This document shows positions 1 to 42,359 of a stretch of 42,359 bases of DNA, piece after piece. The translations under genes and the position numbers were made by a program. The notes below the pieces were generated by a model that ran no database searches, was not told the origin of the DNA, and saw nothing but the letters and a program-made list of their open reading frames with translations. The stretch lies in assembly GCA_027451885.1 (NCBI GenBank), contig DAIDHX010000292.1, positions 1 to 42,359 on the forward strand. Reading direction: 5' to 3'. Source of the stretch: Planctomycetales bacterium. Lineage in GTDB: Bacteria; Planctomycetota; Planctomycetia; Isosphaerales; Isosphaeraceae. Numbering within the stretch: the stretch's first letter is position 1; the number at the start of each line of letters is the position of its first letter.

Positions 1-1089
1 GAACGACTCGCCTCGATCGACGCGCTCCGCGGCTTCGACATGTTCTGGATCATCGGCGGCGACGAGCTCGCCCGAGCAATTGGTAAATGGTGGGGGGGTG
101 AGCAGGGGACACGGTTCGCAGACCAGTTCGAACACGTCGACTGGCAAGGCTTCCGCTTTTACGACCTGATCTTCCCGTTGTTCCTCTTCCTGGCCGGCGT
201 GGTGCTGCCATTTTCGCTGCGCAAGTACGCCCGAGGCGATCATCCCCGCACTGCGCCCCTGGCGCGGCTGGCGCGCAGAGTCGCCTTTCTATTCCTGCTC
301 GGGCTCATCTACAACGGGATCTTGCAGTTTCACTTCGACACATTGCGTATTGCGGGTGTGCTCCAGCGAATCGCGCTTTGCTATGGAGCAGCCGCACTTA
401 TTTATTTGTTCACGAAAGTGCGCACCCAGGCGATTCTGGTGGCGGCAATCCTGCTCGGATACTGGGCGATCCTGGCCTTTGTCCCCTCGCCGGAGTCGCA
501 CGCAGGCGATTTTTCCAAGGAGCACAATCTCGCTGGATATCTCGATCGCCACTTCCTTCCGGGCAAGATCTACGACGCCTATTACGGCTATGGCGACAAC
601 GAAGGGCTGCTCTCCACGTTTCCTGCGATCGCAACCGCGCTGCTGGGCGTACTCGCGGGTGAATGGCTCCTTTCCGAGCGTCACAAGGCATGGAAGGCAC
701 TCGGGCTCATCGCGGCGGGATCCGCCTGTGTCGCGCTCGGTTACGCCTGGGGGCAACTTTTCCCAATTATCAAGATCCTCTGGACAAGCTCGTACGTGCT
801 CGTTGCCGGCGGATTTAGCCTGCTGCTTCTGGGTGTGTTTTACACCCTCATCGACGCGCTCAAGCTGCGCTTTCTGGGCTCGTTCTTCATCGTGATCGGC
901 ACGAACGCCATCACCATCTACGTGGCCACGCGGTTGATCCCCTTCGATTCAATCGCTCACCAGCTCTTCGGCGGGATCGCGCGAACGTCGGGCTCATACC
1001 ACGAAATCGTCGCGGCCGTGGGCGTGCTCGCCGTCGAGTGGCTCTTCCTCTGGCACCTCTATCGCCGCAAGATCTTCTTGCGCGTTTAG
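1..1089 (+). CDS. Membrane acyltransferase, NagX/HGSNAT (DUF5009) family, 5' partial
   Basis: The reading frame is open from the first base of the window, so the true start lies upstream. The first visible residues (ERLASIDALRGFDM) match the R-L-x-S-x-D-x-x-R-G cytosolic motif that precedes TM1 in heparan-alpha-glucosaminide N-acetyltransferase-like proteins. About ten hydrophobic segments follow, with a conserved-looking F-P-L-F-L-F-L-x-G segment near residue 65. The family is thought to move acetyl groups across the membrane onto amino sugars; the substrate here is unknown. About 362 residues are visible and probably only a few are missing. The next gene (blaI-like) is on the same strand but has its own promoter, and I see no terminator between them. 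Confidence 0.8.
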   Translation, partial: ERLASIDALRGFDMFWIIGGDELARAIGKWWGGEQGTRFADQFEHVDWQGFRFYDLIFPLFLFLAGVVLPFSLRKYARGDHPRTAPLARLARRVAFLFLLGLIYNGILQFHFDTLRIAGVLQRIALCYGAAALIYLFTKVRTQAILVAAILLGYWAILAFVPSPESHAGDFSKEHNLAGYLDRHFLPGKIYDAYYGYGDNEGLLSTFPAIATALLGVLAGEWLLSERHKAWKALGLIAAGSACVALGYAWGQLFPIIKILWTSSYVLVAGGFSLLLLGVFYTLIDALKLRFLGSFFIVIGTNAITIYVATRLIPFDSIAHQLFGGIARTSGSYHEIVAAVGVLAVEWLFLWHLYRRKIFLRV

Positions 1090-1131
1090 ACGCCTGGTTT
1101 CAGCCAGATCAAAGAACTTGCGCAGGCTCTC

Positions 1132-1160
1132 TTGACAGGGCCGGGTCTCGCTTTTACCCT
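1132..1160 (+). promoter_or_regulatory. Sigma70-like promoter for the blaI/blaR1-like pair
   Basis: TTGACA at 1132-1137 is a perfect -35 box. After exactly 17 nt comes TACCCT at 1155-1160, which keeps T1, A2 and T6 of the -10 consensus. The predicted start near 1167 falls inside the first of two dyad repeats, the layout expected of a promoter blocked by the repressor encoded just downstream. Inferred from sequence only. Confidence 0.55.
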
Positions 1161-1163
1161 GAA

Positions 1164-1201
1164 CTCAGACATTGTGCCTGATTTCTCAGACAAAATGCCT
1201 G
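1164..1201 (+). promoter_or_regulatory. Tandem dyad operators, candidate BlaI-family binding sites
   Basis: Two 17-nt direct repeats (1164-1180 and 1185-1201) match at 14 of 17 positions. Each contains an imperfect palindrome CAGACA-N3-TGCCTG (1166-1180 and 1187-1201). Their spacing is 21 bp, two helical turns, so both would lie on the same face of DNA. They cover the predicted transcription start and lie 30 nt before the blaI-like start codon. BlaI/MecI/CopY repressors bind dyads at their own promoters, usually around TACA-N2-TGTA; here the half-site spacing is 3 nt. Confidence 0.5.
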
Positions 1202-1230
1202 TTCTGCATCGTCCAGGAGCGAAGCGAAAC

Positions 1231-1671
1231 ATGGCACGACAATCTTCGGATGTCACCGAGAGCGAGCTTGACGTATTGCGTGTGCTGTGGGAACTGGGCA
1301 AGGGCACGATCCGGCAGCTTACGGATCGGCTCTATCCCAGGGGGAGTGCATCGCACTACGCCACGGTGCAGAAGCTGCTCGATCGCATGGAGGCCAAGGG
1401 ATATGTCGAGCGTGATCGCTCGTTATTTGTGCATGTTTTTACAGCGCGGGTGGATCGCGACGGCTTGATCGGCCAGCGCCTGCGCGGCCTGGCCGAGGCG
1501 CTTTGCGACGGCTCGCTCACGCCCTTGCTCACGCATCTTGCGCGGGTGGGGGAGCTCTCAGACGAAGATCGCGCTGCGCTTCGGGCGATCATCGACGAGA
1601 CGGACGATCCCTCTTCGTCCCGGCACGCGAAGCGGAGATCGAAAGGCGGAACCGCCAGGCGAAACACATAA
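1231..1671 (+). CDS. blaI: BlaI/MecI/CopY-family winged-helix repressor
   Basis: A 146-aa protein opening with T-E-S-E-L-D-V-L-R-V-L-W, the start of the BlaI winged helix. The recognition segment A-S-H-Y-A-T-V-Q-K-L-L-D-R-M-E-A-K-G-Y-V follows. The C-terminal half should carry the dimerisation helices. The ATG at 1231 was chosen over an in-frame upstream start because the helix begins right after it and AGGAG lies at 1215-1219. A 26-nt gap separates it from the M56 peptidase gene, the classic repressor/sensor-protease pair. In the family, signalling through the peptidase leads to repressor cleavage and derepression. The two dyads before the gene suggest autoregulation. A beta-lactam role is not implied, since planctomycetes carry many such pairs of unknown signal. 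Confidence 0.85.
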   Translation: MARQSSDVTESELDVLRVLWELGKGTIRQLTDRLYPRGSASHYATVQKLLDRMEAKGYVERDRSLFVHVFTARVDRDGLIGQRLRGLAEALCDGSLTPLLTHLARVGELSDEDRAALRAIIDETDDPSSSRHAKRRSKGGTARRNT

Positions 1672-1697
1672 CGCGGCGAAACGGGAGGCGATCGGTC

Positions 1698-3752
1698 ATG
1701 CAGTTTCTGCTTGCGATCCTGGCCGCCAATGCGCTTGTTGCGACGTTCATCGCCGTGTTCGCCTGGCTGCTCAGGCGCATCGATCGTGGTCGTCCTGCGC
1801 TGGCGCATGCGTTCTTTCTCCTCGCGCTCGTCAAGCTGGTAGCACCGCCGCTGTTCGCGGTTCACCTGCCGCTGCCGACATGGCCGAAGAGCGCGGCTTC
1901 TAACAGGGAAGCCCCTGCCGAGCCGCTGCCGGTCGAGTTCCCTGCGATGGATGTGTCAGATGTTGCTTTCGAAGGCATGCGGGATGTCGCGGATCCGATG
2001 CCCGAGGTTCCAGCCCCTGCGCCTGAGATCCTGTCCGAGGCCACAGTTGCGCGGCCGCGCTGGTTGATCGTGCCGAAGCTCGACTGGTCCGTTTGGTTGG
2101 CCACCATGATCGGGGTGGGCGCGGTCTGCGTATGGATTGTCGCGACGATCCGGATCGTGCGCTTCGAGCGGCTGCTGCGGAACCACGCCAGCCACGCGCC
2201 TCACGAGTGGCAAACGCTGGTGGCCGCGGCGGCCAGCAAGATCAGGCTCAAGCGGCATCCGCCCGTTCTCGCGGTGCCAGGCCGAATGCCGCCCCTGCTT
2301 TGGGGCGGCGGAGGCCGCGCTCGGCTTATCATCCCCTCTCAGTTGTTCGCAACGCTTGATCCCAGCGCCCGCTCAACCTTGATCATGCACGAGCTCGCGC
2401 ACTTCAAGAGGCGCGACCACTGGGTGCGCTGGCTAGAGCTATTCGCCTGTGGCGTGTCGTGGTGGAACCCAGCCGCGTGGTGGATCCGCCATTCGCTCAG
2501 GCAGACCGAGGAAGAATGTTGCGACGCCTGGGTCGTCGCCAGCGATCCAGCAAGTTCAAAAGTCTATGCCAGAGCGCTGCTGGCCGCACTCGATTTCACG
2601 TCGGAATCGCCCCCGCTCGCTGGTGCGTCCACGCTTGGTCAGCGCAGCGATATTCCCTTCCTCAAAAGGAGATTTCACATGATCATGAAAGCGGATGCTT
2701 CGAATCGGCTTGGCCGCGCAGGGCGGCTGGCAGTGCTCGCCTTCAGTTTCGTTTTGCTCCCGCTCGCACCCGGCTGGGCGCAACAGGACAGCGCACGAAC
2801 GAACGACTCAGGGGACCAGCCGCACGAACGTTCTGCGCACTCAGCGCGTGATGATGCTCGTTCAGACACACACGCGAGAACCGTGCCTGACGACGTCCTG
2901 ACTGACGACCTGGCGGAGGGCGATGAGCCGGACGAGTTGCTCGACCCGGATATCCGCATGCGGATTCGTCCGAGGTTCAATGAGCGGGGAGAAAGGCATG
3001 TCGAAAGGGAGTTCGATCGAGAAATCGCGGAGCTTCGCGAACGAATCATGGATCTCGAGCACGCCAGGCGGAGCCTTCTGGAGGAGGTCGCCAGAACCGA
3101 GTCCGAGCTCCGGTCCGCGCTTGTGCAGCTCGATCGGATGCAGGATCGAGCCAATCAATTCGGCGAGTCGACGCGCGGGCGGAATGTGTCTCGCCCAGTG
3201 GATCCCCCGGCGCGTGGACCATCCTCGGCACGTCCGCGCAGAAGCGTTCCCCATCCAGAAACAGACAACCGGGAGCGACCGGGATCCGTCGACCGCTCTC
3301 CAGAAAGGCAGGGAGAAGCCAGGGCCCGGCAAGGCGCAGGGAGAATGGGGGGGATGATGCCGGGCCAGACGCACCAGATGGAGCGTCAGATGCCAATGAT
3401 GATGGGAGGAAACCCCGGAGCGGAAAGACCTGATCAGCCTGACCGAGCGATGATGGAAGCAATGATGCGCATGATGCAGGGCATGAGGGCAAACCGTAGC
3501 GCCCGGGGCAAGATGATGGGGACGGGAGGACCGATGGGAGGACCCAGCAACGAACGGCCGAGTGAGAGCGCTCAGGCGGCTGGGACGAAGCCAGGGACGA
3601 GCGCGGCGAGCGCTGCTGCCAAACCAGGCACGGGACGGGCCACGACCGACGAGGGCAAGCGGCTGAGCGAGCTCGAATCGAAGATGGATCTTTTGATCAA
3701 GGAATTGCATGAGCTAAAGCAGCAGCAAACGAAGACCAGCCCAAAGCGCTAA
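1698..3752 (+). CDS. BlaR1-like M56 membrane metallopeptidase with coiled-coil, Met-rich C-terminal extension
   Basis: 684 aa; the ATG at 1698 follows GGGAGG (1683-1688). The N-terminal part has TM helices (for example near residues 2-22 and 30-50), then the M56 zinc motif H231-E-L-A-H235 and the glutamate cluster E271-E273 followed by C-C-D276, the usual E...CD third-ligand region. A further TM or signal-like helix sits near residues 340-360. The remaining ~320 residues are unusual: a charged coiled coil (about 430-480), a low-complexity region, a Met/Gly-rich stretch (about 547-617) with repeated M-M and M-x-x-M, and a final coiled coil. No penicillin-binding sensor domain is visible, so the signal is probably not a beta-lactam. 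The Met-rich region could bind soft metals such as Cu(I), which is inference. Its stop overlaps the convergent monooxygenase stop by 4 nt. Confidence 0.8.
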   Translation: MQFLLAILAANALVATFIAVFAWLLRRIDRGRPALAHAFFLLALVKLVAPPLFAVHLPLPTWPKSAASNREAPAEPLPVEFPAMDVSDVAFEGMRDVADPMPEVPAPAPEILSEATVARPRWLIVPKLDWSVWLATMIGVGAVCVWIVATIRIVRFERLLRNHASHAPHEWQTLVAAAASKIRLKRHPPVLAVPGRMPPLLWGGGGRARLIIPSQLFATLDPSARSTLIMHELAHFKRRDHWVRWLELFACGVSWWNPAAWWIRHSLRQTEEECCDAWVVASDPASSKVYARALLAALDFTSESPPLAGASTLGQRSDIPFLKRRFHMIMKADASNRLGRAGRLAVLAFSFVLLPLAPGWAQQDSARTNDSGDQPHERSAHSARDDARSDTHARTVPDDVLTDDLAEGDEPDELLDPDIRMRIRPRFNERGERHVEREFDREIAELRERIMDLEHARRSLLEEVARTESELRSALVQLDRMQDRANQFGESTRGRNVSRPVDPPARGPSSARPRRSVPHPETDNRERPGSVDRSPERQGEARARQGAGRMGGMMPGQTHQMERQMPMMMGGNPGAERPDQPDRAMMEAMMRMMQGMRANRSARGKMMGTGGPMGGPSNERPSESAQAAGTKPGTSAASAAAKPGTGRATTDEGKRLSELESKMDLLIKELHELKQQQTKTSPKR
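2666..2681 (+). promoter_or_regulatory. Internal Shine-Dalgarno and in-frame ATG inside the M56 gene
   Basis: AAGGAG at 2666-2671 stands 7 nt before an in-frame ATG at 2679 (Met328). The shorter product would start with a signal-peptide-like stretch (MIMK..., hydrophobic core, then A-P-G-W-A before Q-Q) and carry only the coiled-coil and Met-rich part. The SD is made by two Arg codons (AGG AGA), whereas CGN codons dominate nearby. The K-R-R residues are also expected in this part of M56 proteins, so the match may be coincidental. Confidence 0.3.
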
Positions 3753-4768
3753 TGCTGGAGCATCGGGGCGACCTGTTCCATGAGCCTGCGCAAGCTGTCG
3801 GAGACAGTTTCGTGGTCCAGGCCTGCCCAGCGCACCTCGACGTTGGCAACGTCGAAAGGCGCTTCGTCGTGGAGCGCCTGGATCTGACGAGCGACCGACT
3901 CCGGCCCGCCGACGATGAAGTTGATCGGATGATGGACGAGTTCCTTTGCCGATTCCGGCTCGGGGGTATCCGCGGGGATTTTCCCCTCGGCCCGGAATCG
4001 CCGCCAAAGGATCCGTAGCGCGGGCTCAGCGCGCGACCAGGCGGTCGCATCATCGGGCCCGATAAATACGGGCCGATTCGCCGCGATCAGACCTGTTCCC
4101 CCCGCGCGGCGGTAGACGGCCGAATACTCGCGATACTGCGCCGGCGTGCGCAGGTGCGAAAAGAGCATGTTCAGCCCGAGTCTACCCGCGATCCCGGCGG
4201 ACCCGGCGCTATTGACCGCGATCCAGGTGCGCTTCCAGAGTTCGCTCGAAGCAACGGGCAAGGGCTGATGCGGTGGGATTGCGAAATACGCTTGTTGTCC
4301 GCTCGGTTCCGCCTGGTCAAACGCGCCGGACCACACAGAGCGAATGATCTCGAGCGCCTGTTCGAATCGGGCGTGGCGTTCATCCTCGCCTGTCTCAGCC
4401 GCGCCGAAAAGCTCAAATTCGCGGGGAGTGCTGCCACTGCCGAACCCGGGAGCCAGCCGCCCACGTGAAAGCACATCTGCCACCGCGGTCTGTTCCGCCG
4501 CATCAAGCGGATGGTGCAGATTGAGGCAAATCACCGCGGTCCCAAGCCGAATGCGCCGCGTTTGACCTAACATGTGCACAGCAAAGAGCAGGGGAGTCGG
4601 CAGATGCCCCTCATGGATATGGGCATGGTGCTCCGTGAACCACGCGTAACGCACGCCCAGCCGATCCGCAAGCTTCACGAGCTCGCTGACCTCGTCGTAT
4701 ATCTGAACCGAGGAGCGGTCGCGCGGACCCTCAAGATGGTCCGTGAGCCCAAACTGAATGTTTGCCAC
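3749..4768 (-). CDS. Luciferase-like (LLM) flavin-dependent monooxygenase
   Basis: 339 aa from GTG 4768, preceded by AGAAGGG; an in-frame TTG at 4792 is the alternative. Family features: N-I-Q-F-G-L near the N-terminus, A-W-F-T-E-H-H-A, R-I-R-L-G-T-A-V, H-P-L-D-A-A-E-Q, and D-V-L-S-R-G-R-L followed by a G-F-G-S-G-S segment, as in bacterial luciferase-like TIM-barrel enzymes that use FMNH2 and O2. The substrate is unknown. It lies 101 nt downstream of the AhpD-like selenoprotein on the same strand. Pairs of an LLM monooxygenase and an AhpD/CMD-like peroxidase-related protein are known in other bacteria, so the two may act together in oxidising a substrate or detoxifying peroxide by-products. 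Confidence 0.85.
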   Translation of the reverse strand: MANIQFGLTDHLEGPRDRSSVQIYDEVSELVKLADRLGVRYAWFTEHHAHIHEGHLPTPLLFAVHMLGQTRRIRLGTAVICLNLHHPLDAAEQTAVADVLSRGRLAPGFGSGSTPREFELFGAAETGEDERHARFEQALEIIRSVWSGAFDQAEPSGQQAYFAIPPHQPLPVASSELWKRTWIAVNSAGSAGIAGRLGLNMLFSHLRTPAQYREYSAVYRRAGGTGLIAANRPVFIGPDDATAWSRAEPALRILWRRFRAEGKIPADTPEPESAKELVHHPINFIVGGPESVARQIQALHDEAPFDVANVEVRWAGLDHETVSDSLRRLMEQVAPMLQH

Positions 4769-4869
4769 GATCGCCCTTCTTGTCGAACGCAAATCGATTC
4801 ACACCCCTGGCGGCTTCGATTTTACGCAAGCCAGGCAGGGCATGGGAATCGAAATCGCGCTCCGCGCGG

Positions 4870-5436
4870 TCAGTCGCGCCCCACGCCGAGTGAATCGGCA
4901 ACGCGATTGATGTAGTTGAACCAGGCTGCAATCAGCGTGATCTGCAGGATCGCGCGATCGTCAAAGCCAGCCTCGCGTAACCGGTCGTGATCAAGTGGTG
5001 AGACCTTCGTCGCGTCCTTCGTGAGCTTGACCACGTAATCGATCATGACGCGCTCCGCGGGCGTGACAGGCGCCTTCGTGTAATCGGCCTTGAGGGCCGC
5101 GATCAGAGCGTCATCGAGCGTAACCCGACGCAGAAACTCTGCGTGCGAGACAATTCAGTAATGGCAGGCGTTGGTGAGCGAAACCATCGTGGCGACCATT
5201 TCGTGCTGCCTGCGCGAGAGCGGCAAGTCGGGCGACATGAGTGCGCCAAAGGTTGAAAACGCGTGAAAGAGTGCCTGGGGAATCAACGTATGCGAGGCCA
5301 CGATGCCCGGCAGCCCCTGATCGAGTTCCTGCACCGGCTGTGCATACTCTGGGGGATACAGCGAACGCTGTTGCGACATCGCTCCGAGCAACTCGGCCGA
5401 GGCCTCTTCGAGTGCGATGGTCTTGATCCATGCCAT
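4870..5436 (-). CDS. AhpD-like (peroxidase-related) protein, predicted selenoprotein with C-x-x-U
   Basis: Read with TGA (5157-5155) as selenocysteine, the frame is continuous for 188 aa, the usual length of the uncharacterised peroxidase-related/AhpD family. The ATG at 5436 follows GGGAG with 7-nt spacing and lies 19 nt after the permease stop. The motif is E79-x11-C91-H-Y-U94-I-V-S-H98, exactly the AhpD signature E-x11-C-x2-C-x3-H with the TGA at the second cysteine. The 94 residues after TGA continue the family fold, ending [14 protein letters not shown] hairpin right after the TGA fits a bacterial SECIS. AhpD uses its Cys pair to reduce peroxides or disulfides; Sec would increase reactivity. 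The alternative is a point nonsense mutation or sequencing error of TGC/TGT, which would not explain the hairpin. Requires SelA/B/C/D elsewhere in the genome. Confidence 0.75.
5128..5157 (-). promoter_or_regulatory. Candidate bacterial SECIS element at the in-frame TGA
   Basis: On the minus strand, TGA (5157-5155) is followed after 10 nt by ACGCAGA (5144-5138), loop GTT (5137-5135) and TCTGCGT (5134-5128): a perfect 7-bp stem. The loop starts with G and lies 17 nt after the UGA, inside the 16-37 nt window described for bacterial SECIS elements and close to the arrangement in E. coli fdhF. The hairpin lies within coding sequence, as expected in bacteria. Confidence 0.65.
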
Positions 5437-5455
5437 GAGATCACTCCCTGGAATA

Positions 5456-6907
5456 TCAGGCTTGAAGAGAAGAATTCCGAGACGAATCCACCGCGGGCGT
5501 TTCGCCGCCGGGCGACGTCCGCGCCACCCACAGGGACACTGGGACGCCAAGCACGAGCACACCGAGACCTAAAAGCGCGCGCTGCCAGTCGTTGGCCACT
5601 GTTGCAATGACGAGTATGGACGTTGGAACCAGGAAGCCAAGCGTCGACGCGGGATGACCTGGGATCACGCATGTCGGATTAGAAGCGCGAAGCATGAAGG
5701 TGGATCCCGCCGCAAGTGCAAGGAAGAGCAGTGTCGGCGCCATGAAATATTTCAAGATCTGATCGAATGATCCTGTGAGAACGAGAGCGGTGGCCAGTAC
5801 AGCCTGGATTGCGATCGCCCGCACGGGCGCACCCGTGCGCGGATGAACGGCGGCGACCGTTGAGAAAAACAGCCCGTCGCGGGCGAGGGCGTAATAGACC
5901 CGCGGAAAGGCCATGAACACCGCCGCCAGGCTGCCGAGCAAGGCAACGACCACGATCGAGGACAGCACCACTCCACCCGCTCGGCCAAAGAGCGCTTCGC
6001 CTGCGAGGGCGACAAAGCCTTTTTCGTTGCCGATCGAGCTGGTGGAGACCAGGTAAAGGAACACGGCCGAGAGCCCCACGTAAGCGAGGGTGACGGTCGA
6101 AACTCCAAGCACAAGAGCTCGAGGCACGGTGCGCGCAGGGTCGCGTACCTCGCCAGCGAGCTTGCTCATATCCCACCAGCCGCCGAACGAGACGAACGCG
6201 GAGATGAGCGCGACAGGAAGCGCGGAGGCAAGCGCGGGAGAGCCGGGCGCACGCTCGAGACCAGGGGCCAGATTCGACCAATCACCCGCTCCCAGGGCGA
6301 AGCCCCAGACAATCAGGAACGCGATCAGGCCGAGCTTGAGCCCCGCCAGGCCGCGGAGGACGCCCGATCCCAGCGCGGGTCCGCGCATGTTGACGACTGC
6401 CATCGCGAGTGCAGCGCCCGCCGCGGCGAAGCGTTTGCCCCAGAACGAGAGCGGTATCAGGTAATCGAGATAGTCGGAAAGGCCGGCGGCCATCGCCGCC
6501 GTAACGCCTGGATCCGTGATCAGCAGCGATAGCCAGCCGTAAAGAAAGCCAGCGCGGCGGCCATAGCCATTGCGAATGAATACATAAACACCACCCGCGG
6601 AGGGATCACGCGCGGCCAGTGCGCCGAAACAAAGCGCTCCACCGATCGCACTCGCACCCATCACAAGCCAGACAAGCAGAAGCAAAAGCGGCGAGCCAAG
6701 CTCCCGGGCCATCAGGCTGGGCGTGAGAAAAATCCCAGCGCCCACCACCTCGCCCACGACGACCGCCACGGCCGTCGTGAGCCCAAATTTGCGCTCAAGC
6801 CCAGCACTCTTCGATGCCGCTTCCGCTTTGCTGGTTTCATCTTGCTCGAATGACACGCGCCCCTCCGCGAACCGTGCTTGATCCCAGTCTTCAGTAGCTT
6901 CCCCCAT
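5456..6907 (-). CDS. APC-superfamily amino-acid permease
   Basis: 483 aa with about 12 hydrophobic segments. G-E-V-V-G-A-G-I-F at residues 52-60 is the APC TM1 substrate-binding loop, and F-G-G-W-W-D followed by A-G-E-V-R-D-P-A-R-T-V-P-R-A is the conserved loop after TM6 in LAT-type members. It should move amino acids or related amines by exchange or symport; the substrate cannot be told. The ATG at 6907 overlaps the end of the DUF1559 gene by 17 nt, suggesting coupling, although the first ~40 residues are not conserved-looking and a later start (GTG at the V-S-F segment) is possible. The selenoprotein gene starts 19 nt downstream. Confidence 0.85.
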   Translation of the reverse strand: MGEATEDWDQARFAEGRVSFEQDETSKAEAASKSAGLERKFGLTTAVAVVVGEVVGAGIFLTPSLMARELGSPLLLLLVWLVMGASAIGGALCFGALAARDPSAGGVYVFIRNGYGRRAGFLYGWLSLLITDPGVTAAMAAGLSDYLDYLIPLSFWGKRFAAAGAALAMAVVNMRGPALGSGVLRGLAGLKLGLIAFLIVWGFALGAGDWSNLAPGLERAPGSPALASALPVALISAFVSFGGWWDMSKLAGEVRDPARTVPRALVLGVSTVTLAYVGLSAVFLYLVSTSSIGNEKGFVALAGEALFGRAGGVVLSSIVVVALLGSLAAVFMAFPRVYYALARDGLFFSTVAAVHPRTGAPVRAIAIQAVLATALVLTGSFDQILKYFMAPTLLFLALAAGSTFMLRASNPTCVIPGHPASTLGFLVPTSILVIATVANDWQRALLGLGVLVLGVPVSLWVARTSPGGETPAVDSSRNSSLQA

Positions 6908-7964
6908 CGATCACCTCGCCCCCGTTCCGCGTGCTCAAGGCACGCCAGACCTGAAGCGCGGTGGAGTCCTTGATGAAGCGTGTCGACCCGTCGCCGAACA
7001 TCACGTTCACGCCCCCAGGATGATAGCTCGAGGGGGGCAGGTCGACCGCCATGTTCACCATCGGACCCATGCCCATCATCCCCCCCATGCCCGACATCGA
7101 CGCACACGCGCGGGTATTCGGAGTCGACACATGGTTATACGTGGAACACGTCATATCTCCGATCGCCCAGGTCACCCCCATGGCGCTTGTCAGCGTCATC
7201 GCCATGCTCAGATCAAGCGCGCTGCACGTCTGCCATGTTTGATTGATCGTGAGAGCTTGACCCATCTGGAAAAGATCCGTCTTGGGGTTCGCTGTGCCTT
7301 GCCCACGCTTGCGCTCGCTGAAGATCGCGGTGTTGCTGGTGCCGTCGATCATTCCCGCCAGATTCACGCAGCTTCGATTGTAGAGCGGGCCCTGAGGATA
7401 ATACCCGGGCGCGATCGTGCTGGGGTTTTGCTCGCACGCGTCGCAAAGCCAGGAGCCCTCGTTGCCGTAGTAATTATTGCCGCCGTCCCAGCCCGCAAAG
7501 CCGCCCACCCCGGCCGGGTCCGACGGGCATATAAAGGCCGCAAGCGCGATCCGGCAAACCGTCATGTTCTCCCGGTTCGGATCCTGAAAGGCAGGCATGA
7601 AGCCCATGTTATAGGTGTCGAGACTGGGGGTCTCTGGCGGGAGCGAGAAATTGATGCTGTTGAACAGCGGAGTCTGCTCGAGAAAGGCGAGAAGCTGGCT
7701 GTGCGTCGACCAGCGGGCGTACACGGGTGCCATGGGTAACACGTTCTGGTAGTCGTCTCCCTTGCCGAACGGCAGGCACCGGAAGGAATCGATATAGTTG
7801 TGCAGCCCAAGGCCGAATTGCTTCAGGTTGTTCACGCACTGGATGCGTCTGGCGGCCTCGCGCGCTGATTGAACGGCTGGCAAGAGGAGCGCGATCAAGA
7901 CCGCGATAATGGCGATCACGACCAGCAGCTCGATCAAGGTGAATCCCGGCTTGCGATCTTTCAT
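6891..7964 (-). CDS. DUF1559 prepilin-like secreted protein
   Basis: 357 aa; ATG 7964 follows GGGGAG (7978-7973) with 8-nt spacing, giving the start [14 protein letters not shown]. It has the type IV prepilin-like cleavage site (G-F-T-L-I-E), a hydrophobic N-terminal helix, A-R-R-x-Q-C-x-N-N-L-K-Q, and the C-terminal F-G-D-G-S-x-R-F and G-G-E-V-I segments of DUF1559. This family is greatly expanded in planctomycetes and probably exported by a pilus/type II-like system; its role is unknown. A Met/Gly-rich loop (S-G-M-G-G-M-M-G-M-G) near residue 305 is unusual. Its end overlaps the permease gene. Confidence 0.9.
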   Translation of the reverse strand: MKDRKPGFTLIELLVVIAIIAVLIALLLPAVQSAREAARRIQCVNNLKQFGLGLHNYIDSFRCLPFGKGDDYQNVLPMAPVYARWSTHSQLLAFLEQTPLFNSINFSLPPETPSLDTYNMGFMPAFQDPNRENMTVCRIALAAFICPSDPAGVGGFAGWDGGNNYYGNEGSWLCDACEQNPSTIAPGYYPQGPLYNRSCVNLAGMIDGTSNTAIFSERKRGQGTANPKTDLFQMGQALTINQTWQTCSALDLSMAMTLTSAMGVTWAIGDMTCSTYNHVSTPNTRACASMSGMGGMMGMGPMVNMAVDLPPSSYHPGGVNVMFGDGSTRFIKDSTALQVWRALSTRNGGEVIDGGSY

Positions 7965-8115
7965 GTGATGATCTCCCCGCGAAAGAAATGAGAAATGAGC
8001 CACAGGCGCGCCGAGCCCCTGCGCGATTTGAGCGCAAACTCGGACGGCTAGCGAATGAGCACGCCTTGAGCAGCGAACGCGGGTGAGTGAGCCGCCGCGT
8101 TGTGCTGATTTCGGA

Positions 8116-8571
8116 TCAGGCAGAAGCCAGTCGCGGAGGGGGATGAAAGATCGAAAGGGGCGCGGTGCGCGGGCGCAGGGGTGCGGCTAACCGCACGCAA
8201 TTGAAGTCGCCCGGAATACTGGGCCGGCTGACCGTTTGATCCAGAAGCCAATCGTGCCCCGTGGACGGTTCGATGGACGACGAGACCGGTGGTACGGCTG
8301 GCCGGCGGGAACAGCCTGGTCCGGTGCAAGGCTTGCGTTTGCCGGAATCGGGCGTGGGAGAATGCTCTCCAACAAGGTCGCCTCGAAATGACGCAGCCGC
8401 CATGATGAGCGGATCAAAGCCTCGCGCAGCGCGGACTTCAACCCGCCCAACTCCGTGGTCAACGCCTGAACATCCCGCCCTGGCGGGGGCTTCGAGCGTA
8501 CTCACGCACCAGGCGATCAGGGCGATCGCCGCTTGCCGCGCGAGCTTGCTGATCAGGCCTGACCGTTTCAC
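8116..8571 (-). CDS. Small secreted hypothetical protein with C-x-G-P-x-C-S motif
   Basis: 151 aa from GTG 8571, preceded by GGGG. The N-terminus is signal-peptide-like: K-R, then hydrophobic A-A-I-A-L-I-A-W, then A-P-A-R-A before G-C-S. A central K-P-C-T-G-P-G-C-S-R-R-P segment and a C-terminal P-L-S-I-F-H-P-P-P-R segment resemble, from memory, small secreted proteins of Isosphaeraceae. I cannot name a domain. It stands alone between the phosphohydrolase operon and the DUF1559 gene, all on the minus strand. Two other frames here are also open, so the call rests on the signal peptide and the Cys motif. Confidence 0.5.
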   Translation of the reverse strand: MKRSGLISKLARQAAIALIAWCVSTLEAPARAGCSGVDHGVGRVEVRAARGFDPLIMAAASFRGDLVGEHSPTPDSGKRKPCTGPGCSRRPAVPPVSSSIEPSTGHDWLLDQTVSRPSIPGDFNCVRLAAPLRPRTAPLSIFHPPPRLASA

Positions 8572-8651
8572 AAGGGAACCCCGCAAGCCCGGGAGTGACC
8601 GCCCAGGCCAACTTCAAACAAGCCAACTTCTAAAGGGGCCGAACCGTGATA

Positions 8652-10115
8652 TTAGCCGAGATACCCCAGCCCACTCAAGCGGTCCCGGATGAGTGCTTCG
8701 TCATCCGCCGTGTATTCCGAGCCGTTCGCCTGAGGAGTCACACCCGATATCAGCGAGCGACCCTGCATCTCCGCCGGGATCTCATGGCCCGCGAGTTCCA
8801 TGAGGGTGGGAGCGATGTCGAGCAGCTTCGCTCCCTCGATCTCGCCGTAGAGTGGGCTATTGGCCGCCGCCAGAATGAACGCGCCGAATTGCGCGTGGTT
8901 GCAGTCGTCCGGCCCGGTGTCGTTTTCAAGCACGTGTAGCGCTTCATAGCCCACTCCGCCGATCGACCTCCAGAATAAACCGCCGAAATGGACGATCAGA
9001 TCGGGTGCGATGTTCGTCACGCGCTTGTAGATCTGCTCGGGCTTGAAGACCAGTGTGCCAAGCGACTTGCCGTGGGCATCCGTCGTGGCCTCGAAGCGCG
9101 CCTTGATCTCATCACGAAACGCCTCGTAGTCGGCGGGGTCGATCGCGCCCTCGGGTTCTCGGCCTTTCACGTTCAGGAAAACACGGGCGTAATAGCCCCC
9201 TTCGCTCCAGACCGTCGTGCGCTTCCAGTCGACGTTGAGCTTGCTGAATGGCGTAACCGTGCTCGGGCGCTCGTGAAGCACAAGCAAGCCCTCGCGCACC
9301 AGCCACTCGTTGACGCAAAAGCCGCCGTCAAGCCGCTGGGCGCCATGGTCGGAGACGATGAGCACGATGGTGTCGTCGCCCAGGAATCCAAGGGTCTCGC
9401 CGATTTCGGCGTCGAGGTGCCGATAATAATCATGGATCACACTCTGGAACGGGCTGCCCGGCTCGTGGAGCACGTGCGCGGGATCGTGATACTTCCAGAA
9501 GCCGTGATGGATCCGGTCCAGACCGATATCCACAAAGTGGAAATAATCCCACTCGCGCGACGAGATCAGGTGCCGCACCACCTGGAACTGGGCCCGGCTC
9601 ATTGCAAAGATCTGATCGCGCAACCATGCCTTGTCGTCAGTGCGAAAGCCCTGCACGTCGACGGGATATCGACCGACAAGAGCACGGATCTCGGCTGAGA
9701 GCTCGGGCGGATGCGTGAAGACATTCTGATCGGTATCAGGCGTGAGAAAACACCCCACGGACGCGCCGTTGAGCTTGCGCGGGGGGTAGCCGGGCGGCAC
9801 GCCAACGATGATCGACTTCTTGCCCTCGCGGGCCAGATAATCCCAGATGGCAGGCGCGGTGATTGAGCGCGAACTGGCGATTCCCAGTCCGGCGTAGGAA
9901 TGATCGATGCGGTTGCGAAAGCCGTAAACGCCGAGCGTTCCAGGATCCTGGCTCGTCGCCATGCACATCCAGGCGGGAACGGTGATGGGCGGAATCACGC
10001 TCTCGAGCCGGCCATAGGCGCCCATCTGCATGAGCTGGCGAAGATTGGGCAGGTCGTCGTAGCCGAACAACAATTCGGGGGCTGCGCAGTCGAGCCCCAG
10101 GACCAGAATCTTCAT
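8652..10115 (-). CDS. AlkP-superfamily phosphohydrolase/phosphomutase (COG3379-like), second copy
   Basis: 487 aa. G-L-D9 near the N-terminus is the first metal ligand and T45 in P-P-I-T-V-P-A-W the likely nucleophile of type I phosphodiesterase/pyrophosphatase-like enzymes. D-I-G-L-D-R-I-H-H-G-F-W (about 197-208) and V-S-D-H-G (about 255-259) supply further metal ligands. No signal peptide is apparent, so it is probably cytoplasmic. Its ATG overlaps the stop of the first copy by 4 nt, so the pair is translationally coupled. The natural substrate is unknown; phosphodiesters, nucleotide-sugars or lipid-linked phosphates are possible. Confidence 0.85.
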   Translation of the reverse strand: MKILVLGLDCAAPELLFGYDDLPNLRQLMQMGAYGRLESVIPPITVPAWMCMATSQDPGTLGVYGFRNRIDHSYAGLGIASSRSITAPAIWDYLAREGKKSIIVGVPPGYPPRKLNGASVGCFLTPDTDQNVFTHPPELSAEIRALVGRYPVDVQGFRTDDKAWLRDQIFAMSRAQFQVVRHLISSREWDYFHFVDIGLDRIHHGFWKYHDPAHVLHEPGSPFQSVIHDYYRHLDAEIGETLGFLGDDTIVLIVSDHGAQRLDGGFCVNEWLVREGLLVLHERPSTVTPFSKLNVDWKRTTVWSEGGYYARVFLNVKGREPEGAIDPADYEAFRDEIKARFEATTDAHGKSLGTLVFKPEQIYKRVTNIAPDLIVHFGGLFWRSIGGVGYEALHVLENDTGPDDCNHAQFGAFILAAANSPLYGEIEGAKLLDIAPTLMELAGHEIPAEMQGRSLISGVTPQANGSEYTADDEALIRDRLSGLGYLG

Positions 10116-11944
10116 GACAGCAGAGACCTTCCTTCCATGGCAGGGATCGCCGGCACTCCAAGCGCTTCGAGGATCGTGGGCGCCAGATCCACCAGCCGCG
10201 CTCCTTCCTGGCGATACGCTCGGTTCATCAGCAAAACACCCGGAACATCAGATGGATCAATGATATGATCACCACTCCATTTTTTGGTATTATCCTCAAG
10301 GTCGTCGCGGGCCACGCCTCCGAGCGACGAGGACCAGGAGACGCGATACCCTGGCGCAAAGTCGACGAGCAGGTCAGGCGCGTCGGCCGTGAACGGCCCG
10401 GTATAAGCCTGCTCGCGGGGCACGAGCCTGCGAATCGCGGTCTGGCCGTCCCTGGGATCCATCAGACCGCCTAGCCCGCGCGCAAGCTCGGCCTTTACCG
10501 CTTCGACCTCGGAGGGCTCCACGATCCCCTGGCCTTCACGACCCTTGACGTTGAGATAGATCCCGCCCAAACCAAGTGCAAAGGCACGTGTACGACCCCA
10601 GTCGACCCCCTTGAGCAGGTCACCCGCCTCCGGCCCTGGCTCCACGCCTGGCTTCAGCGCCAAAAAGCCGTTGCTGAGCAGCCAGGTGTTGAGATTCACG
10701 CCGCGGCGAAAGCTCGTGAAGCCATGATCCGAGAGCGCGATGAAGAGGGTATCGGAATCCACGAATTCGAGCGCCTTGCCAACCACGCGATCCGCGCGGC
10801 GATAGCAATCGTCGATCACGCTGGCGTAGCTCGAATCGAACGGCTCACCGCGATGGGCGGGATGATCGCGTTCAAGATAGCGCCAGAACATGTGCTGCAC
10901 ACGGTCCGGCGTGTCGAACAAGCAATAAAAGAGCCCGTCTTCATGGCGCTCGAGCGCATCGATCAACATCGCCTCGCGCTCGTTCCAGGCGATTTCCGCG
11001 TGGTTCAGAAACGCATCTTCGCTGATCCGCTCGTTATTCAGCGCGGTATGCTCCTCGACCATGCCCGCGGTATGAAACAGGCCGATACGTCCAGCGAGGC
11101 GAGCGGCGTAATCCGGTGGTTCGCTGATGGGAAACGGGGGCGCGGCCGGATCGAATTGAACGGCCGTGGCATGGACCTTGAGCTCAGGCTCGCACGCCGC
11201 CAGATGGAATCGCACAAGCCCCCGCACCGACTGGAGCAGCCCCAGTTTGAACTTCACCTTCAGCCAGCCGCTATATTCGCCCTCTCGAACGGTGATGACG
11301 CCGGGCGTGCCTTCCGACTCGATCGTCAGGACACGCGCACGCGCATCCAGCTTGAATACCAGCTTGATCTGGGTATCGCCCCGAGTTTTGGGATCGCGCG
11401 GGCCGATGAGCCTGGTGGAATAGATCCCGCTCGGGCCAGGCTCGAGCACAATCAGATGCTCGCTCTCCCGCGGTGACGCGGAAGAATCGGTGGTGTAAAA
11501 CGCGGGGGTCCCAAGCCCCCCGCGTACATCCGGCACACCCATCCCCGCCAGGAGCGATCCCTGAACCCGATCCGGTGGGTAGGTGCACGGGCACCGCACG
11601 ATGGAGGCGCCGCGACCAGCCTCCGCAAGAACGCTCCAGACCGGCACTCCGCGCCGACCGTTGACGACCTTCGGCGGAAGAAACGCGTTCTTTTGCTCGT
11701 AATGATTGAGGGCAAGCTCGGGGAAATAACTGGCGGGATCGCGGCGTATGAAGTCGAAAACCCCGTGGCCGCCAGGATTTAGACCCGTCGCGAAGGTCGA
11801 CCAGGCTACCGGCGTCTGCGCCGGGCGCGTCGTGGCAACTCGGCCCAGGCCAGTTTGGCCGCGCAGCCTCGCCAGGTGAGGCAAATCACCCGCCGCTATC
11901 AGACGCTCAACCATCCGGGGCTCGAGTCCATCAAGCCCGACCAC
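10112..11944 (-). CDS. AlkP-superfamily phosphohydrolase/phosphomutase (COG3379-like), first copy
   Basis: 610 aa from GTG 11944, supported by AAGAAGG 5 nt upstream; the frame closes at a TAG 45 nt upstream and contains no ATG. G-L-D5-G-L-E is the N-terminal metal site, T44 in A-Q-T-P-V-A-W-S the likely nucleophile, D-T-P-D-R-V-Q-H-M-F-W and L-S-D-H-G-F the distal metal site. It is about 120 aa longer than its neighbour because of a beta-rich insertion around residues 170-280. The C-terminus is typical (L-V-D-L-A-P-T-I-L-E-A-L-G). It overlaps the second copy by 4 nt and follows the 50-aa membrane protein by 42 nt. Confidence 0.85.
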   Translation of the reverse strand: MVGLDGLEPRMVERLIAAGDLPHLARLRGQTGLGRVATTRPAQTPVAWSTFATGLNPGGHGVFDFIRRDPASYFPELALNHYEQKNAFLPPKVVNGRRGVPVWSVLAEAGRGASIVRCPCTYPPDRVQGSLLAGMGVPDVRGGLGTPAFYTTDSSASPRESEHLIVLEPGPSGIYSTRLIGPRDPKTRGDTQIKLVFKLDARARVLTIESEGTPGVITVREGEYSGWLKVKFKLGLLQSVRGLVRFHLAACEPELKVHATAVQFDPAAPPFPISEPPDYAARLAGRIGLFHTAGMVEEHTALNNERISEDAFLNHAEIAWNEREAMLIDALERHEDGLFYCLFDTPDRVQHMFWRYLERDHPAHRGEPFDSSYASVIDDCYRRADRVVGKALEFVDSDTLFIALSDHGFTSFRRGVNLNTWLLSNGFLALKPGVEPGPEAGDLLKGVDWGRTRAFALGLGGIYLNVKGREGQGIVEPSEVEAVKAELARGLGGLMDPRDGQTAIRRLVPREQAYTGPFTADAPDLLVDFAPGYRVSWSSSLGGVARDDLEDNTKKWSGDHIIDPSDVPGVLLMNRAYRQEGARLVDLAPTILEALGVPAIPAMEGRSLLS

Positions 11945-11986
11945 AATAACCTTCTTGATCGCTCCGTCCTTATCGGTCCGCAGCTC

Positions 11987-12139
11987 CTAACGCCTCCGCG
12001 CGCGTGGCGTGACCCGTTCCATCATGCCGCGTCCGAACGAAACAACGTTTCGCCCGAACATCATCACCACGCCCACCACCGCGGCCAGGACCGAAGCCAC
12101 GGGGTACATCGTCTCAGGACCAACGTAGGCCAGAAGCAT
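11987..12139 (-). CDS. Small membrane protein, 50 aa
   Basis: Starts M-L-L-A-Y-V-G-P-E-T-M-Y-P-V-A-S, followed by one hydrophobic helix (V-L-A-A-V-V-G-V-V-M-M-F) and a basic tail ending R-R-R. The ATG at 12139 has GAGG about 10 nt upstream. A Y-V/I-G-P-G/E start followed by one TM helix is, as I recall, recurrent in tiny proteins next to COG3379 phosphohydrolases. It is the first gene of the three-gene set and may anchor or regulate the enzymes; that is inference. Confidence 0.6.
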   Translation of the reverse strand: MLLAYVGPETMYPVASVLAAVVGVVMMFGRNVVSFGRGMMERVTPRARRR

Positions 12140-12280
12140 CTTCGAGTGACCTCGCTCAGGGCTACGCCTTGGCGCGCCCACACCATGCGCCCCGCCACAA
12201 GCCGCGGATCCTCCAAGGAATCCACAACGTTCGCCGCACTCGGCGGGAACAGGGCATGTTGGCCGGGGACTGCCCCTATT

Positions 12281-12308
12281 CTGACACAAACCCGATCCGC
12301 GGTATAGA
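12281..12308 (+). promoter_or_regulatory. Weak sigma70-like promoter
   Basis: CTGACA (12281-12286), 16 nt spacer, TATAGA (12303-12308). It points toward the hairpin pair and the redoxin gene. Five of six -35 and four of six -10 positions match the consensus, which can arise by chance. Confidence 0.25.
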
Positions 12309-12458
12309 AGTCAACCGTCTCGACTGTGTGAGAATGTGTTACGACCGGCCGATTCGAATCGAACCTGGCCTACCAGGACAATCCATCCTGGCACGCACAC
12401 ACCGATTGTGCGATAAGACTCGAACCACCGAAATGGGGGAAGGCGACACCTGGGGAAC

Positions 12459-12497
12459 GTCTCGCAGCGCCTGCACGAGGAGGTCTCGCAGCGCCTG
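12459..12497. repeat. 15-bp direct repeat, 24-bp period
   Basis: GTCTCGCAGCGCCTG occurs identically at 12459-12473 and 12483-12497. The 24-bp period is a multiple of three, so it may be left from a coding repeat (V-S-Q-R-L twice in one frame), but that frame has no start codon and stops soon after. Confidence 0.4.
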
Positions 12498-12650
12498 TCA
12501 TGGACCTGCGCGGATTGTGCGGCCGATGGCCGGAACCAGGAGATGGCAAAAGCTTTGCGATGAGGAAGTCGTCGCACCATCTGGTCAGAAACATCTCCCT
12601 GGGCTGATGGAGGTTTTCTGGAACTCTGTTGAGCGAATGATGAATCCGCG

Positions 12651-12739
12651 AGGAGGAGCGTGGAATGGGTTGCTTTCCCTCCTCCTGGCCGTAAAAATCC
12701 GATCAGCGTGAGCTGGTCGGATCATTCGCTTTACCGGCC
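12651..12739 (+). ncRNA. Two abutting hairpins, candidate structured RNA or leader
   Basis: Hairpin 1: AGGAGGAG (12651-12658) pairs with CTCCTCCT (12679-12686), and GGAA (12662-12665) with TTCC (12675-12678). Hairpin 2 starts at the next base: outer arms 12687-12695 and 12730-12739 pair with one bulge, and inner arms TCCGATCAGC (12698-12707) and GCTGGTCGGA (12712-12721) pair over 10 bp with one G-U and a GTGA tetraloop of GNRA type. There is no U-run, so it is not a standard terminator. It lies 238 nt before the redoxin start. Strand is uncertain because the pairing holds on both. Confidence 0.35.
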
Positions 12740-12977
12740 GCTCTCAGGGACGAGCATCTGATTGCTGGGTGCGAAACGTCGCACTTGCATCCAGGGAAGC
12801 GCTTGCTTAAATCGTTGCGCGAGTCGCGTCGGGCATCGGGATCCGGTTGGTTCTCGCTTCGTGTCCGAGTCCGAGATTTTGAGGATGGGTTTCGTCCGTC
12901 GGCCTGGTCTGATTGGACCGCATGTCGTCGCGCCGGCGCCACAAGCCCTGTTTTGGCAACTGGAGGAGGATGAAGCC

Positions 12978-13634
12978 ATGCGCAAGTCGCTCTTCGCGTT
13001 CGCGATTGCTCTGGGCCTGACAGCCACGGGGCTGGCTGGGCCAGGCAAGTACAACAAGGTTCTCGCTCCCGGGGACAAGGCTCCCGACTTCTCGGGAATT
13101 CAGGCCGTCATGGGCGAGAAAGACGCCACTCTGAGCCTCGCGGACATGAAAGAAGACGTGGTCGTCATCGCTTTCCTGGCCAATCATTGCCCCTACGTGG
13201 GCAAGGTTGAAGATCGCGTGATCGATCTGGCCAAGCAGTATCAGGACAAGAACGTGCGGATTGTGGCAGTCTGCGTCACTCCGCCTCCCGAATACGCGCC
13301 TGAGGGCTATAACAAGGAGTACTGCGAGCAGGATACGCTCGCCAAAATCCGCGAGCGCGTGAAGGACAAGAATTATCCCTTCGCCTACGGCCGTGACGAC
13401 AGCCAGAAGATCGGCCGGGACTACGGCGCGGTGTCAACGCCCACCTTCTTCGTTCTCGACAAGGAGCGCAAGGTCCGCTACGAGGGCGCGTTTGACGATA
13501 GCATCGACGACGAGTCGAAGGCCATGCGACATTACGTCCGCGATGCGATCGACCAGATCCTTGCCGGCAAGAACGTCGAGGTTGAAGAGACCAATCCCAC
13601 CGGCTGCGGGATTAGCTACCGCAAGACCGAATAA
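12978..13634 (+). CDS. Secreted redoxin (AhpC/TSA-like thioredoxin-fold) protein
   Basis: 218 aa; ATG 12978 follows GGAGGAGG (12963-12970) by 8 nt, and the long upstream frame extension has no family similarity. A signal peptide (M-R-K-S-L, hydrophobic core, A-T-G-L-A-G) precedes the domain. P-G-D-K-A-P-D-F is the AhpC/TSA entry strand, and F-L-A-N-H-C71-P-Y-V the active site with a single Cys rather than C-x-x-C. S-T-P-T-F-F-V-L-D is the cis-Pro segment. A second conserved-looking Cys (C210, T-G-C-G-I) near the C-terminus could resolve the disulfide. Likely a periplasmic thiol peroxidase or reductase. It is monocistronic and convergent with the DUF1552 gene. Confidence 0.85.
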   Translation: MRKSLFAFAIALGLTATGLAGPGKYNKVLAPGDKAPDFSGIQAVMGEKDATLSLADMKEDVVVIAFLANHCPYVGKVEDRVIDLAKQYQDKNVRIVAVCVTPPPEYAPEGYNKEYCEQDTLAKIRERVKDKNYPFAYGRDDSQKIGRDYGAVSTPTFFVLDKERKVRYEGAFDDSIDDESKAMRHYVRDAIDQILAGKNVEVEETNPTGCGISYRKTE

Positions 13635-13681
13635 CAGGGCTTGCCTGGGTACAGTCTCCGGCTCGCCGATGACTGAACGAA

Positions 13682-13719
13682 CCTGGGGTTCGCGTGCCTT
13701 GCGGAATGCGAGCCCCAGG
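13682..13719. terminator. Hairpin between convergent genes, candidate bidirectional terminator
   Basis: CCTGGGG-T-TCGC (13682-13693) pairs with GCGA-G-CCCCAGG (13708-13719): 12 bp with one T/G wobble and a 14-nt loop. It lies 47 nt after the redoxin stop and 38 nt after the DUF1552 stop. No U-run flanks it on either side, so termination is inferred from position. Confidence 0.4.
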
Positions 13720-13757
13720 CCGTGGACATCATGATTCGATCGCTCAAGGCGCTCTGG

Positions 13758-15077
13758 TTAAACCAGCCCGGTGAGCACGCCTTCCTGGCAGTAGACGGGA
13801 TTGCCGAACTTCTCGAGCGGGCATCCCATGCCATTGGCCAGGGCGAGCAAGAAGCGGTTATGTGGCGTGTGCTTGTAATTGAGCGAGCGGCCCATCTTGA
13901 AGTCGAGCCCGCCGCCAACGAGCACGAACGGAATATCGTTCAGGGTGTGAGAATTGCCCTTTCCGAGCTCGTTTGTCCACACGATGAGCGTATTGTCAAG
14001 CAAGCTGCCGCCGCCGCCCGGCTCGGGTGTTTCGGCCAGCCGTTTCGCCAGATAGGCAAGCTGCTCGCAGAACCATTTGTTGATCTTGGTCAGTTTCTCT
14101 TGCGACTTGTTGTTGCTGTCGTCGTGGTGCGAGAGTTCGTGATGCCCCTCGTCCACGCCGATCCAGCGCATCCGAGCGCCGCCGACCGAATTGGTGTATT
14201 GCAGGGTGGCCACGCGTGCGAAGTCCGCGGCGAAGCTGCTCACCATGAGGTCGATCTGCGTCTTGCTGATCCGTGGCATGTCTGCATTTTGATGCTTGAG
14301 CCCCGGTTCGATTTCGGGCACCGCGTGGCCAAGATCCTGGCCCCTGGTCGACGCCAGTTCGGTCTCCATTTCGCGCACGAAGCCGGCATGCTCTTCCAGC
14401 AGCTTGCGGTCCTCGCTGCTCACCGCGCTTTTGATCTTCTTGAAATCCTCCTGCAGGCCGTCGAGCACGCTCTTGACCACTTCCTGATCCTTGGCCTGCC
14501 CGTAGAGTTTGCGGAACATCTGGTAGGGATCGTCGATGGGAGCGATGGGCTTGTTCGCGCCAGCGTAGACCATGCGACTCCAGGTGTCCGCCCGCTCCGG
14601 CACCATGACGCCGAATTCGAGCGAGCCGAACCGCGTGCGCGTCTCGGGCTTTGCCTGGAGCCGATTCTTGATCTCCTGATCGATCGAGATCCCCTTGGCC
14701 CAGCCCGCGGGCGTGTCTGAGCCTCCCTGAATATTGCCGGGAAAGAGCTCAATCCCGGTCAGCAGGCAGCCCATCCCACGCATGTGATTGTCGCCGTCGC
14801 CCCGGACCTTGTCGCTAAGACCCTTCAGGATCAGCGTTTGCTTCCGGAAGGGCTCGAGAGGCTTGAGGCTTTCCTTGAAGGTGAACGACGCTCCCACTTC
14901 ATCCGGCCAAAACGCGCTGGGAACAACCCCATTGGGGCTGAACATAACCACCAGCCTGCGCTTGCGAACCTGCGAATTGGCGAACCCGAGGCTGGGGAGA
15001 TTCAGCACAAAGGGCAGAGCGGCCGCGCTCAACCCAAGATCGCGAAGAAACTCGCGCCGGTCGCTGAATCGGGCCAT
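13758..15077 (-). CDS. DUF1552 Tat-exported protein
   Basis: 439 aa; the ATG at 15077 has GGAG 8 nt upstream. The N-terminus D-R-R-E-F-L followed by a hydrophobic stretch is a Tat-type signal. Typical DUF1552 segments are [35 protein letters not shown], and [20 protein letters not shown]. The fold belongs broadly with the sulfatase-like DUF1501/DUF1552 group, and planctomycetes nearly always encode it next to a DUF1592-type cytochrome. It lies 56 nt downstream of that partner here. The function is unproven; polymer degradation is often proposed. Confidence 0.9.
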
Positions 15078-15133
15078 GTCGATCGCTCCAGGGAGGGATA
15101 AAACGTGCGGGAACTCGGGGCAAGAACTACATT

Positions 15134-17518
15134 CTATGCCGCAGGCCCCCGAGGGGTCAAAGCCGAGATCGCCATCATCTCCACGAGAAGCTTGCGAATA
15201 TTGAATTCGTTTGAGGCAAAAAACGCGGCAAGCCTGGCGGGAACATCCGGGCCAAATGCGCGAATCGGTTGCTGAACCGTGGCGTGAAAGAGCTGGGAAA
15301 CAAACGCCGCCCGGGTTTCCTCACTCGACCGCAAAAACGCCGCCAACGAGCGGGCGCCGTCGAATCGTTGAGACTCATCCGCCAGCGGCTCATAAGTGCC
15401 TGAAGCATCGATCGGCTTGCCGTTCTCCTGGGTTCGATATCGGCCGATGGCGTCAAATTGCTCCAAGGTGAAGCCCAGGGGATTGATAAGCCCGTGGCAG
15501 GTCACGCACGCCTGAGGTTTGGTTTGCAGCGTGATGCGTTCGCGCGTGGTCATACCGGGATGTAGATCCGCAGGCAAAGGCGCAACGGCCTCGGGCGGGG
15601 GCAAAAGCACTCGACCTAGCAAACTTCGAGAGATAAACACGCCGCGATGAATGGGCGAGGTTGAGCCGGTGTAGGCAAAATTCGCTGCCAGGTACGGGTG
15701 GGTGAGGACGCCGGCTCGCACGTTCGGCTCAAGCTTCACCTGCTGAAACCGAGCATCGGGCTTGAGTCCGCCGCCGTAAAGCTTCGAGAGTCGACCGTTC
15801 AGGTAGATGCTCTCGGTATCGAACAGGCGGCGAAAGTCAGCGGTGGGGCTTGAGACCAGGTCCTCAAGGAAAAGCCGAAGCGAGGTCCGCAGGTCGGCAG
15901 CCACGGCCTCGTCGAATCCTGGGAAAAGCTTGCGATCCTTAACGAGCTCCGGCGGCTGTTCAACGCGAAACCAGCGCAGGAAAAAGAGCAGGAGCTTGTT
16001 GAGCGCCCTGGGGTCCTGAACCATTCGTTGCGCCTGGGCGCGAACCTGTTCGGGCGTGTGCAGCCGGCCCGCGACTGCCTCATCGAACAGCTTCTGGTCC
16101 GGCAAGGAATCCCACAGTCCGTAGGACAGTCGCGAGGCCACATCGAGATCATCGGGTGTGGCACGTCCCGCCTCGCGATAGAGGAAGCGTGGAGACTTAA
16201 GCGCCAGGATCACGACCCGTTTCACCGCGGTTTCGAGATTCTTGGCTCCTTCGAAGCGCCGGGTGATGAAGAATGATTCGAGCTCAGGCCCGAGGGGACG
16301 GCGAAAGGCGCGGGTCACAAACGTTTTGCAAAACGCGCGGACCTTCGCTTCGCGGTCGCTTGCGCCTTCGCGGGCGTCCGCCAGCTCTGGGAGCCGGCTC
16401 GATACGTAATCCGCAACTTCGATGGCAGCCTCGGTCGACGCCTGGTCCCACGCCTTGGAGACCGACGTGCCCCGCTCGTAGCCCACGCTTCGATCGTCTG
16501 GGGGAAAAGGTGCGGAAAGCACCAGAACCTCAGGCGTTCGGGTCGGAGACAGCCGCCGCGCCGGGATGACCTCAAACACGCCTCCCGGTTGCTTCCAGAG
16601 CAGCGTGACGGACGACGTTTTCTCCCGCGTTCGGAAGAATTCAAGCCGTATCGGATAGCGTCGTCCCGCCATCAACCGAATGGAGCCGCGATACTCCGTG
16701 TCGTTGCCTGATTTCACACCGGCGTCAATGAGCGCCCTGGACTCATCATTGATCCAGAGCCGCGTTGCATTTTCCGTGCGCACGAGAAATTCATGCTCGC
16801 CGCTTTCCACCGCCTCAACCGAGCCGCGCCACGTCACATGAAAGTCTTGCGAAAAAGCCCGGAACGCCGAGAGCGGGATCGGCAGCACGGGCAGGCGGAC
16901 CCATTTCCTCGAGAGTGGTTCCAGCTCACGTTGCTCCGGGATGGGGCTCGACGTACCAAAGTCGAAGCGAATTTCAGGATCGACCCGATTCAGATGCGGG
17001 GCCGAGCCACGATTACGGCCGCGACCCCCCCGGCTCGAATAATCGCCGGTGAGACCTTGCGCGACATCGAGCTTCACCGCGGGGTGAAACGAGCCGACCA
17101 GGTCCGCGACAGTCTCGCGGTATTGCCGTACCGTCAGCCGGGCGAGTTCGATCCGCGGGCCCTGACCCTTGCGCTTCGCCTGCGCCTCGCGCGAGTAGAA
17201 GGATTCGTGAATATAGCGTGCAACAGCCTCCGCCTCGGCTCCGACGCATTCGCCGGGCGCGTCCTCGGGCATCGTCTTCGCGATCAGGCGCGACAGGGCG
17301 GGAACCGTACGATCACCAGCGAGCAAGCGGGCGTATTTTTCGGTTCCTTCTCCGGAAGGACCATGGCAGCGAACGCATTTTTGCTTGTAAACGGTCGCAC
17401 CATCGAGTGCGCCACCCTGGACGGGGAGCGAAAACCCCGCTGTTATCAAAACACAGCAGGCAATCACCTTGAGCGCTACTCTCTCATGAAGCTCGGCACG
17501 GGGGCGGAGATTGAACAC
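15134..17518 (-). CDS. DUF1592/DUF1588/DUF1585-type cytochrome c protein with PA14 insert
   Basis: 794 aa from GTG 17518, with GGAG 8 nt upstream. A signal-like helix (about 17-33) precedes the haem motif C48-V-R-C51-H52. The domains in order are cytochrome c, a DUF1587-like segment ([13 protein letters not shown]), a PA14-like carbohydrate-binding domain (roughly 195-320, with R-L-W-I-N-D and L-W-K-Q-P), then DUF1595/1592/1588/1585. A second C-x-x-C-H (C671-V-T-C-H) lies in G-L-I-N-P-L-G-F. Together with the DUF1552 gene it forms the standard planctomycete module. PA14 suggests glycan binding outside the cell; a redox or sugar-degrading role is inferred. Confidence 0.9.
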
Positions 17519-17649
17519 GCGCTAGGGCTCCAATGCAGGTCGCAAATCCAAGGCAGGTCACGCATTCCCGATGAGGCGGGTGCTGCGCGGTGTGCTCCAG
17601 GGAATGGGCGTCTTTACAGATGCCTGCATTCGAGCCCGAAGCGGCAGGA

Positions 17650-17680
17650 GATTCATCGTGATCACTGTGGCGGATGAATC
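17650..17680. other. Hairpin in the 225-nt gap before the DUF1592-type gene
   Basis: GATTCATC (17650-17657) pairs perfectly with GATGAATC (17673-17680); inside is the palindrome GTGATCAC. It lies 63 nt past the FG-GAP gene stop and about 130 nt before the DUF1592-type start. There is no U-run; it could be an operator or an attenuating hairpin between the two genes. Confidence 0.3.
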
Positions 17681-17743
17681 AACTCCCATTATCGCCCACG
17701 GCCAGGTAAACGACAAGGGTTCTCGGACAGGCTGAAGGCCGCC

Positions 17744-20700
17744 TCAGGGTGCATGATTCGCAATCCGAAACGGCAACGGAATGGCTTTTCCTTCGCCTTC
17801 CTGGATCCGATAGGCACCGGCGCGAAGGCTCTTGTGGTGCTCCACGAGTCCTGACGGCCAGCGGATCTCAACATCATCCGCCAGCGCGGAATCTCCCAGC
17901 CCAAAATGAATATGGCCGGAGCTTGCCGAGAGAAAGCTACCACCGCCAAACCGAGGGGCCAGCCGAACCTGACCGTTTACAGTTGCCGTGACGATGGCGC
18001 CGATTGCATCACGATTCGAACCAGGGCTCTTGCCTTCGAGCTTCAACGAAATTGACTTGCCGCAGGGCCCCTGGTTGTGAAAATAGGCAAGCGGCGTACC
18101 CTCCGAGATAATGAGCAGATCGAGGCGGCCGTCGTTATCAAGATCGCCGAGGGCCAGTCCACGGCCAAGCCGTGGAGTATTCCAGCATTCGCCCGCTTGC
18201 CGCGTGAAATCGACGAGCCTGGCTCCCTTGCGCCCAAGCAACAGTTGGGCAGGCATGGCGAACGGGACGTTGGGGGACAGGTCATTCACGTGGCCATTGG
18301 CGGTTGCCATGTCCATCAGGCCGTCATTATTGGCATCCCAGAACGTGGTCCCAAAACCAAGTAGATAGCGCGTGGGCGCAGCGAGACCGATCGCGCTTGT
18401 CCGGTCGGTGAACTGGCCGTCGCCCAGATTCTGATAGAAGGTGGTTGATTCGCCGTAGAAGTTGGTGACGGCGAGATCGACCTGACGGTCACCATCGAAA
18501 TCGCCGCACGCAATGCCCATCCCGGCCAGGAATCCCCCTTCGGCATTGGCCGCAACACCCGATTCCCAGCCCGTTTCCTTGAATTTCAAGCCTCCCTGGT
18601 TGCGGAACAGAAAATTCGCCGTGAGGTCGTTGGCGACGAAGATGTCTAGCTTGCTGTCGCCGTCGAGATCGACGATGACGACGCCAAGCCCGCGTCCCTC
18701 CTGGTCGGCGGCTTGCACGCCGGATTCAATGGATACATCGACGAACCTGCCGCCATCATTGCGAAAAAGGTGGTCCGGCGTGGACGGAAAGACCCGCGGT
18801 CCACAGTAACTGTATTCGCCTTGCCGGCTGGGATGCGGGCAAGGGGGGGATTGCGGCGTCCATGCCGAATAATGGCAGACGTAAAGATCGAGATCGCCGT
18901 CGCCGTCGAGGTCGCCGAATGCGGAGGACGTGGGCCAGTCGCGATCGCCCCCGAGTCCCGCTTTTTCGGTTACATCCTCAAACGTTCCATTTCCACGATT
19001 GTGGTAAAGAGCATAAGCACGCCAACGGGTGACGAATAGATCAGGGCGGCCATCGCCGTCGTAGTCACCCACGGCCACGCCGTGGCCGTAACCGCCTGGA
19101 AATGCAGCGATACCAGAACGTTCGGTCACATCCTCGAAGGTTCCATCGCCGCGGTTATGGTATAACCGATCGCGCTGGGGAGTCGGCCTTGGGGGCATTT
19201 CATTCGGCAATACACCCCCCTCAACTGCATACACATCGAGCCAGCCGTCGCCGTCGTAGTCAATCAACCCAACGCCGCCACCCATGGTTTCGGGCATTCT
19301 ACGCGCTGGCGTTGGGTCATTATGGTATGTGAAATGAAGCCCCGCGCGGCTGGCGTCATCGACAAATTGGGGAACAGTGGCTGTTGTGGCAACCCGGTCT
19401 GGCGTTGCCACAGAGCCGGGCATCACATCCGCCAAGGTCTCGCGGAGCGTGGCGCTCGGGGCGTGATCGGCGAGCCGCGCGCTCAGACTGCCGGTTGCCG
19501 CCAGCGAGTTCTGGATTTGCTGAATTCGAGCGATCCCAGCGCGGGCCAGGGCAGCCGACCCTCGAGTTGCAGCCAGGTTCCACCAACCCCGTGCTTCGAG
19601 CCAGCGGCCGAGCGTCTCGGCAAGTCGAGCAAGCTCCTCGAAGTCGCTGTCGGGAACGCCGGCATTTAATCGCTTGCGATAGATCTCGGTCGCTTCATCT
19701 ACCCCGGCCTTGCGCTGGCGGAACTGCGCGGCCGCCTCCAATCGCCCCGCGCGAACGGCGATTTCGGCCAACCTGGCCATGATCCGGGGATCACCCGGAA
19801 TGCGCTTGCCCAGCTCCTCGAGCGCCCGTTCCTCGGCCCCGCGATTGCCAGAGTGGGCCGCAAACCAGGCGCGGATCCACAGGACCTCATCGATGCGAAA
19901 ATCGGCCGCAGGCAAATGCCCGAGCGCAGCCTGGGCCTCGTCAACCCGATCCGCCGCCATGGCCCACTCAAGCTGGGCGCGCCAGACGGCGGGGTCGTCC
20001 GGTCGCAAGGTACGGCACTTCTTGAGCCACTCCCCCGCCTCATCGAACTGAGCCAGGTGAACCGCGAGCGAAGCCATGCCAAGCAGAACGCGGTCGTCAT
20101 CGGGCGCCAGGGAATGATCGGATTCCAGACGCGAGCGGAGCGCTCCCACGGCGTAAGAACGGGCTTCATCGAGCAACCAGTGCTGGCGCAACAGGTCCGC
20201 GGCGTTGGGCGCGCGCTCGATGTCACGCTCGATCGCACGTCTTAACTGGTGAATCTGGCCGGAAAAAAGATAGATCTGCCGCAACATGACCTCGCGCAGG
20301 TCATGCGCGGCACTGCCAGACGCAAACTGAGCCGGCTGTAGAGTTCGTTCGGCAAGTCCAAGCTGGCCGCGGTCCATCGCCAGCCGTGCCCGTCTCAGCA
20401 CCGCGTTCGCGTGGCGATGCGAGTCCGCCGGAATCCGGCCCCACAATTCGAGAGCCAGGTCGTATTCGCCCCGCGCCTCGTGACACGCGGCCTGCCAGTA
20501 ATCTGCCTCCACGTCGCCCAGGCCAAGGGATTTGAGCCGATCGAGCCGCGCCTGGGCCGAGGCCACGCGGCCCCCTTTGATCTCGCGCTCGACCCTGGCG
20601 AACTCCCCTTGCCGCCAGCCGCGCACACCCAAAACCCCAAGTCCGACGAGCGCGGACAGGCCCACAATGCCCAGGCAAATCAATTTGACCCCAGGACCAA

Positions 20701-20758
20701 ATCTCACCCTTGACGTACCGGCAACGCCGGACCCAGCGCTGGGAGTCTCAGTGGCCAC
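17744..20758 (-). CDS. TPR / FG-GAP (VCBS) repeat / ASPIC-UnbV protein
   Basis: 1004 aa from GTG 20758. A single TM helix (about 25-47) is followed by roughly 400 residues of TPR-like helical repeats (A-R-G-E-Y-D-L-A-L-E-L-W, A-R-L-A-M-D-R-G-Q-L-G-L-A-E). Then come FG-GAP/VCBS beta-propeller repeats with Ca-binding D-Y-D-G-D-G-W-L-D, D-G-D-G-R-P-D-L-F and L-D-G-D-G-D-L-D-L-Y motifs (about 490-890), and a C-terminal ASPIC/UnbV domain (G-S-N-R-D-A-I-G-A, V-E-I-R-W-P-S-G). Known in planctomycetes as large surface proteins (CRTAC1-like homology). Anchored, with the propeller outside the cytoplasm, it may bind ligands or partners. It precedes the DUF1592/DUF1552 pair on the same strand. Confidence 0.88.
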   Translation of the reverse strand: MATETPSAGSGVAGTSRVRFGPGVKLICLGIVGLSALVGLGVLGVRGWRQGEFARVEREIKGGRVASAQARLDRLKSLGLGDVEADYWQAACHEARGEYDLALELWGRIPADSHRHANAVLRRARLAMDRGQLGLAERTLQPAQFASGSAAHDLREVMLRQIYLFSGQIHQLRRAIERDIERAPNAADLLRQHWLLDEARSYAVGALRSRLESDHSLAPDDDRVLLGMASLAVHLAQFDEAGEWLKKCRTLRPDDPAVWRAQLEWAMAADRVDEAQAALGHLPAADFRIDEVLWIRAWFAAHSGNRGAEERALEELGKRIPGDPRIMARLAEIAVRAGRLEAAAQFRQRKAGVDEATEIYRKRLNAGVPDSDFEELARLAETLGRWLEARGWWNLAATRGSAALARAGIARIQQIQNSLAATGSLSARLADHAPSATLRETLADVMPGSVATPDRVATTATVPQFVDDASRAGLHFTYHNDPTPARRMPETMGGGVGLIDYDGDGWLDVYAVEGGVLPNEMPPRPTPQRDRLYHNRGDGTFEDVTERSGIAAFPGGYGHGVAVGDYDGDGRPDLFVTRWRAYALYHNRGNGTFEDVTEKAGLGGDRDWPTSSAFGDLDGDGDLDLYVCHYSAWTPQSPPCPHPSRQGEYSYCGPRVFPSTPDHLFRNDGGRFVDVSIESGVQAADQEGRGLGVVIVDLDGDSKLDIFVANDLTANFLFRNQGGLKFKETGWESGVAANAEGGFLAGMGIACGDFDGDRQVDLAVTNFYGESTTFYQNLGDGQFTDRTSAIGLAAPTRYLLGFGTTFWDANNDGLMDMATANGHVNDLSPNVPFAMPAQLLLGRKGARLVDFTRQAGECWNTPRLGRGLALGDLDNDGRLDLLIISEGTPLAYFHNQGPCGKSISLKLEGKSPGSNRDAIGAIVTATVNGQVRLAPRFGGGSFLSASSGHIHFGLGDSALADDVEIRWPSGLVEHHKSLRAGAYRIQEGEGKAIPLPFRIANHAP

Positions 20759-20877
20759 GATAGATGCGTCTCAAGCCGTAAAAGCGGTATCAGCGAGAAG
20801 ATTTCACGAGATCCAGGCGCACGAACAGGCGCGAGGAAACCCCCGCGCCTGTTCGAATCAGACCAGGTCCGCGTCGA

Positions 20878-21963
20878 TCAATACTGATCGGCGCTGATGA
20901 CCTCGCCATTGTCCTTGGTGCCGAGCGCCCACCAGATGTTGAGCGCGAGCGTGCTCTTCTCGAAGGCCACGTGGCCATCGCCGAAAAGCACATTGGCGCC
21001 ACCGGGGTGCTGGCTGGTGACGTTGGCGATTTCCGCGTGATCCATGTCGTAATTGCCGCAGTTGCAGCCGTTACGGCAGGCGTTCCAGGGATACTGCTGC
21101 GAGCTGGGCGGGATGATCGTGTTAATGAGCGTCATCGCCTCAGCGCCCCAGCCCCAGTACCAACCGCGATTCACGCCGATGTTGGGCGAGCCGCCGAACG
21201 GGCTGCCACTGGTGAGAGCCTGATTCCAACCCGCATTGCAGGTTTGAATCGTGGCCATCGTCTGCACCGGGTTGGCGGAGGCATCATACGTCCACGCGTA
21301 GCACAGCCCCGCCACGCCGTTGCCCTGGTACTTCACCTTGCCCGAACCGCCGGCGCCCACGAGCGACTCACCAAACGCGACGGTGTTCGAAGAGCCGTCG
21401 GTAATATCGGCAAGGCTGTAGGGCGTCTGGTACGAGAAGATACCTGTGGAATTGCTCGGGTAGTTCTGAACCACGCCGATCGACGTGCCAATGCTGGCAC
21501 AGTAGTTATTAAGAAAGCCCGTACGGCGGCCCGAATACGGATCGCTTGGGCAGAGGAACCCCGGAATCACGGTCAAAAAGGCCGTATTCTGGAAATTCTG
21601 GCTGTTGCACACCAGCGGATCAAACATGAAGTTGATCGCGTTGTAGACCGCCGTTGCTTCCAGGTAAGGAAGCAACAGGCCATGAACCGACCAGCCGTTC
21701 CAGGTGACCTGAGCGCTACAATTGTTGGAGTAGTTCCACAGACTGTAAGACGCTGACACACCCATTGGGAACGTATTGTTGGCCGTGTGGTAATTGTGCA
21801 ACCCCAACCCGATTTGCTTCAGGTTGTTGGTGCACTGGGCGCGCCGAGCCGCTTCTCGGGCGGACTGAACCGCGGGAAGGAGCAGGGCGATCAGGACCGC
21901 GATGATGGCGATCACGACCAACAGTTCGATGAGCGTGAACCCTCGAACACTTCGCACGCGCAT
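20878..21963 (-). CDS. DUF1559 prepilin-like secreted protein
   Basis: 361 aa; ATG 21963 follows GGGGGAAAG. The start [15 protein letters not shown] gives the prepilin-like site and hydrophobic helix. [55 protein letters not shown] and D-N-G-E-V-I are standard DUF1559 landmarks. The function is unknown. It lies 154 nt downstream of a small lipoprotein gene, a common planctomycete arrangement. It is clearly a different subfamily from the copy at 6891-7964, lacking that copy's Met/Gly-rich loop. Confidence 0.9.
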
Positions 21964-22117
21964 TAAGCTTTCCCCCTTTCGAAATGAGACCGGAACTGAA
22001 CGTGCCTTGCTTGCGAAAACCCGCAAGGTGCACTTGCAGCGAACGCTGCTTCGAAAGATCCCGCTCGATCTCCACCGGCATGCGTGAGGGCGCAGGAGGA
22101 GTTCCGGGCGAACGAAC

Positions 22118-22345
22118 CTATTTCTTCTTGGCTTGCTTGGTGAGATGCGACGACTTGTACATGTCCATCGAATCCTTGGCCAGCTTCGTAGGATCGGGAG
22201 CATCCTCGACCATCTTCATGTCTCCCTTGTCGTCGCTGCAGCCAGCCACAAGGCCAAGGCTCCCGACCGCTGCTGCCACGCCGAACCAAGAAAGACCCGC
22301 GGCCAAGAAACGCCTTCGCTCCTGAACAGGGTGATTCACGATCAT
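22118..22345 (-). CDS. Small lipoprotein preceding DUF1559
   Basis: 75 aa. R-R-R-F-L followed by a hydrophobic core and L-V-A-G-C forms a lipobox; the mature part is about 40 polar residues ending K-K-K. ATG 22345 has GAGG only 3 nt upstream, while GTG 22339 (third codon) has the same GAGG at 9 nt, so the product may start there. Tiny lipoproteins of this kind accompany DUF1559 genes in many planctomycetes; their role is unknown. Confidence 0.75.
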
Positions 22346-22928
22346 GATCCTCGGTTGGAAAAGTAGCGAACTTGAGGATACGCGCGGACTCGCAATTTCA
22401 GAACTTCGCCGAAAAAGTGGTCCTGGAGAGAATCAGCGTTGCTTTGCTTCTCGTCGGACTTCTCTGCAAAATCCACGCACCTCGACAAACGTCACACGAA
22501 TCTACGCCGGCTCGAGAAAGCCACAGATTCATCACCTGAGCGCGAACAACGAAGCCTTCGCATGCAGATCGCGAAATAGCCCGGGGCCTAGCCCACGAAG
22601 CAATTCGTGGCGAGAAGCTGAAACGCATCAATGAAAGTGGTATTCGTTCTCTCGAGAGCACGACTGCTGCGAGTATAGCTCCCCCTAATACCACAAGAAA
22701 GAGGGAAGCCCAGGGATTTCCCAGTTTCAGGACCATCAGCGTACGGTTTCGATCCGGGTCGAAACCCCTGGGCGGGTTTCGATTCCATCGCCCTTTGTGT
22801 TAAGCTCGAGTCTGCGAGGCTGGCCAATCTATCGGTTCGTCGTGATATTTCCGGGGCAAGGGCGACCCTCTTGCCCGGGACGTTTTATTTCGTCACCATC
22901 GGGTTCGAATGCAAGGGAGAGTGCACCC
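22346..22928. other. Intergenic region between divergent genes, with a nested hairpin
   Basis: 583 nt without a convincing gene; one minus-strand frame (22398-22736) begins with a hydrophobic stretch but decays to random-looking sequence. A two-stage stem is present at 22709-22772: CCCAGGG (22709-22715) with CCCTGGG (22766-22772), and inside it GTTTCGA (22746-22752) with TCGAAAC (22759-22765). It lies 157 nt before the plus-strand membrane gene and may be part of its leader or an operator. Confidence 0.4.
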
Positions 22929-23732
22929 GTGCACGCGGATGATTCGCCCGTTTCCTCCGAAGCGCAAGACCAAGGCCGAAAAGCTTTTTCATCGACACGC
23001 GCGGCAGGCTCGAGCGCAGGCGAACGTGCCCGTGCGAGTACGCTCATCTTGCTCAGCGGCGTCCTCGCCGCTTGTGTCGCCTTCGGACTCGGGGAGGTGT
23101 TTTACAACGTGATCCCTCCCAAGAACGTTCTGCAGGATATCTCCGGCAACAAGGTCATGATTCCCAATCAGGCGACCCAGCTCGTTGCCTCAACGCAGAA
23201 TGGTGCCATTAACTTCGGCATCTCCGTGGTCTGCCTGGCGGGTTTTCTCGGCGCGGCGGGAGGGATTGCACAGGGATCTCGTGCCTCCATGATCAAGGCC
23301 GCAAGCGCTGGCTCGATCGTGGGCTTCGCTGTCGTGGCTGGTTTCTGCCTGGTTGTGATGCCTTTTTTCCTCCAGGCGAAGTACGATTACTTCGAGTACG
23401 ATCTCGCCATCTCCATCGCGATGCATGCGCTCTTGTGGGGACTCGTGGGCGCAAGTGCTGGCCTGGCCCTGAGCTTCGGGCTGGGACGCGCCCGATTTCT
23501 TCTCTCCGCTATTCTGACTGGAGCTATCGCGGCAGTCGCGGCCTCGTTGCTGTTTCAGATCGTGGGGGCTTCGCTCTTTTCGCCAGAGGCGGAAACTGAC
23601 CAACCCGTCTCCGCATACTGGCTGGCTCGACTGCTCTCCCAGGGACTGCTTGCGCTTTTGCCTGCCGCACTTCTTGCGGTAGTGTCCAAAGCCGGTGGCA
23701 AACGCGGTGCAGGGCGTAGGATTTCCGCGTAA
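22929..23732 (+). CDS. Six-TM membrane protein of unknown function
   Basis: 267 aa from GTG 22929, preceded by AAGGGAGA with 8-nt spacing; the longer upstream frame adds only low-complexity residues. A polar N-terminal stretch of about 36 residues is followed by six hydrophobic helices, the second with G-F-L-G-A-A-G-G-I. A loop between TM1 and TM2 (I-P-P-K-N-V-L-Q-D-I-S-G-N-K) is probably outside. No motif lets me assign a transporter or enzyme family. It stands alone between a divergent lipoprotein/DUF1559 unit and a convergent aldo/keto reductase. Confidence 0.7.
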   Translation: MHADDSPVSSEAQDQGRKAFSSTRAAGSSAGERARASTLILLSGVLAACVAFGLGEVFYNVIPPKNVLQDISGNKVMIPNQATQLVASTQNGAINFGISVVCLAGFLGAAGGIAQGSRASMIKAASAGSIVGFAVVAGFCLVVMPFFLQAKYDYFEYDLAISIAMHALLWGLVGASAGLALSFGLGRARFLLSAILTGAIAAVAASLLFQIVGASLFSPEAETDQPVSAYWLARLLSQGLLALLPAALLAVVSKAGGKRGAGRRISA

Positions 23733-23785
23733 GCGATATAAATAGCGTGCGCACAGCCTTTCTAAACGTATGCACGTGCGCGACT

Positions 23786-24649
23786 TCAAGCTGGCCGCTT
23801 GTAAGATGTGTAAAGCGCAGCCATGCTTGTGGTGGCGTCTTCGAGTACGCGTAGCTGAGCGCTGTCCAGCGCCTGGAATTCGCGCGCAAGTCGACAATTT
23901 TCATCAACTTCCGCCGGCGTTGAGCAGCCGATGATCGAGGTGCAGATCCCGGGTAAGGTGAGGACGTAATTCAGAGCGTCCCTGGTTTTGAAGCCGGATC
24001 GTGGAATCATTCCGGCTGCATAGACCTTCATGGCGATGGCGGCCATCCCGCGCGTCTGGGCTTCGGCGAGTACAGTTCTGGAGAAGGGAAGGCGGTGGAC
24101 GTCGGCCACGTTCACGGCGAGAAGAACTGAGTCAAAATCGAATCGGCGCATGGCCTCGAGAAGAATGGCTGGATCGTGATGGCCAGTGAGACCCAGGAAG
24201 CGAACACGCCCCTCGGTGCGAGCTTGAATCAGCGCCTCAAGGGCGCCTCCGCGCGCAAAGATCATCCTGAGATCGGCTTCGGTGCGAAGGTCATGAAGCT
24301 GCCACAGGTCGAGATGGTCTGTGCGCAGCCGTTTCAAGCTGTCGTCGAGCAGTCGAAGAGATCCATCACGGGTGCGATCATGGGTTTTGGACGCCAGAAA
24401 CAGGCTTGATCTACGCTCGCCCAGAGTTGCGCCGTAGTAGTCCATGCTGCTCGAATAGGCAGGGGCGGTGTCGCAGTAATTGACGCCTTGATCCAGAGCG
24501 CGGTTGATGACGGCGGCCGCTTCAGCCAGCCGGCCGTGGGTACGGAGCACGCCTTCGCCGCCGAGTCCGAAAATCGTCGCGTTCCAGCCGGTACGTCCCA
24601 GCGGTCTGGTTGGCAGGAGGCGACGGGGAGAATCGGGCGGTTGTGGCAT
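23786..24649 (-). CDS. Aldo/keto reductase
   Basis: 287 aa from ATG 24649; the longer frame upstream is not conserved-looking. The catalytic tetrad is complete: D60 and Y65 in N-Y-C-D-T-A-P-A-Y, K88 in A-S-K-T-H, and H119 in L-W-Q-L-H-D-L. A C-terminal I-I-G-C-S-T-P segment fits the NADPH phosphate-binding region. It should be an NAD(P)H-dependent carbonyl reductase; the substrate is unknown. It is divergent from the multihaem cytochrome gene with a 154-nt shared promoter region and convergent with the six-TM gene. Confidence 0.88.
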   Translation of the reverse strand: MPQPPDSPRRLLPTRPLGRTGWNATIFGLGGEGVLRTHGRLAEAAAVINRALDQGVNYCDTAPAYSSSMDYYGATLGERRSSLFLASKTHDRTRDGSLRLLDDSLKRLRTDHLDLWQLHDLRTEADLRMIFARGGALEALIQARTEGRVRFLGLTGHHDPAILLEAMRRFDFDSVLLAVNVADVHRLPFSRTVLAEAQTRGMAAIAMKVYAAGMIPRSGFKTRDALNYVLTLPGICTSIIGCSTPAEVDENCRLAREFQALDSAQLRVLEDATTSMAALYTSYKRPA

Positions 24650-24803
24650 GGCTGGCGACCCTGAAATGCGAGGTTTCAACCCACGGGCTGGAATCGAACC
24701 TTCATGGTACACCCTCGCCTGCGGGATTACGATGAACTGGCGAGGATGGAGCATCGAGCTTCGCGATGGGCAGGCTGAGCGTGGGTTCGTTGAGGACGAC
24801 AGG

Positions 24804-26669
24804 GTGAGCGAGCAGTCGCAGAAGCAAGCACGGGCCATCCGCGACAGGCGCATTCTTGTGTTTCTGATCGTTGTGCTGGGGGCGGCGGGTGCGATCACCT
24901 CACTTTTGCGCCTGCGCCCAGCGCAAAGGGTCCGCAGGCTCGACCCTGCTTCGGGTTACACCAATACGCTCCCGGCGGTCCGCTATGTGGGCGACCAGGC
25001 GTGTGCCCGGTGCCATGCCGAGATCGCCGAAACGTTTGCCAGGCACCCGATGGGCCGGTCGCTCGGTCCGCTCCTTGCCGCCGACCTGCCGGGGGATGCC
25101 GGATCGCGCAGCTTCAAGGCCGAGGGGTTTGATTACGAGGTGCTCGAGAGGGATGGGAAGGTCTGGCATGTCGAGACCAAACGCGACACGCAGGGAGAGG
25201 TTCTCGCCCGGACGGAAGGACTGGCTCGCTTTCGCCTCGGCTCGGGACGCGGGGGCTTCGCCTTCCTGATCGAGCGCGAAGGGGAACTTTACCAGTCGCC
25301 GATTTCGTGGTACGCCCAGCGAAAAACCTGGGGGCTGTCCCCAGGATACGAGCGCCAGAATGTGCACTTCGATCGCCCGATCAACGGATCGTGTCTCTAC
25401 TGTCACGCGAATCGAGCCCGGTTGGTCGAGCACACGGTGAATCGTTACGAGCCGCCGATTTTTGAGGGCTTTACCATCGGCTGCGAGCGCTGTCATGGGC
25501 CTGGAGAGGATCACATCGCCGCGCCCTGGCCCGAGGGTGATCGCGACCTCACGATTGTAAATCCGGCCAGGCTCAAACCCGCGCTTCGCGACGCTGTGTG
25601 CGAGCAATGCCACCTAAGTGGCAAGCGCAGGGTGCCGCGGCTTGCACGTAGCGATGACGATTTTCGCCCCGGACTGCCGTTTCATGAGTTCTGGGCGGTT
25701 TTTGAGCCGGAAACCACTGATTCGTCGAGTCGGTTCGTCGGGCAAGTGGAGCAGATCCGAGAGAGTCGCTGTGCAAAGGAAAGCTCAGGCGCGATGTGGT
25801 GCGGTTCGTGCCACGATCCGCATGTCGTCCCGGCGCCCGCTGACAAGGCGCGCTACTATCGTGAGCGCTGTCTTACCTGCCATGCCGAGCACGGCTGCAA
25901 GCTTGACACGCTTGCGCGCCAGTCGAGATCAAACGATTGCGTTGCTTGCCACATGCCTCGTCAGAGCATCGTCGATGTGATTCACGCGGCGACCACGAAC
26001 CATCGCATCCCTCGATTTGCCGATCGTAAGCCGGACGAAGCGCCACGAGCCGGGAGCCTGCCGACGGCGCTTTTTCATGCAAGCCTTGTCGACAAACAGG
26101 GCGAAGGCGTCTTCGATCGCGAACGGGCGATCGCGGTTTGCCGTGACGGGGTGGCGGGGGCAACTCTCGCCGAATCGATCCTGGGCCGCACGCTCGCCCA
26201 GAATCGGACGGATTCCGCAAGCTGGGAAGCGCGTGCGATCGCGCTGGCGATTCTCGGTCGGCCGGCTGAATCGATCCGAGCCTGGAAGACCGCCGTCGAA
26301 ATTGCACCCGCGAGTGAGACAGCGCTTGCCGGTCTGACGCAAGCCGTGCTCGATTCTGATCCCAGGCTCGCGGTGGAATGTGGGCGCAAGGTCGTCGCAA
26401 TCGCTCCCGGACGTGCGGAGTATCACGCCATGCTGGCCCAGGCGATGTTCTTGACGCGCTCGTGGTCCGATGCGGCAAAGCATTGCCGACAGGCCATCGC
26501 TCTGAACGCCGCCGATCTTGACAGCCGCCGGCTCCTGGTACGGACCTTGCTGCGGCTGGGCGAACAGGCCGCCGCACGCGCGCAGCTTTTGCAATTGATG
26601 GCACTTAACCCGCCAGATCGCGAGGATCTCAAGAAGCGCTTTCCCACGCTGATCCCAGGGAGTTCCTGA
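24804..26669 (+). CDS. Membrane-anchored seven-haem cytochrome c with TPR-like C-terminus
   Basis: 621 aa from GTG 24804, with GAGG 8 nt upstream; an in-frame ATG at 24732 would add 24 residues without a better RBS. One N-terminal TM helix (about 15-32) is followed by seven C-x-x-C-H haem sites: C-A-R-C-H (67-71), C-L-Y-C-H, C-E-R-C-H, C-E-Q-C-H, C-G-S-C-H, C-L-T-C-H and C-V-A-C-H. The last ~180 residues are helical and TPR-like (A-I-A-L-A-I-L-G-R-P-A-E-S-I-R-A-W). This resembles cytochrome c554-like multihaem proteins with TPR tails in planctomycetes and verrucomicrobia. It probably carries electrons outside the cytoplasmic membrane; the partner is unknown. It ends 7 nt from the convergent response regulator. 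Confidence 0.85.
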   Translation: MSEQSQKQARAIRDRRILVFLIVVLGAAGAITSLLRLRPAQRVRRLDPASGYTNTLPAVRYVGDQACARCHAEIAETFARHPMGRSLGPLLAADLPGDAGSRSFKAEGFDYEVLERDGKVWHVETKRDTQGEVLARTEGLARFRLGSGRGGFAFLIEREGELYQSPISWYAQRKTWGLSPGYERQNVHFDRPINGSCLYCHANRARLVEHTVNRYEPPIFEGFTIGCERCHGPGEDHIAAPWPEGDRDLTIVNPARLKPALRDAVCEQCHLSGKRRVPRLARSDDDFRPGLPFHEFWAVFEPETTDSSSRFVGQVEQIRESRCAKESSGAMWCGSCHDPHVVPAPADKARYYRERCLTCHAEHGCKLDTLARQSRSNDCVACHMPRQSIVDVIHAATTNHRIPRFADRKPDEAPRAGSLPTALFHASLVDKQGEGVFDRERAIAVCRDGVAGATLAESILGRTLAQNRTDSASWEARAIALAILGRPAESIRAWKTAVEIAPASETALAGLTQAVLDSDPRLAVECGRKVVAIAPGRAEYHAMLAQAMFLTRSWSDAAKHCRQAIALNAADLDSRRLLVRTLLRLGEQAAARAQLLQLMALNPPDREDLKKRFPTLIPGSS

Positions 26670-26676
26670 AGCCCAA

Positions 26677-27876
26677 TCAGGCAAAGCGAAGCGTAACGAT
26701 CGAGCAGTCGTCCACGAATTCCTCTCGACCCTGGATCGCGCGGTCATGCGCGATGAGGGCGTCCATCTTTGTATCAGGGACGGCGTCGTGTGGACCTAGA
26801 CGCATGAATTCCAGGAATTCCTCGAACGGCCACATTGTCTTGTCGATTCGTTCGATTTCGTAGACACCGTCGCTGTAGAGGTAGATCTTGGCGAAGGAGT
26901 TGAGCGTGGTTGATGCGGACTGGAATTCCAGATCTGGCACGGCGCCGATCATGGGACCGCTGGCTTCGAGCACCTGCATTGCGGCCTGATCCGCGGTGGG
27001 GCCGGTGACGAGCAAGGCGGGAGGATGACCGCCGCCGGCGTAATCGAGTCTGCGGCTCGGGGCGTGATAAACCCCATACCAGATCGTGAAGAAGAGACCG
27101 TTGTGCTGTTCCATGGGAAAGGCGTTGTTGAGCGCAAAGAGCACCTGGCCTGGCTGGCGAAAATCGGTCTGCGGCAGAGCCTGAGATCGCAGCGCATTCA
27201 TCGCGGAGACGGAGAGCAAGGCTGAGCCGATGCCATGTCCGCTCACATCGAGCAGGAAGAAGGCAAAGTGCTCGTCGTCGAGCCAGTGATAACCGAACGA
27301 GTCGCCGCCGAGCGCGGCCGACGGAATGAACCGCCAGTCGGTGACGACGATTCCCTTCTTGAGCTTGTCCGGCAAGAGCGAGCGGACATATTCGGCGGCC
27401 TGGTTCATCTCGTGTGCGAGTCGCTGCTCGCTTTCGAGCAGGGCCTGATAGGCTACGTTGCGCTCGATCAGGTTGATGTAGCCGCGGGAAGCGTAACGGA
27501 TCCGCGCCAGGAGCTCGATGCGATCTGGGAGCTTGACCAGATAATCGTTGGCCCCAAGCGCGAATGCCTCGGCCTTGACGGTGGGCTCTTCCTTGGTCGA
27601 GAGCACGATCATCGGAGTATCCCGGGTCGCCTCCTCAGCGCGAAAGGCTTTGACCAGCGAAAGGCCGTCGATCTCCGGCATGACCAGGTCTTGAAGAATC
27701 ACCGTGGGCTTGATGCGGATGGCTTCCTCGAGCGCCCTCGCGGCCTCGCGGCAATAGTGAAAGACGATGTCGGATTCGCTTGCGAGCATTCTTCGGACGG
27801 CTTCGCCAATCATCGGCTGGTCGTCAATGAGAAGCACGATTGCCTTTTGCGTTTGCTGAGCGGGGTCGAGAACCAT
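26677..27876 (-). CDS. Response regulator with PP2C (RsbU/SpoIIE-type) phosphatase output
   Basis: 399 aa from ATG 27876, with GGAG 6 nt upstream. REC domain (about 12-130): D18/D19 acidic pair, D63 acceptor in L-Q-D-L-V-M-P, S93/T94 and K115. A short coiled coil (about 135-165) leads to the PP2C domain: G-G-D192-S-F-G, D210-V-S-G-H-G, and D-D-C-S-I-V-T-L at the end supply the Mn/Mg ligands. RsbU-like enzymes dephosphorylate anti-sigma-factor antagonists. It follows cheB by 68 nt and occupies the place of the GGDEF protein WspR in Pseudomonas Wsp clusters, so it is the likely output of the pathway. No antagonist or anti-sigma gene is visible nearby. Confidence 0.9.
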   Translation of the reverse strand: MVLDPAQQTQKAIVLLIDDQPMIGEAVRRMLASESDIVFHYCREAARALEEAIRIKPTVILQDLVMPEIDGLSLVKAFRAEEATRDTPMIVLSTKEEPTVKAEAFALGANDYLVKLPDRIELLARIRYASRGYINLIERNVAYQALLESEQRLAHEMNQAAEYVRSLLPDKLKKGIVVTDWRFIPSAALGGDSFGYHWLDDEHFAFFLLDVSGHGIGSALLSVSAMNALRSQALPQTDFRQPGQVLFALNNAFPMEQHNGLFFTIWYGVYHAPSRRLDYAGGGHPPALLVTGPTADQAAMQVLEASGPMIGAVPDLEFQSASTTLNSFAKIYLYSDGVYEIERIDKTMWPFEEFLEFMRLGPHDAVPDTKMDALIAHDRAIQGREEFVDDCSIVTLRFA

Positions 27877-27944
27877 GAACAACTCCGATCCAGGGGGCGC
27901 CGTACGATCGAGCCTGGCTCTCATCGTTTGCGGCGTGCGAGGGA

Positions 27945-29015
27945 TTATCCCCGAAACCACGATGCTTGCTGAAGTGCTTGCTCATTGCTGCCGAGGAACC
28001 GTGTGATGGCCTGAGCAATCCCGAAAAGCGGCAGCACGTGCTCGGCAGCGCCTGCCTGTGCCGCGGCCTTGGGCATGCCCCAAACGACACTTGTGGCCTC
28101 ATCCTGGGCGATGGTGCGCCAACCTTGCCGCCGCAGAGCCAGAAGCCCCTCCGCGCCATCACGTCCCATGCCGGTCAAAAGGGCGGCCACACCTGCCCTC
28201 GGCCAGGCCCGCGCCAGGCTATGAAAGAATACGTCGATCGATGGCCGGTAAGAGGCGTCTCGCGGCTCGGGCGTGTATCGCAGCTTGCCGTCCGTCCCAA
28301 CCACAAGATGATCATCCGTGCTGGAAAGCAGAATTTCGCCGGGCTCGGCGGCACGCCCCTCGGAGATCAGCGAGACCGGCCGATTCGTTTGCTCCGCCAG
28401 CCATTTGCTCAAACCTGGCGCGAATGCCGAGTCGACATGCTGGACCACGATCACCGCGGCTGGTAGCCGCTTGGGTAGTCCGGAGAGAATCTCCGCAAGC
28501 GCCTGCGGCCCACCCGTTGACGCACCCAGAACCACCAGGGGGGTCGCCGCGACGCTCTTCGTCAACCGAGGGTTGGCGGCAGATACTGGGCTGGCGTTTC
28601 GAGCACTGCCTGGCGATTTTTTACCCGCCAGACGCTCGATCACGTGGAGCTTGTGCAGCAGCACGGAGCCTCCTTCGAGCTCACCGCGCGGGCCAAGCAC
28701 CGGCGTATCCACCGCGTCGAGCGCGCCATAACCCATCGCCTGATAGACCTTGTTCAGGTGCCCGCTCACCGTCGCGGTTACAATCAGGATCGGGCACGCT
28801 GCCTCGCCCATGATCCGTCGTGTGGCCTCCACCCCGTCCATCCCCGGCATGACGAGATCCATCAAGATCACATCAGGACGATCGACACGCGCAAACGCCA
28901 GGGCCTCCGCACCATCGCTGGCCAGCCAGGCGACTTCGTGCTCGCCCGTTGACTCCACGACGCGCCGGAGCGCCTCGCGTGCAAGCGCAACATCGTTCAC
29001 AATCCCGATCCGCAT
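27945..29015 (-). CDS. cheB: CheB protein-glutamate methylesterase, WspF-like
   Basis: 356 aa; ATG 29015 chosen over an in-frame TTG (29048) because the REC domain starts M-R-I-G-I-V-N-D. The acceptor is D53 in L-M-D-L-V-M-P-G-M-D-G. The methylesterase triad is S166 (G-A-S-T-G-G), H193 (V-Q-H-V-D) and D286 (T-G-M-G-R-D-G-A-E-G). The G-Y-G-A-L-D-A-V-D-T-P segment between domains resembles WspF. It should demethylate or deamidate the receptor encoded at 35883-37940. It is separated from cheA by the oppositely oriented sigma-factor gene, so it probably has its own promoter in the 226-nt gap at 29016-29241. Confidence 0.92.
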   Translation of the reverse strand: MRIGIVNDVALAREALRRVVESTGEHEVAWLASDGAEALAFARVDRPDVILMDLVMPGMDGVEATRRIMGEAACPILIVTATVSGHLNKVYQAMGYGALDAVDTPVLGPRGELEGGSVLLHKLHVIERLAGKKSPGSARNASPVSAANPRLTKSVAATPLVVLGASTGGPQALAEILSGLPKRLPAAVIVVQHVDSAFAPGLSKWLAEQTNRPVSLISEGRAAEPGEILLSSTDDHLVVGTDGKLRYTPEPRDASYRPSIDVFFHSLARAWPRAGVAALLTGMGRDGAEGLLALRRQGWRTIAQDEATSVVWGMPKAAAQAGAAEHVLPLFGIAQAITRFLGSNEQALQQASWFRG

Positions 29016-29241
29016 GCCGGCTGATTCCGAATTCTCAACGAGAATCAAAACAGGATAGGCCCCATTGTAGCATTACACTGCGCCTCCAGATCAGCCCTCA
29101 AACCGGCTTCTTCGCGCATGTTTTCGCGGATTTGTGTCACCCTGGACCTCTTGCAAGCCACATGCTGGCAGCCCGCGAATGATCAAACTGTCTGGACCAG
29201 GGTTTCCAGCATCGCGGATACAATCAGCCGAGATCTTCCCG

Positions 29242-30945
29242 ATGAATCTCAACGTTGAAAGCGACCCGAGCCTCTGGAGTCTGGTATGCGCAGGGAGCAC
29301 GGAAGCATTCGAGATCCTGGTTGCGCGCTATCAGTCGCTCGTGACTGGCGTCGCCTACAGTTACTGCGGTGATCCTGGGCTGAGCGAGGACGTGGCTCAG
29401 GAGACATTCTGGACGGCCTGGCGCACGCGTGAGTCGCTCTCCGATTCCGCCCGACTAAAGCCCTGGCTCTGCGGAATCGCACGCAACCTTGGACGAAACG
29501 CGATGCGCAAATCGGCACGATCGGCGATCACCAACCTTTCAGGCGACCTGGAAGTCTCGGCATCGGCCGAAATTCGTGATCCTGAAGAGTCAAGCGTCTC
29601 GCACGAAGAGGCGTTGCTTCTCTGGAGCACGCTCGAGCGTCTACCCGAGACCTATCGCGAGTCACTCGTTCTCTTTTATCGCGAGGACCAATCGGTCGCG
29701 CACGTGGCCGAGGCGCTCGAAATCAGCGAGGACGCCGTTAAACAACGACTCTCGCGTGGGCGGGCGATGCTCCGTGAGCGGCTCGAGCTGGTTGTTGAAG
29801 AAGGGCTCAGGCGCAGCCGGCCGGGGCGGATGCTCACTGTTGCCATCATGGCGGGGATCACGTCAGGTTCGATGACCACCAAGGCTGCCGCGGCGGCTGG
29901 AGCAGGGGGAGCGGTTGGGGCCAAGGCAACCTTCGCCCTCGGATCTGGTTTACTGGGCGCACTCGGAGGCGCGGCGGGCGGACTCCTCGGCGGCTGGCTG
30001 GGTGCGTGGGTGCCGGCACAGCTCGCGGCGAGCCGTGCCGAGCGTGAGCTCCATCTTCGCACCGGCCGCAGGATACTGCTGTTCTCGATCCTCTTCATCG
30101 CCATGCTCCTCGCCACGATGTCTTTCCTGGCTGGCGTGAACCGCTGGATCGCCTGGGGCGTGGCGATGGTGCTCTTTGAGCTCTACGTCGCCCTGGAAAC
30201 GATCCTGCTGGTGCGTACCATTCGCAGGCTTCACAAAAGCAAGACTGAGCTTCCTCTGAATGATACATCCCTGCGCAAGCAGATCTTGAATTATCAGGCG
30301 CGGCTGAAAGGGCGTGTGTATCGCAGCCGGCTCACGTTCCTGGGCCAGCCGCTCGTGGACGTCAACGTGAGCGATCCCACCATTTCCCGGTCGTCCGGGG
30401 ATTTATCACGAGACCCGAATCTCGGCACTGCGCGGGGCTGGATCGCAATTGGCGACCGCGCATACGGCTGGTTGTTCGCGATGGGCGGCACCGCGCGTGC
30501 GCTTATCGCGCTCGGCGGCCGGGCCGTTGGGCTTGTGAGTTTCGGGGGAGTCGCCGCGGGAGGAATTGCGGTTGGCGGCCTTGCCGTGGGTGCGGTCGGG
30601 GTTGGAGGACTTGGAATCGGCGCGGTCGGGATTGGCGGGCTGGCGATTGGCTGGCAGGCGGCCGGAGGCGCTGCGTTTGCCTGGGATTTCGCCTGCGGCG
30701 GCGCTGCCCTGGCGCGTCATGGCGCAGCGGGGGGACTTGCCTTTGCATCCGATTATGCCATCGGAGGTGAAGGCGCTGCCCAACACTTCAACGACCAGGC
30801 CGCAAAGGACATGCTCGAAAATCGATCCCTCAAGCGCGGCGTCGATCTCGCGATCAAGAATCCCTGGCTCTTTCGCGCTGTACTGTTGAGCCTGATCTTG
30901 CCGGTGGCTTTCATACCACTGTTGTACAAACGCATTTATATATAA
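29242..30945 (+). CDS. ECF sigma factor fused to a membrane and glycine-repeat domain
   Basis: 567 aa from ATG 29242; ATG 29179 is a possible earlier start. Sigma region 2 (about 12-90: F-E-I-L-V-A-R-Y-Q-S-L-V, S-E-D-V-A-Q-E-T-F-W-T-A-W) and region 4 (about 120-175: L-P-E-T-Y-R-E-S-L-V-L-F-Y-R-E, E-D-A-V-K-Q-R-L-S-R-G-R-A) are complete. Then follow an Ala/Gly-rich stretch, two or three TM helices (about 270-335), a basic linker, and a long run of short G-x-x-x-x-G repeats (about 420-515), possibly a beta-helix like pentapeptide-type proteins, plus a final TM. The fusion would tether a sigma factor to the membrane, replacing a separate anti-sigma. It lies convergent to cheA (7-nt gap) and divergent from cheB, inside the chemosensory cluster. 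Confidence 0.85.
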   Translation: MNLNVESDPSLWSLVCAGSTEAFEILVARYQSLVTGVAYSYCGDPGLSEDVAQETFWTAWRTRESLSDSARLKPWLCGIARNLGRNAMRKSARSAITNLSGDLEVSASAEIRDPEESSVSHEEALLLWSTLERLPETYRESLVLFYREDQSVAHVAEALEISEDAVKQRLSRGRAMLRERLELVVEEGLRRSRPGRMLTVAIMAGITSGSMTTKAAAAAGAGGAVGAKATFALGSGLLGALGGAAGGLLGGWLGAWVPAQLAASRAERELHLRTGRRILLFSILFIAMLLATMSFLAGVNRWIAWGVAMVLFELYVALETILLVRTIRRLHKSKTELPLNDTSLRKQILNYQARLKGRVYRSRLTFLGQPLVDVNVSDPTISRSSGDLSRDPNLGTARGWIAIGDRAYGWLFAMGGTARALIALGGRAVGLVSFGGVAAGGIAVGGLAVGAVGVGGLGIGAVGIGGLAIGWQAAGGAAFAWDFACGGAALARHGAAGGLAFASDYAIGGEGAAQHFNDQAAKDMLENRSLKRGVDLAIKNPWLFRAVLLSLILPVAFIPLLYKRIYI

Positions 30946-30952
30946 CAGTTCA

Positions 30953-33316
30953 TTATGATAATTCCCTTGGCTCGCCGATCAGGTCGGCGATCGTATGCAA
31001 GAACGTCTGATCGTGAAAGCTGCTCTTGGTGAGATACGCACTCGCGCCGGCGTCGAGTCCGCGGATGCGGTCTTCCTCGCGATCCTTGTACGACACCACG
31101 ACCACGGGCATGCTTCCGAGTCGCGGATCATCCTTGATATGCCGGACGAGCTGGATGCCGTCCATCCGCGGCATGTCGATGTCGGTGACCACGAGGTCGT
31201 AGTTTCCCGATCGGACGGAGTTCCAGCCGTCGACGCCGTCGACCGCGGTATCGACCTTGTAGCCCTTGTGCTCGAGGAGCTGGCGCTCGAGCTCGCGCAC
31301 GGTGACCGAGTCGTCCACCACAAGAATTCGCTTCACGCTTCGGCCTGATCGCTCCCGCGCGGGGGAGGATAGCTTGCCGATGCGGCGGCCCGAGAGCAGG
31401 TTGTCGATCGAGCGGATCATGTCTTCGACGTCGATCACGAGCGTCGGCCAACCGTTTTCAAGCACCGACGAGCTGTTAATATTCGGTGTTTTGCCCAGCC
31501 GAGCATCAAGCGGTGAAACGCGCAGGTCGCGCTCACCGAGAAACCGATCGACGACCACGCCGAAACGATGGCTGCGGTCGCTCGCGACCACGACCGGCAT
31601 GAGCGCGTCGGCCTCGCGTTCGCGTTCGGGTTTGAGATCGAGTACGAGCGTGGCCTCGACCAGACCCACGGGCTCGCCGTCGACCATCGCATGCGGCTTG
31701 CCTTCGAGTTCGATCACATCTTCACGTCTGAGCAAGAAGATGCGATCGATTCGGTTGAGCGGAAACGCGTATGGTTCGGCCGCGATTTCGACCAGAAGGG
31801 CCCGGATCACGGAAACGGTGATCGGAAGTTGAAGGATGAACCGCGTGCCCTTGCCGAGCCGGCTCGAGACGCGAATCGTCCCCTTGACGGCGTGGGCCAT
31901 GCTGGCGACGACGTCGAGACCGACGCCGCGCCCGGAGACCTCGGTCACTTGATCCTTGGTGGTGAAGCCTGGCAGAAAGAGGAATTCCAGCAACTCAGCC
32001 TCATTCAAGCGCGCGGCGATTGGTCCGGTGGTGAGTCCGCGAGAGACGACGTTGATGCGCAGTTTCTCGATGTCGATGCCGCGGCCGTCGTCGGCGAGAA
32101 TGATCTGGAGCATTCCCGCGCGGTGCCGCGCCTCGAGCCGGATCGTGCCGCCAGGCGCCTTGCCAGCGGCTGCGCGCTCGTCAGGCATCTCGAGCCCGTG
32201 GTCAAGCGCGTTGCGAATCAGATGGTTCAGAGGCGCTTCAAGCTGATCGAGGATGTCGCGGTCGACGCCGGTCGTTTCGCCCACAATTTCAAACCGGGCT
32301 TGCTTGCCGAGCTCGCGGGCAAGGTCGCGTACGAGGCGGGGAAATCCCTTGACGCCGTCGGCGAGCGGGCGGAGACGGCTTGAGAGCACCTCGTGTCGTA
32401 GCCGACTTGAAAGCTCCTCATCGGCGCGGGTGAATTCCTCGAGCCCCTCAACCACCTCGGAGAGCAAGAGCGACGCCTGGCTTGCCTGTCCCCGGGATTC
32501 AGCCAGTAATTCGCGCTCGGCGATCGACCAGGCGGCAGTTCGGTCGTCGAGCCCACGGCCGAGCTTTTCGAGCGTCTCTTCGAGCCCGGCCTGCCGCGCC
32601 TTGAGGCGCCAGAGAGCATCCACCAGGGGGCGCAGGCGGTGCGTCTGGACCACGGCTTCCCCCGCGAGCCCTGTGAGCCGATTCAGACTATCGGCCGAGA
32701 CTCGCACCACGCGATCGTGGTCTGGCGCGCGGGTGGGCTCACGATGCACGTTGATCACTGCCGCTTTTGGAGCGATCGTGATCTCGGAGGATGAGGGCGT
32801 GGGTAGCGCCACAGGTGCGGGATCAGGTGCAACCTGTGGCGTGGGCGCGGGTGAGGCCGCGACCGGAGAAGCAGGCGCGGGTGTGAACACCGGCGTGGCG
32901 GCTTGATAACGACCTTCGCGCACAAGGCCGAGCTCGGCGACGAGCGCATCGATCGCTCCCGCGTTTTCCGCCTGCCAGGCTTCGAGCTCCGACTCGGCCA
33001 GGTTACTGATCCGGGACAGCCAATCGACGCCGCGAAGCATCACGTCCACGCTCTCGGAAGCAAGTACGATGGCCCCACGCTGGGCCGCAACGAAACAGTC
33101 CTCGAGCGCGTGTGCGATTCTGACCGCGGGATCAAGCCCCACCACCCGCGCAGCTCCCTTGAGCGAATGCGCGGCTCGCATGAGCGGCTCAATCGTTGCC
33201 GGCAGAGCGGTCTGGCCCTCGAGCGCAATCAGGCCTGTGGAGAGCGTGGCGGTGTGGCTTTCCGCTTCCATGCGGAAGAGCTCGATCAGGGAGAATCCGC
33301 TCAGATCCTCGCTCAC
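30953..33316 (-). CDS. cheA: Hybrid CheA-REC histidine kinase, WspE-like
   Basis: 787 aa from GTG 33316, whose codon overlaps the preceding cheW stop by 4 nt. Domains: Hpt with phospho-His H50 (A-A-H-S-L-K-G-A-A-R), a Pro/Ala-rich linker (about 145-195) with no clear P2 domain, dimerisation and HATPase (N-H-L-I-R-N-A-L-D-H-G near 362; D-D-G-R-G-I-D; G-R-G-V-G-L-D-V-V), a CheW-like domain, and a C-terminal REC with acceptor D712 in V-T-D-I-D-M-P. The layout matches WspE. It should autophosphorylate in response to the receptor array and phosphorylate CheB and the REC-PP2C regulator; its own REC may act as a phosphate sink. The gene ends 7 nt from the convergent ECF gene. Confidence 0.92.
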   Translation of the reverse strand: MSEDLSGFSLIELFRMEAESHTATLSTGLIALEGQTALPATIEPLMRAAHSLKGAARVVGLDPAVRIAHALEDCFVAAQRGAIVLASESVDVMLRGVDWLSRISNLAESELEAWQAENAGAIDALVAELGLVREGRYQAATPVFTPAPASPVAASPAPTPQVAPDPAPVALPTPSSSEITIAPKAAVINVHREPTRAPDHDRVVRVSADSLNRLTGLAGEAVVQTHRLRPLVDALWRLKARQAGLEETLEKLGRGLDDRTAAWSIAERELLAESRGQASQASLLLSEVVEGLEEFTRADEELSSRLRHEVLSSRLRPLADGVKGFPRLVRDLARELGKQARFEIVGETTGVDRDILDQLEAPLNHLIRNALDHGLEMPDERAAAGKAPGGTIRLEARHRAGMLQIILADDGRGIDIEKLRINVVSRGLTTGPIAARLNEAELLEFLFLPGFTTKDQVTEVSGRGVGLDVVASMAHAVKGTIRVSSRLGKGTRFILQLPITVSVIRALLVEIAAEPYAFPLNRIDRIFLLRREDVIELEGKPHAMVDGEPVGLVEATLVLDLKPEREREADALMPVVVASDRSHRFGVVVDRFLGERDLRVSPLDARLGKTPNINSSSVLENGWPTLVIDVEDMIRSIDNLLSGRRIGKLSSPARERSGRSVKRILVVDDSVTVRELERQLLEHKGYKVDTAVDGVDGWNSVRSGNYDLVVTDIDMPRMDGIQLVRHIKDDPRLGSMPVVVVSYKDREEDRIRGLDAGASAYLTKSSFHDQTFLHTIADLIGEPRELS

Positions 33317-34071
33317 GAGCAGTACCCCCCGAGCGCGGCGAAGACGCGCTGCTCGTCGAGCAGATCCACCGTGCGGCCCTTCCACGTCACGACCGCCTTG
33401 CCAAAGCCCACGGCTGGGTTGGAAAGCGTGGTTGGCACCTGGCGCGTCTCGGTGGGATCAAACTGCTCGACCCCGGCGACCTCATCCGCGGCGAACGCCC
33501 AGATTTCGCCGCGCTCGCGATCATGCAGCACGATCGTGCGCGGCGGCTGCGTCTCAGGATCGATCCCTAGCAACCCATGCAATGACACGCAAAGCACAAT
33601 TTGCCCGCGTAGACTCATGATGCCCGTGAAGATCGCATTCGTGCGATGCGGCACCCGGTGTACAGGACGCGGGGCGACGACTTCGGCCACGGCCTTCGCC
33701 TCGATGGCCAGCCACTCGCTCCCGAGTCGAAAAACGAGCAGTACGATTCCGCGGGTGAGTCGATGATGCTCACGATCCGACGTCTCATCGCGGCACGCAG
33801 CCAGCTCGTCAGGCGCGGCGAGCCAGCGTGACCAATCGGCAAGGTAGCCTTCAGGCGCGGGGCGATCAAAGAAGGAGCGAGCCGCCTCGGCGAACACCGG
33901 GCATTCGCGGCAATGCACGAGCGCCTTGAGCTCCGGGCAGCTCTGATCGCCTCCCACGCCGATGCGATTCCAGCAGTCCACGAGCGGCAGTGCGATCAAC
34001 GTGGACGGAGCGCTCGCTGGGCTCGCACCACCATCCGGCCCGGATTCCCCATTGTCGGGATTCAAAGGCAT
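33313..34071 (-). CDS. cheW: CheW adaptor of WspD type with Cys-rich N-terminal extension
   Basis: 252 aa from ATG 34071; the upstream extension would overlap cheR and is not conserved-looking. Residues 33-57 (D-C-W-N-R-I-G-V-G-G-D-Q-S-C then C-R-E-C) match the N-terminal segment that distinguishes WspD from ordinary CheW; the cysteines are C33, C45, C54 and C57. The CheW fold follows (L-V-F-R-L-G-S-E-W-L-A-I-E-A-K, H-R-T-N-A-I-F-T-G-I-M-S-L-R-G-Q-I). It couples receptor to CheA. It overlaps cheA by 4 nt and follows cheR by 37 nt. The four Cys could bind metal or sense redox state, which is inference. Confidence 0.88.
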   Translation of the reverse strand: MPLNPDNGESGPDGGASPASAPSTLIALPLVDCWNRIGVGGDQSCPELKALVHCRECPVFAEAARSFFDRPAPEGYLADWSRWLAAPDELAACRDETSDREHHRLTRGIVLLVFRLGSEWLAIEAKAVAEVVAPRPVHRVPHRTNAIFTGIMSLRGQIVLCVSLHGLLGIDPETQPPRTIVLHDRERGEIWAFAADEVAGVEQFDPTETRQVPTTLSNPAVGFGKAVVTWKGRTVDLLDEQRVFAALGGYCS

Positions 34072-34108
34072 ACAGCACGACCTGCTCTCGTTATGAACAT
34101 AGGGCCGA

Positions 34109-35344
34109 CTAGCTCGCGGCCTCGTGGCCGGTTCGTCCCTTCGCTCTCCGCCGCAGCCGCGCCGCGGCCGTTGCGTCCCCACGCTGCTCGGCCAGAACCG
34201 CGAGCGATAGCAACGCCAGCTCGTGTCGCGGATCCAGATACACCGTCTTCAGAAAGCACTCTTCAGCGCGTTTGCGATCTCCCTGACCAAGATGGACGAC
34301 CCCCATTAAATGATACGCCCGCGACGACGGACCACGCTCCTGGATTTCTCGCTCGCAAAGCGCGAGAGCCTCGCTCTTTTTGCCCAAATTCAGAAGCTGC
34401 TCAGCCTGATCGAGCCGCGTGCCGGGCAGCCGAGGCGCTGGTTTCTGCCGTGAGTGCGCAGCAGCCTGCACGGGCGTTGCAAGCGCCGGCGGCATGCGTG
34501 CGGGGTCAGCAAGCGGAACAGGGGGAGTGGCGACCTCGCTCGCACGGCGGTACGTAAAACAGGCAGAATCTCCGCTGGGCACAAACCGCGGTGACTGCCC
34601 GCTTGATCCCAGGCGGTCGGCATGTCCGAGCACCAGCCAGCCATCTTGCGCCAGCTTACGCTCGAGCAGCAGCTCGACATGATTCCGAGTCGTCTCCGTC
34701 AGGTAGATCAGCACATTGCGGCAAAAGATAATGTGATAAGGAGCACATTCCGCGAGCAGGTGAGGCGCGAGCAAGCTCGCCTGGCGAAACCGCACGAGCT
34801 TCCTGAGCTCGAGATCAATCTCGTAACCCTGCGGATGCGTGTGAAACCAACGTGGAATCAGCTTCGAACCAGCGCCTCGGAATGCATTGCTTGAGTAAAC
34901 TCCTGCCCGGGCGGCGGCGAGTCTTCGCGCGCTTGTGTCAACCGCGTCGATGGCGAATTGATCCTTCGTCAGGCCCGCTTCGAGCAGCACGATCGCGATC
35001 GAATATGGCTCCTCGCCACTGGAACAGGCCAGGCTGAGCACACGCAAAGGTTGCGGCAACGTGTTCGTGGCGCGCATGCGAGCGACCAACGTTCCCAGCC
35101 AGTCAAAAGGGCGTTCATCTCGCAAAAACCAGGTTTCCGGAACAACAACTTCCTCGATTAGCTCCTGCTGTTCATCACTCGAGATGCTGATGACCTCTTC
35201 ATAGCTTGCAATTGAATCGAGCCCGAGCGCGACCATCCGCCGCTTCACCGCGCGCAAGAGCAATCCGTGCGGCAACGACCTGGAATCAAGGCCGATCAGC
35301 CTCTCCAGCAACAGTTCGATTGATTGGGGCAGGGCCCGCTTCAT
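34109..35344 (-). CDS. cheR: CheR methyltransferase with C-terminal TPR, WspC-like
   Basis: 411 aa. N-terminal CheR helical domain (L-L-L-R-A-V-K-R-R-M, T-W-F-L-R-D), SAM-binding S-L-A-C-S-S-G-E-E-P-Y-S-I-A, and I-I-F-C-R-N-V-L-I-Y-L from the catalytic domain. After a Pro/Ala linker come TPR-like repeats (about 325-400: A-E-Q-L-L-N-L-G-K-K-S-E-A-L-A-L-C-E), as in WspC. It methylates receptor glutamates. The ATG overlaps the upstream cheW stop by 4 nt. Confidence 0.92.
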   Translation of the reverse strand: MKRALPQSIELLLERLIGLDSRSLPHGLLLRAVKRRMVALGLDSIASYEEVISISSDEQQELIEEVVVPETWFLRDERPFDWLGTLVARMRATNTLPQPLRVLSLACSSGEEPYSIAIVLLEAGLTKDQFAIDAVDTSARRLAAARAGVYSSNAFRGAGSKLIPRWFHTHPQGYEIDLELRKLVRFRQASLLAPHLLAECAPYHIIFCRNVLIYLTETTRNHVELLLERKLAQDGWLVLGHADRLGSSGQSPRFVPSGDSACFTYRRASEVATPPVPLADPARMPPALATPVQAAAHSRQKPAPRLPGTRLDQAEQLLNLGKKSEALALCEREIQERGPSSRAYHLMGVVHLGQGDRKRAEECFLKTVYLDPRHELALLSLAVLAEQRGDATAAARLRRRAKGRTGHEAAS

Positions 35345-35871
35345 GAGCGCGGCTCCCTTGCGGCATCGGGCGAATCTGGCACAGGATCGGCCATGACGGC
35401 CTGACCCACGAGCATGGCGGGGAGTTTTTCAACTTCGATCAATTGCAGAATCTGGCCGCGATCCTGCCGCACGATTGGCCCCAAAAAGGGCGCATTCGGT
35501 AGGCGCACGGGTGCGGGGATCAGGTCGTTTGACTCAACTTTGAGCAAGTCGCTTGCCTGTTCCGCCACCAGTCCCATAACAACGCGCTCGTGCGGCTCGC
35601 GTGCTGGTTGAGCTTCCAACCGAGCGGGAGTTGCATCCACCAGCAAAATGCGTGTGGCTAACCTGTCGCGGCAGCGGTCGGAACCGATCAAAAGCCCAAG
35701 CTCGAGAATCGGCACAATGCGCCCGCGGTAGGAAAGCAAGCCGGCCAGATATCCAGGCGCAAGGGGTGCGGTGCGCAGCCGCACGCGGGGCACCACCTCG
35801 ATCACCCGCGCAGCATCAACGGCATAGCGGTTGGCATCAATCGTGAAGGCAAGAAGGAGCATGGCGCGCAC
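35341..35871 (-). CDS. cheW: CheW adaptor, WspB-like
   Basis: 176 aa from GTG 35871; ATG 35862 (fourth codon) is an equally possible start. A single CheW domain: L-L-L-A-F-T-I-D-A-N-R-Y-A-V-D, V-P-R-V-R-L-R, P-G-Y-L-A-G-L-L-S-Y-R-G-R-I-V-P-I-L, and V-M-G-L-V-A-E-Q-A. It links the receptor tip to CheA. It starts 11 nt after the receptor stop and overlaps cheR by 4 nt. Confidence 0.88.
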   Translation of the reverse strand: MRAMLLLAFTIDANRYAVDAARVIEVVPRVRLRTAPLAPGYLAGLLSYRGRIVPILELGLLIGSDRCRDRLATRILLVDATPARLEAQPAREPHERVVMGLVAEQASDLLKVESNDLIPAPVRLPNAPFLGPIVRQDRGQILQLIEVEKLPAMLVGQAVMADPVPDSPDAAREPRS

Positions 35872-35882
35872 CCAATCTTGAC

Positions 35883-37940
35883 TCAGGCCGAAACCGGCGG
35901 CGGCTCGAGCGCGGTCGACGACGGTGCCAGCGTGAAGCGCGACACCTCGTCCTTAAGCCCGCCCACGGCTTCTCGCAATCGCTCGGTCGCTTTATTGAAT
36001 TCCTGGAGGGTAAGCGAGGTCTGCGTCGCCGCTTCCGAAAGCCGAGACATCGCCTCACGGATCTGCTCCGCTCCTTGCGATTGAACCCGCATCCCCTCCG
36101 TCACCTGATCAAATCGGTGGTGCAAGCCTTGCGTGCCCGTGATGATCTGGCCAAGCTGGCCGCCGATCGAACCCACCTCACCCACCACCTGCCGGACCTG
36201 CTCACTGAATTTGTCCATCTCCATCACACCGGCCGAGACGCTGTACTGCATCTCCTTCACCATCCGCTCGATATCGAGCGTGGCGACGGCAGTCTGATCG
36301 GCAAGCCGGCGGATCTCACGCGCGACCACCAAAAAGCCCAAACCATATTCGCCCGCCTTCTCGGCCTCGATCGCGGCGTTGATGGAGAGCAGATTCGTCT
36401 GGTCCGCAACCTTGGTGATCGTGGTCACCACGAGGTTGATATTCGCCGCCCGTTCGCTGATCACCGACAGCCGGGCGCTGATGGTCGACGTTGACTCCGC
36501 AAGCTGGCGCATCGTCTGATCCATGCTGGAGAGGCTCTGCTGCCCGGTCGAGGCCGTGCGGGCCGCCTGATTGGCCACCTGGTTGACCTCGTTCATCGTT
36601 TTGAGCAACTCATGGCTGGTCGCGGAGATTTCATTGACCGCGGCGGCCGCCTGGTTGGTCGACGCCCCATAGTCGTAAACAGCCTGTTCCTGCTGCCGAG
36701 AAGCAGCCGCGATCTCGGTCGCGGTTGAAAGCAGCGCGATGCTCGAGCGCTGAATACGCCCAATCAACGAGCGCAGATCGAGGATCATCTTGCGCACCGA
36801 ATCGAGCAGGAGACCCGCCTCACCGGGCGCCTGGCTCGTGAAATCGACCATGAGATCACCCGCCGCCACGCGCTCCGCGGCCGAGGCCGCGTCCCGAATC
36901 GGTTGCGAAATCGTCCGAGCCACCAAGATCGCCACCAGCGTCACCACGAGCACCGTCGCAGCCAGCAAGCCCGCCACGACCACGCTCTGCCACCGTGTCA
37001 GCGCAAAGGCCTCCGCCAGATCCTGTTTGACAACCATCCCCCAGCGGAACGATGGAATGTAAGACCACACCGCAACAACCTTTTCACCTCGATAATCGGT
37101 CATGGTGCCGTACCCGCGACGGCCTTGCACCGCGAGCTTCATGGCTTCTGCGCTTGTCGAGGCAAGCGACCGCCGACTGAATTGAAGCGTGGGATCGTGC
37201 CGCGACGGCGCGACGAACCAGAGCTCGTCCCCTTCGCGACTGGCCACAACAGCCTCACCCGTTTCCCCCAGCCCGTCATAATCTTGAAAGACCTGGAACA
37301 ACTGGTGATTGTCGAGCTCGAGGACCACGTAGCCAATGATCCGCTTGTCCCGAAATACCGGGCCGGCGATGAACGCGGCCGGTTCTTCATGGCCAGCGTA
37401 GATCTGATAATTCGACACTTCTACCTGAAGCAGCGTCCGTACCCGGTCAACCACCTTCGCGAACTCAGTCGCCTTGAGCGGGCCCGTGAGTGCGTTGTCG
37501 CCCGGCTGGATATCCGACGTCACCTGGTAAAGAATGTTGGCATCTGTATCAAGCAAGAAGGCATTCTCGTAACCGTAGACTTCCACCAGATTCGTCATGT
37601 AAGGGCGATACTTGTCGGCAACTGCGAGATATTCCGGCGCGGTGCGTGCCATCTTCTTGCGCAGCTCGCCGAGCGCGGTGATCATGGTGTTCACCGTCGG
37701 CGATTTGGCGAGCCAGTGTAGATGAGCTCTGCGCTCGTGAATAAAGTCCTCGATCTGGGTCGTTTTGGCATCGGATGTGGCGAGCAATCCCTGGCGCACT
37801 GTGCGCTCGAGCGAGTTCGCGGAAAGAAACGAGATCAGAAGGGTGAGCACACCGCATGGGACGAGCGAGATCAGAAGAAACCAGAGCAGAAGCTGGGTGC
37901 GAATGCTCGCCAGGAAGTGCACGCGACTCAAACGGCTCAT
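35883..37940 (-). CDS. Methyl-accepting chemoreceptor (Cache-type sensor, HAMP, MA), WspA-like
   Basis: 685 aa from ATG 37940, overlapping the upstream binding-protein stop by 4 nt. TM1 about 16-40; periplasmic Cache-like sensor about 41-315 (Y-G-Y-E-N-A-F-L-L-D-T-D-A-N-I, G-P-V-F-R-D-K-R-I-I-G-Y-V-V-L-E-L-D); TM2 about 318-341; HAMP about 342-395. The cytoplasmic coiled coil has its signalling tip at about 513-547 (N-L-L-S-I-N-A-A-I-E-A-E-K-A-G-E, V-V-A-R-E-I-R-R-L-A-D-Q-T). No C-terminal CheR-docking pentapeptide is seen. It should form arrays with the CheW proteins and CheA. The coupled upstream genes suggest that the UrtA-type proteins deliver the ligand signal, as maltose-binding protein does for Tar; that step is inference. 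Confidence 0.92.
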   Translation of the reverse strand: MSRLSRVHFLASIRTQLLLWFLLISLVPCGVLTLLISFLSANSLERTVRQGLLATSDAKTTQIEDFIHERRAHLHWLAKSPTVNTMITALGELRKKMARTAPEYLAVADKYRPYMTNLVEVYGYENAFLLDTDANILYQVTSDIQPGDNALTGPLKATEFAKVVDRVRTLLQVEVSNYQIYAGHEEPAAFIAGPVFRDKRIIGYVVLELDNHQLFQVFQDYDGLGETGEAVVASREGDELWFVAPSRHDPTLQFSRRSLASTSAEAMKLAVQGRRGYGTMTDYRGEKVVAVWSYIPSFRWGMVVKQDLAEAFALTRWQSVVVAGLLAATVLVVTLVAILVARTISQPIRDAASAAERVAAGDLMVDFTSQAPGEAGLLLDSVRKMILDLRSLIGRIQRSSIALLSTATEIAAASRQQEQAVYDYGASTNQAAAAVNEISATSHELLKTMNEVNQVANQAARTASTGQQSLSSMDQTMRQLAESTSTISARLSVISERAANINLVVTTITKVADQTNLLSINAAIEAEKAGEYGLGFLVVAREIRRLADQTAVATLDIERMVKEMQYSVSAGVMEMDKFSEQVRQVVGEVGSIGGQLGQIITGTQGLHHRFDQVTEGMRVQSQGAEQIREAMSRLSEAATQTSLTLQEFNKATERLREAVGGLKDEVSRFTLAPSSTALEPPPVSA

Positions 37941-39283
37941 GAGGGCGAATTCCCCGTGGGTGTGGTCGTGGACGATGGTTTCGCGGCAGGGTTCGCTGCC
38001 GGAGTGGTAAGGGGAATCGACTTGGGCTGGGCGTCGATCAGGGATTGCCAGCGCCCGTCCCATTCCCCACGGAGGTTGTCGAGAAAGGCTATCCATTCCG
38101 CGCGCGATCGCGTATTCGGGAACAGCTTCGGCTTAATCGCCTGCTGGGACGACCAGACGATCTCGATTTTCCCGCCGCTCAGGATCTTGCCGATGTACGA
38201 GGGCCGCCACGCGTGATGCGTGACCGCATCGATCGAGACCACTCCCTCTGGAGCGCTATAGCTTTGACGGCACACGAGCGGCAACACATATTTCGGATCG
38301 TCGGTCTCGGCTTCCTCGACCGCTTGCGCCCAAATCTTCACGCCCACGTATGCCGTTTCGATCGGGTCGGATGTCACGCGGTCGTGACCGAATCGAGCGC
38401 GAAACCGGTCGACAAAGTCCCGATTCAGCGGGCTGTTCACAACCTCGAAGTAACTTGCGGTGACGTAGTCGCCGTCCACGTCTCCAGGCGCGGCGGACTG
38501 GATCTCCTCCTCGGTCATGGTATAGGAAATCACCGGGCACTGCGCAGCGCTGATTCCTGCCGCCCGCAGCTTCGCCGATAACGCCTCCGAGCCTGGACCA
38601 TGTACCGAGTTCACCACGGCATCAGGCTTCGTACGCTTGATCGCTTCCACAACCTGGTCCATGCCGCGGCCGTCAAATGCCACATATTGTTCGCCAGCCA
38701 CGCTACAATCAATCGATCCTGCCAGATCCTTGATGATCTCGTTCAAACCCCGGGAATAAACCGAGTCGATTCCAACTAAAAAGAATGTCCGAGCTTTTAA
38801 GTGATCGTATGCCCACTTGAGCGTAGGAATGATTTGCTGGTTGGGGGCTGCTCCCATGTAGATGATACGCGGCGATTCCTCGAGACCCTCATAGGCAATG
38901 GGGTAGAAAAGCAGGTTGTTTTCCTCCTCGATGACGGACGCAACCAGCTTACGAGCCGGCGAGGAGTAACAACCGAAGATTGCCCTGACCTTGTGTTCGC
39001 GGATTAGCTTGCGGGCTTCGCGTGCGCTGCTGGCGGCATCGGACCGGCTGTCCGCCACAAACCACTCGATCGGCCTGCCGAGCACCCCACCCGCGGCGTT
39101 GATTTCCTCGATCGCCAGAACTTCCGCATCGATCAGGGAACGCTCGAACTCCGCCAGTGGACCGGTTTGAGCGTGGAGCAAGCCCACGCGAATCGGTTTG
39201 TGTGTCGCAAACAGCCGCGGCTGGCACCCAAGCGCAAGGGAGGCCCCCAGGAGAACAACCGCCACTGGGCCGATCCTGTTCAT
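37937..39283 (-). CDS. UrtA-type periplasmic binding lipoprotein (urea/amide-like ligand), copy 2
   Basis: 448 aa. Signal with lipobox A-L-G-C20, so a lipoprotein. Peripla_BP_5/UrtA features: I-R-V-G-L-L-H-A-Q-T-G-P-L-A, E-E-I-N-A-A-G-G-V-L-G-R-P-I-E, I-F-G-C-Y-S-S-P-A-R-K, L-L-F-Y-P-I-A-Y-E-G, and G-A-A-P-N-Q-Q-I-I-P. UrtA family members bind urea or short amides for ABC uptake. The C-terminus has a Pro/Thr/Ser-rich tail of about 30 residues. The stop overlaps the receptor start by 4 nt. No UrtBCDE genes are near, so a sensory role is more likely than uptake. It is a paralogue of the gene upstream. Confidence 0.88.
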   Translation of the reverse strand: MNRIGPVAVVLLGASLALGCQPRLFATHKPIRVGLLHAQTGPLAEFERSLIDAEVLAIEEINAAGGVLGRPIEWFVADSRSDAASSAREARKLIREHKVRAIFGCYSSPARKLVASVIEEENNLLFYPIAYEGLEESPRIIYMGAAPNQQIIPTLKWAYDHLKARTFFLVGIDSVYSRGLNEIIKDLAGSIDCSVAGEQYVAFDGRGMDQVVEAIKRTKPDAVVNSVHGPGSEALSAKLRAAGISAAQCPVISYTMTEEEIQSAAPGDVDGDYVTASYFEVVNSPLNRDFVDRFRARFGHDRVTSDPIETAYVGVKIWAQAVEEAETDDPKYVLPLVCRQSYSAPEGVVSIDAVTHHAWRPSYIGKILSGGKIEIVWSSQQAIKPKLFPNTRSRAEWIAFLDNLRGEWDGRWQSLIDAQPKSIPLTTPAANPAAKPSSTTTPTGNSPS

Positions 39284-39417
39284 TCAGCGTTCTCCAGCCA
39301 GTCGTCGCTGTCTTTCAGGTCTGCCCGCGGGATCACCAGGAAGCAGAATTCCCTGTCCAGTGCAGTATAGCCGATGCGAGAGAGCCCGCAGAAACGGCGC
39401 CCTGGCGACGATTCGCC

Positions 39418-40689
39418 TCACTCGGTTTCTCGCTCAGGATTCGCCCAGTGGCTATCCCAGCCTTCGTAGAGTGCTTCGAGAAAATGTTCCCAATCGTCGC
39501 GGGTCCGGGTGTGCGGGTAAGGGACCGGTTGCACCGGCTTCTCGGACGTCCAGACCACATCGAACTGACCATCCGCGCGGATCCGGCCGATCGAAACAGG
39601 GCGCCAGACGTGCCGTGTCTGGGGATCGACCGACACGATGCCCTCGGGTGCGCTTAGACTTTGGTGAGCCACAGCGATGCGAACCGGCCCCACCTCCGCT
39701 GTGCCCGCCTCGTTCACCGCTTGAGCCCACAACTGAACGCTGTTCCGGGCCGCTGCCACCACGTCCGCAACGACTCGGTCCTCGCCATAGCGCGCTTTGA
39801 ATTGCTTGACAAATTCCCGGTTCTCGGGCCGGTCGATCGACTGAAAGTAATTCCAGGCCGCGTAACCCCCCACCATTTCATGCACCGGGAGTTTACGCAG
39901 TTCGTCTTCCGCGATGCCGAAGCCGATCACCGGCACGCGGTCCGGGCCCAGGCCGGCGGCACTCAAGGCGCGGTAAAACTCGCGATTCGTGTCGCCGACC
40001 ACGGTACTTAAAATCACGTCCGGCCTGGATTCCTTGATCCTGGCGATCACCGGCTCGACCTTGGTCCCTCCGAAGAGAATGTACTCCTCCCCAACCACTC
40101 GTGCTCCCACCGCGGCAACGTAGTCCTTGATGATTGTGCCGCAACAATGTGGCCAGACATAGTCGCTCCCAACCAGGAAATAGGACCGTGCATTGAGATG
40201 ATCGTAAGCCCACTTCACGGCCGGGATGATCTGCTGATTGGGCGCTGCTCCTGTGTAAATGATGTTTGGCGATTCCTCAAGACCTTCATAAGCCATGGGG
40301 TAGAAAAGCAAGTGATCATGTTCCTCGATCACTGGCCGAACACTCTTGCGGCTCGCCGAGGTCCAGCATCCGAAGATGACAGAGACCTTGTCGGTCTCGA
40401 TCAGGCGTCGAGCCTCGCGCGCGAAGGTCGGCCAGTCGGAGCGGCCGTCGGCGATCACCCACTCGACAGGGCGGCCCAGCAAGCCTCCCTGTGCGTTGAT
40501 TCGCTCGAGCTCAAGCACCTCCGCGTCGATCATTGACTGCTCACTGATCGCCATCGGACCGGTGCGCGAGTGCAGAATTCCCACCCGGATCGGTGTCTTG
40601 GTTTGCCGCCTTAGCCAACCCGCCATGCCAACCAGGCACGCCACCAGAACCAGCGTCAGAACGACTCGGAAGATTCGGCGAGGATTCAT
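39418..40689 (-). CDS. UrtA-type periplasmic binding protein (urea/amide-like ligand), copy 1
   Basis: 423 aa from ATG 40689. The N-terminal hydrophobic helix contains L-V-A-C, which fits a lipobox, but it continues L-V-G-M-A-G-W-L, so it may instead be an uncleaved anchor. It is closer to canonical UrtA than copy 2: T-G-P-M-A-I-S-E, I-F-G-C-W-T-S-A-S-R-K-S-V, L-L-F-Y-P-M-A-Y-E-G, and I-I-Y-T-G-A-A-P-N-Q-Q-I-I-P-A-V. It is the first gene of the sensory operon, 134 nt before copy 2, and is separated from the upstream DUF6263-type gene by a hairpin. The ligand could be urea, a short amide or a branched-chain amino acid. Confidence 0.88.
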   Translation of the reverse strand: MNPRRIFRVVLTLVLVACLVGMAGWLRRQTKTPIRVGILHSRTGPMAISEQSMIDAEVLELERINAQGGLLGRPVEWVIADGRSDWPTFAREARRLIETDKVSVIFGCWTSASRKSVRPVIEEHDHLLFYPMAYEGLEESPNIIYTGAAPNQQIIPAVKWAYDHLNARSYFLVGSDYVWPHCCGTIIKDYVAAVGARVVGEEYILFGGTKVEPVIARIKESRPDVILSTVVGDTNREFYRALSAAGLGPDRVPVIGFGIAEDELRKLPVHEMVGGYAAWNYFQSIDRPENREFVKQFKARYGEDRVVADVVAAARNSVQLWAQAVNEAGTAEVGPVRIAVAHQSLSAPEGIVSVDPQTRHVWRPVSIGRIRADGQFDVVWTSEKPVQPVPYPHTRTRDDWEHFLEALYEGWDSHWANPERETE

Positions 40690-40710
40690 ATCGCCCAGGT
40701 CCCCAAATGC

Positions 40711-40741
40711 AAAAGCCGACCAGCGCTCGCGAGCCGAGCGC
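40711..40741 (-). terminator. Candidate Rho-independent terminator before the sensory operon
   Basis: On the minus strand, GCGCTCG (40741-40735), loop GCTCG, CGAGCGC (40729-40723): a perfect 7-bp GC-rich stem. TTTT follows at 40714-40711. The U-run is short and 8 nt from the stem, so it is a weak terminator. It lies between the DUF6263-type stop (40783) and the first binding-protein start (40689). Confidence 0.4.
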
Positions 40742-40782
40742 CAGTCGTGCCTGGTTGTACGCAAAAGGACGCGCCCAGTTGC

Positions 40783-41751
40783 CTACTTGGAAGGTAGCAT
40801 CTGGGTATTCGAGTCAAGCCTCAGGTCCAGCTCGCCAGGCAGTTCCATTCCTCCCGCCGAGAATGTCATGCTCCCCTTGACCCGTGTCTTGCCCTTCGCG
40901 TCGAAGAGCTGGCCCGCCTCTCGATCGAAAAGAATCGTCCCCGAGGAAGACTCTACCTTGAGCTCGCTTTTTACCACCTTGAGCGGCGTCTTGGCGTCTG
41001 GATCCTGCTTGTACTCGGCTTTTATCGTCTGGACGCTGATCTTGTCGTACGCCTTGCCCCCTTTTTTCTCGGTGCCCACGTACTCGTACTTCTTTTCCAT
41101 GGTCATTGTCTGACCGCCACCCAGATCGAGCATCTCGCTCCGACGCCAGGAGTCGCCCGGCCGGGTGAGCACGTCCGGCAGGTTGTGGTGGTCCTCCTCA
41201 AACTTTGCCTTGATCTTGTCGTTCTCAAGCCTGCTGCGAATCGAGTCTCGTGCGGCCTCGCTGAGTTTGTCCGCCCTGGCAAGCATTTTCTCCGTCCCCT
41301 CGATCGCCTTGACCCCATTCTTCTCGTCGAGCACCACCGTATATGTGATATCGCCAACAAGCTTGAACACCTCGCCCAGGAACTCGAGCTGCGGAATCTC
41401 AATCTTGGCGTCCGGATTCTTGGAATCGAACGACAGGTTAATGCCGCCTGGCAGGTTGAGCTCCGTGTGGAACGAGTCGATCTTCTGCTCAATCGGCAGC
41501 GTACCATCCGGGCGCTTCTTGCCGTGTTTCGCCACAGAGACCACTTCCTCGGTGGCCTCGGTCTCGATCGCCATCCCGTTCAAGGTTAGTGTCTGGGCGA
41601 TCTTGGTATTGGTTTTGTAGCGGAATTCCCGGTTTTCTGGGTACTTGTACTCGAGCTTGACCTGGGCACTTGCAATAGTGGGAACAATCCAGATCCCAAG
41701 CGCCAGGCCCAGGACTGCGCTCAAACGACCCGGGCAACGAACACGACTCAT
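40783..41751 (-). CDS. DUF6263-like secreted protein
   Basis: 322 aa from ATG 41751; an in-frame start at 41763 adds four residues. A signal peptide with hydrophobic core ends at I-A-S-A before Q-V-K-L. The mature part is beta-rich: F-R-Y-K-T-N-T-K-I-A-Q-T-L-T-L, G-D-I-T-Y-T-V-V-L-D, P-G-D-S-W-R-R, and a C-terminal G-S-M-T-F-S-A-G-G-M-E-L-P. This resembles DUF6263 family proteins of planctomycetes, function unknown. It is on the same strand as the sensory operon and 93 nt upstream, separated by a hairpin. Confidence 0.7.
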   Translation of the reverse strand: MSRVRCPGRLSAVLGLALGIWIVPTIASAQVKLEYKYPENREFRYKTNTKIAQTLTLNGMAIETEATEEVVSVAKHGKKRPDGTLPIEQKIDSFHTELNLPGGINLSFDSKNPDAKIEIPQLEFLGEVFKLVGDITYTVVLDEKNGVKAIEGTEKMLARADKLSEAARDSIRSRLENDKIKAKFEEDHHNLPDVLTRPGDSWRRSEMLDLGGGQTMTMEKKYEYVGTEKKGGKAYDKISVQTIKAEYKQDPDAKTPLKVVKSELKVESSSGTILFDREAGQLFDAKGKTRVKGSMTFSAGGMELPGELDLRLDSNTQMLPSK

Positions 41752-42296
41752 CGTCTGCTCCATGGAGATGATTCAGGATCCGATCGGCCGGACGGGGTGA
41801 TGTCAAGCCTTGGCCATCCCCGGTCGAACGAGCCTCGAAACCCTTGTATCAAGCACTCAGTTTCGCCGATCCAGGGATGTATTCGCCACTCTCTTCAACA
41901 TATTCGCCAACCCAGCGAGGCGCAACAAGCCGTCGGCGCAGGATTCCTTGACGTGTGTCAGACACCGATCAGAACCTACGATCCTCTGGGATCGACGCGG
42001 CAGGCGTAGGAACTCCCGTATCGGATTTTATGAGGCGCGTCGACTTCCCGAACACAATTCTTGCCACGATCCTCCCAATCCGTGAACCTCGGCCTGGCCT
42101 CTCGGGTGCACGCCAGCTTCTGACGATTTCTGGCGCGACCTGGCGTGACGGTGATCGGCAAGTGAAGGCGCACCACCGAGGCACAAACCGCACAACTGCC
42201 AGGGTGCGCTTTCCAGGCACGACCCGCCCAGCCCGAAACCGGCCTCATGATCGAGCGACCGCCGCATTCGAATTTCACCGTCACCACCGGCGCGCT
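41752..42296. other. Interval without a recognisable gene
   Basis: 545 nt upstream of the DUF6263-type gene. Short frames exist on both strands; the longest (minus, 41976-42287, 103 codons) has no recognised motif and runs to the edge of the tandem repeat. The promoter of the DUF6263-type gene should be here, but I cannot place it with confidence. Confidence 0.5.
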
Positions 42297-42359
42297 GGCT
42301 TCGGTTTGCGCGGGTGGTTGGCTTCGGTTTGCGCGGGCGGTTGGCTTCGGTTTGCGCGG
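42297..42359. repeat. 23-bp tandem repeat running off the window end
   Basis: Units at 42297-42319, 42320-42342 and 42343-42359 (truncated by the window) share GGCTTCGGTTTGCGCGGG; units 1 and 2 differ at one position (T/C). The 23-bp period is not a multiple of three, so it is non-coding or would shift frame each unit. Confidence 0.8.

Follow-up and report, generated by a model that had tools for sequence, protein, structure and literature searches.

A conserved in-frame TGA and downstream hairpin in an AhpD-like gene of an Isosphaeraceae-related planctomycete very probably direct selenocysteine insertion

The minus-strand gene at 4870-5436 of the window (the whole stretch of planctomycete DNA analysed here, 42,359 nucleotides) is very likely translated as a genuine selenoprotein and belongs to TIGR01926, the AhpD-like peroxidase-related family. 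Read-through translation of this ORF gave 188 codons followed by a terminal TGA at 4872-4870, with a C-terminus reading ...LGVGRD, and a single internal TGA was the only break in the 188-aa AhpD-fold frame. The initial annotation had placed this TGA, at 5157-5155, on the second redox position of E-x11-C-x2-C-x3-H, and the translation agreed: the motif is E79-x11-C91-H92-Y93-U94-x3-H98, with the TGA as the second position of the C-x-x-U pair (Table 1). It was also right that a conventional annotation cuts the protein at residue 93 and that the host is a planctomycete, the nearest named relatives being Isosphaeraceae. That Sec is present in the protein itself is what we infer from the sequence patterns described below.

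Table 1. Features of the selenoprotein gene and its permease neighbour (window coordinates)
Feature	Position	Strand	Basis
AhpD-like (TIGR01926, CMD fold) candidate selenoprotein gene	4870..5436	-	read-through translation, TIGR01926, PF02627, AlphaFold, PDB fold matches
In-frame TGA, predicted Sec94, second position of the C-x-x-U pair	5155..5157	-	TGA/TGC at that codon in homologues
Cys91, first redox-pair residue, presumed resolving thiol	5164..5166	-	alignment A1
His98, putative proton relay	5143..5145	-	invariant in A1; relay residue in AhpD/PA0269 (PMC3141380)
Glu79, putative proton relay	5200..5202	-	invariant in A1; relay residue in AhpD/PA0269 (PMC3141380)
Predicted bacterial SECIS hairpin, ACGCAGA-GUU-UCUGCGU	5128..5144	-	fold, bSECIS rules, synonymous conservation of codons 98-103
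APC-superfamily amino-acid permease, upstream and separated by 19 nt from the selenoprotein start; probable operon partner	5456..6907	-	PF13520/PF00324, adjacency, ATGA overlaps

The TGA is conserved far beyond the host genome. Scanning of 84,980 species-level genomes yielded 72 related loci, in which the same codon was TGA in 60, TGC in 11 and lost in an assembly gap in one; residue 94 in the homologues was Cys or Sec and nothing else. These loci are spread over Planctomycetota, Acidobacteriota, Gemmatimonadota, Poribacteria, Zixiibacteriota, KSB1, Chloroflexota and Armatimonadota. Two of them belong to named strains, Aquisphaera insulae JC669 and Pyrinomonas methylaliphatogenes K22. In a sample of Planctomycetota genomes, 49 of 199 carried a match to the gene, and exactly one TGA was found in 60 of the 61 matches. 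Within the host's own family the TGA was present in 12 of 14 close matches, including two low-contig genomes (G223 and G227); the other two, from one genus (G234 and G213), both encode Cys. A UGA aligned with Cys or Sec and followed by an open frame, the pattern expected of bacterial selenoproteins, was therefore observed. Four Planctomycetota genomes (G132, G178, G016 and G058) carried two to three different AhpD-like genes, in G132 at locus L098 and two further places, each with one in-frame TGA and with differing downstream hairpins.

A nonsense mutation or a sequencing error, which would make the gene a pseudogene or mask a codon that really encodes Cys, might be suspected given that the host assembly is a 316-contig draft and that one homologue (L069:3044-3683) has several extra in-frame stops past the conserved TGA, owing either to decay of that copy or to a frameshift in its assembly. 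However, the same TGA recurs in dozens of independent genomes, the two named strains and the two low-contig genomes included. Apart from L069, the TGA-bearing loci had no further in-frame stop; in 59 homologues the downstream sequence was fully conserved, and close relatives likewise kept the TGA and an intact downstream frame instead of degrading. On this comparison of homologues we regard mutation or error as refuted, with a negligible chance of being correct.

Behind the UGA, the initial annotation had described a perfect 7-bp stem with a G-starting 3-nt loop, beginning 10 nt past the TGA and inside the SECIS window. Folding confirmed this structure. The bSECIS rules (PMC13188914) specify a loop of 3-9 nt, a stem of 4-16 bp, a G in the first two loop positions, a spacing of 16-37 nt and an MFE <= -7.5; the hairpin has a 3-nt loop with G first, a 7-bp stem, a spacing of 17 nt and an energy below -7.5 kcal/mol. 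Its stability was not above chance compared with shuffled sequences (z -0.23 to -1.24) and not significant compared with synonymous recoding (p = 0.20). Folding energy, which is ordinary for GC-rich coding sequence, was consequently dropped as evidence for a SECIS element, and the Rfam models, SECIS included, gave no match.

Synonymous-site analysis of 58 Sec genes and 12 Cys genes, in which all Sec genes were used with no motif-based selection, clearly revealed constraint on the hairpin nucleotides. The excess of synonymous identity at codons 98-103 was 0.61-1.00 in the Sec genes, compared with a gene mean of 0.09 (sd 0.18), while the flanking codons 95-97 and 104-107 were at background level. 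This stretch ranked at the top of 175 six-codon windows in the Sec genes and 167th of 175 in the Cys genes. The hairpin thus stands out from chance by the persistence of its nucleotides at synonymous sites and not by its fold energy; the TGA, too, is conserved beyond chance. The hairpin sequence was kept in 50 of the 58 Sec genes. Sec homologues without it (L056, L058, L060, L061, L063, L064 and L067) point to a planctomycete and Chloroflexota subgroup, comprising part of L056-L067, that must use some other hairpin. An intact SECIS hairpin sequence was also present behind a TGC in a Latescibacterota Cys form with the motif CIYC (L027:4001-4564), which likely represents a recent Sec-to-Cys change.

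The genes of the selenocysteine pathway, whose presence the selenoprotein interpretation demands, were all detected in the host genome: a tRNA-Sec with a UCA anticodon on contig C195, selB on C197 (300.7 bits), selD on C273 (369.2 bits), and selA in two complementary pieces, one at the end of C267 (model positions 5-192) and the other at the end of C315 (202-450). The selA pieces read as one gene broken by the assembly. Among Planctomycetota genomes, selB occurred in 47 of 49 that carry the AhpD-like gene and in 88 of 150 that do not (Fisher p = 1.4e-7, a value that overstates independence because the sampled genomes are related). No selB was detected in two TGA-bearing genomes of the 49 (G061 and G149, both drafts), nor in G200; the Cys-form genome G234 likewise lacked a detected selB. 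Taken together with the Cys and Sec homologues, the intact relatives and the agreement with the bSECIS rules, the sel genes support the selenoprotein that the initial annotation had proposed.

That TGA encodes a residue here would also be expected if the codon were reassigned genome-wide, or read as Trp or another residue. Several observations are at odds with reassignment: Cys is the sole alternative residue at this site in homologues, tRNA-Sec(UCA) and SelB are present, TGA doubles as the terminal stop of the same protein, and the hairpin is constrained in TGA-bearing genes only, a feature specific to Sec insertion. We therefore consider reassignment extremely improbable and selenocysteine the preferred reading of the codon.

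The read-through protein scored 111.2 bits against TIGR01926 (curated cut-off 81.8) and also matched PF02627 (CMD); among Pfam and NCBIfam models, no family more specific than TIGR01926 was found. The equivalog NF041238 (AhpD_rel_CFYUT, an alkylhydroperoxidase-related selenoprotein) shares the fold and the CxxU position, but was excluded: the protein scored 58.3 bits where the cut-off is 175, and the model is 357 positions long. All 44 homologues in alignment A1 matched TIGR01926, with weak matches to NF041238, and E79, Y93, residue 94 and H98 were invariant among them. The relay of AhpD and PA0269, which consists of Glu, Cys, His/Tyr, Cys and His (PMC3141380), maps to E79, C91, Y93, U94 and H98. 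The AlphaFold model (mean pLDDT 93.9) predicts a helical fold, which together with the relay E-x11-C-x-[HY]-C/U-x3-H is typical of AhpD/CMD proteins. Its best matches among solved structures were the AhpD or peroxidase-related proteins 6k40, 2prr, 2pfx and 3c1l (TM about 0.8, sequence E down to 3e-22), which carry Cys where the window protein has the predicted Sec and are only about 24-30% identical to it. M. tuberculosis AhpD and P. aeruginosa PA0269 have the same relay, E-x11-C-x-[HY]-C-x3-H, but with Cys instead of Sec in the redox pair, and the former (1gu9) was a weak fold match, with a TM of about 0.55-0.62 at best.

AhpD-like CxxU selenoproteins were described in the Sargasso Sea survey of 2005 (PMC1088965) and the Global Ocean Sampling survey of 2008 (PMC2398784), and Sec machinery in planctomycetes, including I. 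pallida, was reported in 2016 (PMC4807772). The initial annotation was hence correct that AhpD-like Sec proteins were known, but it understated the case, since a 2026 review explicitly lists TIGR01926 itself as a CxxU selenoprotein family, with MCB9421940.1 as an example (PMC13188914). Because the protein passes the TIGR01926 cut-off, a known family gains a member. Like the marine AhpD-like 1 proteins (TIGR01926/COG2128), it passes the same cut-off, has its predicted Sec second in CxxU and is followed by a bacterial SECIS element. The published proteins came from marine metagenomes, whereas those sampled here came mainly from Planctomycetota and Acidobacteriota and show an adjoining APC permease and a near-invariant SECIS sequence across phyla; this comparison is one of described features.

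In a tree of 105 proteins, Cys forms fell inside Sec-dominated clades. Well-supported branches forced at least four Sec/Cys label changes, and shuffled labels never needed so few. Given this nesting and the small number of changes, Sec is probably ancestral in the sampled clade, although choosing homologues by their resemblance to a Sec query biases the sample towards this outcome. Position 91 is Thr (TxxC) in eight of the 11 Cys forms (L048, L050, L053, L054, L055, L057, L059 and L065), suggesting that the partner thiol disappeared along with Sec in these proteins. Every form has Sec or Cys at position 94, and position 91 appears dispensable in some Cys forms, which would fit residue 94 as the attacking atom. 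No tree of this shape, in which Sec forms enclose Cys forms and several of the latter went from CxxU to TxxC, was found in the literature searched.

From these sequence features and the established bacterial pathway, we propose that SelB carrying Sec-tRNA(UCA) would bind the hairpin just past the UGA, so that residue 94 is decoded as selenocysteine and the ribosome does not stop. The protein would fold as a helical AhpD domain in which a His98/Glu79/Tyr93 relay activates Sec94. By analogy with the family mechanism, the most likely target of Sec94 is a peroxide or disulfide; a selenenylsulfide would then form with Cys91, most likely the resolving thiol, and be reduced by a cellular dithiol. AhpD hydroperoxidase or adaptor activity is suggested by the conserved relay, and peroxide or disulfide reduction is the function that we moderately favour.

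Clustering of all flanking ORFs identified the APC permease as the one conserved partner of the gene. It was found at 21 loci including the window, on the same strand in 21 of 21 and within 300 nt in 19 (17 upstream, two downstream). The linked loci belong to Planctomycetota, Acidobacteriota and Zixiibacteriota and include both Sec and Cys forms; at L034 and L048 the permease gene ends, and the AhpD-like gene begins, within a shared ATGA. The permease was present at 10 further Isosphaeraceae loci as well, several of them probably of the same species as the first set. We found no description of this linkage in the literature searched, which did not extend to subscription journals. In the window, the permease is probably co-transcribed with the selenoprotein gene and, more tentatively, may supply or share the substrate of its product; a functional link between the two is conceivable, and we lean somewhat against it.

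Other neighbours proved less informative. The downstream LLM (luciferase-like) flavin monooxygenase at 3749-4792 was rejected as a partner, being conserved only in the nearest relative (L003). Long open frames at L099 and L100 had suggested a fused giant protein; this was also rejected, as the gene really begins at the AhpD domain and no recognisable protein is encoded in the frame upstream of it. Elsewhere in the window, a plus-strand AhpC/TSA-Redoxin protein (12762-13634; PF00578, PF08534) is a possible peroxiredoxin that does not adjoin the selenoprotein gene. A chemosensory-type cluster at 27945-38096 contains CheB-, CheA-, CheW-, CheR- and receptor-like ORFs, judged by eye from translations, and beside it lie two tandem ABC-type substrate-binding-like proteins (37937-39283 and 39418-40764).

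The permease bears on whether the enzyme is a peroxidase at all. A real selenoprotein could instead be a thiol/selenol reductase acting on another substrate, for instance disulfides like cystine imported by the permease, or on a halogenated compound, as does the CMD-fold debrominase Bmp8. The conservation of the linkage in three phyla, in both gene orders and with ATGA overlaps, is consistent with such a role, as are the appearance of Bmp8 (6ohi, 6ohj) among the fold matches and the weak AhpD-type peroxidase activity of PA0269 (PMC3141380). However, in both sequence and fold the protein best matches peroxidase-related or AhpD proteins, and Bmp8 is only 14-15% identical. We rate a non-peroxidase role as a minority possibility. 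A bolder and rather unlikely idea is that the Sec-AhpD protein and the APC permease make up a conserved unit, translationally coupled in some cases, in which the selenoenzyme reduces what the permease imports (e.g. cystine or an oxidised amino acid) and is not a general peroxide scavenger.

Sec is the usual form of the protein in Planctomycetota and Acidobacteriota, and conventional annotation would systematically cut it at residue 93 there. The clade offers a clean natural experiment on the exchange of Sec and Cys, with nested Cys forms, several changes from CxxU to TxxC, and one Cys form in which the SECIS hairpin still stands behind TGC. The permease linkage, in turn, provides a concrete substrate clue for a widespread and biochemically uncharacterised selenoenzyme family.
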